Assembly: GCA_964017065.1 (NCBI GenBank)
Contig: OZ024790.1
Span: 11,453,429-11,517,428 of the forward strand
Length of the DNA stretch: 64,000 nt
Direction: 5' to 3'
Source of the DNA: Haliclona indistincta
Lineage: Eukaryota > Porifera > Demospongiae > Haplosclerida > Chalinidae
Of the stretch, positions 1-64,000 are shown in pieces. The translations under genes were made by a program, and so were the position numbers. How positions within the stretch are numbered: the stretch's first letter is position 1; each line of letters begins with the position of its first letter. The notes beneath the pieces were generated by a model, which saw only the letters and a list, made by a program, of their open reading frames with translations, was not told the DNA's origin and made no database searches.

Positions 1-262
1 TAAGCTTTAGGTTAGCATCAACGCCTAGGTGGGTGGTCTTTTTTATGAGCGTGTCTTCAGCAATGACCTCAAAGTCAGAGGACTCTAATGGTGTCTGAAA
101 TGTGGCAGTTCTGAGTGCTTCTGAACCCCAAAGGATAACATCAGGAATCAGACTATCAGTATGACAATTGTATAGCATTCCAAGTTTGAAATGTTGCCCT
201 AGACAGGGCATCTCAAGAATATCAGCACATTTGACTGTTGAGAGAAAGCCGTCAGCAGACAT
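1..262 (-). CDS. SNTX-FN3-GTPase family gene, copy A (5' end only, runs off left edge)
   Basis: The reverse strand reads an open N-terminus from an ATG at 262 to the window edge. It contains the family motif LGMLYNCHTDSLIPD, equivalent to LGMLYDCRTDSLIPG in the two intact copies further right. This segment belongs to the SNTX (stonustoxin-like) N-terminal region, which structural work places in the perforin superfamily and which also occurs in many non-venom proteins. Copy C starts slightly further upstream at an MSLQAAF sequence. The matching place in copy A has lost that ATG, so the MSADGF start at 262, equivalent to copy B's MSVDDF, is chosen. No stop or frameshift is seen in the visible 87 codons. 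Whether the rest of the gene is intact cannot be judged here. Confidence 0.75.
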   Translation of the reverse strand, partial: MSADGFLSTVKCADILEMPCLGQHFKLGMLYNCHTDSLIPDVILWGSEALRTATFQTPLESSDFEVIAEDTLIKKTTHLGVDANLKL

Positions 263-1835
263 TTTGAAAGCAGCTTGATGCTGAAAGCGCTATGGCTATG
301 TAACTACTAGCGAATTTGTTGTAGTTCAAAGCAACGTGCAAAAAGAGAGGACGTTTGAAGAAGTAACTTTTCTGCTCTTGTCTAGCAATTGATATAAATC
401 CTCTATTGACAGTGGTAGGTTTGTAAGTTCATGCATGTACCTGTATAATTATATATGAGATGAAAATGAATTTTTCTGAGTAACATAAACATTATACACA
501 TGCAGGCACAAAATTATATATACATCATTTCACTGTTCACTCACAACAGCTGGAGTACAAATTATTTAAGATTACAGTAAGTAAGTAACACTATAAAGTG
601 TTGTAACTGTAAAATTCTGTGAGATTCTCAGCTAGGACCAAATTTGTCCAAGGTGGATCATTTTCGTTCAAACCGAAAAGTATCTTAGGAAAATTTTGTG
701 GGCGGACAATTTCGGCATCACCGTACTATTGCTGTTCATTGCTCAGTTATGCTACTGGCTACAATCAGGAGCCCATAAGAGGATGGCTCATGCTACAATA
801 CATGTTAGACTATTAAAAATTTAGTTGTTTTAACTATTGTCGGCAGCAACAATGTAGTTTGTTCATCACGGTGAATTGTTCAAACTGCAACTGTATAATG
901 TTTCTATAAGCTAAGTCAACAAGTTCCACTTTCCATATTAGGGCATAATAATTATAATAATATTAATTTTGAAAAGAGGTCACATTTCCTACTTATAGAA
1001 GCTTATAGGGTAGTTTATAGCTTAACTGTAAAGTTTGGTCAATTTTTACAATGGTATAATGTGTAAATATTATACGTAGAAGCTGTGTAGCTACAGATTG
1101 AATGTTGTTAGCCTCATAATTTTAGCTCCCTGTACTGTTTGATCACGAATTTTGAATGTGTACGGCGTGATAAGAATTGACCCCAATTCACATGCTGCTC
1201 AATATGTGAGAAAAAATAGCCGATATCATAGGAGAACTAGTGACACTTTGATATTAATACTGTTTGTGTCACATAGTATTGATGCTGCAACATAAATGCT
1301 CTAGTGTACAAATGACAAAAATAATATTAATAAATTCCTAGTACGGCTAAGAGACGCATACCATACCAACGCGCGCGAGACGACAGCATGATCGATAACA
1401 TATATGCATGCACGTACGTCTACACCATACTCACCACGTCACGTCGTGTATCAACCAGTAGCCGAGTACCTAGTAGCGTCCCGGGTCTCCAGTCGATTAG
1501 AATGGTGACGTGATTTAGCTACGGCACTATGCAGTGGAGTAAACACATTGTAAAAACGTAACAGGGCAGTTAAAATTATAAAAATCTAGCTTAAAACTAT
1601 GCGGCACACCTGCAAATTGTCAGCTAGAAAACGCACCGAGAGAAACTCGCAACTCTTTACTGCAAGACGGTATGCTGATCCCTCGGCTCAGATCACTGAG
1701 ATCACGGTACGGTGCAGCTAGCTAGCTGCATGCGCTGAATAACCTTCACGCATGCGCGATTCAGCCGAGCACGTGCACGCGTCACGTGTACTGCGATTTT
1801 AGTGAATCTTGATATCTAGAGGAATGGATACAGCT
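263..1835. other. intergenic, no gene recognised
   Basis: Upstream region of copy A. AT-rich with a slightly more GC-rich, CpG-containing patch around 1360-1780. Only short unrelated reading frames are present. I see no repeat boundary or RNA gene that I can support. Confidence 0.5.
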
Positions 1836-2065
1836 CTCAGAGCTCTTTGACAGTTAGGCAGCTCAAACCACGGTGGAAGGAAATAGTAGGCCGCCTACTA
1901 CTTCCTTCCACCGTGGATCGAACTAGACAGCGTCTACTTCTAACATCTCTGCGAGTGTACACAATTGTTATCTTCTCTCAGATAGAGTTACAAACACGCA
2001 TGCGTGTGACACTTGACAGTACAGTATTGCAAGATCTCGGAAAACCACTGTATCTATCCTCGCAT
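1836..2065 (+). repeat. dispersed repeat, copy 1 (partner at 35020-35234, opposite strand)
   Basis: This stretch matches the reverse complement of 35020-35234. Both can be read to give related peptides (LLLTSLRVYT... here, LLLTSLRAYT... there), with the shared core TLDSTVLQDL / TLDGIVLQDL. It is a repeat family carrying an old coding fragment of unknown origin. Copy 1 has an extra near-perfect hairpin at 1868-1916 that copy 2 largely lacks. Confidence 0.6.
1868..1916. repeat. 49-base hairpin palindrome
   Basis: The left arm starts CCACGGTGGAAGGAA and the right arm ends TTCCTTCCACCGTGG. The TAGTAGGC / GCCTACTA inner arms also pair, leaving almost no loop and only small mismatches. It sits inside the dispersed repeat at 1836-2065. 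Confidence 0.75.
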
Positions 2066-2408
2066 TGGATTGGTCATGCATGTCTACTTTGATCCACTTT
2101 CACATAGTACATGATGCAAGATGATCATGTTCTAAACGGTTGTGTCACTTGCTTGTGACTATACTCACAACCCAACCACAGAAGGATAATTTCATCGAGT
2201 TTGCTTATTAGTTATGTTGAAGCTGGTCTCAAATCTGTCCCTTACAGCCTTTAGCCCATAGCTAATGACACTATTGGCATCATACTTCGAATTTCATCAA
2301 AAATGCTGAAATTAAGCCAAATTGTAGATTACCAAACGTAAAAGTATCCAGTGGGTTTTCGGCATGTCCCCACAAAACTGGATTTCCTTGTTTTCTAAGG
2401 CTTCAATT

Positions 2409-3356
2409 CTTTTGCTGTCTGATCTTCAACTGTTATTGTATAGGACTCTTCCTTTCGATCATATCAAAGTACTCCACTTCTGTAAGACGATTAGGCTGCT
2501 TTGACGTGCTTCATTCATTGCACCAAAAACAGCTGTAGACATGTTGTCAAGCTCTTTTTCCATGTTTGTGATTACAAGTTCCACTTACTCCTTATTAGAC
2601 AGTGCTGATTCATGACGGACCTTTAAATCCTCAGATTCTGGTTACCTTTTCTTGGTAAAGTTCAAATCAATAAGGATTATTTCTGTAAAATGAAAATTCC
2701 ATAGGCAGTTTTTAGGACAGGCTCTGCATTCAACATCTTATCATTGCTGAACAACGGTATTTATCTCCATCATTAGCATACATGCAATCCTGATGACATG
2801 TATAGTTACATGTGAGGCAGTTTGTAGTGTATTACTGCTTGGAAGGTCTACCTTTGACTACTTTAACTACATAAGTGATGTCCTGATTGGCAAGGATATC
2901 AGCTTGACGATCTCTCAACATTTCTCCCTGTTGTTTCAATTCATCAATTTTGCTAAAAAAAATCAGCAGCAATTTGTGATTGCAGCTCCTGAACAGCTGT
3001 TTCCAAGCTTTCACGTTCTTCTCGAAAATCTTGAGATTTCGCAGTTGAAAAGTCTCTGCGAAAAATTCATCAAAACTGTTGTAATTCATTTTCCAAAACA
3101 TGCTCTCAAATTCATGAGCTTGTTGTGATAATTTTGCTGTAAAAAAAGTGCAGAATTATTGAATTTAACGAATGCCTTGAAGGGTACACCAGCGGTTTTT
3201 GCTGCATCAAGAACGGGCGGTCGCTTTCCATCACCTGAAGTGATCATCAGAAAGATGTTACTAGCTATGTCCTTGCCAAAGAATTCGGTCAAATATATAA
3301 CGTTGTGTTAATGTCAGTTGATCTAGAGGAGCCTGAACGACAAAAGCCTATATTCC
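2409..3356 (-). pseudogene. 3' fragment of an SNTX-FN3-GTPase family gene (decayed)
   Basis: The reverse strand aligns by eye with the last third of copies B and C: the end of the GTPase domain (NIFLMIT, RPPVLDA, FKFNNSALF), the following helical region, the Cys-rich patch and the C-terminal coiled coil with an EVEYFD-like remnant. It is broken into several frames by small insertions and deletions, and internal blocks such as the Cys-rich region are shortened. The N-terminal region, FN3 domains and P-loop are absent. It lies upstream of copy A and in the same orientation, so it is the relic of a further array member, not the 3' end of copy A. Confidence 0.85.
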
Positions 3357-3512
3357 AAATAAATATTATAGTCGTGCTATTCTGCTTTTTAGAAACGGCG
3401 CCTTTTCTAAATAAAGCACATTGTTGTACAACAGGGAAGTTTGTATAACATGTAAACAAGGCAGATTCAGACCGACTGCGAGTAATACAGTGAGTCTACA
3501 GTTAATCTAACA

Positions 3513-3855
3513 ATGACATTGCCTCAGAGCATTTGGTTGTTGTTATTGCTGAATGTTATCAACGTAGTAACCGGTAAGGCCGCCATCTTTTACAGTACAC
3601 CGTCTCAGCGAATTACCGTTTTCTCTTACCTATTTAGGCCAGATAGCCATCTCGAACGGTCCCATTAGACTGTGGAGAAATGGCACTACGTCACTCTCGT
3701 ACAGCTCTGGACGAGTACAAGTTGTGAACGACCATCAATGGGGAAACATCTGTGATAACGACGGCAACTTTGGAATAACAGAGGCGACTGTAATCTGTCA
3801 TCAATTGGGATACATGACTGCTACTGGCTACAGTAGAGCGAGTAGTGATACGTGA

Positions 3856-3931
<76 letters not shown>

Positions 3932-6900
3932 GATGATTGCGTGTGCTAGATGACTTATATCTGCCATAGAAATTTGTGTGTGCAAAGTATAATTAACATT
4001 GTAATGTACATCTTGCTAACTGTACAGGATACATTCACTTGTTGGCGGACAATGTGTGATCAATGTAGACTAAGCATACTAGCACGTACCAGTAGTCTGA
4101 TCTCGGGTGATTTGCATATTAACATGTCCTCCTCTAGCAAGAGTCATAATACCAACTAGTCAATACATGCAGCATGCCTAGATTATGATACATTGTCATG
4201 TCAGCTATGATTTTGGATTTGGGTAACAGATATCTTCAGTAAAGTTTTGAGAAAATTTGTGCAAGGGAGTTCAGAGTTCAAAAGTTAGTGTTAATTAGGA
4301 TAATGATCTGTTTTAAAGATTATAACAGGAAATTGTCATGGTTACTGATCAGAATTTATATGTCTTCTTCACTTATAGATTTAGCAATATAGATTAAGGA
4401 CAACAGTTCATTACCTAAGAGTATGCAACCATCAATGACTCAATATACCCCATTGGACAGTGTTGGGCATTTTCTGCTACGTCACAAGTTTGTACAGCAC
4501 AAAGCATTATTAGAACTGCAATGCTAATGATATTCACAACAGTAGTAATGATAATCATCGCTATGCATAGGTAAACTTGTGAGTAGAAAATGTCCAACGC
4601 TGTCCAATATTTCCAGTTGCATACTCTTAGGTAATGAACTCTTGTTAGGATGTTTGTAATGTATTATGCATTATCCCTAGGTTTGGCACTGACACCTTGC
4701 CAGCAGTGCTCAGCAGTGTGAGCTGTTCTTCTGCATCATTTCTAGTGATTCACCAATGCGATTATTCCACTCCTTCCACATCATGTACTAATAATATTGA
4801 TATATCGGTTACCTGCCGTGAGTTAATACACACATGAACATAATTATAGTGAAATAATATACTTGAACTATTCATAACAGAGTGTTTTAAAATATCATCA
4901 CCAAAGGACATTTTATCGCGGCACCAAAAATTCCCCTATCGGAACCTAAATTTGGCGATTTTAGCGATCAAATTTTTTTTGGCAAATGGCTGTTCTTGAA
5001 ATTGAAAAGGAATCAACTCTATAGACCCCTTGCGGTTGACGTCACAAGACCACACCTACCACTTCCGGGCAATAGTGGCCGCCATGTTGGTGTACCATGC
5101 ATAATCGTTAATACATGTACAGTAATGGTGATCTGTGCAGTTATTGCCTTCTTGAAAGTTGTGAAGCTGTCTCTAAACTTTTGTAGTTCAGCATTTGGTC
5201 TCTTCAGTACGGACTGGGGTACAGAATCAAGTAGACGCAGACCGTGCACTGTTGTTATCGCTGGCCACTTCACTACGTCGTCATCCCACAGCATCTCCTC
5301 GTATGAATCAACGCCGCCAATGAGACTGATCTTTTCGGTGTATCTTGTTCTTGCGGCATCGTTCAAACTAGCTGCATAGCCAGCGTTAAAGCGCTTCTTC
5401 GTACACTGCTGCATTCTCGGCTGCATTGCAATAGATTATGCGCGCCGTACGTGGTACACCAACATGGCGGTTAACAACCGTTGCTATGAATAAACTATGC
5501 GAAAAATGACGTAATTGCAAGGGGTCTATATATGATGTATAGATTGCTTGTGCTTGTGCATCACTGTCGTTTTCTACTTAATGATTCATTACACATGCAT
5601 ATAGTGTGATACCCACCTACCACCAAAAATTGATTGAACGTCATGAGTGTACATAAGATTTTGAACTAGCCGGAACTAGCAACACTTTTGGTACTGAAGC
5701 GCTGTTTATTACCATTGCAGACACAAGCCACTACTTCAATGATTACATAATGATGTGTTGTTATATAACTCTGCAGTTTCTCGCAGGATCTGGGTTAATC
5801 CTTACGCTACTCAAATTCGTCTTAGTGGAGGAGCCACTGTCAATCAGGGTCTAGTTGATGTTTACTGTAATGGACGATGGGGAACTATTTGCAGTAGTGG
5901 ATTTGGCAAAAATAATGCTGACACAGTTTGTCGACAATTGGGATATGAACGAGCATATCGATACAACCACCTCTCAATGTGAGTGAGCTAGCCTTTTATT
6001 AACATTATAATTTTCACGAATGTGTTTCTATAGGCGTGGTGATTCCAGTCTGCCAATTTGGTTCAGGGGTCTTTCATGTCCCTCAGCAAGAACGTGTGTT
6101 AAAAATTGTGGAATTAGTTCCTGTCCAAGAAATTATTTCTGTAGCCACTCAAGTGACATCACTGTTGAATGCCGTGAGTTGTTATGCTCTCAACCATCAT
6201 TCATACTCGAAACATGCATTTAAATAGCAAGTTTGCCATCAGCAATGCATTAGTAGTTAACGTCACGGATATACATAAATTTCATGTTACTGCTCTGCTA
6301 TTCACAGATTCTCCTTCTCGTTATACCTCAACTACTCAAATTACCTGCAACAGATATATAAGTAAGTGTAGATTTCTACATGTGTATGTTGATTGTCTTT
6401 ATAGAAATTAAACTTCATGCTAATCATTGGTTGCAAAGAAATTAAAAAGATTTCTATCGAAATCAAAAGGATGTAGGGTTGTGAAATCTACCACTGGTCC
6501 ACAATGCAATCTAACAAGGAACAAGCTTGGAATGGTAACATGATTGACTTGCTAACAGACCATAGATCCCTACATCAGTGGCTGTATATAAGATGTCACA
6601 AGCGGAATGCACGTCAGGTGTCAACAGCAACTAGCTGACCTAGCTATAGTCAACCACAGCAGCCACTGATGTAGGGATCTATGGTCTGTTAGCAAGTCAA
6701 TCATGTTACCATTCCAAGCTTGTTCCTTGTTAGATTGCATTGTGGACCAGTGGTAGATTTCACAACCCTACATCCTTTTGATTTCGATAGAAATCTTTTT
6801 AATTTCTTGTTTGTATCCTTTTTACTTTTTATTGAAGTGCAGTTCAATATCATGAACGTACTGAGCCGTTTCCACCATTGATTTAGTTTTCCTGTTGTTG

Positions 6901-9900
6901 ATGGCTTTTCTTTATTATTAACAATTTTAAACTTGATAGCTAAAAATAATTATTATGCTGTACATATCAGCTCGCCTACGCATACATGCATGCACGAAGT
7001 GCATACGAGCCCCGCCCACACTAGTTTGTAGATCTGAACGGCGGTTATAATTATCTGGCAAGCGCAGAATGGTGATCCTATACGTTCAGACGATCTTACC
7101 GTTCTTCGAAGACTCCAGACAGATATGTGTTCTCCGTGATCCATACGGAGCGGAGATACTCAAGGTAGTGCTTGGTCACGTGCGCAAACCACTGCTTGGT
7201 CACGTGCGTATTGCGCAATCACAATAATGGCGTCTAACACTTAGCTGACAATGGATCACGATCGAGAACTCGCGGAATGTATATCGCCGTTTCGCTAAAA
7301 ACAAAGTTCAAAAGGCACCTGCCAGGAGAATTTGACGACTGTTCGTGGGTGTTTTGGTCTCGGCAATACTCGCGTAAAGGCGCTAGGCGCGCTGAAGAAG
7401 AAAGAAAGAAGAAAGAAGAAAACGAAGATGACGAAACTCGATTTTCACCGTTTCTAGGTTCGTCGCTTTAGTAACAGTGTAGAGCACTCTCCTTGCTACT
7501 GTAAGATGGGGCAACGCCAGAGAGCAGATCTAAGTTTCCTTGAACGTATAAATTCACCACCTGGCGAAATATCAGCGTTTGAACGCTAATACATGTATGT
7601 AGCCGCCATTTTGTTTTTCCGTTCAACCCTACATAGGGAGGCACTACCGTGCCTCCCTAATATACTGGACTGCTAGTTTGAAGTAATACTCATTACTGGA
7701 AGATGTAATGTCAACTATGCATGTGTTTGGTAGTTGTTTAGTCCATAAATGGACCTAAGTGACAATAAATTGAAAGTCACTAAACTTTAAAATGGACGTA
7801 CATGTATTTGTCCCGTATTTTTGTGGGTATACAAAATACACTTGCATACACTTATTTAAAAATTTCGTAGCAAGAATTTTGTGTGTTAATTTTGGCATTG
7901 ACTCTATCCACAAAATTTTGTTACAGCCAATGTATAATTATATGTACGTTGAATACCAATTTGTTCACAAAATTTGCTTGAGACTAGCTACTGAGATAAA
8001 TATCTGTTTGCTTTATCAGATGTGGATGGAGCCATGATACTGTGGCGCAATGGTGTAACCAACCCTGCATTTACCTCTGGTCGAGTAAAGCTACTCTACT
8101 ACGTTCGGTGGGGTAATATTAACAACTGTGGCCCAAAAAACTTAGCACTAACAGAAGCTACAGTGGTCTGTCACCAGCTGGGATATACTGGAGCAGTTGG
8201 TTACTCCACAGCAGGAGATGATTCGTAAGACACTCTTCAATAGTTTCGATAAAATCAAGTGATGTAGAATTTTAGCTACATGTGCCTCCGAATTTATGTG
8301 CATGCAAAAAATTGTTGGCATAAGAATTAATGATCTGTACTGTACTGAGCTACAGGGGCGTATCTGAACCCGGGCCCACACGGGCCTGGGCCCTACCATC
8401 AAACTGTGCAAATAATTATATTCATTATTAATTGCTATTATATTCACGTGTGTGCGCACAATAAGAATCAAAACTTAGTGTACCACAGAGTCCACAGTGC
8501 AGCGGTGCAGCTGATCAGTCCACTCAACTTCTCTGCCAAGTTGCTACCACAAAAACAGTGTTACTTTAGTCCGCATAGCTAGTAATAAAGTATTGTTTTG
8601 CAGACAATAATGACCGGATATGGGCGTGGTTAACTAGGCGTGGTCAATAAAAATTAATGAGGCCCTACCAACAACAGTGGGCCAGCTACGCCCCTGCTGA
8701 GCTAATGTACCTTTTTGATATTCTTTCTGTTATAACTAGAGTTCTTAAAATGCATGCTGCTGCCAAGTCTGCGTATACATGTACATGCTGGCTCAGTGAC
8801 AGCAGGAAAACTCTCTCAAGGAATTATATTCAACAACCAAGCTGTTGAGAGCTATTTCGCGACAATCTTTGAGCAGTAAAGCAGTATTTTGATGACATGC
8901 ACACATACGTTCCCGTAACTATACCGCCAAGGAACCCTCAGGTGTCCAGGGTGATGAGCTGAGTCTCATATATGGTACAAGTCCCATCAATATGCTCAAA
9001 TTATTAGCTGTTGTAGTTGGTGCAAGACAGACTATAGAAACATGATTAATTTTGTATACCCTTCGAGTTTTGAGTGTATGATGATTTTGCCTGCAATGTG
9101 CCCATCTGCAGGTTCGGCATTGACACTAGCCCCACAGTGATGGGTAATGTGAGCTGTTCTACTTCTTCATATTTGACGATACATCAGTGCAATAACATTA
9201 TTGGCATTTATGATCCACCTTATTCCAGTATTGGACTCATCCCCTCATCTTGCAGACAAGATATCAATGATATTGCTGTAACCTGCTGTGAGCATTATGT
9301 AATTGCAAAATTACGTGATTAGCAGTGGTGTATCCAGGATTTGGAGTAGGAGGGTGCTTAATTATATATTCATACAAACCACACCCATTATTTATTGACC
9401 ACGCCCGAAATTATTATTATTATTACAGTAAATTTGAAATTCAAGCAAGCTTTGCATAATGCAGCTGTTCTCTGAGCTAGTATAGTAAAACGTGAATTCC
9501 TATGGCAAGCAAGCCACTAATTACCTTACTAAATAATGGCAAACATTAATTATTTTTGCTAAGCATGGTTAACTATATCTTATGCCTCATTAAAAAGAAA
9601 TTTCTGGTTCTTAGGGGGGTGCTCAAGCACTGAAAGCATCCTTGTAAAAGCGCCCCTGATTACGTAATTGTAATTGCTTTTATGCTGACTTTTATGCATT
9701 ACATGCATACTAGTCTTGCTACAAGTTGTTATAATTGCCAATTTAAAATATTCTTGCAGAGATTATTTTATACACATGCTATGTCAGAGGTGTTATTCAA
9801 TGTATTTAGTAGCTAATCCATTTCTCATGCATTATCGCAGACACCAGTAGAGTATGGGATAATCCTTATCCTCTTCAAATTCGTCTTGTTCGAGGATTAT

Positions 9901-11030
9901 CTGTCAACCATGGTCTTGTTGAGGTGTACTGTAATGGACAATGGGGAACTATGTGTGCTAGATCATTTCAACGAAATGATGCCATTACTATATGCAAGCA
10001 GCTTGGATACAGTTCAGTACGATTTTATAATTATGATGATAGGAAAATGTGAGCCTGAAATGTACGCATGTGCTAATAATCTGTTTATTTGTTGTAATTT
10101 GTAGTGTTGGAACCTCTGACCAACCTATCTGGTTATCTAATGCACGATGTGGTACAGTACGTCCTTGTCTTGGTAACTGTCAAGGTGCCACTTGCCCCAC
10201 ATCACGTGCACAAACCTGTACACACTCTGAAGATGTCACTATTGAATGCACTTATGAGGGTAAGATGAATCGAAGTCATTCCTGCATATAAATGCTTTGC
10301 CATATTGAATTTTGTTTCTTTCAGGGTATGACGATGCTTCTACCACAATGAATGACACCTGTATAAATGCTCAGAAAAAAACAGGTCAGTATAATTATTT
10401 TAAAGGTCATTGCATTTATGTAGGTATTGTTTTTCTAGCGCACACAGTTTCCCTAATAAACGGCCCTGAAACTCATCCTAGTAAGCAGACTATAACATGT
10501 AGACTATTACATTGTACATGTATTTATTTTTCTAGCACAAACTGTTTCTCTGACAAATGGCCGTCCTAGTAAGCAGATTGTAACTATGATTGCAACATAG
10601 TGACATGATTCTCTCTCATAATGTAGCTTCATCAAGTGCTGTCACATCAGGTCTGGTTATTATTGGCAGTGTTCTCGGAGGAGTTGTTCTGATTATAGCA
10701 ATACTCATTGTATTGTCTGTGATTGTCATAGCACGCAAGCTTAAGACTACAAATCAAAGTGCACCGATTCTAGTCAACCACACTACTGGATATCCTACTA
10801 TGTCATATAGACCTGAACAGTCGTCTGTTCCTTTTAACTTGCCACAACCTGTCAGTGAAGAACCAGTCACCCACATTCAAACCACTGATTGTGATTTCAC
10901 TAAGGCTCCTCCTCCTGCTTATGATCTTCATCAAAACTTCACTGAGTACAAAGAAACTCTGCCACCATCATACAGTGAAGTGGGAAACCAACCTATCCCT
11001 ACACCTCCCTCCTACACAGACTCTCAATAA
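3513..11030 (+). CDS. SRCR-domain transmembrane receptor (4 SRCR, 1 TM, PPxY tail)
   Basis: Hand-built exons: 3513-3573, 3638-3851, 4681-4817, 5777-5978, 6034-6173, 6308-6361, 8020-8224, 9112-9287, 9841-10048, 10105-10259, 10325-10384, 10439-10480, 10536-10568, 10627-11030. They sum to 697 codons without an internal stop. The protein has a signal peptide (MTLPQSIWLLLLLNVINVVTG), four SRCR domains each split over two exons, short linkers, a membrane helix (about GLVIIGSVLGGVVLIIAILI) and a 100-residue cytoplasmic tail with PPAY, PPSY and PPSY motifs. SRCR domains mediate ligand binding in scavenger and adhesion receptors, and PPxY motifs bind WW domains such as those of Nedd4-type ligases (family knowledge). 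SRCR1 resembles SRCR3 and SRCR2 resembles SRCR4, suggesting a two-domain unit was duplicated. All domain-border introns are phase 1. Ligand unknown. Confidence 0.88.
3861..3929. repeat. (AC)n microsatellite
   Basis: About 69 bases of uninterrupted AC dinucleotide, starting ten bases after the donor site of SRCR receptor exon 2. Confidence 0.98.
4406..4639. mobile_element. MITE with perfect 24-base terminal inverted repeats
   Basis: The left end 4406-4429 (GTTCATTACCTAAGAGTATG then CAAC) and the right end 4616-4639 are exact reverse complements. Subterminal sequence also partly pairs (CCATTGGACAGTGTTGG against CCAACGCTGTCCAATA). It lies in intron 2 of the SRCR receptor. No coding capacity and no clear target-site duplication. 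Confidence 0.85.
5020..5530. mobile_element. non-autonomous inverted-repeat element carrying a 135-codon frame
   Basis: Ends TATAGACCCCTTGC (5020-5033) and GCAAGGGGTCTATA (5517-5530) are perfect inverted repeats. An inner pair, CCGCCATGTTGGTGTACCA near 5080 and its complement near 5455-5473, strengthens the foldback. Between them the minus strand carries a 135-codon frame (5426-5019) with a plausible protein core, RTRYTEKISLIGGVDSYEEM, that resembles host or transposon protein rather than random sequence. I do not recognise the family. It sits in intron 3 of the SRCR receptor. Confidence 0.7.
6436..7661. mobile_element. foldback-headed repeat, copy 1 (partner 32412-33632)
   Basis: It opens with a long foldback: 6436-6600 pairs with about 6655-6808 (for example CATAGATCCCTACATCAGTG against CACTGATGTAGGGATCTATG). 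An 850-base tail follows, ending in a hairpin GGGAGGCACTACCGTGCCTCCC. The same layout recurs at 32412-33632, so it is one element family about 1.2 kb long. The tail has a short frame (7277-7471) beginning MYIAVSLKTKFKRH with a Lys/Glu-rich end; copy 2 has the diverged equivalent. The element lies in intron 6 of the SRCR receptor. Confidence 0.8.
8353..8696. mobile_element. hAT-like MITE with 8-base target-site duplication
   Basis: Terminal inverted repeats CAGGGGCGTATCT (8353) and AGCTACGCCCCTG (ending 8696), with subterminal GGGCCCAC / GTGGGCC. It is flanked by the identical 8-mer CTGAGCTA at 8345-8352 and 8697-8704. An 8-base duplication and CAGGGG-type ends are typical of hAT elements. No coding capacity. 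Located in intron 7 of the SRCR receptor. Confidence 0.88.
9324..9656. mobile_element. degenerate hAT-like MITE
   Basis: Begins CAGTGGTGTATCCAGGAT and ends AAAGCGCCCCTG, an imperfect inverted pair similar to the element at 8353-8696, with internal pieces GGGTGCTTA and GGGGGTGCTCA. The flanks share ATTACGT-like sequence but no clean duplication. Located in intron 8 of the SRCR receptor. Confidence 0.55.
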
Positions 11031-11462
11031 CAGTATAATCATTGTGTACACTGTTGTATCTGTATTGGGCAACAATATCTTTCAATCAAGGAAGTTTGAA
11101 AACTAACTTGCAGTTAAACGTACTGCGACAGTGCAACTTGGCATCGAATTCGAGCACCTGTCCTTGAGCATGTTCTCGACCCTTACATACTTGCACGTAC
11201 AGAACTAAGCATTGTTAATTTGTTAACTACTACAACAATATACAATTATAACTGGTTACATACAGTACTTTGAATTTAATCACTCAGCACACATTATTGA
11301 AATAACTAACAAATTAGTTCCATTTGTGACTAGCTAGCTATAATATTGAGAACAAAAATAAGTAATGAAAGCATAGTGTCAAGAATTGTTATTGTAAGGA
11401 AATTAAATTCTAATAATAAAGTAAAGTAGTGCAAATCATATAAGTCATTCAGTAAATAATTA
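11031..11462. other. convergent intergenic spacer
   Basis: Lies between the stop of the SRCR receptor (plus) and the stop of SNTX-FN3-GTPase copy B (minus), so it must hold both 3' UTRs. An AATAAA-like AATAATAAAG lies around 11412. No further gene is visible. Confidence 0.5.
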
Positions 11463-14400
11463 TCATGATGGCAATAACCACGAAAACCATGCTCTCCAAT
11501 CTTTCTCTGGCTGATCTTCAGCTGTGAAAATAGGACTTGGACTTGTCGTTTTTCCTTCAGTTATTAACTTGGAAACAATCTCTGCCTTTCTTCTAACTCC
11601 TTCAAGTGCTTTTACTCGATCCAACCAGCGAGGTTTAGCTTCACGCTTTTCTGACTCAATCAGGATATCGATGTACTCCACTTCTGTAAGATGATTAGGC
11701 CTCAATGCTATCTCTTGTAAGCGTTCTATGCTTTGACGTGCTTCATTCATTGCACCCAAAACAGCTGTAGACATGTTATCTAGCTCTTCTTCCATGTTTG
11801 TGATTACGACTTCCACTTGCTCCTTATTAGACCATGCTGACTCATAACGGACCTTTAAATCCTCAGAGGTTCTGGTTACCTTTTCTTGGTAAAGTTCAAA
11901 TCGATAAGGATTGTTAACATGCACTTTCCATGAGCACTTTTTAGGACAGACTCCGCATTCGGCATCTTGGGTGCCTCTATTATTGCTCATTGCAGAACAA
12001 CGATATTTATCTCCATCATTAGCATACATGCAATCCTGATGACATGTATAGTTACATGTGAGGCAGTTTGTAGTGTATTTTCCACTGGGAAGGTCTATCT
12101 TACGCTGTTTGGTTTCTTCAACATGATAAGTGAATTCTTTGTTGGTAAGGATATCGGCTTCGTGATCTCTCAACATTTGTTTCTTTTGTCGCAATTCATC
12201 TATCTTTGCTAGACCAGCAGTAATTTGTGGTTGCAATCCTTGAATGGCTGTTTCTAATCTCTCACGTTCTTGCATAACCTCCCTAGTTTGTAGAAGACTT
12301 TGAGCTGTTGTACTGGAAAATTTATCAAAGAAATCCTTAAAGCTTTTCACGCCCATTTTCCAGAACATGCTATCAAATTCATTATCATCTTGTGACGTTT
12401 TTGTTGCAAAAAGTGCAGAATTGTTGAATTTAAAGAATGCTTTTGAAGGCACATCAGCAGCCTTTACTGCATCAAGGACAGGAGGTCGCATTCCATCAGC
12501 AAAAGTGATCATCAGAAAGATATTGTCAGCTACATCTTTGCCAAAGACTGAAAGAATCGAGTCAAACACATATCGCTGTGTTGGAGTCAAGCGTGCCAGA
12601 GGGGCCTGAGTGACAAAACCAATTCCATGTAGCTGGTCAATACCTTCATCACCTTGTATAGAAAATAGCTCCTTGATCTGGCTGACAATATGCTTGTCTC
12701 TCTCTAATCCTTCTGTATCACCAAATCCTGGAGTGTCAATGATCGTAAGCGTGTATTGAAGAGGAGAGCCCTTGTCTTTGTAGAAAGTATAGGCAGTGAT
12801 GTCTTTTGTCTGGCTCTTAGACTGGTCTTGTGAAGTTGGCTCTGCAATTAGCTTGAACCGAAAGTCATCTCGCCAGCGAACACCCAGAATATAATTCGTT
12901 ATACCATTTATCAGAGTAGTTTTGCCAGCTCCAGTGGCTCCTATTACCATTAGTACCTTGTGTGGAACACCCATGGTACGAGTGTGACATGTACATGATC
13001 TGGTGAGACCAAATTTAGACTTTTTAGATCCAACATGAACTTTGACAATATCTTTCTTTCTCATGACACAATGTGTTGGCAGTAAATAGGTTGGCGGATT
13101 GCTTTCTGGAATTTTATCGAGATTTTTATACAGCTTTGCTCCCCAAGGCAAGTCCCTTGTTTCAAAGGGGTCACTGGGCTCACCATACGAGCTAGTTCCA
13201 ATAGCTGTTACTGCAGCAACTCTGAATACATACAACTTATCTGGAGCAGCATCAAATACAATGCTTAATGCAGGACCATTGGACTCTAAATAGTGCAGTT
13301 TTTGTTCAGTAGTAGTTTGATAAGAGATAGAGTAATGCTGAATATCATCATAGTTTGGTTTCTGCCAATTCACTTGAAATTCTGTGTAAGTGACATTAGA
13401 AATAGTAGGCTTTCCCACTGGCGGGGATAGCTTAGTTTCAATTGGTTCACTGAGATCACTTTCTGGGCTGGATTGGGCAGCTGTTTCAGCCCTCACCTTA
13501 AAGAAATAGACTGTTTTTGACTTTAGTCTGGACACATTACATGTGCATCTCTCAACTGAAGAAACTACTCTGAAAGTTTTCCAGTTACCTGTTTCATGTA
13601 TAGCTCGGTAAAAAACCTTGTAACCTGTAATGGTTTTAGCACCATGCTTGGGCTTTTCCCATGTTAGCAATATGGAATTGTGTGTTAAATGTTTAGCATA
13701 TGGCACACCGGGTTGGCTAACAGGCATCCCAGTCTCGATAAAATCACTGGGATCACTATCTGGACTTGGTCCTGTAGCTGACTCAGCTCTCACCTTAAAG
13801 GCATAGAGTGTTTGGGGAGTAAGACCAGACAAGTCTGCATTTACTAGTGGATTAAGAAATTTATAAATTTTAGATTTACCTTGTGGTAAATAACAAGTGA
13901 TAGTGTACGATTGAACAAGCTCAACTCCATGTTTGGGCTTTTCCCAAGTCAGTTGCACACTGTTGGGAGTTATGTATAAGACCTGTGGCGTACCTGGTTT
14001 ACTGGGAGGCAAAGTATTAGTCTCATACACTTCGCTCTCTTGACTACAACCAGCAGCAGTTTCTGCTCTTACTTTTAAACAGTAGACTGAGCCAGGTACG
14101 AGGTTCGTTAAAATGGAACTTTGTGCAGCATCTGGAATTGTTTCTGAAGACCAATGATCTGGTGGATCATTCACGGAGCGATAAGAGATTATGTAAGAAC
14201 TGACATGTTCAGCTCCATGTTTAGGCTTGTCCCATTTTAGGCAAAGGCTATTGCAGGATATAATGGTTGCCTGCAGACCACTTGGCTGACTGGGTAGCTT
14301 GAATGCAGTTGTACACCGAGATCTTTCATACAAAAATATGAAATTAAACTCATCAGCAGTTTCACATTCTCTATTGGTGACGACGTACTTTACAGAGTCG

Positions 14401-15827
14401 TCTTGTCTGCTATGATTAGCAGCTACAAATTTTCTGAAGCATCGAAATTGCTGTCTCATTTCTTGCATGAGTATGTGATTTCTGTACCAAGGTTGTGAAG
14501 GTTTCTTAATCTGACTTACTTCCCTGCCATGTATGTAAGCCTCCATTTTTTCCAGTTGAACATCTCTTCCCCAAGACAACGCAAAGTCAAAGCAGACGAC
14601 TGTCTCTAGATCATTGATAAAAACTTCAACTTCACCAGGCCCAAAGGCCAGATGAACTTGCTGCAGCTTCTTCAAATGCTCAAAATATGTGTCAAGAATT
14701 TTCACTTCGCTTTCTTTTTTTGAAATCCAAGAAGAGAGGGACTGACTACCGAAGGGCGACTGAGAGTTAGTCATAATAATTCTTGCAAGCTCTGCTTCAT
14801 TAGTCTTCCCACAACGAACTTTAGGTAATAACGTTGCCAGAGTCTTTTTCAAGACAGCCTTATAACAATTTATCAGACTATTCAGATTTTCTAATTCTTT
14901 TTTCAGCGAAAAAAATTTGGAACATACCTCAGTTCTGATAAGGTCATTGCTCCGCATTGTAGCATCGTGCAGAGACTCCAAGAGATGGCGGAGTTCATCG
15001 ATCAAACTTGAGCTAATGTCGCACGCTATTCTCTGTATTCTGCTGTCCAACTTGCCTAAAGGGTAGAGTAAAACCTTTTTAGGAACACTGTTTTCTTTTA
15101 GGAGCTCTGGTAGCTCGTGATAAATTGTTGTTGCATCATGAAATGTAGCTGGATACTTTGGTAAATTAAAATCACCATATAATCTGCACTGAAGATTTTC
15201 TTCACTTTTATCAGTGGTATCCATTTTAACAAAGCTAACTACTGGTTTTTTTAAGCCAGGGAGTTCTCCAACTTTTACCTTTAAAGTCCCTTGGATGTCT
15301 TTATTTTCACGACCTTTAACTTCTCTGTCAAAAATGAAGAACGCATCAGCACCATAAACTATGCCAGTGACAACGTGAGTAGCTATGTCTCTGTCAAAGA
15401 CATCCTCATACTCAAACTTTCTCATAGCCAGCTGGCTCATGGTCAGCTGTTCAAACTTTGTAGTAGATTTGTAGTTGAGGGTAACACGAACTTGTCTTTT
15501 AGAAGATTTGTGGTCGTTAAGAAATTCTGCAGCACCCCCAACATTAACCATTCCACTAAGCAAACTGAGCTGTAAGCTAGCATCAACACCAAGGCAAGAA
15601 ATCTTTTTGCTCAATGTATCTTCAGCTACGACCTCAAAATCAGAGGTCTCTAATGGTGTCTTAGACATGGCATTCCCGAGTGCTTCTGAACCCCAGAGGG
15701 TAACACCAGGAATCAGACTATCAGTACGACAATCATACAACATTCCAAGTTTAAATGGTCGCCCTAAACAGGGCTTCTCAAGGGTATCGACACATTTGAC
15801 TACCGACAGAAAGTCATCAACAGACAT
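11463..15827 (-). CDS. SNTX-FN3x4-GTPase protein, copy B (1454 codons, intronless)
   Basis: One open frame of 1454 codons. In order: an SNTX-family N-terminal region (about 1-265, LGMLYDCRTDSLIPG), a helical stretch (about 265-395), a thioredoxin-like SNTX segment (about 395-505), four fibronectin III domains (about 505-905, each with a KWDKPKHGAE- or TWEKPKHG-type strand), a GTPase domain with P-loop GATGAGKTT near 961 and DTPGFGDTEG near 1030, a Cys-rich patch (about 1250-1310, CLTCNYTCHQDC... CGVCPKKC) and a charged coiled-coil tail. The GTPase resembles GIMAP/AIG1 proteins but reads ITFADG where NKxD or THGDD would be expected. No signal peptide or membrane span is seen, so it is probably cytosolic. 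The SNTX region alone does not make this a venom toxin. Role inferred: defence GTPase or membrane remodelling; untested. Confidence 0.85.
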   Translation of the reverse strand: MSVDDFLSVVKCVDTLEKPCLGRPFKLGMLYDCRTDSLIPGVTLWGSEALGNAMSKTPLETSDFEVVAEDTLSKKISCLGVDASLQLSLLSGMVNVGGAAEFLNDHKSSKRQVRVTLNYKSTTKFEQLTMSQLAMRKFEYEDVFDRDIATHVVTGIVYGADAFFIFDREVKGRENKDIQGTLKVKVGELPGLKKPVVSFVKMDTTDKSEENLQCRLYGDFNLPKYPATFHDATTIYHELPELLKENSVPKKVLLYPLGKLDSRIQRIACDISSSLIDELRHLLESLHDATMRSNDLIRTEVCSKFFSLKKELENLNSLINCYKAVLKKTLATLLPKVRCGKTNEAELARIIMTNSQSPFGSQSLSSWISKKESEVKILDTYFEHLKKLQQVHLAFGPGEVEVFINDLETVVCFDFALSWGRDVQLEKMEAYIHGREVSQIKKPSQPWYRNHILMQEMRQQFRCFRKFVAANHSRQDDSVKYVVTNRECETADEFNFIFLYERSRCTTAFKLPSQPSGLQATIISCNSLCLKWDKPKHGAEHVSSYIISYRSVNDPPDHWSSETIPDAAQSSILTNLVPGSVYCLKVRAETAAGCSQESEVYETNTLPPSKPGTPQVLYITPNSVQLTWEKPKHGVELVQSYTITCYLPQGKSKIYKFLNPLVNADLSGLTPQTLYAFKVRAESATGPSPDSDPSDFIETGMPVSQPGVPYAKHLTHNSILLTWEKPKHGAKTITGYKVFYRAIHETGNWKTFRVVSSVERCTCNVSRLKSKTVYFFKVRAETAAQSSPESDLSEPIETKLSPPVGKPTISNVTYTEFQVNWQKPNYDDIQHYSISYQTTTEQKLHYLESNGPALSIVFDAAPDKLYVFRVAAVTAIGTSSYGEPSDPFETRDLPWGAKLYKNLDKIPESNPPTYLLPTHCVMRKKDIVKVHVGSKKSKFGLTRSCTCHTRTMGVPHKVLMVIGATGAGKTTLINGITNYILGVRWRDDFRFKLIAEPTSQDQSKSQTKDITAYTFYKDKGSPLQYTLTIIDTPGFGDTEGLERDKHIVSQIKELFSIQGDEGIDQLHGIGFVTQAPLARLTPTQRYVFDSILSVFGKDVADNIFLMITFADGMRPPVLDAVKAADVPSKAFFKFNNSALFATKTSQDDNEFDSMFWKMGVKSFKDFFDKFSSTTAQSLLQTREVMQERERLETAIQGLQPQITAGLAKIDELRQKKQMLRDHEADILTNKEFTYHVEETKQRKIDLPSGKYTTNCLTCNYTCHQDCMYANDGDKYRCSAMSNNRGTQDAECGVCPKKCSWKVHVNNPYRFELYQEKVTRTSEDLKVRYESAWSNKEQVEVVITNMEEELDNMSTAVLGAMNEARQSIERLQEIALRPNHLTEVEYIDILIESEKREAKPRWLDRVKALEGVRRKAEIVSKLITEGKTTSPSPIFTAEDQPEKDWRAWFSWLLPS

Positions 15828-18800
15828 TCTGGAATCAGCACAAAAAGTGCCACTAACTACAGGCTAGCCAATTATTTTAAGCAGTTATTTGCAAAGAATC
15901 GTACATTCAATGATCGGAAAGAAAAATACTGCAGCTGGCAATGTGTTGCAAGGTTTTGTCTAGTAGAGCAAGGTTATATTTCTTGCTATGTTATATAGTC
16001 CTTGTGCGGATACCTGTGTATGGAATAGAATTTTTTAACTTCACAACTGTTTGAAATAAAAATAATATAAGGTTGTTGCTGGAAAGCGGAAACGCTCGTG
16101 ATACCACAGACGTTACTTTTAACAAACAAAGCTCGCCGTATCAAGTTAGAGCATAGACTAGATTTTGTGTTGCACAGAAGAGGTAACTTGACGCGCGCTA
16201 CCAGAGAACGAGACGAGGTGCACGAAGAAACAAAGAGACTTTTCTAATTTTATTGTAGATGCAAAGTTATCGCTAGCTAACGTGCTTCGACTAGCATCTC
16301 TTCGCAATCCGATCATATTTATGAATATTAATTAGCAGCTGAATCCAGCTACTAAGAAGCTGATTGGTCAAATATGTCAATGAATTCATGAATATTAACA
16401 ATGTGTGCTAAATCTATGGTGCTAGTAGCCTAGTACCCCTCATTCGACGCGCTCCGTCCCCTATCGCCACACCCCTCGAGTCGATAGAGGGTCCCAAAGC
16501 TCGCTAGACTAGTCACAACATTGACCATAAGTTTAGCTTTCACATTCTATTCAGCCAATAATCCGAAAAAGCACCCCAATTAAGCTATTATCCAAACAGA
16601 ATTTGAAAAATCAAAACATTTTAAAAGGGGCTCACAGTACACAAGTAGGGAACAGCCTATACTAGCTTATACAAGTAGTATACATACAGGCACGAGCCAC
16701 AGTTAAGTTTTGTTGTGTATAGTGCACATGTAGTTATGGATGCTGTTCTATTGTACAACATACATGCAGTCTAACAACTTAAGTTTTTAACAAACACAAG
16801 TAAGCTTCACTGTGTACTTACTGAGCCAAAAGTCTCTCTATGAACACCATTTCTGAGTTTCTATACTAAGGGTTAAGGCTACCGACTTGTCACATTCCTG
16901 AGTTTCAGCAGAGCTGTTTTTGCTTTTGGTGTGTTTTTTTAGATTATACACACGTACAATGCGTTGACTGTTTTTGATGCAATCGGTAAACACGTGATGA
17001 TGTCCCTAATCTGGTCATTTAACTTGCCCCAAGGGTGACCGGTTACACTGTATAAGCTTTTGACAAACTAAAAGATGCATGTGAAGCATACAGTTTGTGT
17101 AACCGGCATACAGCTATCAGTTTGTGTAAGTAACATGGCTGCATGTATTATATGACACTGTATCTGTTAATGTTAGTATTCCATCAGTCACTGAACAGCG
17201 TTGTGCCCAAGTACTGAATAGTGGGCACCAAATGCATGATGAGTACACTATACATGTATAAGGATTCAAGATAGAACAAAAATCTAATACTATACATAAA
17301 GATTCTAAGACCTAACAATTCCAAATTCCTTATATAATTATATATTGGAAAGTTGCATAGTAATACACATGTTGAGTGGCGGAAATATCGTTGCGCTATT
17401 GAAGTTGTATGCTCTTTGGAACAATAAGCAGCTACTGAGATTCTAGAACAATAGTATGCAGGAATTTTAATGTATGTCGTACATAATAGACCATGCAGAT
17501 GACTTCCCTAGGCATTCTCCAGCTGCATGGAGTGTCAAAATAGGCTAGGGTTTGAGTTTTGGCCTTTGGACGGCTCACAGTATCAAACTTCTGAAATCCA
17601 TCGCTGGTAGGGTGGCCCTTTCAGCTAACATCTCGAAAAGTCTGGCATACTCCAATCTCATCCAGCAGCTCTCCATCAAGTTATGGTCTTTCAATGCCAA
17701 AATGATATTATTCAGACTGCACTCCTTGTCTCCCACTTTGCATTTTGCTTCTTCCTTTTTTGATTCTGTCTACACTAACCATTTATTAACTTAGAACTTT
17801 TGTTTGTCGCAGCCCTCTGGCGCTGCCTTTTATGTGTATTATTTTTATTGTACTTTTTGTATGATAATAGTCAGTCGCACGCATTATCGGCCGCGTACAA
17901 GCGCGCACTGCCTTCATGCGGTCGCGCCTGACATCAAAATTGCGTGAGTATCAAAAATTAAACTATACTGTACATGCAAGTAAGACTGATACGTGCCGTG
18001 CAGCAAAATCACTGAGTAGATACTTACCATACGGCTATCGGACTTATACAGGCTGTCACGGTAGGATAGACGTTGATTCCTGAGTTTCTACTCTGTAAAA
18101 GGTAGCCTGGCGCGGCAGGTAGCTGTACTGTGTAGGTGCGTACCGTTGTATTTATACTCAGATTGATCTGAATGCGTTATAGCATAATGATGAAATCTTC
18201 ACGCATGCGCATAAAATTATTATTACGCGCAACATCATCATGGGCCCATGGGATACGCGCGTCGCATCAAACTAGCTACATGTAGCTCAAACGCTAGCAA
18301 TGCTAAGCTAACTCAAGGCATGCATGCACCGCACGTTCAGCTTCTCTGCAGTCAGTGTGTGAAGTAAGAATTTAAACTGTAACACTGCAGAAAATTTATA
18401 GCACCACAAGGACAAAGGCTGAAATTAAATTTTGACCAATCTCAGGCTACGGTCCTACATGTAGTCTGTATGTGTCCTCCACCCCCACATGCTTAGTCAA
18501 GCATTCAGAAATTAATAATTATAACAATTAATACCAAGTGATCAATGTGTTAACAATAATATCCAAATTCTTAACATAGCCATGTCATACACTATTACCA
18601 AATACTATGGAGGAATACTACATTCTAAGTATAGTGCATGAAAACAGCTAGTTTTAGAAACTAAGAACTGCTTCTACCTCAACCTGTACATGTATCACAA
18701 TGTTTTTGAATGGCTAAGAGGCCTATGCATATTTTCGCCTATGTATTAAGTATCCACATATTTAGAGAATAAAACCTGTGCAAATTTGAACATCTAAGAA

Positions 18801-19141
18801 TTTAAACAGAGGCTTTGCTAAACCTTCATACAGCCACATTATAATTAATTCACTGTGTGTAGTAGCTAGCTGTGTACAATAATTGTTGTACTGATTCAGT
18901 TTGCACCTTACAAGATAAGACTTTCTAGCAGCAATTAAAAGCTAGTTTTTACAATGAGCCTGCGCACTCACCTACCTGTCTTCGTATTAGTGGAGCCATA
19001 GGGGGTAAGTTGGGCAGCAGGGAGAGCAGATGTTTAATATCGTGTCAAACAATCGGAGAAGAAAATACCGAATTAAAATTTATTCTAACTTACTGTGTAC
19101 GTGCCAAAAATAAAGAATTAACTTCTAAAAAACGAGATTGT
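15828..19141. other. intergenic, no gene recognised
   Basis: Upstream of copy B and downstream of DPY19L. AT-rich, with several short palindromes (for example around 16318-16400 with TTTATGAATATTAAT and TGAATTCATGAATATTAA). A short frame at 17552-17794 has on its reverse strand a protein-like stretch (SCWMRLEYARLFEMLAE) that may be a decayed coding relic. The two direct GTGTAACCGG-type motifs near 17040-17100 may mark another small element. Nothing firm. Confidence 0.45.
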
Positions 19142-22100
19142 TTATTCAGCTGTGCTTACTCTAAGTACTCTGTAATGTTTATTAGCAAATACTAGTTTAA
19201 ATGGAGGAGGAATGAAGGAAGACAGTAGAGCACAGAATATGCCATTCGCACGATCTTCAGGAAATTCCTTATCATAAACCTGAATCAATGAAAACCAATA
19301 CTCAAAAATTGACAATCAATTTCTAATTTTTTTTAGTGTGATCATGTTCAAATGTGAGATACAGTGGAACACACGAAGAGAGTAGAAAGATGTGTTTTTG
19401 TTTCCTATCTCAGAAATTAATTGACTATTTACATGCTCTATCCTTACTGAAGCTCATGAAGTATATGGCTCCTCATCACATGACATGCACATGACACAAA
19501 TTAGCGCTCTCTATGTGCATGAAGTAGAACACGTTTGGTTAATAATCTCGGCAACTGTTGGTAGTTAAGAGATCATAAAAGATATTTGAACTGTGCTCCA
19601 GTTAAGAAAATATCAAAACACATTTTTCTGCTTTCTTCGTGTGTTCCACTGTACTTATATAGCTACTATGGTTAGTTACCTCATGAAAGGCACAGCCTGG
19701 TCGATATTGTCTGTGACACCAGCTATCTTCTACAATGACATAATCAGCTTGTAAGTCACGCAGGGTAGCATGGATAGTAGCAGAGCTACGTCGACTGTAT
19801 ACAGTGTAGATCTGCTTGGTTCTCTCTCTGTGGGTTGAAAATGAGCAAATCTGTCAAAGATATTTCCCAACCTAATGCCAGCGTCTTCGTAATGGGGATG
19901 GTTAATAATTGGTCTACCAGTAGCAAGCTTCACAGTAGCCATTGTGGGCATCACTCCGGCAAAAGACGAACCTGAAATGCAAAGTTACTTGAATCCTAAA
20001 TAGCAACCACAGTAGTGTATCCATAAGGCACCTTTTGGTGTGCTACTGTTAATCCATAACACCTGTAGTGTAAAAAATAAAGAAGTATTAAAATTATGTG
20101 GTATAAGTTACCAATGCTTACCAATTCTTCCATTTCTGGGTGGTTAAACTCTCCTGTAACTGACTACAAACACACACACACACACACACACATCTTAATC
20201 TGATCACTGTACAGTATTGCTCACTATCTGACCACTGAGGTTCCATAGACCAGTTACAGAAGCCATTACAATAACTCCGCCTACCAACCACTTACGTTGA
20301 CGACCAGACAGCATCCACATAACCTAAACAAAACAATAACTAACGTCACAGCGAGAGGTCTACTCTTAACCCTTGGGTCACCAAAATAAGCTAAGGGTTT
20401 TGTACAAAGCTCAATTTCTATTCTGGTAACACAATGTAAGTTTTCGTTGCATCGTGCCGTGACCTCTGTGTATAGTGACCTTTTTGCTACAGAGCAGTCC
20501 AGCTGTGACAGTGAGGTGAGGAGTCAGGAACAGCTTCAACCTCATGATCAACACAGCCAGCACAGCAAACAACAGCGACTGAATAACATTGTAGCACATC
20601 TGTATAAAGGCATTATAACATCAAGTGCACCATTATGACACATGAAACACAAACCTCCGGTAAATGTTCATTTTCAAGAACTCTATAAAACATAGTTTTG
20701 TTCAGGGTTTTATAGATGATAGTGCAGTAATCTTACTTGTTACTATCAGCAGTACTAGCCTTAGAGTCACTAGCATCAGTAGTAGTAGAACTAGTGGACA
20801 CTATCCACAGGTTAGTAGCCAGGTAATACAGTACCTACACAGTCATAATTGTTGAGATTTATAAAACTCAAAAATTTATGCGAACCTGGTAAATAACTAT
20901 TAATGAAGTGACCACACCCACTGGAATCAGGAGAGTAAGACAGAGCTTGCCAGCATAGCTCAGTGAGAGGAAGTCAAACTCTAAAGCACATGTGTACAGT
21001 TGAGTGTGAAAGTCCGAATAGGATGTGAATTTTGACAATAGCAAAGCACCAATATGGCTCTATAAGAAAAGAAAAAATATTACATTATAACATGAGTGGA
21101 AACGGCACAGAACTTGCTTTACAGCATCACAACATGCGTCCCTACATAGCCAGCGACTCTTGACTGTAAAGTACATGGTTCACAGCTTACACGCGATACT
21201 GTGACAATTGTTTGTTCACAATTTTTTTTGACGTGCAGTGTATAAAGATCGAGGGGGTCAAAAATGCTTGAAATCATGCATCATCATCGTATATGCTGCC
21301 TGGTCAAATCACCGCTGAAATCATAGCATTCTCGTATGCTTATAATTATACTAACACCCATACTCAACTAAATTCTGAAATCATAAAAATCTTTAAAAAC
21401 CCTTCAGAGTAGATAACAAAATGTTAGATAAGTGAAATTCATGAAATGCAACCTACGTCATCATCAGCTCCGATTAGTCTAGATATCGCTGTCTTCAACA
21501 GTACAGTACCAGTCGTCCAGAACAACACTTCAAGTACCTATAATGAACAAGATGTGTGACATGGCTGCTAGCAGTTCGTACAGCTTACAGCACTTAGCAG
21601 GAGCAACCTGACACAGTTGAACAACCACCGAAACTGTGTAACAATCTAAAGAAAATATCAGTGTAGTAAAATTCTTTAGCACACATGGTCAACAGGGTTC
21701 TCGCTAGGATTAGGAAGCCAAATGGATCAGTAGCTATTATACCCACACCACAGCATCTAATATACTACTTCGAATACCTGTCCCAGTGGATAGAAGATGA
21801 TTACTTGTTTATACACATGTAAAAACACCAACTTATCCTAATACCCAAATGGATCACAGTGAAGCCTAAACCAAATGGATCTAGGAAAACCAAATGGTGT
21901 GATCCATTCAATAACTGCCTAGCAAGAACCCCGATGGTCAATTGTGCTGACACTTTCGCAAAAGTTTTGGTGTTAGAAATTTCGTCATCCATTCTTGTGA
22001 CGAAAATCAAAGCATGGTTAACATGCAGCGACGAAAATTAAATAATCTGAAAATAAATATTTTTATAGACAATCTACTCATCAATGGGATAGCAGTCTAC

Positions 22101-24297
22101 AACTATAGCACAGCTTACCAGACTAACGAGCAAACCAGCTGCAAAGTAAGACGAAAGTAGGAGAACATTTCCAAACTGAATCACGATGTTGACAACCAAT
22201 GCGGACTATACAAAGATCAAAAATAATGAGTAATTTCATGATTCACTTACAAAGAGAGATAGGACTATTCCAATGAACTTATGTTTGGGTATCAATCTGA
22301 TCGTGTAGATAGCAAATAAACCAGCTACCTGTGACAATAGATAGAGAAATCACAAACAATCCAGAATTGCCCGATGAAAAAGATCAGCTTGCATGAACAC
22401 ACCTGTGTGAGTAGAGTGAACTGTGCAAACTGTAAGAGAAGAATACTCAGTGAATAATAGCACAGCCGTCATATAGTTGTACAGTACCTGCCAAGGTATC
22501 ATAAATGCTACAGACAACACAGTCAACAACAGGTACCAAAGAATGCCCACTTTCTTCTCCCTAGGTACAGATACGTGTATGTTATCCACGAGCTTGTTTG
22601 TCTGTACCTCAGTATGTGAGTGACACACAGCAGTTGCAGAGGAAGAAGAGGCATTGAGAAACTTTCTCTTAATGGTGGAGTCCACATTACACGTGTTGCC
22701 TACTCAGATAAGTGATGAGGTAATGAATTTTGAATTCATGTGTAAACTAACTTCCCCATGGTTATAAAAAAACATGGCTGCAGAGAGAGCACCACCTAAT
22801 ACACTGTCACTGAGGGAATGGAGTAACTTAACCAAGATGCATTCACTACATACAGACCTGAGGTAGGATGATAGCAGGAATATACCAGCTGGTAGAAGTG
22901 CATTGAGCGCAAAGATGCAATAGACATAGAAATAGACCGGTTCGCCAAATCCTGCAAAATATATTATTATGACTTGTAATGATTATTATTTTTCATTTTA
23001 TTGAGCTTGTAACGTTGAATAGTTCCTAAACAAAAACTTAATAGTCTACAAATCAAGCCCAACTGTAGCAAAATTTTTCATAAATGTAGAAATTTTACGC
23101 ATGAATAATCTCATTTTTTAAATGGTGCCCTCAAGTGCGAAAATTTTCTATACATTTCAAAAGTTTACATGGTCATCTGGACAAAAAAACGCAATTTTTT
23201 TTCACGTTTACGGTATTCAAATAACACTCGCAGTACAGTAAATTGGGTGCTTACCTGAGCACGTGTCCACAGGAGGCAACCCATAGCCTCTCTTGATGGT
23301 ATAGCAAGTTGTACCAGTCACTTTGACACTTTTCAGTACAGCTGCAAGACCACGATAACTTGCACCCAGTACCACCTGCAATTAGTATTGGTAAGACATG
23401 ATAAAATCAGTCATTTTTCAACGTGTTTTCTCGCATTTACATCACATGACATACTTCTATGCAAGCACTTTGATAGTATCAAACTTGGTATGCTCAAATT
23501 TTGACTTGGTATGGCCAAATTTTTATAGTATCAAACTTGGTACGCTCAAATTTTTATAGTATCAAACTTGGTATGTTCAAATTTTGTGATAAATGAGGAC
23601 TTACCTCTGGGTAAAGATTGAAGCGTTTCAGTGTGTTAATAGTAGAAGGATACTCCGTCATGTTGTCATTCAATAGCAGCTGTAATCCACTGGTAAACAA
23701 TGGAGCCTCAACTAACGTCTTGTAGTACGAATAATACAGTCCCTAGAGCCAGGTGAGTTGAAAATGTGTGGTAAAGTAGACAATGACAGGCTGACCATTT
23801 CAGTTCTAAAGGAGAGTTCTCTTTCCAGCGGAGACAGGTGAGTGAAGAAACGATCATTTTCAAACAAGTGGTACAAGTGTTGGCTGAAACACATAAAATC
23901 GATACACACCTGATCTAGCACTGTGACACTCTGTTTTACCTGTGTATTGCTCCTATCAGTAACCCTGAGTAATAAAAAAACAGACATGCATTATGCAGGT
24001 GAGGTGGCTTGTAATTTTACTGTACAAATACAAGCTAGCTTGCTTGCTTGCTCACAACGCGTTATGTATACTGCTTTCCAAGTTACAGGCTAAGCCCGCT
24101 GAGCTACAGAGCTAGCTTCAGCGCTAACCTACTCCCAGCAGAATCAGACTCCGCCTTGTGATGATGGCGTCCTTGCTCTCCAACGAGCTAGCGCTGCCGC
24201 TACTGCGCGTGTGAGCGGAGTCTTGGCGTTTCTTCTTTGCCAGTTTCGACTTGGAGCGACCAGAAGACTGTCTGTTCCTCGTATTCGACTGGTCCAT
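19142..24297 (-). CDS. DPY19L: DPY19-like C-mannosyltransferase
   Basis: Twenty-one exons assembled by hand, reading down from 24297: 24129-24297, 23940-23964 (25 bases), 23796-23883, 23605-23742, 23255-23375, 22858-22951, 22752-22809, 22608-22699, 22488-22560, 22403-22429, 22251-22328, 22119-22205, 21457-21537, 20886-21059, 20480-20599, 20225-20323, 20122-20163, 20032-20062, 19872-19971, 19680-19827, 19142-19279. They total 661 codons. Diagnostic stretches: [65 protein letters not shown] and [23 protein letters not shown]19 proteins are multi-span ER enzymes that attach mannose to tryptophan in WxxW motifs, notably of thrombospondin repeats. The N-terminus is basic and cytosolic, followed by many hydrophobic segments. 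FHIT lies 92 bases upstream on the same strand. A broken partial copy sits at 45.1-47.8 kb. Confidence 0.93.
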
Positions 24298-24389
24298 AGC
24301 GCCAGGCTAGAAAGAAACGGAACTGACTGGGACAAATCACGTGTTAGGTGGTATGTCCCGATAATAATAAATAAAAATTAATTAGTTTG

Positions 24390-25181
24390 CTATTGAAAGT
24401 GACCGGCTAAAAGCTTGGCTTCGTCCTCCATTTCTTGGAGACTCCTAAACTTTTTCACTTCTACAGATTCGCTCTCTTTATCATGACGCTGCAGCTACAG
24501 ACAGCAATACAAATGATCAGTTATTTTTATCGAATATTTTGCAAACCTCTTCATAAATATCGTCATTTCTTTGAAAGTCTCCTGGTCTCCTCGGAATGAT
24601 ATGGACATGAACGTGTTCCACAGTTTGACCAGCATCACGACCATCCTGTAGAATATCAAAATGCCCTGTAACTTAGTTGCATGGCCGCTATGCAAACAAG
24701 CACTGTTCATTTCACATTTTACACTGCAGTAACAGATTTAGCTAGATCATAAAATTCAACAAGACAAAATAATAATTTTTTTACTGCTGTGGGCATATGA
24801 GATGCATTCTTATCACTCAACTTGAACTGCAATTGTCAGACTGGTAGCATTGTACAATTTCTCTATCACTGGCGCTATCCGATGAACACTGGTGAATAGA
24901 TCAGATACTTCCTGTGGAGTGAGCCCACTAAAACGAGGAACAACACGCTTGCTGCTGACAAGCACGTCTAGTTGCAATGACAGCTGAGAAAATTAGACTG
25001 CCGACACTCGATCGGACCATAGTTTATACTGGCCGACCAACTTCATGACAATACAAATCAACCTTAAGTTAAGGATACGTCCAGGTACTATGGGCTTTCT
25101 GTTAACGAAAGCATAACTGAGGTGAGTCTGTAGGAACACCACGGAGACGCTAATCACGTTTCTTCCAAAATGGACCGCCAT
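24390..25181 (-). CDS. FHIT: FHIT, bis(5'-adenosyl)-triphosphatase
   Basis: Four exons (25079-25181, 24822-24967, 24547-24645, 24390-24494) give 150 residues, against 147 in human FHIT. The protein begins [18 protein letters not shown], continues [20 protein letters not shown], carries the histidine triad HVHVHII and ends [16 protein letters not shown]... GHFQ. HIT hydrolases of this branch cleave dinucleoside polyphosphates such as Ap3A, with the central triad histidine as nucleophile. The stop lies 92 bases before the DPY19L start on the same strand, so FHIT's 3' UTR must overlap or abut the DPY19L promoter, unless both are made as one transcript. A partial copy is at 47.8-48.4 kb. Confidence 0.95.
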
Positions 25182-26015
25182 GACTTTTCCGGATTTGAGC
25201 TCCACCCACACTTTGCAGTGTCACACAACTTAATCGGCTTTGGAGGTATCACCTTTATCAGAATATAGTCTAGCATCAGTGACACACCTAGCTAGTCCAG
25301 GCTACAGCTTCAGAGTTGAGACAGACGTTTTTTACTAGCACTATTATGCATGTGACCATTATCTATCATGTGGCACAAGAACAGTGCTCGTAATATTTCA
25401 GAGTTCACAATCTCTTTTCCAAACCTTTCTCCACTTTGACATCTTGCAGTATCAATAATTATAACCTGGCTTAGCCTTAGAGTAGACTACCTAATCTCAA
25501 AATGATGGTCAGACAACGTGCAATGCAGAAAACATATTTTACGAAAAAATTAATCATTAATTAGATAGCCATGCTCAGGCCATGCTTATAATTATGCATA
25601 CATGGCTCTTGTTCAAAAGCTAAAGCTTTATAATTCAAGTACGTACAGGTATAGACGTGTATTGTTTGAAAAATACAACTTGACTATCATAGGAACATGT
25701 TATTGAAAATCATCATTTGATCAAATCATAATTAATAATTTAAGTCCTCAGTTGTTCTACATAAAATTAAACACTCTAATCATAATTCAAAAAAGGAAGG
25801 AGAAAAAAACAAAAATAAACTCAAAAGAACTACACAAAACAAACAATAAAAACAACAAAAAAACTAAAGCAGATCAGGTAAAGGAGATAAAGATTACAAG
25901 TACCTATAAGTCAAAGAGAGCGTTTCCTTCTTGAATAGCCATTGATAAGGCTGCTTAAGGTATTTCATGCTTAACTAACATTTACAACAATTACTGTTTT
26001 AATCACTCTAATTGG
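25182..26015. other. intergenic between FHIT start and copy C stop
   Basis: Contains the FHIT promoter side and the 3' flank of SNTX-FN3-GTPase copy C. Very A-rich around 25780-25870. No gene, repeat boundary or clear regulatory motif that I can support. Confidence 0.45.
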
Positions 26016-29000
26016 TCAGGATTTGTGAAATGGATTCAATTTATTGAAGAGGCTTCTCCACATACTCTTTTCTTCCACTGTTTCTTCCACAAAAAGGGGA
26101 CTCTGTTGTCTTTTGGGATTCTTCATCAACTCTGAAACGATCTCGGCTTGTCTTCGAACTCCTTGTAGTGCTTGTATCCTGTCTAGATAACGAGGTTTAG
26201 CTTCAAGCTTTTCAGATTCAATCAAAATATCAATGTATTCAACTTCTGTAAGATGATTAGGCCTCAGTGCTATCTCTTGCAAGCGTTCTATGCTGGTACG
26301 TACTTGATCTATTTTACGCAAGACAGCCATGTTCATTTTATCCAATTCCTTTTTCATTTCTATAATCACATCTTCCACTTGCTCTTTATTGGACATAGCT
26401 GACTCGAATCGCTTCTTTAGCTCCTGGGAAGTTCTGGTTTCCAATCCATCATAAAGCTCAAATCGGTAAGGATTATTAACATGCACCTTCCATGAGCAAT
26501 TACCAGGACAGACACCACATTCAGCACTACGGGTATCTCCATTTCTGCTCATTGCTGAGCATTTATATTTGTCATCATCATTAGCATAAATGCAATTGTC
26601 ATGACAAGTATAGTTACATGTGAGGCAGTTTGTGGTGTATTTTCCTCTTCGAAGATTAATCTTTCGCTGCTTGGTTACTTTGACTTGGTAAGTAAAGTCT
26701 TTATTGGTGAGAATATCGGCTTCTCGATCTCTTAGCATTTGTCTCTCTTGGCGTAACTCATCAATCTTTGCCAAACCCGCAGTGATTTGTGGTTGCAATC
26801 CCTGAACAGCTATTTCTAGTTTGTCACGCTCATGCATAACTTCTCTGGTTTGTTGAAGACTTTGAGCTTTTGCTGTTGAAAATCTGCTGAAAAATTCATC
26901 AAAGCTCTTAACCCCCATTTTCCAGAACATGCTATCAAATTCATCATCTTGTGATGCTTTCGCTGCAAATAGTGCAGAATTGTTGAATTTAAAGAATGCC
27001 TTTGAGGGTACATTAGCAGCCTTTACTGCATCAAGGACAGGAGGTCGCATTCCATCAGCAAAAGTTATCATCAGAAAGATATTGCCAGCTACATCTTTGC
27101 CAAAAATAGAAAGAATAGAGTCAAATACATATCGTTGTGTCGGTGTCAGTCTCGCCAAGGGGGCTTGAGTGACAAAACCAATCCCATGTAGCTGATCGAT
27201 ACCTTCAGCTCCAACAATAGAAAAAAGTTCCTTGATCTGGCTGACAATATACTTGTCTCTGTCTAGTCCTTCGGTGTCACCAAATCCTGGAGTGTCAATG
27301 ACTGTAAGAGTGTATTTAAGAGAGGAGTTGTCTTTGTAGAAAGTATAGGCAGTGATGTTCATTGTCTGGCTTCTAGACTGATCTTGTGAAGTTTTTTCTG
27401 CAATTAGCTTGAAACGGAAGTCATCTTCCCAATGAACACCCATGATGTAGTTGGCCATGCCATTTATCAGAGTAGTTTTGCCAGCTCCAGTGGCTCCTAT
27501 TACCATGAGTACCTTGTGTGGAACACCCAGGTTGTGTTCAAGACATTTGCATGTATTGTTGGCACCATAAGATTTTGACTTTTTAGAATTAGGAGCTGAT
27601 GGTCCAACATGAACCTTAAGAATATCGTGCTTTTTCATGACACAATGTGTTGGTAACAGATATGTCGGAGGATTGCTTTCTGGAATTGGGTCAAGACCTT
27701 TGTAAACCTTAGCACCCCAAGGCATAGTCTTTGCTTCAAATGGATCACTGAGTTCACTATATGAACTAGTTCCAGCAGAAGTTACTGCAGCAATTTGAAA
27801 TACATACTGCTTATTCTGAGCAGCATAAAAAGAGATATGTTCTGTGAGACTGTCGGTCACCAGAGAATGCCAAATATGGGGTTGTTCATCAGTTTCTTGA
27901 TACAAGATGGAATAGTACTCAATGCCAGCATAATTCGGTCTCAGCCAGTTCACTTTAAAGTGTTTGTAACTCCTATTGGAGACAGTAGGCTTCCCTAATG
28001 GTGGAGGTAGCTTAGTTTCTATTGGATCAGTGAGTTCACTCTCAGGACTACTTCCCACAGCAGTTTCAGCTCTCACCTTGAAAAAATAGACCGTTTTTTG
28101 TTCTAGTCTAGTCAAGCTGTACCTCCCTATAGGTGAAGATAATCTGTAAGAATTCCAGTTATCATCTGGCTCATCCACTGTGCGAAAGAAAATTGTATAG
28201 CCCTTGACAGTGTCAGCACCATGTACGGGCTCATCCCACGTCAACTCAATGCTGTTATGAGTTATTTCAGTAGCACAAGGCTTACCAGGCTGACTAATAG
28301 GCAATGGAGTTTCGATTAAGTCGCTGGGGTCACTTTCTGGACTAGATCCTGCAGCAGATTCAGCTCTTACTGTAAAGATATAAGTTGTTTTTGGAGTAAG
28401 TTGAAAGAGATCGGCACACTCTTGTGGTTTAGATACTGTGCTTGATTGAATTGGCGTACCATCAGGAGAGTGAAAAGTAATGGTGTATGACTGAACAAGT
28501 TCAGCTCCGCGTTTAGGCTTTTCCCATGTCAGTTGCAGACTGTTATAGGTTACATTAGAGGCTTGTGGTTTGCTAGGCTTATCAGGAGGCATTGTAGTAA
28601 CACATTCTTTACTCTCTTGACTACAACCTGGAGTGGTTTCTGCTCTTACTTTTAAGCAATAGGTTGTTCCAGGAACAAGACCGGCCAACACACATTGCTC
28701 CTCAGCATCTGTGGCTGTCTGTGAAAACCACTGATCTGATGGATCGCTCCTGGAGCGATAAAAGAGTGTGTAGTAGTTGACACTAGCAGCTCCATATTTG
28801 GGTTTTTCCCATTTTAACAGAAGGCTATCACAAGATAGGACAGATGGCTGCAAACTACTTGGTTGATCTGGTATCTTAAATGCAGTAGCAAATGCACTTT
28901 CATACAATAAAACAAAGACAAACTTGTCATTTGTTTCTTCAGCAATATCAATGTCACTATTAGTGACAATGAATTTTATAACATCACTTTGTTTGGTGTG

Positions 29001-30446
29001 ATTAGCATTTACGAACTCTTTAAAGCAGAGAAACTGTTTTCGCATCTCTTGCATGAGAGGCTTGTTTCTGTACCAAGGTTGTAAAGAGGTATTCAGATTT
29101 TCGACACTGCCACGAAGATAAGCTTCCATTTTCTCTAAGTAAACATTACTTGTCCAAGATATTCGAAAGTCAAAGCAGAGAACTGTCTCTATTTCAAGAT
29201 CATTGATGAAAACATCTACTTCACCAGGCCCAAATGCTAGACAAATTTTTTCCTGCTGTTTCAAGTGTTTCAAATATCCAGCGAGAATTTGCACCTCGTT
29301 CTCTTTTTCTGAAATCCAAGCAGAGAGAGATCGACGGCTGAAGGGCGATTGAGAATTGCTTTTAAGAATCTCTGCAAGCTTTGTCTCATCCATTCCACCA
29401 CCACGAACCTTGGGTAGCAACGTAGCCAGGGACTTCTCTAAGTCAGTCCTGTAGCCATCAATGAGATCATTTAAATTCTCGAGTTCATCCTTTAGACCAT
29501 GAAAGCTAGAACACACGTCAGTTTTCATAAGGTCATTGCTACGCATTGTTGTTTCATGAAGTGATTCCATGAGTTGGTGGAACTCATCGATCAGCCTGGT
29601 GCTAATTTCGCTTACCATCCTTTGTGCTCTGCTGTCTAACTTGCCAAGAGGGTATAGCCAGACTCTTTTTGGAACACTTTTTCCTTTCAAAAGCTCTGGT
29701 AGCTCTTGATAAACTTTGGCTGCATCACGAAATGTTGCTGGGTGATTTTGAAGAATAAAATCTCCATAGAACTTGCAATGAAGCTTTTCCTCTTCATCCT
29801 TACCAGCATTATCAATGTCAATGGAGATTTCCCCTTCACCTGGCAGCTTTTTTAGGCTAGGTAGTCCTCCTACCTTTACCTTCAATTTTCCATAGATGCT
29901 TTTAACATTTTCACCACTGTCTGCTTCTCTGTCAAAAACAAAGAAAGCATCAGCACCATAAACCATGCCAGTGACAACGTGAGTAGCTATGTCTTTGTCG
30001 AAGACATCCTCGTACTCAAAATTTCCTAACTGATCCATTGTCAGCTGTTCAAACGTGGTAGTTGATTTGTACTTAAGAGTAACACGAGCTTGATTTTTGG
30101 AGGATTTGCGATCATTAAGAAATTTTGCAGCACCCCCAACATGTACCATACCACTTAGCAAACTGAGCTTTAAGCTACTATCAACACCAAGATGAAAAGT
30201 CTTCTCCTTGAGGGTGTCTTCGGTAATGACCTCAAAATCAGATGTTTCTAAAGGTGTCTTAGACACAGCTGTTTTAAGTGCTTCTATACCCCAAAGGGTT
30301 ACACCAGGTATCAGACTATCTGTACGACAATCATAGAGCATTCCAAGCTGGAACGGTTGCCCCAAACAGGGCTTCTCTAAGGTGTCAGCTCGTTTGACTG
30401 TTGAAAGACAGTCATCAACAGACTTGAAAGCAGCCTGAAGACTCAT
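26016..30446 (-). CDS. SNTX-FN3x4-GTPase protein, copy C (1476 codons, intronless)
   Basis: Single open frame of 1476 codons with the same architecture as copy B: SNTX-family N-terminal region (LGMLYDCRTDSLIPG), helical and thioredoxin-like SNTX segments, four fibronectin III domains, GTPase with P-loop GATGAGKTT near residue 984 and DTPGFGDTEGLDRDK, the ITFADG motif, Cys-rich patch (CLTCNYTCHDNC... CGVCPGNC) and a coiled-coil C-terminus (PNHLTEVEYIDILIESEK shared with copy B). The start used, MSLQAAFKSVDD, is longer than in copies A and B. The GTPase and C-terminal region are nearly the same in B and C, while the FN3 block differs much more. The lack of introns in a 4.4-kb frame contrasts with the 12 to 21 exons of neighbouring genes. 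Confidence 0.85.
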   Translation of the reverse strand: MSLQAAFKSVDDCLSTVKRADTLEKPCLGQPFQLGMLYDCRTDSLIPGVTLWGIEALKTAVSKTPLETSDFEVITEDTLKEKTFHLGVDSSLKLSLLSGMVHVGGAAKFLNDRKSSKNQARVTLKYKSTTTFEQLTMDQLGNFEYEDVFDKDIATHVVTGMVYGADAFFVFDREADSGENVKSIYGKLKVKVGGLPSLKKLPGEGEISIDIDNAGKDEEEKLHCKFYGDFILQNHPATFRDAAKVYQELPELLKGKSVPKRVWLYPLGKLDSRAQRMVSEISTRLIDEFHQLMESLHETTMRSNDLMKTDVCSSFHGLKDELENLNDLIDGYRTDLEKSLATLLPKVRGGGMDETKLAEILKSNSQSPFSRRSLSAWISEKENEVQILAGYLKHLKQQEKICLAFGPGEVDVFINDLEIETVLCFDFRISWTSNVYLEKMEAYLRGSVENLNTSLQPWYRNKPLMQEMRKQFLCFKEFVNANHTKQSDVIKFIVTNSDIDIAEETNDKFVFVLLYESAFATAFKIPDQPSSLQPSVLSCDSLLLKWEKPKYGAASVNYYTLFYRSRSDPSDQWFSQTATDAEEQCVLAGLVPGTTYCLKVRAETTPGCSQESKECVTTMPPDKPSKPQASNVTYNSLQLTWEKPKRGAELVQSYTITFHSPDGTPIQSSTVSKPQECADLFQLTPKTTYIFTVRAESAAGSSPESDPSDLIETPLPISQPGKPCATEITHNSIELTWDEPVHGADTVKGYTIFFRTVDEPDDNWNSYRLSSPIGRYSLTRLEQKTVYFFKVRAETAVGSSPESELTDPIETKLPPPLGKPTVSNRSYKHFKVNWLRPNYAGIEYYSILYQETDEQPHIWHSLVTDSLTEHISFYAAQNKQYVFQIAAVTSAGTSSYSELSDPFEAKTMPWGAKVYKGLDPIPESNPPTYLLPTHCVMKKHDILKVHVGPSAPNSKKSKSYGANNTCKCLEHNLGVPHKVLMVIGATGAGKTTLINGMANYIMGVHWEDDFRFKLIAEKTSQDQSRSQTMNITAYTFYKDNSSLKYTLTVIDTPGFGDTEGLDRDKYIVSQIKELFSIVGAEGIDQLHGIGFVTQAPLARLTPTQRYVFDSILSIFGKDVAGNIFLMITFADGMRPPVLDAVKAANVPSKAFFKFNNSALFAAKASQDDEFDSMFWKMGVKSFDEFFSRFSTAKAQSLQQTREVMHERDKLEIAVQGLQPQITAGLAKIDELRQERQMLRDREADILTNKDFTYQVKVTKQRKINLRRGKYTTNCLTCNYTCHDNCIYANDDDKYKCSAMSRNGDTRSAECGVCPGNCSWKVHVNNPYRFELYDGLETRTSQELKKRFESAMSNKEQVEDVIIEMKKELDKMNMAVLRKIDQVRTSIERLQEIALRPNHLTEVEYIDILIESEKLEAKPRYLDRIQALQGVRRQAEIVSELMKNPKRQQSPLFVEETVEEKSMWRSLFNKLNPFHKS

Positions 30447-32246
30447 CGTTCTAAGGCACTATAGTTTTACCTCATGCAAAGATGCGGATGTCGTAAAGAA
30501 CATCAAAAGGCAATAAACAAGAAAGACGTGAGTGCTAGTGATTTAATATTTGCACTTGATGGAGAGATTCACAGGGATATTGTGCTCAGACTTGAATTTA
30601 TACCTGTGTATACAGATAGAACCAATGAAACAATTCCCTTTTAATATTATAATTACTGCAAGCACACATCAAAATAGGGTGAAACAAACCCAAAATAGGG
30701 AACACGTGCAATACAAACCCACATCATGTGTTGTGGTTGGGTATAAAGCTAATACCGTATAGTGGGAATTTGGGAAATTGTCGTGGGCTAAATTTTCGCA
30801 AATCAAGCACTCCAGTTTTTTCGCGAGTTATATAGCTGCATAAAGCTGAAAATAACGTAAGCTTGGTATCCATTATCCAAGAGCATGATTGCTCAGCTAT
30901 AGTCTAATTCTACGTAAAGTTGCAAAAACCAGGAGTATGCCATTTGTTTTGTCGTCACGTGATCGTTTCTATTGTCTCTTTGTGCTGAATACCTACATCT
31001 GTGATTCTATTGTGTGAGGTAACAGAGGTATAGTGTCCTCTAAGTATAGGTTAGAGACCGAGGCCAAGGGATCTACGCGTTATAGAAACCCGAGATGAGT
31101 CTAAAACTTTGAGTCTAAAACTTTCTCACCTGTATAGATTTTGTGTAATTTTGGCCTTGTTTAGGACCGTACTGTAGTTTGCATGATCATCAAGCACCCG
31201 CTTTACAGCATAATGATAGATGAACTAGTTACCCAACTGTTTGCCAAGTCTTTTTCTTAACTAACAATAGCAGTTTTTATTGCCTAAAAATAAATGATAA
31301 TTGGTGTTTTCCAACAACAGCCACTGAACCGCTGATATCTTCGAGATGAAATAAGGCATGTGTTCCTTACTTTACACACATACTCTAGATGGATGTATCA
31401 ACTCTCTCACCAAATCATATAACTGTAGTTTAATTTTTATGACAAAAACATTTCATGTAGGTGAAATGTGGTAAATTGGAATGTTTAGACTGGAAGTACT
31501 GTACATCATTTGTTCTTGTAATAACAATGTTATGGCTTGTTATGAATGCACTTTCACTAAGTAAACTGTGGTCTATCTGTTCACGGAAGGACTCTATCTG
31601 TTCACAGAAGGACTCTATCTGTTCACGGAAGGACTCTATCTGTTCACGGAAGGACTCTATCTGTTCACGGAAGGACTCTATCTGTTTGTGGAAGGACTCT
31701 ACAGCAAATAGACCGTCGGATCTAATAAATCTGATTGGTCAACAACATTGAGCTATACTCTAAGGCATAGATATGACAGTTTTTTGGATGAGTAGTATGG
31801 ATACCAAACACATGTTTGACATCAGACTAGTTGTACTAGAGTTGAGCTGATGCTGTGCTGGGCACTTCGGTCGCTGCATTTACATTGCGCATTGTTTTAC
31901 TGAGCCAGAGTTAATCAAGAAGGTAGTTACTTGCTGTTTACAAGGGTGTGGTATTATGCCAAATTTCTACCCTGCAAGCTTCTCTAACTCCTACAGGTAA
32001 TTCAATGCCAAAATACAATTGAAATAGCTGCGCACTAATATAAAACTCGACTTGCAGGACCGTGTGTCCACAACTGAGATCAAAATGGCAAATATACAGT
32101 AGTTGTAATGTAAACAGAATCGTTATAATTGCGTGATTGCGCACGATGATAATAAGCCTTTCCCAATAAGCCAATGGAATGTATGGGTGGAGTAAATTAA
32201 ACGTGACGTCACTTCTGGAGTCTCACTGCTGCTCCACTAGCGGCTG
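30447..32246. other. intergenic upstream of copy C
   Basis: Holds the 5' flank of copy C. The region near 30750-30840 (GTATAGTGGGAATTTGGGAAATTG, AAATTTTCGC) resembles small AT-rich repeats seen elsewhere in the window. A 21-base minisatellite is listed separately. No gene recognised. Confidence 0.45.
31573..31698. repeat. six-unit 21-base minisatellite
   Basis: Unit CTATCTGTTCACGGAAGGACT, six tandem copies with one or two substitutions each; the last reads CTATCTGTTTGTGGAAGGACT. Because the unit is 21 bases the surrounding frame (31461-31751) stays open and would give SICSRKD heptads, but nothing else supports a gene. Confidence 0.95.
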
Positions 32247-34041
32247 TAATGTATGGGAGTGATTGAGAAAATGGACAAACTTTGGGCTCAGCCTACTCAA
32301 GCTGGGTTTTGGGTAACTTTGAGTGCCCAAGCCTGGCTATTAATAAGAACTAGAATCAGCACGATCGTGATCTAGTTGAATGATGAAAAAGTGATGCCAG
32401 ACATAGCTGTACAAGAAAATAAAAAGATTTCTAACGAAATCAAAAGGATGTAGGGATAAAGAAATCTGTTACTGGTCCACAATGTAAACCAACAAGGAGC
32501 AAGCATGGAATGGTAACACGATTGACTTGCTAACAGACCATAGATCCCTACATCAGTGGCTGTACATAACATTTTCACTATACTATAATTATTTTGTCAC
32601 AAGCTAAATTCAATTCAATGCATGTCAGGTGTCAGCCAATAGCAACTAGCAGAACTGCTGCAGTCAGCCACTGATGTAGGGATCTATGGTCTGTTAGCAA
32701 GTCAATCGTGTTACCATTCCATGCTTGCTCCTTGTTGGTTTACATTGTGGACCAGTAACAGATTTCTTTAGCCCTACATCCTTTTGATTTCGTTAGAAAT
32801 CTTTTTATTTTCTTGTTTGTGTCCTTTTTTCTTTTACAGTGAGTTTCAAATTTTTGGTGCAGTTCGAATTCAGCAAGATAATGTATCTATTTTTTGTTTC
32901 AATCATTGGTTTGGTTTGCTTTCTTGATAATTGCTTTTTAACTTGTAGCTCCTATAAATACTGAAACTAGCTTATGCATTCATGCATGCTGCAGCCTGGA
33001 TGCACAGCATACGAGCCCCGCTCACTCTGGTTTAGAATTTTCTGTATGGCTGTGATACTATCTGGCAAGCGGCAGAACGGTGATACTACACGAGCTTACT
33101 CTGTGAGTTGTTCTTCGAAGACTCCAGACGCCAATATGCGCTCTCCATACGGCGATACTCTACAAGTGTGTTTGGTCACGTGAGTATTACGTAATCACAA
33201 TACTGGCGTCAAACACTTAGCTGACAACTGTATCGTGATCGTGAGCTCGTCAAATGTATATCGTCGTTTCGCTAAAAACTAAGTTCAAAAGGCACATGCC
33301 AGGAGAATTTCACGACTGTTCGTGGGTGTTTTGGTCTCGGCACTGCCCGCGTAAAGGCGCTAGGCGAGTGGAAGAAAGAAAGAAGAAGAAAACGAAGATG
33401 ACGAAAGTCGATTTTCACCGTTTCCAGGTTCGTCACTTTAGTAACAATTTCGAGCAATCTCCTTGCTACTGTAAGATGGGGCAACGCCAGAGAGCAGATC
33501 TAAGTGTTTTTGGACGTACACAATTCATCACCAGGCGAAATATCAGCGTTTGAACGCTAATACATTGTATGTAGCCGCCATATTCTTTTCTCGTTCATCC
33601 CTACATAGGGAGTCACTACCGTGCCTCCCTAATAACTGGAACGAACGCATTCTGAAAGAAGCACAGTTTTGTGGAAGTGCCAACAATGTGTGAACAGTTC
33701 TGCTTTGTCGGTGTAGAGTGTTAGCACACAGTAGCGCGGCGTGTTGGTAGCCATGAACAATGGTTGTTTACAGCGGGAAGAACACTAGTACAGCTTGCTA
33801 CAACGTTCAGCAGAAGTGCAGTAGTATGCAGAGCCGGCAGTCATTGTCGTTAGTAAAGTAAACAAAAACAAGTGAACGCTACATCATGCATCTGTGTACC
33901 CTGCAGCACTGGTTGTCAACGTAGAATGCGTGTGAATTTCATAGTAACAAATAGCCAAAGTACAGTAGCACAGTTTAAAAACTTTTAAACAGTACGCGCA
34001 GTCTAAAGTTCGCCTATTTTCTCAATCACTCCCATACATTA
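32247..34041. mobile_element. outer inverted-repeat pair enclosing a nested element
   Basis: Left end TAATGTATGGGAGTGATTGA (32247) and right end TCAATCACTCCCATACATTA (ending 34041) are inverted copies, with further pairing through GAGAAAAT(G/A)G. The roughly 1.8-kb interval contains the complete foldback-headed repeat 32412-33632, so this may be an older element into which the latter inserted. Confidence 0.6.
32412..33632. mobile_element. foldback-headed repeat, copy 2 (partner 6436-7661)
   Basis: Foldback 32412-32560 / 32660-32814 followed by a tail ending in GGGAGTCACTACCGTGCCTCCC. Sequence matches copy 1 throughout with many substitutions. The tail frame (33254-33553) begins MYIVVSLKTKFKRH and is longer than in copy 1 because frameshifts differ. 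I cannot assign it to a known superfamily. Confidence 0.8.
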
Positions 34042-34328
34042 CAAATGGGACTTCGAAATTTAATTCACGTTTGATTAATGCTTAAGGGAGCTTGGTACTA
34101 ATTAATATTCATAAGGCGGTGCCGATGCTATCGATTTTCAGATGTAAAGCAGCTATGAAAACATCGCTAGCTGCATAACAACACTATTAGATGTACTCCA
34201 AGTTTTAGTGAGAAAGCTTACCGGAAAGGACCGCCAGAGGCGTGACAAAAACCACACCTACTCGTCCGAAGAACTTTTCAGCAGAGCATGCCAGGTTGCT
34301 GAAACCACGTTTCTAGCTATGGCTATCT
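33633..34328. other. repeat-rich spacer
   Basis: Contains the right end of the outer inverted-repeat pair (to 34041). The remaining bases show no gene. Confidence 0.4.
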
Positions 34329-34656
34329 CAGGAGCGTATAAGGAGAAGGAGCGTGTAACTAACAGAAATATCGGAGCCTAAAGTCCGCCGCTTGCGCTGC
34401 AAAAACCTTCCTTATAAGGAAGGTTTTTGCAGGCCGCATAAGACGGCGACCATAGCTCTGGCTGAACGCTTGCTTGTTTTAGCCGGAGACGGGCAGGACG
34501 AGACGTGGATGAATGTATAGGTAGGAAATAGCGAGCCACAACGCGCAAAGAAAGGCCCAAGTTCCAAGTAGCAACAGCGCACGGCGGCGGACTTTAGGCT
34601 TCGATATTACTAAGCGTATACGGTAGTTGAACGCTCCTTCCCCTTATACGCTCCTG
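34329..34656. mobile_element. CAGGAGCG-type MITE, copy 1 (partner 63124-63407)
   Basis: Ends CAGGAGCGTATAAGGAGAAG and the complementary CCCCTTATACGCTCCTG (ending 34656), flanked by direct CTATCT repeats (34323-34328, 34657-34662). Subterminal CTAAAGTCCGCCGC / GCGGCGGACTTTAG also pair. The interior matches the copy at 63124-63407 in opposite orientation. This copy has an extra perfect 36-base palindrome at 34397-34432. Confidence 0.9.
34397..34432. repeat. perfect 36-base palindrome inside the MITE
   Basis: CTGCAAAAACCTTCCTTA followed directly by its exact reverse complement, with no loop. The related MITE at 63124-63407 lacks it, joining the flanking GCGG and CCGC sequences directly, so it is a later insertion of about 40-45 bases. 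Confidence 0.9.
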
Positions 34657-35019
34657 CTATCTCGACACGAGGAATCTTGTAACGGAGAGCTTTTGGCAGT
34701 ACAGCAGCGATGAACAGTACTTAGGTAAATTACCTTGGCTGTTGAGTACGCAATTCGAAAAACTAGTGTTGGTCACATGTAGATGACGATCTTGGCGCTG
34801 TATAAGCGTACTCAAAGACTTCATGCTTGAGTTTTATAATGTTTTGTGCTTTCCCAGCACGTACAGCGGTTTCACAACTTCTTGCAATGTAAAAGCGTCA
34901 ACCATAGAGCATAAACCATGTTCAATCTGAATCACGCAATGTAATAAACCTTCCAAATAAGGCACGGAGCACACTTTACGGTTTTGTGGCTACGGTTTTG
35001 TGGCTATTTGTGGCTACTA

Positions 35020-35234
35020 AAATTGCTGTACACGAAGTACAGCATGCTACAAAGCGTGTGCAGCAGTTTTCTGAGATCTTGCAATACTATTCCATCAAGC
35101 GTCGCACGTACGCATGTTCGTAACTCTGCTTGTGAGAAGAAGACTGTGTACGCCCGCAGAGAAGTTAGAAGTAGACATCTACTACAACCTTCTACCATGA
35201 TTTGAGCTGCCTAGCTGTCACAATGGCTCTGAGA
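35020..35234 (-). repeat. dispersed repeat, copy 2 (partner 1836-2065)
   Basis: Reverse strand matches 1836-2065, including the coding-like LLLTSLRAYT...TLDGIVLQDL stretch. Immediately followed by the MITE at 35258. Confidence 0.6.
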
Positions 35235-35257
35235 TTCCTCTTGAGATCACATTGAGC

Positions 35258-35646
35258 TAGCCTCGTTCCCAGGCCCTTTTTCTCTAAAGAGCCTGGTACA
35301 GAATGCCTGCGCATGCTACATTTGCCCCACTTTCTGGGACAATTGGATATTCTTGTTACATGTCCGTGACAAGCAAGTACTTTCTTTGGCGCGATCATAG
35401 ACGTTCAGCAAGCACTGCATTCTTTGCTAGCACTTCTTCACACTCGCAAACGTCAAGGAATGCGTGTAAGAGCTTTCTGAGCAGTAGTTTGCAAGAACAA
35501 AATCTCGTGAGTTATGTCTCCCCGCCCCTTAATCATCTCACCCACGTTATCACATTTTCATTGCCACTTAAAATTGTTAATATGCGTCCATGCGCAGACA
35601 GTCTGTACCAGGCCCTTTTTTAAAGAAAGGGACTGGGTACGAGGCT
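35258..35646. mobile_element. CCTCGTTCCCAGG-type MITE
   Basis: Left end CTAGCCTCGTTCCCAGGCCC, right end GGGACTGGGTACGAGGCTA, imperfect inverted repeats with further inner pairing (GAGCCTGGTACAGA against TCTGTACCAGGCCC). No coding capacity. Confidence 0.75.
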
Positions 35647-36768
35647 ACACATTGCACATGCACAGTCCTCGTTTAAGGTCAGCTGTTGAAGGTTGAATGA
35701 TCTTTGCAAGATCTTGGAAAAAAGCTGTAATGACATTCACAAACGTATACAGATATTCACAACCGCATAGTGATATTCACAAGGTACCGAATGCCTTATG
35801 AATATTAATGATGACCTAGCACCCATTCCATTGCCGTTACTGGGAAAGGTTTAATGAAAAAACCCTACTATCAAGCGATCAAGAAAGCTATACTGGTGAT
35901 ATCAAGTGACCAAGGTCCAAGGCCAAATTTTGGACAATCATGACTTTGAACCTGGCCATAGACTGAGGACACCCCTTGTACATGTAGTGGGTGATGGTGC
36001 ATGGGTGGGGTCAGCTGCTTAGCTGCATCACCATAAATAACACATTTATCACATGTTCATAGATTTTGCACTATATTAACAGATTGGAAAATAGCGGAAA
36101 CTCACTATAAACAAGTCGTACATTTAGCTTATACACTGTCACCAGCCGAAGATGGGCCGCTACGGTTACGGTCACTGGTCAACGCCCTGAGTGATTGCGA
36201 GTCGGATACTGTACGTAGGGAAAGACAAATTACAGTCATGGAATTAATTCTTACGATCGTGGGTACCTGATGTTTCTATACTAGTACGAGTGTTTCCTGA
36301 AGACGTCTTGAGTCGAATAAGTCGATAAAACATCGATGTTTTGCGGTAACATGAATAAAAAGGTACCGACGGGGTACCGATGACATAATGAATTATTATG
36401 ACGTTACATCTATGTATCTCAAAATAGCCTCCATAACTGCTTTCGTCGAAATTCGTGCATTTGCTTAGCTGTACACGGTCTGGTATGCTTTCACGAATTG
36501 CTGAGTAATTATGTTGTATAATAATAATCGTTCTGTTTTTATTATCATTGCCGCTCGGCAATGATATGTAGGGATGACCGCGATTTAAGATGGCGGCTAC
36601 TCATGTGTGAAAATGAGTTATCGCACATATCTCTATACTGTTTTACATTTCTACTGTACCTCTAAGTGGATCTGATAGCTTAGTACGCTGCTCTGTACTG
36701 AGGGTGGGGTTAGTGCATGTTAGACTTGGCAAAAGATAAAATACAAACACCATAAAAATACAAAAATT
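35647..36768. other. intergenic, downstream of FBXO4 copy 1
   Basis: Includes three spaced ATATTCACAA-like motifs near 35730-35780 and a small hairpin TCATTGCCGCTCGGCAATGAT at about 36545-36565. A 105-codon minus-strand frame (36244-36561) has no recognisable features. No gene called. Confidence 0.4.
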
Positions 36769-38667
36769 CTACACAGCACTAGCTAAGAGCCAGTCAATGC
36801 CGTCTTCTAATCCAGAGAGTGTCCTCAGTACAACTCGACGAACCTGAACAAAAGTAATTGAGAGAAGGGAATCAAAGATAATTGCTAATAAAAATTATGG
36901 TCTCACCTGCCAGGGGTTATGAAGGGAGCAGAGGTCAACTTTGTCAGCAACCGCAAGTGGGGACAGTGGATTGGAGTCGTCATCCTCATCAAGTTGACAA
37001 CAGAGAACAAGTAAAGCAGACTGCTGTGATCCTGACTGCAGCATTGCTCTCAACATGGCGGTGTCTTGAGCAACAGCTATGAAAAAGAACCGAGCTCAAT
37101 ACAAAACAGTTGTTAAAATGAAGTTCACGTACCTTCTTTGTCTAGTTTAGTAGCATCAATGACCAGGATGAATCCATTAGCTTGCTGACATTGCTCCTGG
37201 ACAGCTGCTGTTAGCTCTGCCTCGTCTTGTCCATCTTGACTATATGGAGACACAAGCTTGTTGATTCTTCCCGATGATGAGTTTGCTCGACGCTCAGCTC
37301 TACAAAAAGGTGACACACAACATAGTAAGTGCTATTATGTTACTATAGTAACCACTTTACTCACTTGGTAGCGGTATACAGTGTAACCAGATTGATGGGT
37401 GTGCTTCTATGGCAAATACGAACACCAGAACCAACCCCTGTAAAGAAATAAAAAACAGTTATGAATGTAGAGACAAAAGCATAGAATCTAAGATAGAGCA
37501 AAGTGAGGGTTTTAAGTTTGGCGTACCATCTTTCCCGGGAAACAACCCGGTTGGTTGATAAGGTGACTTTGGCTGCCAGAGCATGGTTTTGACAAGAGGA
37601 ACCGATTCCAGTCCAGAACCAAACATGAGGAGTCTAGGAGATGTCCCTTGAAGGCGACGCATCAGTTTCCGTAACTTATGAGTGACTGGTTGAGTGAACG
37701 ATTGAGTTGGCAGTGACAACCTGTTAGCATAGCAACTAGCATATCTGGATGGAGAAAAGAAGCATCAAATTCTGTACTACAAAGAAAAATGAAACAACCG
37801 GCCTTCATTTAGCGAAGCACTGAGGCCCAAGGGAGTGTGTACAATACTATAACATAACTATTCAATTCAGAATAGGGAGAACTATCAAGAGACAACACTT
37901 ACAATACTGACAGTTAATACTAAGTGCATGCAGTAGTAAGTTACAGACTTATAATAGAGGTTGTGCACGTTACGTCACGATCGTTCCCATTTGTCTATTT
38001 TCCGTGCACTCTATAGCTTGCTTGGAGGGCAACTGAATCGAGCAAAATGGTAGGGTTCTCTATGACGGACTTTCGTGTACAACCTCTATAGTTATATCTA
38101 CAATTCTAGCTACATGTACATGTATATGTCTTACATCTGTTGCTCAGTAAGGTGATCAGATGACAAGGTGTCTTCGTACACTTTCGGGTGTGACAGGTGA
38201 CTGAGGACGTGCCAGTGACAAGAGTCCTCTTGTAGCCGTCTTCTCCACACCAGATGATCGCCGGCTACTGAGTGAAGCTGCTGACAAGTCTGTCCTAGCC
38301 GGCACAGCGACTTGGCGTCTAGGAAGGAGGCTACGTGGAGCAGTACACCAATCGGAAGATCATTCAGTTGTGTAGATCGCTGCTCCCCATGTGCATCACG
38401 ATCTCTTCTGATCACAATCGAGGCTGTCCCAGCAGCGAGGGAGCTCCCACAGCTCTCAGCCTGCTCGTGAAGACGGAATGTCTGCTGACTCGTATTGGAG
38501 ACCGTTTTTACTGAACGATCTTGATTATCAGTCATGATCGGGTGAATAGCATTGTTGTACCAGACGGATAGCAGCTCGGCGCTGTCTTTGAGCAGTCCTC
38601 TGATGAAGACACCCGTGTCGAGAGTAGTTGAGCGGTTGCCCTCAGAAACTTCTTGCAAAGTAGACAT
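36769..38667 (-). CDS. FBXO4: F-box only protein 4, copy 1
   Basis: Six exons (38135-38667, 37527-37744, 37365-37437, 37133-37299, 36907-37076, 36769-36843) give 411 residues; human FBXO4 is 387. The F-box sits near residues 105-150 (LNDLPIGVLLHVASFLDAKS, then CRLGQTCQQLHSVAGD). The C-terminal half matches the FBXO4 small-GTPase-like domain: PRLLMFGSGLESVPLV, GVGSGVRI, NGFILVIDATKLDKE, LLVLCCQLDEDD, HNPWQVRRVVLRTLSGLEDG. FBXO4 is a substrate receptor of SCF ubiquitin ligases (cyclin D1 and TRF1 are mammalian substrates). The start MSTLQEV is used because no in-frame upstream ATG is usable in this copy. The gene is divergent from the small secreted gene at 39064 and duplicated at 48.7-50.6 kb. 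Confidence 0.9.
37954..38089. mobile_element. small inverted-repeat element in FBXO4 copy 1 intron 1
   Basis: Ends ATAGAGGTTGTGCACG and CGTGTACAACCTCTAT are inverted repeats about 136 bases apart. The same element sits at the same place in FBXO4 copy 2 (49845-49979), so it inserted before the gene pair was duplicated. Confidence 0.85.
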
Positions 38668-38816
38668 GACTTTTTGGAATGCTTTGTAGCCGCAGGGATA
38701 CTTCTCCGACTGGGTTGACGCAGAAACACTTATATTGTGTCTTATCCATCACGCCAGCTTCTTTCTGCAACGACAGAAGAGGTCGTGTCATCAGCATCGA
38801 CGTGGCAAGGCTAGGT

Positions 38817-38938
38817 ATTACGTCATTATTACCTCATTAACCACGCCTCCTAATGTGAACGTGATTGAAGAAATCTGATTGGTTGAACGGCACAATATAA
38901 TGGTTTTCTTACACGTGGAAGCTGTGGAAAATATAAAA
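38817..38938 (+). promoter_or_regulatory. promoter elements of secreted gene 1 / FBXO4-1 bidirectional spacer
   Basis: In the 396-base divergent spacer: a CRE/ATF-like ATTACGTCAT (38817-38826), an inverted CCAAT box ATTGG (38878-38882) and TATAAAA (38932-38938), about 125 bases before the secreted-gene ATG. The same three motifs in the same order occur upstream of copy 2, although most of the surrounding TATA-proximal sequence has diverged. Confidence 0.6.
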
Positions 38939-39063
38939 GCATTATCTTACATTGTTCACACAATATCTTCAAGCTCTCACTAGTCTTGACTCTGCTGCAG
39001 CAGGCTGACTTAAAAACTCTTACGAGTACCTCCACGAATTAAATCATCGGCTTGACCATCACT

Positions 39064-39567
39064 ATGAAGATCATCATCGTCGCTTTCATTGGCGCAATCG
39101 CTATTCTAGGTACTGTTTCCGCTCAGCCGACAAGTTGCACGGAAAGTGATCGGACCGAACTCAAGAATATTACAACCCGAGTGGACGAGTGCACAAGTAC
39201 ATCCTGCCGCCGATCGGAGAATGAAACCAACTGCCAGTGCTGTGTCCGAATTCGTGACTCTGACAGGAGTAGTCGTGACGAAATTGCGTGCTGCCGTCAG
39301 TTTGCAACTGGACTAGATCTATACCAGCAGTGCAAGGATTCTTTAAATTCGACTAGTGGAGACAACGGCAACCGTACCAAAAGATCTAATCATTCCGATG
39401 CTCATATTGTGGATTCCTGGGTTCCATCGATTGGCTGCAACTTCGAATTTGCCACAGAAATGACTGGAAGCGGCGGCACACCAAGCGGTGCAGAAGAGAT
39501 AGTTCATGCAGTTTCTGCAATGAGTCTACTGATCAGTATTGCCGTGGCTACAAGCTTCACTCTCTGA
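39064..39567 (+). CDS. small secreted Cys-rich protein, copy 1 (GPI-anchor-like tail)
   Basis: Single-exon gene, 167 residues from ATG 39064. It has a signal peptide (MKIIIVAFIGAIAILGTVSA, cut probably after A or AQ), then a domain with cysteine pattern C-x17-C-x4-C-x8-C-x-CC-x15-CC-x12-C, an ENETNCQCCVRIRDS core, several N-glycosylation sequons (NIT, NET, NST), a KR dibasic site after the domain, one further Cys, and a C-terminal hydrophobic stretch after small residues (SGAEE...VSAMSLLISIAVATSFTL) that looks like a GPI-anchor signal. I do not recognise the family; no function is assigned. Paralogue at 50951-51409. Confidence 0.8.
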   Translation: MKIIIVAFIGAIAILGTVSAQPTSCTESDRTELKNITTRVDECTSTSCRRSENETNCQCCVRIRDSDRSSRDEIACCRQFATGLDLYQQCKDSLNSTSGDNGNRTKRSNHSDAHIVDSWVPSIGCNFEFATEMTGSGGTPSGAEEIVHAVSAMSLLISIAVATSFTL

Positions 39568-41409
39568 TAGGCTTTGCAGAGAGGCCGTGCCATGCACCAT
39601 CAATCAATTGGACTGCAAAAAGCATAATTAATTTTTTCTTATGCATGGTGACACATGTGAAATTGTTGTGTAACGAATCAATACCTGTTTTGCAACTTTT
39701 CAAGCATGTCACTCGACATGATAGTTAACTTCTAGAAAAAGACCTATAGGGCTATATGGCTAACATAGCTGTAGACTATACATGTACTGGTAGTGCATTA
39801 TAGTCACAAAGTTAATTCACAAAATAATAATAATATTATTATTCATATTATTATTCAGACAGCTGGTATGCAACACCAGTATAATAGCTACATTGGTTCT
39901 AGTGCATGCATTGTACATTAGATCTAGCTTTAATTAAGGTTTCAGATTTATGCAAGCATGCAGTCCACATAACAGCTAGACACCCTATTGAGAATTAAAA
40001 TATAGAATTTTTATGACTACCATAGGTTAAAACAGCCTAAAGTATCACCTCAATTAGCCCGGCAGCCTGTAATGTAACTAAGTTAGGGCTAAGGGTTAGG
40101 GTTAGGGTTATAGGGCTATAACTAAGTTTATTATTATGATTTACACACAGGAAGACTGCCTGAACAAAAGGAAAAGGAAAAGAACAAAATGGGATGGTGC
40201 TTGTAAATAGTGCTTGCACATTATAAACACTTGAACTGGGAGTGGGACTGAGGTGCACTTCAGTGATTACTTGGGTCAAGATATTCAGCTTTTCATCACT
40301 TGTCAAAGTTAATTGCATGACATTCACATGCAAGAATGTCACAGAACCGGCCCTGATTAAGCCACTAATGTAGGCCAGTTTTACATTTGCAAGCGTGGTC
40401 TAAACTCATTCCTCTCCTTATCGCAAGCATCAACCCTCAGTTTCAGGAGTTATATTTATTTGATGAGTACGATATGACTGAGAGGGAGATGGTCACAGGT
40501 GCAATGCAGTAGTGATTGTTGTCTTCATGACCCTTGAGCCAGAAAGTTCAGGATCAATTTACATCCTTTCATGATCACTCAGTTAACTTTTATCCAGTTC
40601 TAGTAAATTAATGTAATAATCATGATATTATGTACATGCATGTTTTATTGTATACCAATACCAAGTCGAAAATGTGTTTCAATGCCATAGACATAGGCAC
40701 ATTGGTTCATTGTTACAGATGATGTGGCTACGCCATCTGGCCTGTTACATATTTTCTCAAGACCCCTAAGCAGACTGGGCGGAGATACTGCTCCGCAAGC
40801 GGCTGCATGATGGTGAGATTGTTTGTATTGCATTAGCTGTTTTCTTTTGCCTTAATGTTTTGAATAATAATTCTATTTTAGCTGTGGTGTAGTTCTCAAT
40901 AGGGTGTTTTTGCTGTTTTAACATTTCTCAGCATCATTTTCTTGTCTTATTCTAAGAATTGTATGTATAGGCATCATGAATTTGACTTATTGTGAAAATG
41001 ATGGATGTGCATTTTTGAGCTTTCAAAACGATGAATACAATAGTTGATTTATTCTTTTCATGCATGGTATGAATTTTACATCTAAATCATGTAAGCCGTA
41101 CAGGTTACATAAATTTTAGCTGATTTTGCATGTCAAATTTTTAATAATTTTACCATTGCACTTGGTGCATAGCATAGCCATGAGCTGCATGGTTATAAAG
41201 TGGCTCATTTTAGCCTTTTATTTATGCATGACTTATCACTTTAAGCTCTGTACTACGTACCTTATGGAACTATTGTGATTTGTCTATGTTCCAGATCCAT
41301 GCAGTCCACATAACTGTGGATAAAATTCATGATTCATAATGTTTATATTATACAATTCCTAGAACTAGACTGCTTGGTAGAATAACTACTCTTACCAAGA
41401 AATGTATAC

Positions 41410-41609
41410 NNNNNNNNNNNNNNNNNNNNNNNNNNNNNNNNNNNNNNNNNNNNNNNNNNNNNNNNNNNNNNNNNNNNNNNNNNNNNNNNNNNNNNNNNNN
41501 NNNNNNNNNNNNNNNNNNNNNNNNNNNNNNNNNNNNNNNNNNNNNNNNNNNNNNNNNNNNNNNNNNNNNNNNNNNNNNNNNNNNNNNNNNNNNNNNNNNN
41601 NNNNNNNNN
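41410..41609. other. assembly gap (200 N)
   Basis: Exactly 200 undetermined bases, a common arbitrary scaffold-gap size, so the true length is unknown. Confidence 1.
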
Positions 41610-42029
41610 GCAGACTTTAGAACGTGTTGGTTAGATTGTAGGGTTGTTAGATTGTTGGGTAATGGACTTAAGAAACACTGGGAAGGAAGCACTGGCCAAA
41701 TTGATGAAACAATCATGCAAAAGACGGCATTGTAATAAACTGAGTGCAGTAGACAGCCAGTCGACAAGGTAAACAAATTGATACTTACATAGTGAATGTT
41801 ATTTTCTTATTTTTATGTAGTAAAGAAAACTGAGATCAGCATGAGGACTCTGAAGACTATAGCTCTTGTCATTCAATACATGGTTTAATCATGTCAATAA
41901 TTCACAGATTTATTGCCAATTTTTATGATTGGACTGCATGCAAAGTTCAGTAAAATTATTTACACCACTCTCTGCTTCCGGAGGCAAAAAATAAAGCATT
42001 ATACTTGCCATGATATTATGCGCGGCTTT

Positions 42030-42715
42030 TGTTTTCAGAGGAGTCACACATCACCGCGGGACTTGCTGCTAGCTCCGGTGATATGTGACCCACCGTGCGC
42101 GGCGTGAGTCACAAATCACCGGTGGTGATATGTGACCGGGGGTCACTCATCACCGGGGGTCGCATATCACCGTGACACCGGTCTGGTATTGGAAAGCGGG
42201 CTGGCCCGGCACGGCACGGCACGGCTCGGCACCGCTTTTATGGCTAGTGTCAGAAACGCTAACAACGCGGGCCGGGCCGGGCCAGGTTATTTTTTATCGA
42301 CCTACAGCCACTGCTATGGTGATCTAGGCTTCGCCAATTGAAGAAACAATAATACTCGGTGTGTCTGTCTTGAAAAGGAAAGGACCACGTAAGAGAGGAC
42401 GCAGCAAAGCGTTCGTTATGCATTGCGTACCTTCAGCATACTTCTGCGTGCCCGTTGTTACTCAATCCATAACATAGCTCTGACAAGAGCTGTACAGAAC
42501 AAAAATGCAACAATACATGCACCAGCACAGATACAAACTCGCTTCAGCTATCGTTGCTAGGTAGTCGCCATTTTATTCTCCTACGTCACGAAGTCTCCGC
42601 CTTTTACAATCGACTTGGCCCGGTAAAATATTGTGCAGTGTAAACGCGTGCAAGAACCGTGCCGGGCCGTGCTCCCACGGCCCCAGTACAGTGTAAACGC
42701 GGTATTATAGACAAC
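42030..42715. repeat. palindromic ATCACCG cluster and GC-rich inverted repeat
   Basis: From 42043 to 42175 a motif close to TCACATATCACCGG recurs about six times in both orientations (TCACACATCACCGC, CCGGTGATATGTGACC, TCACAAATCACCGG, GGTGATATGTGACCGG, TCACTCATCACCGG, CGCATATCACCGTG). It is followed by CCCGGCACGGCACGGCACGG (about 42205) whose complement-like GTGCCGGGCCGTGC lies near 42660, suggesting an inverted-repeat element of about 500 bases. No coding content. Confidence 0.6.
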
Positions 42716-43036
42716 TGTGCTGTTGAGAAGATCTGTGATTGATCGATCAGGTGATGATGCTCTTGAAAATAAATTTTGAATAGCCACCTTACCTTGTGAA
42801 GCTGTTAGTCTTAGCATTGACCAAAGAACAAATTTTTGAGACAACAAGAAACAAAACAGTATTAATTTTAGTCATGAGTAGTGTGATTATAAATTACTTA
42901 GTAATACAAATTCACACTTGTTATAAAGTTTAGCACACCTCTATAGATCTGTTACACAAACATTATTTTTCAAAGTGTGAGTAACCGTTAATCCTGTGCA
43001 TTTTGCTGTGTTGTTGAAGACATGTCTTATGTTGAT

Positions 43037-45106
43037 TCATGTAGCAGCTGGCTTTGTTGGTTCTTTGACGTAAGGATTCAATGGTGTCCGTGTGTGACTA
43101 TCACTGGGTACTGGTATTTCTGATGCTCCACTGAACATTCCGACCATGCGCATGTACGGTTCACCATCGACTGAATTAATGCTGACATGTAATACAGTGT
43201 CAGGAATCTCAAGATACGTTGAGTTTGATGCTTGTTCTACTACAAGCAGTCTGGATGGAACAGGCAGTCTGGATGGATCAGACAGTCTGGACGGATCAGA
43301 CAGTTCCATGTACAATTCGTTGGCACTCTTATGCTTGCAAATGATCTCGTCAAACGTTGACCGTAGTTCACTAAACAGTGGTCTGTCACTGGAGTCTGCT
43401 TGCCAGCATCGCAGCATGATCATAATTTTATAGCTGGATGAAATTGTGAATTAGGGGCGCTTGAGGACAATCACTTACATTTCTATGGGACAATTTTCAG
43501 GCTTCTCCATCCTGTAGCCATCCATAAGCATCGATAAAAGATTTCCATTTGTGATATTCGGATAAGGAAAATTTCCTGCAATGCAAGTTAAAAGTCGTGT
43601 TATTACATATCTAACTTACCAAGTGTACTGATCTCCCACAAACTAACTCCAAACGACCACACATCCGAGGCACTGGTGAACTCTCTGTTGATTATTGATT
43701 CGATTGCCATCCACTTGAGAGGCAGTCGAGCCTTTGTAGTCTTCACATACACTCCGTCGCTAAGAACAGCACGTGACATCCCAAAATCGGTAATCTTGAG
43801 GTACTTTCCAACACCAATCAGGATATTCCTGCAAGCAAGATCACGATGGACAACTTGCAAGCTAGCCAAATACTCCTGCGCAAATTTAAGCAACCATAAT
43901 AGAAAAGGTTGATGCATGCATAGTTTCACGAACCATCCCAGAAGATATTTGGTAGGCAAACGATAGAAGGTCAATGCTGGGTTGAAATGAACCAAGTTCT
44001 TTGTAGTCATCCATTTCATCCTGCAGTGATTTGAAAGTTTAGTTTTGTTTTCCTTTTGGTGTGCATGCAACCTGTGTATTCAATACTAACCTGTTTACGA
44101 CAAGCACATAAGTAGGTCAACAGGTCACCGTGCTCTACAAACTCAGTTATCAAGGACAGCGGCTCTTGGAGTGTTACGCATCCCAACATGTTCACTACAT
44201 GGGCATTGTTGCCCTTTGCAATTCTCTTCATCAGTTCGATCTCTTCCAGAAAGTCTCTCTTTTCACTGCCTGTTGCATGGACTGTGAACAAAACTCAAGT
44301 TAATATTGTGTACCAAATTTCGTGTTATTACACAAACACGTGAATGTATGAGTTGTGAGTCTTCCTAGAAGTCAATAACAGTAACTTACCAAGAAATTCA
44401 CTTAGCTATAGTCTATAATGCAACCTACTAGTAGCCATGATAGTATATTACATTTGCTGTTCCACAATACCTTTGAGAAGCTTCACAGCAAGAAATTCCT
44501 TATTCTTTGAATAAGTGATCAACTTCCGGTTGCTAGGCTCGCCACACAGCTGCCCTTTGAATACTTCACCGAACTCTCCCTCTCCTAATTTTTCGTGGAT
44601 ACCAATTGACCATATTGGCACCTCCCAATCATCCAAGCAGGGAGACTCGTCTATAGGACTACATGCAACAAAGGACATGTTTGAAGAAGATGTTCTTCGA
44701 CCTAACAGCCATGGCTGTTCTTCTAACACATTATCCTGTAAAAAAGGAAATAGTAATAGATTGTGCACTTGTATTTTATGACGTACATGGATAAAAATTC
44801 TTTTTAGTCTTCTCTTGCGTCTGGAGAGGACTAGTACAATCACAGCGAAGCAGGTTCCCATGGCAACAAACAGTAGAACTGCTCCGAATGACGCAATGAA
44901 ATAAAATGGTATCTTTGAAATTGTAGTGTCGGCATCTGTCACTGTAATGATAAAAATAAACCTACTGCTATTGATTTGCTCACGTACGTGGCTGAGCTGT
45001 TTCTATTACTGTTGATTGTATAGGTGGATAAAACCTTGGAAAAGTCATCGTGGACTTTATTTGTGACCACTCAAGTGAAACCCCTCTAGTGCTGTAGTTT
45101 GCTATA
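43037..45106 (-). CDS. receptor tyrosine kinase, membrane and kinase part (5' end missing)
   Basis: Exons read on the minus strand: 44988-45106, 44787-44941, 44471-44735, 44091-44281, 43934-44020, 43620-43875, 43479-43575, 43037-43433. They encode a short extracellular stem, a membrane helix (FYFIASFGAVLLFVAMGTCF) followed by a basic stop-transfer, and a kinase domain with glycine loop GEGEFGEVFKG, VAIK-equivalent FLAVKLLK, helix-C EEIELMKRI, catalytic HRDLACRN, DFG as ITDFGMSR, the tyrosine-kinase loop TTKARLPLKWMAIES and SDVWSFGVSLWE. All catalytic residues are present, so activity is plausible. The tail has repeated SRL(S/P)(D/V)P units. Immediately upstream lies a displaced DPY19L fragment, and I find no signal peptide or ectodomain exon between 45.1 and 48.4 kb. 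RTK class not determined. Confidence 0.85.
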
Positions 45107-45139
45107 CTGGTATAGCTTGATGAAACTTGTTGCTGTTTT

Positions 45140-47833
45140 TACACTTCTCATCATTCATTCTCGTGATGAAAATTAAAGCATGAAACAATTTATTATTAAC
45201 ATGCAATGCACTTGTGCATGTAGGCAGTGACGAAAAATAAATAATGTGAAAATTTAACAGAAAAAAATTTTTATAGACAAAACTTTTTATAGGGAAAAAA
45301 TTTTTAAAAACAAATTTTATAGGCAAAAAATTTCTTGATCTACGGTACTCATTCATCTATGGGATAGCAGTCTACAATTATAGTACAGCTTACCAGACTG
45401 ACGAGCAAACCAGCTGCTAAGTATGACGAAAGTAGGAGAACATTTCCAAACTGAATTACGATGTTGACAGCCAATGCTAACTACACAAAAGATCACAAAT
45501 TTAATGAGCAATTTCATCATTCACTTACTAAGAGCGATAGAACTATTCCAATGAATTTATGTTTAGGTATCAATCTGATTGTGTAGAGAGCAAATAAACC
45601 AGCTACCTGTGAAAATAGATAGATACATCACAAACTTAAAACAATCCAGAATTGCCCGATGAAAAAGATCAGCTTGCATGAACACACCTGAGTGAGCAGA
45701 GTAAACTGAGCAAACTGTAAGAGATAAAATAATACTCTGTGAATAATAGTACAGCCGTCATATAGTTATACAGTACCTGCCAGGGTATCATAAATGCTAC
45801 AGACATCACTGTTAACAACAAGTACCAAAGAATGTCCACTCTCTTCTCCCTAGGTACAGAATTATCAGTATTTTATCCACGAGCTTGTTTGTGGCTGTAC
45901 CTCAGCATGTGAGTGACACACAGCAGTTGAGAAACTTTCTCTCAATGGTGGAGTCCACATTACACGTGTTGACTATTCAGATAAGTGATGAGGTAGTGAA
46001 TTTCGAATTCATGTGTAAACTAACTTCCCCATGGTTATAAAAAACATGGCTGCCGAGAGAGCACCACCCAATACACTGTCACTATGGGAATGGAGTAAAC
46101 AGAACCGAGATGCAAGCATTCACTACATACAGACCTGAGGTAGGATGATAGCAGGAATATACCAGCTGGTAGAAGTGCATTGAGCGCAAAGATGCAATAG
46201 ACATAGAAATAGACCGGCTCCCCAAATCCTGCAAAATAAAATAATTTATTGTGACTTGTAATATTTTCATTTTATTGAGCTCGTAACGTTGAATAGTTCC
46301 TAAACCAAAAGTTTAATAGTCTACAAATCAAGCAACCGTAGTAAATTTTTCATTAATTAGAAAAATAATTTTACCCATTAACGGGTGCCCTCACGTGCGA
46401 AAATTTTCTATCCATTCAAAATTTTACATGGTCATCTGGACAAAAAAAAACAATTTTTTACGTTTACGGTATTCAAATACACATGTAACACACGCAGTAC
46501 ACAGTAAATTAATTGGGTGTTCCGTCCATACCTGAGCATGTGTCTACAGGAGGCAACCCATAGCCTCTCTTGATGGTATAACAAGTTTTACCAGTCACTT
46601 TGACACTTTTCAGTACAGCTGCAAGACCACGATAACATGCACCCAGTACCACCTGCAATAAATATAGGTTAGACGATGGATTTGAGGTGTCTACGGGATT
46701 TAGATCACCGCGGAAACCGATGTTTTAGACGTCCCAAGCGCGTAGCGCGAGGGCGTCTATTTCGGTTTCCAAGGTGAGCTAAATCTCGTAGGCACCGAGA
46801 ATCTATCGTCTGAGGTGTTTAGACCATACCTGCGCTTAAGCAAACGAAGCGCTCGCAGTAGTAGAGGGCCCAGAGAAGTTCCCAGAGTCAAGCGAAAGCC
46901 CGTTTTCAAACGATGGCAGTATAAACTCGTGTGCGTTTTTCAACGCCGCCATGTTGTTGTGGTTATTAATGACGTGGTTAATTAAAGGTGTTCTAAGTAA
47001 ACTCAGCGGTGTACTAAGTGAAATCAGCTGTGTTCTACTTGATTTAGAACACCTCTGGCTGACCAATCAAATTGAAGAATTACATTGAAGTATGGTCTTT
47101 GTATTGGTAAGAGATAATAAAATCAGTCATGTTTCAACGTGTTTTCTCGCATGTACATCACATGACATACTTCTATGCATGCAATTTTGATAGTATCAAA
47201 TTTGGTATGCTCAAATTTTGTGATAAATGCGGGCATACCTCTGGGTAAAGATTGAAGCGTTTCAGTGTATTAATTGTAGAAGGATACTCCGTCATGTTGT
47301 CATTCAATAGCAGCTGTACTCTACTGGTTATAAAGATGGAGCCTCAACCATCGTCTTGTAGTACGAATAATACAGTCCCTAGAGTCAGGAGAGTTGAAAA
47401 TGAGTGGTAAAGTAGACAATGACCGGCATGGCTGACCATTTCAGTTCTAAAGGAGAGTTCTCTTTCCAGAGGTGACAGGTGAGTGAAGAAACGATCATTT
47501 TCAAACAAGTGGTACAAGTGTTGGCTGAAACACATAAAATCGATACACACCTGATCTAGCACTGTGACACACAGTTTACCTGTGTATTGCTCCTATCAGT
47601 AACCCTAGGTAAAGAAAACACAGACATGCATTATGCAGGTAAGGTGGCTTGTAGTTTTACTGTACAAATACAAGCTAGCTTGCTTGATTGGTCACAACGC
47701 GTTATGTATACTGCGTTCTAAGGTACAGGCTAACCCCGCCGAGCTAAAGAGCTAGCTACAGCGCTAACCTACTCCCAGCAGAATCAGACTCCGCCTACTA
47801 GCTCGTGATGATGGCGAAGTCCTTGCTCTCCAA
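45140..47833 (-). pseudogene. DPY19L partial duplicate (5' half, broken)
   Basis: Matches 21950-24190 of the intact DPY19L locus, exons and introns included, down to exon 12 (45394-45480); exons 13-21 are absent. Exon 8 (about 45870-45970) carries a 20-base internal deletion relative to the intact gene, which shifts the frame. Exon 1 is cut in its middle and joined directly to FHIT exon 3 sequence near 47833. An unrelated 430-base block interrupts intron 4. A functional product is unlikely. Confidence 0.9.
46672..47100. mobile_element. insertion in the DPY19L pseudogene with nested foldback
   Basis: Absent from the matching intron at 23380-23400. The first 140 bases fold back on themselves: TTAGACGATGGATTTGAGGT pairs with the stretch ending ATCTATCGTCTGAG, and ATTTAGATCACCGCGGAAAC pairs with GGTTTCCAAGGTGAGCTAAA. 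The remaining 290 bases contain GTGTTCTAAGTAAACTCAGC-like direct repeats. No coding capacity. Confidence 0.75.
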
Positions 47834-48397
47834 ATATGGACATGAACGTGTTCCACAGTTTGACCAGCATCACGACCATCCTGTAGAATATCAAGATGCC
47901 CTGTAACTTAGCTGCATGATCGCTATGCAAACAAGCTCTGATCATTTCACATTTTACACTGCAGTAACAGATCTAGCTAGATCATAAAATTCAGCAAGAC
48001 AAAATAATTCTTTTTTTTTTACTGCTGTGGGCATATGAGATGCATTCTTATCACTCAACTTGAACTGCAATTGTCAGACTGGTAGCATTGTACACTTTCT
48101 CTATCACTGGCGCTATCCGATGAACACTGGTGAATAGATCAGATACCTCCTGTGGGGTGAGCCCACTGAAACGAGGAACAACTCGCTTGCTGCTGACAAG
48201 CACGTCTAGTTACAATGACAGCTAAAAAATTAATTTTACTAAACTGACACTCGACATCATGCATGACAATACAAACTAAGCTGAAGGATACGTCCAGGTA
48301 CTATGGGCTTTCTGTTAACGAAAGCATAACTGAGTTGAGTCTGTAGAAACACCACGGAGACGCTTATCATGTTCCTTCCAAAGTAGTAGACCGCCAT
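47834..48397 (-). pseudogene. FHIT partial duplicate (3' end lost)
   Basis: Exon 1 (ATG at 48397, [20 protein letters not shown]) and exon 2 (near 48075-48220) are intact by eye, and exon 3 keeps its first half up to the HVHVHI region. There it is fused to DPY19L exon 1, so the end of exon 3, exon 4 and the 92-base spacer are gone. Derived from the 24390-25181 locus by the same duplication as the DPY19L fragment. Confidence 0.88.
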
Positions 48398-48674
48398 GAC
48401 TGCTGCTTTACACTGAGCTCCGCCCACATTGGGGTCAGAGTTTGCGTGGGTAGCTAAGATACAGCTGTGTGCTCTCTTGTCAATGCAGAGGCAGTGGAAG
48501 CATCGCGAAGCTTACTATATGCATATGGCTCTCTACAGAATACGAGTAATAAAAGTCTGTAGGAACAGCTGCATTGACTGGAGACATGCAGATGCGAGGA
48601 TCAATTCTCGAAACCTTTACAATGTATAATAAAATAATAATAAATATACAGATACATGTAGAGCACAGAAATTA

Positions 48675-50607
48675 TTACATTGCGCTAGCTAAGAGCCAGT
48701 CAATGCCGTCTTCTAAACCAGAGAGAGTCTTCAACACAACTCGACGAACCTGAACAAAAGTGAGAGGAGAGAATCAAGATGACAGCTAACCATGACTTGG
48801 CTATGGTCTCACCTGCCAGGGGTTATGAAGGGAGCAGAGGTCAACTTTGTCAGCAACCTCGAGAGGGGAAAGTGGAATGGAGTCGTCATCCTCATCAAGT
48901 TGACAACAGAGAACAAGTAAAGCAGACTGCTGTGATCCTGACTGCAGCATAGCTCTCAACATGGCAGTGTCTTGAGCAACAGCTATGAAAAAGAACCGAG
49001 CTCAATACCAAAAAGTTGTTAAAATGAAGTTCACGTACCTTCTTTGTCTAGTTTAGCAGCATCAATGACCAAGATGAATCCATTAGCTTGCTGACACTGC
49101 TCCTGAACAGCTGCTGTTAGCTCTGCCTCGTCCTGTCCATCTTGACTATACGGAGACACCAGCTTGTTGATTCTCCCCAATGATGAGTTTGCTCGACGCT
49201 CAGCTCTACGTTCAGCTCTACAAAAAGGTGACACATTACGTTTCTATAGCAACCACTTTACTCACTTGGTAGCAGTATACAGTGTAACCAGGTTAATGGG
49301 TGTGTTTCTATGACAAATACGAACACCAGAACCAACCCCTGTAAAGAAATAAAAAATATTTATGAATGTAGAGACAAAAGCACAAGAATCTAAGATAGAG
49401 CAAAGTGAGGGTTTTAAGTTTGGCGTACCATCTTTCCCGGGAAACAACCCGGTTGGTTGATAAGGTGACTTTGGCTGCCAGAGCATAGTTTTGACAAGAG
49501 GAACCGATTCCAGTCCTGAACCAAACATGATGAGTCTAGGAGATGTCCCTTGAAGGCGACGCATCAGTTTCCGTAACTTATGAGTGACTGGTTGAGTGAA
49601 TGATTGAGTTGGCAGTGACGACCTGTTAGCATAGCAGCTAGCATATCTGGATGGAGAAAGAAGCATCAAATTCTGTACTACAAAACAGCTGGCCTTCATT
49701 TAGTGAAGCACTGAGGCAAAAGGGAGTGTGTACAATACTATAACATAACAATTCAGTTCAGAATAAGGAGAACTATCAAGAGACAACACTTACAATACTG
49801 ACAGTTAATACTAAGTGCATGCAGTAGTAAGTTACAGCCTTATAATAGAGGTTGTGCACGTTACGTCACGATCGTTCCCATTTGTCTATTTTCCGTGCAC
49901 TCTATAGCTTGCTTGGAGGGCAACTGAATCGAGCAAAATGGTAGGGTTCTCTATGACGGACTTTCGTGCACAACCTCATAGTTAAGTCTACAATTCTATG
50001 TGCCTTACATCTGTTGTTCAGTAAGGTGATCAGATGACAAGGTGTCTTCGTATAGTTTCGGGTGTGACAGGTGACTGAGGACGTGCCAGTGACAAGAGTC
50101 CTCTTGTAGCCGTCTCCTCCATACCAGATGATCCCCGGCTACTGAGTGAAGCTGCTGACAGGTCTGTCCTAGTCGACACAGCGACTTGGCATCTAGGAAG
50201 GAGGCTATGTGGAGCAGCACACCAATCGGAAGATCGTTCAGTTGTGTAGATCTCTGCTCCCCATCTGCATCACGATCTCTTCTGATCACAATCGAGGCTG
50301 TCCCGGCAGCGAGGGAGCTCCCACAGTTCTCAGCCTGCTCGTGAAGACGAAATGTCTGCTGACTCGAGCTGGAGACCGTTTTTACTGAACAATCTTGATT
50401 ATCAGCCATGATCGGATGAACAGCATTGTTGTACCAGACGGATAGCAGCTCGGCGCTGTCTTTGAGCAGTCCTCTGATGAAGACGCTGGTATCAAGAGTA
50501 ATCGAGCGGTTGCCCTCAGAAACTTCTTGCAAAGTAGACATGACCTTTTGGAATGTTTTGTAGCCGCAAAGATATTTCTTCGACTGGACTGACTGACGAA
50601 GAAACAT
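48675..50607 (-). CDS. FBXO4: F-box only protein 4, copy 2
   Basis: Same exon structure as copy 1 with all splice sites preserved by eye, ending at a TAA at 48675 (copy 1 ends with TAG). The F-box (LNDLPIGVLLHIASFLDAKS) and the GTPase-like domain differ from copy 1 at only scattered residues. Here an in-frame ATG at 50607 (MFLRQSVQSKKY...) lies 22 codons upstream of the conserved MSTLQEV (50541); the latter is the start shared with copy 1 and is likelier. Divergent from secreted gene 2. Confidence 0.88.
49845..49979. mobile_element. small inverted-repeat element in FBXO4 copy 2 intron 1
   Basis: Counterpart of 37954-38089 at the same intronic position. Its right end reads CACAACCTCAT, slightly decayed. 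Confidence 0.8.
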
Positions 50608-50694
50608 TTATATTGTGTCTGATCCATCACGTCAGCTTCTTTTTGCAACGACAGAAGAGGTCGTGTCATCAGCATCGACGTGGCAAGGTGTGGC

Positions 50695-50829
50695 ATTACG
50701 TCATTATTACATCATAACCACACCTCAAGGCGGCGCATGCATGTACGCGGTTGGAGCAATCTGATTGGTTGTGTGGTCGTTCGCGATTGAAACTGCACAC
50801 GTGCACGCGGATAAACCGTCAGTATAAAA
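50695..50829 (+). promoter_or_regulatory. promoter elements of secreted gene 2 / FBXO4-2 bidirectional spacer
   Basis: ATTACGTCAT (50695-50704), ATTGG (50764-50768) and TATAAAA (50823-50829), in the same order and similar spacing as upstream of secreted gene 1. TATA lies about 120 bases before the ATG. Confidence 0.6.
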
Positions 50830-50950
50830 ACTGTTCGCACATATTCTTGCTTCGTCTTAAACTCTGCTGCAGTGAAATTTCTTGGGACTCGTCCGGTGAA
50901 ATTATATTTCAAGTTCGGCTTGTTTCATCAATAATTAATTGTTTCGCAAC

Positions 50951-51409
50951 ATGAAGATCATCATTGCTTTCCTTGGCGCGATCGTTATTCTGACGGTTGC
51001 TTCCGCACAGTCATCAACTTGCACCGACGGAGACCTTGCCAAACTGAAGGATATCACTTCTCGAGTGGATACGTGCAAAAACGCGCACTGCATGGACAAC
51101 GAAACCAATTGTCAATGTTGTGTCCGAATTCGTGACTCAAGCTCAAGCAGCAGCAACGCAACTGCATGCTGTCGTGAGTATGCAACCGGTGTGGCTCTTT
51201 TCCAGCAGTGCAAGAGCTCTCTAAATCTTACCAGTGAAGCACAGGATGAGCCTTCCCGCAAAAGACTAGTGAATGTTAACTTTTCTATCCACTTCGACAA
51301 CTGTAGCTTCGGTTTATTTGGAAGTGGCGCAGGAGAAATGGTTCATGCTGTTTCTGCAGTAACCTTGCTCAGCAGCATTGTCGTCGCTACCATGGCTACT
51401 ATTCTGTGA
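50951..51409 (+). CDS. small secreted Cys-rich protein, copy 2
   Basis: Single-exon gene, 152 residues, start MKIIIAFLGAIVILTVASA (signal peptide). Cysteine pattern C-x17-C-x4-C-x6-C-x-CC-x15-CC-x12-C matches copy 1 apart from two residues in one loop, with the NETNCQCCVRIRDS core unchanged. The region between the domain and the C-terminal hydrophobic segment (GAGEMVHAVSAVTLLSSIVV) is different in sequence and shorter, but keeps a dibasic/basic cluster (SRKR) and one Cys. GPI-like C-terminus. Family unknown. Confidence 0.8.
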   Translation: MKIIIAFLGAIVILTVASAQSSTCTDGDLAKLKDITSRVDTCKNAHCMDNETNCQCCVRIRDSSSSSSNATACCREYATGVALFQQCKSSLNLTSEAQDEPSRKRLVNVNFSIHFDNCSFGLFGSGAGEMVHAVSAVTLLSSIVVATMATIL

Positions 51410-51971
51410 AACTATTCAGGCACGGCCTTGATTGCATGCTTAGCTAAATTGCATGCTATTGTGATTATTGTAAAATAAAATAAAAATTTTTCATTCCATA
51501 AAGTCATTGCGGGCATTGCACGATAAAATTGATCCGTTTTACATGCTACCCATGTAGGTAGTGCATACTCAGCATAAATTAACTTTGTGAATGTGTGGTC
51601 TAGTTGCTAGTCCTAAGAGTTAACTACAGAGTGACATGCTTGAAAACTAAGTTGCCAAAGCTGTGTAATAACTATTACACAGCAAATACATATTAGTATG
51701 TGATGTTTGTATCATCATGCATATTATCTTTGCTGTTGTCAGTCCAATTGCGACACTGCATCATTATCTCTGCATGCTAAGTATCAGAGAGGAAAGCTTG
51801 CAGCTGTGACAATATACTGTTTAGCTAGAATTTTGATGGACTAAAATTTTGGTGAATTTGGTGAATCATCAAGCATAAAATTCACCAAAATCTGCTTTTT
51901 CTATTACAGTAATACGTGAGCTAGGCGCTGGGCACCAAAATTAAATTCGCCAAAACACAATCTGAGTCATA
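51410..51971. other. 3' flank of secreted gene 2
   Basis: AATAAAATAAAA (51474-51485) is a likely polyadenylation region for the secreted gene. A small palindrome ATTTTGGTGAATTT / AAATTCACCAAAAT lies at about 51850-51900. No gene. Confidence 0.5.
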
Positions 51972-53909
51972 GTCTAGGCCCTGACTAAGATTTGTATGCA
52001 TTTAATTTAGGAGAGGATAACTCAACTGTTTTAGGGTAATTTGACCCCTAGGAATAAGATGTGATACGTGCCAAATTGTCTATCCACTGCGAAATACCCG
52101 AAAATGACCACGCCCTTTTTATTGGCAGTGTCAGTTACAATAATTGCACTATCTTCTTAACCATTTTAGTAACCTACTTACTAGCAACTGTTCTAAGGTA
52201 ATATGACCCTAAGGAATGTATTGGGATGTGTACCAAAACCAACATTCACTGCAAAAAATGGCTACACCTTTTCCAGAAATGCATTAACATCTGGAGTTTA
52301 ATATTTAAGATTCTGATGGTTTGAAAACAGTACGTATTACCAACAAAAAGACTATTTATTAACTTGAGGAGTCACTTAAATATAAACTTAGGAAGTATTT
52401 AGTATTACAAAAATGATGTTAACAAAAAATAATTAAGTTGTTCAGTGATAGGGTTTTTGCAGGATTCACCACCTTTACACTTGCAGTATTTGCAACACTT
52501 GATTCCAGCTATCCTGCAGCGACATATCCATTCTTGTGGGCTCATTTACCACATGTACAAGGATCAGGAAGGTCTTAATTCAGGCTTGGAGGTAACAATA
52601 CCAGGAACTATTAAATTCTCTTTGTGAAACCATACGACTCAGCGTTCATTTTTAAACCATCTTCAAGTGGGGCTTGTATCCATAGCTGTTGTTAATAATA
52701 TGCCCTTTGAATAAGCTTTCTTGCATTGGCTGATGTGCAGGGAATTTTCTCAAAGTCCATTTGGAGGAATGCTATTAAAAGCAACAAGACGCAAGTCATC
52801 AAATGTTTCCAAGTCTTTTGTTGGCTTGAGACACCTTACTAGATAATCTTCTGCCGTCTGTATCATGCTCTCTGTCAACTCTGAGTTGTTAAAGACTTAA
52901 AGTTCTGTATCAGTGTTAAATTGTTGTGGATAGCTTTCATTGCTGCATGCTTTGTAGAAATCTTGCTAGTTGTATATCACATCCAGTCAGAGCATGGAGT
53001 GCAGGGAGACATTCCAAGCTTTTCCCCAGACCTGTAGTAAGGTGTCTCAAGCCAACAAAAGACTTGGAAACATTTGATGACTTGCGTCTTGCTGCTTTTT
53101 AATAGCATTCCTCAAAATAGACTTTGAGAAAATTCCCTGCACATCAGCCAATGCAAGGAAGCTTATTCAAAGGGAATATTATCAACATCAGCTATGGATA
53201 CAAGCCCCACTTGAAGATGGTTTAGAAATGAACGCTGAGTCGTATGGTTTCACAGAGAAAATTTAATAGTTCCTGGTATTGTTACCTCCAAGCCTGAAGA
53301 CCTTCCTGATCCTTGTACATGTGGTAAAAGTGCCCACAAGAATGGATATGTCGCTGTAGGATAGCTGGAATCAATTGTTGCAAATACTGCAAGTGTAAAG
53401 GAGGTGAATCCTGCAAAAACCCTATCACTGAATAACTTAATTTTTGTGAACATCATTAAAAAAACAAACTAAATACTGCCTAAGTTTATATTTAAGTGAC
53501 ACCTCAAGTTAATAAATTGTGTCTTTTTGTTGGTAATACCCTGAACTTTTACTGTTTTCACTTGAAACCATCAGAATCTAAAAAATAATATAAAATAGAG
53601 ACGTTAATACATTTCTGAAAAAGCTGTAGCCATTTTTTTGCAGTGAATATTGGTTTTGGCACACATCCCAATACATTCCTTACCTTAGAACAGTTGCTAG
53701 AAAGTATGTTACTAAAATGGTTAAGAAGATGAAGCCATTATAGTTAATGACACTGCCGATAAAAGGGCATGGTCATTTTCGGGTATTTCGCAGCGGATAG
53801 ACAATTTGGCACGTATCACATCTTATTCCTTGGGGCCGAATTACCCTAAAACAGTTGAGTTATCCTCTCCTAAATTAAATGCATACAAATCTTAGTCAGG
53901 GCCTAGACC
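51972..53909. mobile_element. 1.9-kb imperfect foldback
   Basis: Left arm 51972-52839 and right arm 53038-53909 are reverse complements with scattered substitutions and small indels (for example TCTAGGCCCTGACTAAGATT at the left and AATCTTAGTCAGGGCCTAGA at the right end). The spacer is about 198 bases (52840-53037). The arms carry a decayed coding relic described separately. Divergence between arms argues against a sequencing artefact. Confidence 0.92.
53150..53435 (+). pseudogene. C-terminal relic of a transposon-associated CXC-type protein
   Basis: In the right arm the plus strand reads YQHQLWIQAPLEDGLEMN, then after stops and frameshifts CRCRIAGINCCKYCKCKGG and ESCKNP to a TAA. The YQ..IW....E.....P. 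stretch followed by a C-x-C...C...C-x-C...C-x-N cluster is the usual end of a family of repeat-associated proteins in invertebrate genomes (recalled, not searched). The left arm holds the mirrored copy. Confidence 0.55.
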
Positions 53910-54120
53910 AAAGGCGATACATAAACTGGTGGAATTGGTCATTCTAGTTCATAGCTGTAGTGTGTAACAATTTCGGTTAACATGCATTATGCATATGATC
54001 ATAAATCATAATTATAAAGACGTGTGTGATGGTGGCTCATTGGAAGTGGGCATTTTGCATTATACCTCATCATTATTCATAGATAGAAACCCCGCCTCTC
54101 CACCACGTGTATTCATCTTG

Positions 54121-56717
54121 ATGTCTTTCGCTCTCAGGTTTCTAGGTCGTTTAGGCGAGACAGTGGACAAATGCAGAGCGCGTATCACCGCCACTTCCAT
54201 GTTTCTTCTGAATCGTGACGTCGAACTGCCACAAGATACAGCAGCAAGTCACAAAGTAAACAAGCTAGGAGATTAGTTTGTAGATCACCTTTGATCGCTC
54301 CCTCTAGTGGTTGCTTGAGGCCGGCTTCATCAAGCAGTCGTGTTCAGGCGTCTACTACATGCTCCCGTTGGCGCACAGAACGCTGGAGAATATCATCTAC
54401 CTTGTAGAACAGGACATGACCAGAGTGGGCGGGGCTAGAATGGTTGCACCTATTTTGACGCCGTCTGCACTTTGGAAAAAATCAGGTGAAAATGATTTCA
54501 CTACTGTACTTTTTTACTGTGGTGTAATGGCTAATGCCCAATACCTAGGACGTTGGGATGACATTGGTCCGGAGCTTTTTCGGCTCAAAGATGAAGACGG
54601 CAGTAAATACTGTATTGCTCCAGTAAGTACCATCTTTCCTGAGCTGCTACTCATAATTTTGAATTGATTAGACACACGAGGAGGCGTTCACAACACTTGT
54701 GAAAGAAGAGGTCTTGAAGAAACTTCAGCTACCACTGAAGCTGTATCAGGTAAAAAAAAACAATTTTCCTCTGATGCACAGGTGATCTTATCTGTGGTTT
54801 TGTGTTTATGTTCAGATTGAGACAAAGTTTCGTAACGAGACACGTCCGAGACAAGGTCTACTTAGAACAAAAGAGTTCCTCATGAAAGGCAAACACACAA
54901 TGCTATAACTAGCACATGAAAGGGATGATTTATACTTTCACTCCAGCGAGCATAAATTTCTGCAACTCTTTATAACTTCTCTTTTCACAGATATGTACAG
55001 CTTTGATTTAACCGAGGAAGATGCTAGAACTGCCTACAACAAAGTCTGCTCTGCTTATGATAGGCTTTTCGATCGACTCAGTCTACCTATCCGGAAAGGT
55101 AAGGTATCACATTTTTGGTGTGTGGGTTCAAATTTTTTTGTTTTGCTCTTTTAGTTGAAGCTGACACTGGTACAATTGGAGGATCCTTGTCACATGAATA
55201 TCATGTGATCTCTCAAATCGGTGAAGATACCATTTATACGTGTGAAAGGTAGCAGCGTACTTGGTCTCGAGTTTGAACTATCTCTGTGTTTTGTAGATGT
55301 GGATGTGCCTCAAATTCAGAGCTAGTCAGCAAGGAAGCGTTGACTCTTCCTCAATGCCCTCACACCAGCGAAACATGTCCGCTGAATAAAGAACAAGCGA
55401 TCGAGGTCAGTGAATCTATGTAAACCATTACCTGAGAGTTTCTTGTATTTCAGATAGCTCACGCTTTTCTGTTGGGTACCAAGTATTCTAGCATATTCGA
55501 CGCTAGTATTCTGAATGTATGCGGGTAAGCAAATAATTATATTCGATATTGGTGCATGCCTCTTAACATTATTTTGTTCAGTCCGCTTCAGATGGGTTGC
55601 TATGGTATCGGGATCACGAGGCTACTCCAGACTCTAGTAGAACACTCACTCACAAAGCACAATGGCCGCATGATATGGCCCAGAGGGCTAGCCCCTTTCT
55701 CTGTTTGTGTTGCACCTCTTTGCCACAAAGAGGTAAGACATCTCTCCAACATGCATGTATGCAGATAGATACATTGTAATTTTTTGTGTCTTTGAGTTAG
55801 TTAGCAGAGTTACTCATGTAAACTATCCTTAAAATGCATTTGCACTTTACAGAAGGGTCCGATTTAGTGTACGAGATTTTACCAATTTCAAAGAGATTTC
55901 ACTGATATAATTAAGCGTGGGTGTTAGTATACAGGAAAATGCTTAGTATACGGAAAAAAATATGGTGATTACAGCCATGGTTTCATGACTTCAACTAATT
56001 TTACCAGTCAGCGTACGAGATTTCACTTGTGTCGGGGCCCCTCGTACTATACAGGGTTAAAATAGTGTCTTTGGGCTGAATAGATAATTATTTTTGCATT
56101 CTGATACTGTCTATATCCAGGGCATTCAACTATCTCTCATTCCAGGATTCAGAGTTAATGAAGAATGGTCACGAACTATACGATAAGCTACAGAGCCAGT
56201 TACCAGATGATGTGATACTAGAGGACAGACTACATTTGTCGATTGGTAAACGATTGCGACACATTGAGCTCCTGGGATATCCCATTACGATAGTGTTGGG
56301 AAAAAAGGTACACACACATGAAAGTTTTTACCTGTTAGCATAAATAATTATGTACAAATAAACTGCACAGCTTCTTTGTGCGGGCTTGAAAATTAATGTC
56401 TAAACCAACTGGTCTAAACCAATGAATTATGAATCACGATTTTTTTATTTCACAAGTTCACAAACAGAGCAATAACTTTGCCTCAAGTACAAAGCTTGTT
56501 GAATCAGAAATAATCATGTCAAAATTATTTTGTATAAGTAAAATTTGACTGCTCCCCTGCTGTGATAGTGTGTTGTGTGTCTCTATTGTAGACTGGTACA
56601 AGTCATGTTGAATTGCGCTACCAGGAAGGATCAGAGATAGTTGTGGAGACTGTCTTAGAATCTGAAGCAGTAGAGAGAACTATGTCTAAACTGGTTGCAT
56701 TGTCTTCCTTGTCATGA
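54121..56717 (+). CDS. PARS2: mitochondrial prolyl-tRNA synthetase
   Basis: Twelve exons: 54121-54255, 54308-54485, 54549-54622, 54672-54749, 54816-54888, 54991-55098, 55155-55248, 55297-55405, 55454-55524, 55582-55732, 56146-56307, 56592-56717; 452 residues (human PARS2 is 475). The class II core is visible: motif 1 region ([20 protein letters not shown]), THEEAF, motif 2 ([14 protein letters not shown]), KDMYSFD, the [14 protein letters not shown] stretch, a Cys pair region (CERCGCASN), GTKYSSIF, motif 3 ([12 protein letters not shown]) and the C-terminal anticodon-binding domain ([20 protein letters not shown]). It charges mitochondrial tRNA-Pro; the basic N-terminus ([12 protein letters not shown]) fits a targeting peptide. 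Intron 5 uses a GC donor. Short introns are typical of this window. Confidence 0.95.
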
Positions 56718-57107
56718 CATTTTTCGTATCTTGCGCAGCAAACATTACTGGACCTCCATTATCTCTCATCCACTTTACTCAACATGGACACTGACAACGT
56801 ACAATGATAATAGTGTGTTGTGTATAGTTATATTGTAGTAACTGTGACATTGACAAATCAACATGATTTAAGTAAAAGAATCATTCTGACAAATAGACTA
56901 AGACAGTTTTTCTAACTAAGCAAGTACTTTGTCTAAGCTACAGATTGTCCTAATGACAACTTCTATCTGAATTAATAAAGGTTTGCTAATCTCTCATCTC
57001 AGTTTCTTTCGGCAGCAGTTGTAGGACAATATCTTTCACATCTCCAAGCGTTTTGCTAAAAATTAATTTTAAAAACATAGTTTCAGCTTTGATCTATTAC
57101 ACATGGC
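56718..57107. other. convergent spacer PARS2 / TRP-type channel
   Basis: Holds both 3' UTRs. AATTAATAAAGG at about 56973-56984 is a plausible polyadenylation signal for PARS2. Nothing else seen. Confidence 0.5.
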
Positions 57108-60100
57108 TCACAATGTCTCATTGATTTGTCTTTGTTGCTCTATGACCATCACTTTCAGGTTCCCAACTTCACTATGTAGCTGTTTGACCAATTCACCTTG
57201 AGTAGTCAAATCAGATTCCACTTTATCAGACAGAGTTTTAGCTTGTTCTGCCATCTTGTCATCGATGCTACTGGCTATATCTTCTTTCAACTGTGATTCC
57301 AGATCTAAGAGAGAGATCGATACATGTCAAATATGCAGTATTATTATAGAAAATGTGTAATTTGGCATGCCTGAGCGTGTATCCTTCAACTGTGATTCCA
57401 GATCTATAGCGCATAAAATCGAAAAGAATGTGCATGTGGTTTGGCATGCCTGAACTGAAGGGAGTATGGAAAAGCTGGAAACGGAAAACGGAAACGGACG
57501 ACGGAAAATGGGCGTGGTCTCGCATTGACGGTTAGCAAGGGCGGGTTAGGACGACCCTCCCGACGATCCTTAGGCTTGCCAAGGGCCGAAGGCCCGGGTT
57601 AGGATACCCTCCCGACTTTGCACAGTTAGCGGCGACGGTTTTAGGGTCTTGGGTTTAGTTTTGGGGTCTTGAGTGCGAGACCACGCCCATTTTCCGTCGT
57701 CCGTTTCCGTTTTCCGTTTCCAGCTTTTCCATACGCCCTGAACTGAACGTGCCTGAACATGTCATACCTTTCACTGCTCTGAGGTTCTTTTGATCTGTAG
57801 TAGTTGTTAACTGGAATTGTTTGTGAATTTTCTCAAATTCGTTGACTGTTTATCAAAATAACATAATTACCATGTACATAGCTATAGTGTATACATTGTC
57901 AATTACCATCATCTGTCTTGTAAGGTGAGGAGGCACAATAAAACTTGGAAAGAGACATCAAATTTCTTCTCTTTACAGGAGGTCGCTTCATACATGACTG
58001 GTAGATCTTATCTTTGCACCAATACTGCAAAATACAATAACTTCTACTGTTACTATTAATGAGTTAGAGTTGTGGCCTTACATAGGATTGTATCCAGAGT
58101 GATGACTGCAGTCTTGTGAGAACTTTTGCTCTGTCTAAAGCAACTGACACTCGAGCACGCTCATTAACCTCTTCATAGCTCTTGCTGAACTGAGCAATGA
58201 GCAGATTTAGTAAAATTACCGTCACAACAAACAAGAAGACACCATAGATTAGTGCACTGAACCACCTGCAGAATAAGTATGAAGATAGCATAATTATAAT
58301 AATAGAATTGAAACCACTTGCCAGAATCCTTTATCACCGTAAATGTATGGATCGATGACACTTCCTTCAATAAGCAACCGAAATCCAGTCAGCCATGACA
58401 AATGGATCTCTCTGTGAATGGATAAGTTCAACACACACGCATAATGCCATCTATCCTAAAGTAATAGCTTGTCCCCAGGCTCCACTCTACTAGTGTCTTA
58501 TAGGGTGAGACTATAGTTAAATTCAACATACCCTGTTTCATCGGGGTGTAGACATAGACTGGTGTTGGTCACTGGACTGAACCCAGTTCCAGTTGTGGTT
58601 TGAGGTAGTGTGCAAGGCTCTGCACGTAGTGAAAAGTACAGTCCTCCTCCAAACGATATTGTGATGACTATGAATACGATCAGAAATTGCACGATGTCTC
58701 GGATGATTATTCGAACAAGAATCTCAACATAGACAGCAACAAACCTTTTATAACAAGTAACTAAAATATTTAACACAACATTAACTTCAACTCACGACAT
58801 GATGATTGCATATTCAAAAAGTCTCAAAGAATGCAGAACATATGCCACAGCTACAAATACCCACTGTACTTCGAGATTGGCAATTCGAAATGGTATTATC
58901 AGCAATGTTGCTGCAACTGAGAGTATGTCAAGCCAGTTGGTCCAATCTGTAAAGTACACTCTCCATTTTCTGTTGCTGCATAGGAAATTTAAAAGTATAG
59001 TACTGGATTTAGCTACTGTAACATAATCATTGATCACAACTGTATAGTTCATTAATTCTTACTAGTTCTTCCAGAAGTCTCTTATCTCCAGTAAAATATC
59101 AGCAATAGTGAATATGAATACTACAATCTCACAGAAAAGCCTGAATCCATCCAGTGGCTCACTGTAATCTGATGGGTTGCCTTTCATAGCACCGAGAACA
59201 AATGCTGTCGTGATAAATGTCAGGAAGATTATGTATGACAGAAAAGGAACCCTGTAGATTTCAATGGTTATAACTGCATGACAAAGACTAATTTCATGTG
59301 CACTTACAGAAAAAATTTCCACCCATAGAGATCCCATTTGCGATCGACAATGTATAGGAAACTCTTGTGTGCAACAATGTCCTTTAAAAGAATGCGTCAT
59401 AGGTTGTTGTCTATACACATTTTGTGTGTGTGTGCCTACCTCAAGGTTTTCTGCATTTTTTACTATAAGCTCAATGCTGTGTAGAGAGGAGCATTTGAAT
59501 TCTTTGTTGTTAGGTGTGTTCCCAAATTCGTCAACCTCCAACACCTCATGATGGATCACACCGTCATCTTGATCTACTGTAGAGTCCAGAATGGCCACTA
59601 CACACTCCTGAAGCTGTGACAGCATGTTTTATATAGTGAGATAATTAGAATATTACTGACACTTTGTTTCTTCTCTCTTTCTTCCTTCTCTTTATCCTTC
59701 TTCTCTTTATTCTTCTTCTCTTTGTGACCTTTATTCTTTTTGCCATTTTGTTTCCTAAGCATGACATCAAAATGAGATATTGTATTTGTACATTATACTA
59801 ACTGTAGTAGCTGATCCAACAGTTCCAACGGTTTTCTAAAGCAGACTCTTGCTGGAGTGACACTACTATCTGCTCTCTGTTTAGCAATGCATAATTTGCT
59901 GCAAAATTATTAAAATAATAATTCATTATAAGCAACAATTTTTCATACTCACTAAGTCATTCATCTCTCTCAGCATCACTGCAGCTGTATCATAGTGATT
60001 GCGCTGTAAGGCAACTTCTACAGGGAACAGACGACTTCTGTTGCTGTATGTCAAAAGCTTTGTGAATCCCCTGGTTAGAGCAAGTTTGACGAATTTAGTA

Positions 60101-62326
60101 AAACCCTTTTTAGCAGCAATATGAAGAGAATTGCTTTCTTCAGCATCAACAAATGTACTAGAGTAAAGGTCAATGTTGAACTCTTCTAGTATATCATGTG
60201 GAACATCTCCACTCACGGCCTCTAATATCTTTGAATATGCAAATAATCAAAATAATATGAAATAATAATATAATAACTTACTACATGCTTGAAAAAGTTT
60301 AAAGAGGAACCATAGTGCTTCCATATCAGTACTGCAGTGGCTGCACGACCATAGGAGCCTGTATACCTTGAACAAGCATACATAAGGAAAATTGCACCAG
60401 AGTCAGTCAGAGTCAGTCGTTTACACTTGGAAATTATTTGTGCTGCCTATACAAAAATAAATAAAAATATTATTATTATAGCTAATCATGACAAGCAATA
60501 TAGTCTTCCTCACTGTCTGGTCATCAACTAGCTCATCACACATTAATTTAACTACTTCCCTAGAATTGTTAAACTTCCATTCTAATAGAGTGAGAGCAAG
60601 ATTGACAAACTGAGGCCCTCTGCGAGCAACTTGAACATGTCTCTGCCGCAAACTAATATCTGGTATTTGTTTTTTTAATGCAGTTGCTATGTTGTCAACC
60701 TGATGATAGATTTATAAATTCAGATGATCAAATATTTTTGAGAACTAACTGTAGTGGCTGATAGTCTGTCATTTTCAATTGCTTTTAAAAATACCACACG
60801 ACCTGGCTCTTCTGTTGAATCACAACACTCTCTTTCATACACTATCGCCCCAGTCACCAAAATGATGATAAAACTTTCTGTAAAATAACCACAATGATGA
60901 GCTGACTGAATCCAATTTCCTTCTTTTGAGAAGTTGAAATCACATGCCTCAGGCATGTTGGCAAGCATTGGTATATAAACTGTTTTAGGCTGACAAAGAA
61001 AATAAAACTATTACATTAATTTTAATATAATTATATATAGGTTTACCAAATTGACCAGAAGAGTATAACAAATCATGGACCCATCTCTTTGGTGATGTGG
61101 TAGGGCAGCTTGAACATAGCAACTCATAGTTGCCTCACTTAGCATACCTTGCCGCCACATGTTCCTCCAAAACCATAAACACTACGGTCATAAATCAAGG
61201 TCAACAAACGTACACTTTATGTACAATTGGCCTTATTTTACTGACCTCGTATTGCTCTGCTAATTCACTGAGCTTCTCAGGGTACCTGTCCAGATACTGC
61301 TTGCACATGATCATTCCAGCATTGGTGTATGGTCCGTTCATGACATACGTTGTTTTATGATCCTCCTTTACTAGCTCTGCGATGATATAAACATTCATTG
61401 ATAAACTGAAAATAATATCTGGGTTTAACCCTCCTCTAATGACACCTATACATGGATCATAATGACTACCACCTACTTCAAACATCATAACTTCTTCAAA
61501 AGTGTCACTGAGCTAGATGGTGAAATGAAGCCAATCCACAACATTCAAGTTTAATGAAGCACCAAAGGTGCAATGCCTCGGTGGAGATGTATGTAAGCAG
61601 CATGCAGATGCAGGCCAGCAATAGAACAATATGGTAGCATGCAAGTACATGTATGTAGCAGAATCATGGAAGCTTGATCAGTAAAACTATAGTGAAGCTT
61701 GTAACTGCATGCAAGAAACATATTCATGGAAGCTTGATGAGACAGCAAACTATGCAGAAGCACTGGAATCAACAGAAGCATGGAAGCATATAAGAACCAG
61801 CTGAAACATGCACGCAGCAGAAACCAGGCAACCACATGGTGTGACTATTAAATTACTGGGCGTGTCTGCATGCGAGTGAGTAGCTTGCCATGTAGCTGCT
61901 AGCATCCTGCAGCATTTTCTCCGGACTTGCGCTGCTTTACTGTTTTAAAAATCTAACCTACTAGCTAGATGGTGAAATGAAGCCAAACCGTAGAATACAA
62001 ATCCACAACATTTGATCAAGTTTAACAATGGCCAGCTACTATAAACATTGACTTTGTACTTCTACGGCTTTCATGGCGTACTTTCGGAAGGTTTTATGAA
62101 AAACCCATGCTTTAGGAAGCCCAGAAATGCTAGTTTCATGTTGGTACTGTTGAATTTTTATACTGACTTGTTACCTCTCCTACAGCAGCAGCTAAAGTCA
62201 AACTGGAGGGACCTAGTGATCACAACGTGCCTCAGAGCAGTGGAGTACCGATAAATGAGGTCACGACAGCATCTCTTCAATTAGTCGAAAGTAATAAAAT
62301 TGTTCCAGTTGGAACCCATACTGACA

Positions 62327-62375
<49 letters not shown>

Positions 62376-64000
62376 CTCTGTCTCTCTAATGGACTACACA
62401 CAATACAAACACAACTGACCATCAACAGGTGTTTGTGCTAACAGCCTACCCCAAGGCCTCAAATTTGGCTCAAAAATGTCAGGGTCACAACTAAGACTCG
62501 TTTGGCTTCAATTTTGGAGGGGGAGGGAATCAATACTATCATGCATGTGTATTACTAAGACAGAGAGAGAAGGACATCAGGACATGGAGAGAGAAGGACA
62601 TCAGTTTTTGAGAGAGATAATCCCATGTAGGCAAGGCTAAATTTTTAGTGAAATATATTCTGCCAATTAAAGGGTTAAAGTTTGAGAGTAGACCGTGCAT
62701 TTTGCTCAACCAAAACTCTTGTAGTGAATATTTCACACACTGTCCTACGTTCAAAGCATTTTAGTGCAATTGGTATAGTATTCAAGCATGCATCAGGCTA
62801 TAGTAGTAATCTGATACCTGTTATCTCTCTACCCCAGAAACGCTTTCTGTAAGAGATGGTAGTCATTGTCTTCACATAAATCTTTCTCTGCTGTTCATCA
62901 CCACTCATCAGGTATGGTAGCATTAGTCTTGCAATCACAACAGCCTGCATTTACAATGAATAATAGCATAATAAATTATTATTGTGATGTCACTATCGTA
63001 GTTAGCAGGCAAATTCTATAATTATTTCTTTAGCTATGACAAAAGTTGAAATGATTAACAGAAGTGCACCATGAACATTAATGTGTAATGACATCACAAT
63101 AGTAATAACATACTATGTAGTGCCAGGAGCTTATTAGAAGAAGGAGCGTCCAACTCTAGTATTCCGCGTAGTAATATCCAAAACTAAAGTCCGCCGCCGC
63201 GCGCTGTTACTACTTGGAACTTGGGCCTTTCTTTGTGCGTTGTGGCTCGCTATTTCCTACCTATACATTCATCCATGCTTCATCCTGCCCGTTTCAAGCT
63301 AAAACAAGCGAGCGTTCAGCCAGAGCCATGACCGCCGTCTTATGCGGCCGCGGACTTTAGTTTTGTATATTTCCTAGTTGAACGCTCCTTCTTCTAATAA
63401 GCTCCTGGTAGTGCTCACATCATTATAAGGTAGGTCATCATCATCATAGTCCAGCATGTCAATGCCGCCATGAGGAACTTCTTCCAATACAATCTCAAAT
63501 ACCTCACTTATGTTGTGTGCTTTAAATTCCTCTCTTCTCTATAATAATGCAAGCATACACTATTTTTATACTAATTATGAAGCTTTCATTACCTGAGATA
63601 CGGTTTTCTCCAGTTCCTCAGGTGATTGCTTTAACAAGATAATATAATGATAATCAGAATAGTTTAAAATTTTAAGAACTTATGCAAAGACTTTTCAGCT
63701 AAAATTCATCATAGATTGCAATTATCCGGTTTGTGTGTTAATTTTTTGTTTGTAATTTTCACAATGCATTTTTATGCCTAAGAGGACAGATTGAGCTCCA
63801 TAGGTATGCACACAAATGTATGTAGTACACAAAATAATGGTTGTTGGGTTCACAATGATGTGAGGAATCTCGGCAACTGCATAGCTAAGTGCTGAAATTT
63901 GCTCTTCATGGTCAAATCAATGTTTTATGAAAATCAAGTAAATAGATTTGTAATTGGTGGCCTCCTTTTTGATTTAAGCTGGCATTTGCTCGCTTTGATG
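57108..64000 (-). CDS. ankyrin/TRP-type cation channel (3' part; runs off right edge)
   Basis: Multi-exon minus-strand gene ending at 57108. From N to C: a long cytosolic region (61.2-64 kb, including GGSHYDPCIGVI and NVYIIAELVKEDHKTTYV), repeat-like helices, an ankyrin-type segment near 59.93-60.22 kb (SNSLHIAAKKGFTKFVKLAL), then six membrane segments: S1 (LSYIIFLTFITTAFVLGA), S2 (RLFCEIVVFIFTIADILL), S3 (LDILSVAATLLIIPFRI), S4 (FVAVAYVLHSLRLFEYAI), S5 (IVQFLIVFIVITISFGGG), pore region (LSWLTGFRLLIEGSVIDP) and S6 (FLFVVTVILLNLLIAQFS followed by KSYEEV). A coiled coil ends the protein (LVKQLHSEVGNLKVMVIEQQ). NLLIAQFSKSYEEV is typical of TRP S6. I cannot choose between TRPA-, TRPV- and TRPM-like classes. 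Exon borders were not all resolved, and the far right could be a separate gene. Confidence 0.72.
57286..57406 (-). repeat. short tandem duplication at a channel exon edge
   Basis: TCAACTGTGATTCCAGATCT occurs at about 57287 and again at about 57387. The first is coding (ESQLK) plus splice acceptor; the second lies in the intron and could be a duplicated mini-exon edge. Confidence 0.7.
57465..57733. mobile_element. MITE with perfect 60-base inverted repeats
   Basis: 57465-57524 and 57674-57733 are exact reverse complements, beginning TATGGAAAAGCTGGAAACGG. Just outside them CCTGAACTGA occurs on both sides (57450-57459 and 57737-57746), a likely 9-10 base target duplication as in Mutator-like elements. 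Interior has CGACCCTCCCGAC / ATACCCTCCCGAC direct repeats. Located in a channel-gene intron. Confidence 0.9.
61512..62030. repeat. direct repeat flanking a 410-base block in a channel intron
   Basis: GCTAGATGGTGAAATGAAGC is found at 61512 and 61971, followed in both by CCACAACATT...CAAGTTTAA. Inside are two CATGGAAGCTTGAT(C/G)AG units (about 61665 and 61725). The pattern suggests a duplication or insertion with a long target repeat. Confidence 0.7.
62329..62372. repeat. (TC)n microsatellite
   Basis: About 44 bases of uninterrupted CT dinucleotide in a channel intron. Confidence 0.97.
63124..63407. mobile_element. CAGGAGC-type MITE, copy 2 (partner 34329-34656)
   Basis: Ends CAGGAGCTTATTAGAAGAAG and CTTCTTCTAATAAGCTCCTG are perfect inverted repeats. 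Flanked by GTAGTGC on both sides (63117-63123 and 63408-63414), a 7-base target duplication. Interior corresponds to the reverse of 34329-34656 without the 36-base palindrome. Confidence 0.93.

Follow-up and report, generated by a model that had tools for sequence, protein, structure and literature searches.

The window that we analysed, a stretch of 64,000 nucleotides from the sponge Haliclona indistincta, holds two intact genes (B and C), the first part of a copy A and a decayed fragment D (Table 1). Both genes belong to an uncharacterised animal protein family.

Table 1. Genes, fragments and domains in the window, by position and strand, with residue numbers of the encoded proteins.
Feature	Positions	Strand	Remarks and evidence
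Gene C	26016..30446	(-)	Intact, single open frame, 1476 aa; SNTX, four FN3, GTPase, Cys/His tail
C: MACPF/CDC-like domain, residues ~21-280	29607..30386	(-)	Pfam MACPF_SNTX; model
C: FAT-like helical domain, residues 283-396	29259..29600	(-)	Pfam Stonustoxin_helical, 89.3 bits; model
C: thioredoxin-like domain, residues ~401-516	28899..29246	(-)	Pfam Thioredoxin_11, 48.9 bits, residues 409-496; model
C: four FN3, residues 526-614, 621-712, 717-810, 814-904	27735..28871	(-)	Pfam fn3
C: septin/GIMAP/Toc-type GTPase, residues ~976-1190	26877..27521	(-)	P-loop 984, DTPGFGD 1051; Pfam, motifs, model
C: long helices, residues ~1198-1240 and ~1354-1392, Cys/His cluster 1274-1322 between	26271..26855	(-)	Model, motif
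Gene B	11463..15827	(-)	Intact paralogue, single open frame, 1454 aa, domain order as in C
B: SNTX region (MACPF, helical, thioredoxin), residues 1-508	14304..15827	(-)	Pfam
B: four FN3, residues 512-889	13161..14294	(-)	Pfam fn3
B: GTPase, residues ~955-1170	12318..12965	(-)	P-loop 963, DTPGFGD 1031; Pfam, motifs
B: Cys/His cluster, from residue 1255	11919..12065	(-)	Motif position
Copy A, first part, residues 4-94	2..277	(-)	Remainder past the left edge of the window, contig C8 11449275-11453705
Decayed fragment D, GTPase to tail only, C residues 1086-1408	2457..3362	(-)	tblastn

Genes, fragments and selection

An earlier note on this DNA had claimed two intact genes, an edge fragment and a decayed fragment in a one-strand tandem array of an expanded, intronless family. 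Both open frames are found where it placed them, both fragments are present, the one-exon, one-strand layout holds, and the family is indeed expanded, with 22 loci examined for the continuity of their frames. Copy A continues past the window edge as an almost complete gene, in which a short insert with an inverted repeat brings a single in-frame stop near residue 166. The second part of A has the four FN3 domains, the P-loop, the DTPGFGD motif and the Cys/His motif. Fragment D consists of five tblastn pieces in two frames, with stops.

B and C are 67% identical, and their dN/dS of 0.11-0.28 is that of purifying selection, which indicates that both are in use. This selection is present in all regions. 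The MACPF domain and the GTPase are strongly conserved, and the FN3 and thioredoxin parts evolve faster, with dN/dS still below 1. Over nine pairs, dN/dS is below 1 wherever defined (maximum 0.86, with several dS saturated), and positive selection of the arms-race kind finds no support. Some relatives consist of the SNTX module alone, or of the GTPase and tail alone (L030), as could be the case if adjoining genes had been read as one. We reject such a gene-joining artefact as exceedingly improbable, because B and C are each uninterrupted, half of the loci (11/22) have the SNTX region, the Cys/His motif and all between them in a single frame, many other assemblies share the domain order, and purifying selection acts throughout.

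Domains of the encoded proteins

The domain content proposed earlier is upheld by Pfam. In both genes MACPF_SNTX (38.2 and 34.8 bits, cut-off 27), Stonustoxin_helical (80.9 and 89.3 bits) and Thioredoxin_11 (43.5 and 48.9 bits) follow one another in SNTX-family order, all over their cut-offs, as are the four fn3 stretches per gene (160.5 and 155.6 bits). When C is compared with the PDB using phmmer, the top match is stonustoxin beta (E 3.4e-85, query residues 21-480), followed by stonustoxin alpha (E 1.7e-82, query residues 23-480), so that by sequence comparison the homology of the SNTX region is far beyond chance.

The earlier note had proposed structure prediction as a check for a MACPF/CDC fold, and that fold is predicted for C with good confidence (pLDDT 87.2). 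It matches 4wvm and other MACPF/CDC proteins, interspersed with designed helical proteins that match the helical domain. Astrotactin-2, a MACPF-fold protein not thought to be lytic, is also among the fold matches. MPEG1/perforin-2, perforin, complement C8/C9 and the bacterial CDCs appear from the model to share the fold over the first ~280 residues, but they have no GTPase, are 8-14% identical to C and reach TM-scores of 0.2-0.3 against the whole model. Two helix clusters in the modelled MACPF domain (residues ~76-118 and ~176-222, limits read from the model) are by topology the counterparts of the segments with which MACPF proteins insert into membranes. The second of these places is poorly conserved (entropy 2.12 bits vs 1.37 at the first), and its residues 201-208 are modelled with low confidence. 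Beta-type alternation persists at both.

The GTPase matches Septin (33.5 and 40.9 bits in the two genes, cut-off 26.2) and, marginally, AIG1 (28.4 and 27.1 bits, cut-off 27). The P-loop GxxxxGK[ST] and the DTPG motif are invariant in alignment A2. The G4 motif, in canonical form [NT]KxD, reads T-F-x-D, with T199 and F200 invariant and D202 at least 90% conserved in the same alignment. The folds nearest to the GTPase model are Toc34 and GIMAP, and the matches of the GTPase-tail model span residues 17-460, mostly driven by the GTPase. The description "GIMAP-like" stands at the level of the fold, which is that of the septin/GIMAP/Toc superfamily. Plain GIMAP membership is set aside, because Septin outscores a marginal AIG1 and G4 departs from [NT]KxD. 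B and C share the GTPase fold, the P-loop and DTPG with GIMAP (AIG1), Toc34/Toc33 and septins, and differ from them in G4, in the fusion to MACPF and FN3, and in the long helices with a Cys/His cluster. The columns of the Cys/His motif are invariant or at least 90% conserved in a 66-row alignment. The Cys-rich part is thus a conserved motif that resembles a zinc finger. In the model a long helix is predicted on either side of it, and in C we read the two helices as a coiled-coil hairpin.

Relatives and the fish venom cytolysins

The whole SNTX-FN3-GTPase design is old. The earlier mention of relatives in other animals was an understatement, as the whole architecture is widespread from sponge to tetrapods: uncharacterised proteins of sharks, rays, teleosts, salamanders, turtles, lizards, alligator and ostrich have the same domain order. 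The complete architecture, Cys/His tail included, is seen for instance in the vertebrate proteins LOC119976518 (Scyliorhinus canicula) and LOC120392694 (Mauremys reevesii). Among 106 such proteins of 1150-1350 aa, 90 have two FN3 domains and 16 have one, whereas B and C have four. The names of these proteins indicate no function, although a few carry the annotation "stonustoxin subunit alpha(-like)", "Verrucotoxin subunit beta" or "Fibronectin type-III domain-containing". The sponge Amphimedon queenslandica has at least SNTX-FN3-GTPase. Its P0256 is an SNTX module alone, and its P0264 (770 aa), perhaps a partial gene model, has SNTX-FN3-GTPase with a P-loop and without the Cys/His pattern; both share 42% identity with C over the SNTX module, and in the tree, drawn with a midpoint root, the Amphimedon rows lie apart from the H. 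indistincta copies. In the GTPase tree few forks are strong, and one row (L010) is extreme. Within the texts that a full-text literature search covered, we found neither a description of GTPase-fused SNTX proteins nor, in agreement with the earlier note, a characterised member, and as far as that search shows the GTPase-fused MACPF family is experimentally untouched.

Stonustoxin, verrucotoxin and SNTX-like cytolysins (PDB 4wvm) share the order of MACPF/CDC, FAT-like helical and thioredoxin-like domains over ~460-500 residues. Their C-terminal PRY-SPRY is absent in B and C, which instead have the four FN3 domains, the GTPase and the Cys/His coiled-coil tail; with E up to 1, 29 families match B and 32 match C, and neither PF13765 nor PF00622 (PRY-SPRY) is among the best 25 for either gene. 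In the tree, stonustoxin-style SNTX-SPRY proteins nest within the GTPase-fused family, separately in chimaera and in turtles, which makes SNTX-FN3-GTPase the apparent ancestral state and the venom layout the derived one. With a design shared from sponge to turtles, the family appears to be old and the venom toxin to have branched off late, and this offers a testable origin for the fish venom cytolysins. In one study of the toxin genes of stonefish, sequences longer than 120% of the expected length were excluded, and GTPase-fused relatives would drop out at that step; the words "GTPase" and "fibronectin" are both missing from its main text (PMC10566576).

B and C could themselves be toxins, released like stonustoxin against predators or competitors, given their homology to it across the entire SNTX region; stonustoxin-like transcripts are also listed among putative platypus venom toxins (PMC4014732). 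We consider this improbable, as a GTPase with an invariant nucleotide site would be useless outside cells, and no hydrophobic stretch is visible at the N-terminus of B or C. Stonustoxin too is said to be without such a stretch. The same architecture also occurs in sharks, turtles and lizards, which to our knowledge are not known for stonustoxin-like venom.

A candidate GTP-switched membrane effector

Our best guess, unproven, is that the proteins act in defence as cytosolic MACPF effectors that GTP sets to work on membranes; the findings are consistent with the "cytosolic GTP-switched membrane effector" of the earlier note. We tentatively favour an old family whose members are large, probably cytosolic, and couple a MACPF/CDC-type pore-forming module to a membrane-type GTPase. 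The protein would rest in a soluble form, and a signal would be received, or partners held, by the FN3 array, which is variable, and by the coiled coil with its Cys/His cluster. On membranes, septins, GIMAPs and Toc GTPases form dimers or polymers in a GTP-dependent manner; GTP binding may have the same effect on the GTPases of this family, which would line up the MACPF domains for insertion into the membrane of a microbe, of its vacuole or of the cell itself. The likely job would be cell-autonomous defence, and the fish venom cytolysins would be a late re-use in which B30.2 (PRY-SPRY) took the place of the FN3-GTPase part.

Possible as well, if doubtful, is a non-lytic scaffold that uses MACPF as an oligomerising or lipid-binding platform and that acts in trafficking or in the shaping of membranes, as septins, GIMAPs and Toc GTPases do, but opens no pores. 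The strong conservation of MACPF and GTPase, the nearness of the GTPase to the Toc34 and GIMAP folds, and the weak conservation of the second membrane-segment place all fit such a scaffold. The beta-type alternation kept at both places argues against it, as does the combination of tandem expansion and copy decay, which would be more typical of defence genes; and stonustoxin, a close homologue, is a cytolysin (PMC8704401).

A more far-reaching form of the effector reading, which we hold to be rather unlikely, is that intracellular GTP-gated pore-formers, with a MACPF executioner and a septin/GIMAP/Toc-type GTPase switch in one chain, predate the sponge-vertebrate split, and that the stonefish toxins derive from them by exchange of FN3-GTPase for B30.2. 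The animal pore-forming executioners known so far have other triggers: proteolysis for gasdermins, secretion for perforin and a cascade for complement. If true, a MACPF domain and a GTPase joined in a single chain would represent a trigger of a different kind, shared by many animals.

Some observations run counter to parts of the effector reading. MACPF folds occur also in proteins not thought to be lytic, and the second membrane-segment place is both weakly conserved and partly of low confidence in the model. For a pathogen-facing part, conservation as strong as that of MACPF and GTPase is unusual, and even in the faster FN3 and thioredoxin parts dN/dS stays below 1. Published expression data point both ways: neoverrucotoxin subunits are lowered in group I in grass carp, and sntx-b is mainly reduced in one family of salmon.

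Genes B and C and their family in the genome

The window (contig C8, 11453429-11517428) lies in a 144-Mb genome of 46 contigs, which its genes show to be that of an animal. Genes B and C are each one open frame on the minus strand, and each matches the Pfam profiles MACPF_SNTX, Stonustoxin_helical and Thioredoxin_11, followed by fn3 (four stretches) and the Septin and AIG1 GTPase profiles. This domain scan confirms as real the SNTX-FN3-GTPase architecture claimed in the earlier note, and the edge fragment (copy A) and decayed fragment (D) described there are both present in the window. Copy A is almost complete as a gene, its frame broken by one in-frame stop within a short insert bearing an inverted repeat. 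The top match of C in PDB sequences is stonustoxin beta (E 3.4e-85, residues 21-480), while for its GTPase part the relatives of solved structure among the 60 matches listed belong to septin 2 (best E 5.7e-5).

The expanded family that the same note had proposed amounts to at least 32 loci genome-wide (same-strand matches joined across gaps of at most 5 kb; counts are lower bounds): 23 with SNTX and GTPase-tail, one with SNTX only, in two pieces of which one has stops, and eight with GTPase-tail only, D among them. The PF18078 profile alone finds at least 22 places, the SNTX module of C at least 29 matches, and its GTPase-tail at least 52. The Pfam scan took in 19 of 20 fetched loci, with L016 examined by motif and FN3 profile only. 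In 11 of the 22 loci examined (B, C, L011, L014, L015, L017, L020-L023, L026) a single frame stays open all the way between the SNTX region and the Cys/His motif; the other 11 are broken, cut, or without the Cys/His pattern. Genes read through the FN3 part have 1 to 9 FN3 domains, with nine in both L017 and L019 (internal identities up to 78%). L019 (C8:7353900-7363500) is a 2094-codon frame in which its nine FN3 domains and two GTPases follow one another, and L030 is a lone GTPase-tail frame of 570 aa.

Two loci, L010 and L013, have a far diverged GTPase-tail, 40% identical to C in both; L010 has an end branch of 4.25 in the GTPase tree, yet its MACPF is still 69% identical. The GTPase switch may be replaced or relaxed in these two. 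In L029, an 812-codon frame (2179-4614, minus strand) has an FN3 match and GTPase-tail without an SNTX match, and its first part matches no part of C.

Relatives and the order of the layouts

The architecture is old, and undescribed in the literature searched: we found no description of an SNTX-FN3-GTPase protein in full-text literature, mostly open-access and judged chiefly from listings, and none there that brings stonustoxin together with fibronectin type III and GTPase, or with AIG1. The best 120 matches were examined for a whole-protein query (669 matches) and for a catshark-protein query (1510). Among the matches listed, SNTX, FN3 and GTPase occur together in catsharks, other sharks, rays, Callorhinchus, sturgeons, many teleosts, Ambystoma, Lissotriton, turtles, Pogona, Podarcis, Zootoca, Alligator, ostrich and rhea, and Bombina has two modules within one protein; a group missing from these lists is no sign of absence. 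Most are labelled uncharacterized or hypothetical, and a few go by the name "stonustoxin subunit alpha(-like)" or "Verrucotoxin subunit beta". Relatives of 1150-1350 aa have a P-loop in 101/106 and the Cys/His pattern in 101/106, with two FN3 in 90/106 and one in 16/106. The best 120 of 679 matches to the SNTX module include, in Amphimedon, an SNTX-alone protein and a 770-aa SNTX-FN3-GTPase with P-loop and without the Cys/His pattern; rotifer and ostracod proteins; SNTX-FN3 proteins; and SNTX-SPRY or SNTX-FN3-SPRY in Callorhinchus and turtles, SPRY being the C-terminal domain of stonustoxin.

A tree of 76 SNTX modules, hand-picked from fetched rows (18 from this genome; quick method, no bootstrap), tracks vertebrate groups, with layouts mixed inside them. 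Callorhinchus contributes three SPRY rows, which form one group (support 100) and fall, together with the Callorhinchus GTPase row (91), within cartilaginous fishes (99), and four turtle SPRY rows are nested in a reptile and ostrich GTPase clade (99). Forcing all seven SPRY rows into one group lowers the log-likelihood by 423 units (AU p 0.00387, a value that calls for caution since this grouping was put to the test once the tree was known). Paralogue gene conversion or fused gene models could mimic such repeated swaps. In phmmer scores to stonustoxin, the GTPase-fused teleost protein P0213 (Anoplopoma) reaches 444.6 bits, SNTX-only P0337 (teleost) 430.3, catshark 407.8, turtle 395.3 and C 289.5; Callorhinchus SNTX-SPRY has 449.3, its SPRY domain included in the match. 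The tree (without stonustoxin itself), these scores and the Amphimedon row fit SNTX-FN3-GTPase as the old layout, with SNTX-SPRY probably derived more than once. Both modules are present in 46 of 69 rows; across these the correlation between SNTX and GTPase distances is 0.57 (maximum of 2000 permutations 0.23), and in 34/46 the nearest SNTX neighbour is within the three nearest GTPase neighbours, so the fusion has mostly been passed on as a unit.

Selection and possible function

The B/C pair has a dN/dS of 0.24 in MACPF, 0.17 in the helical domain, 0.27 in thioredoxin, 0.25 in FN3, 0.14 in GTPase, 0.11 in the coiled coil, 0.28 in Cys/His and 0.12 in the tail; eight further pairs reach 0.86, never exceed 1, and are in part undefined. 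Likeness is highest in the GTPase (88%) and lowest in FN3 (57%). The GTPase also has the lowest dS (0.50; 0.66-1.44 in the seven other parts), which hints at local gene conversion there.

Stonustoxin has four domains and forms a 20-subunit pre-pore, according to a review (PMC8704401). We compared the two MACPF helix clusters that by topology would insert into the membrane, with limits from our reading of the predicted model. The first equals the MACPF domain at large in conservation (mean entropy 1.37 versus 1.46 bits), and the second is less conserved (2.12 bits). Beta-type alternation exceeds shuffles in both (mean z 1.65, 61 rows; 1.72, 60 rows), with z of 2.07 in a core strand; the helical (-0.37) and thioredoxin (0.08) domains differ in showing no such excess. 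Membrane insertion may, on this weak evidence, be retained in the SNTX-GTPase family. We tentatively and narrowly favour a putative GTP-triggered cytosolic MACPF effector over a non-lytic membrane scaffold, which we regard as only a little less probable. The paper on the stonefish genome (PMC10566576) gives 28 sntx genes, 20 of them scattered and of variable length, and describes a length filter in its evolutionary analysis. SNTX-annotated genes appear in fish infection, vaccination or resistance studies, in mixed direction.

Other features of the window

The SRCR piece and the ORF with a proline-rich tail are perhaps the ends of one receptor gene between A/D and B.

Further features of the window
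Feature	Position	Strand	Remarks
Duplicated stretches, pair 1	36760-38849 and 48665-50726		91% identical
ORFs in pair 1	38131-38748 and 50005-50607		first F-box (Pfam), second similar to first
Duplicated stretches, pair 2	22078-25185 and 45353-48401		three pieces, 86-92% identity
SRCR domain piece	3571-3855	+	PF00530
ORF with hydrophobic stretch and proline-rich tail	10590-11030	+	no Pfam match
Tyrosine-kinase gene pieces	43603-45002	-	PF07714 strong at 43603-44079, below cut-off at 44448-45002
ORFs presumably resembling a TRP-type channel	58498-61512	-	ankyrin match below cut-off, 59926-60246
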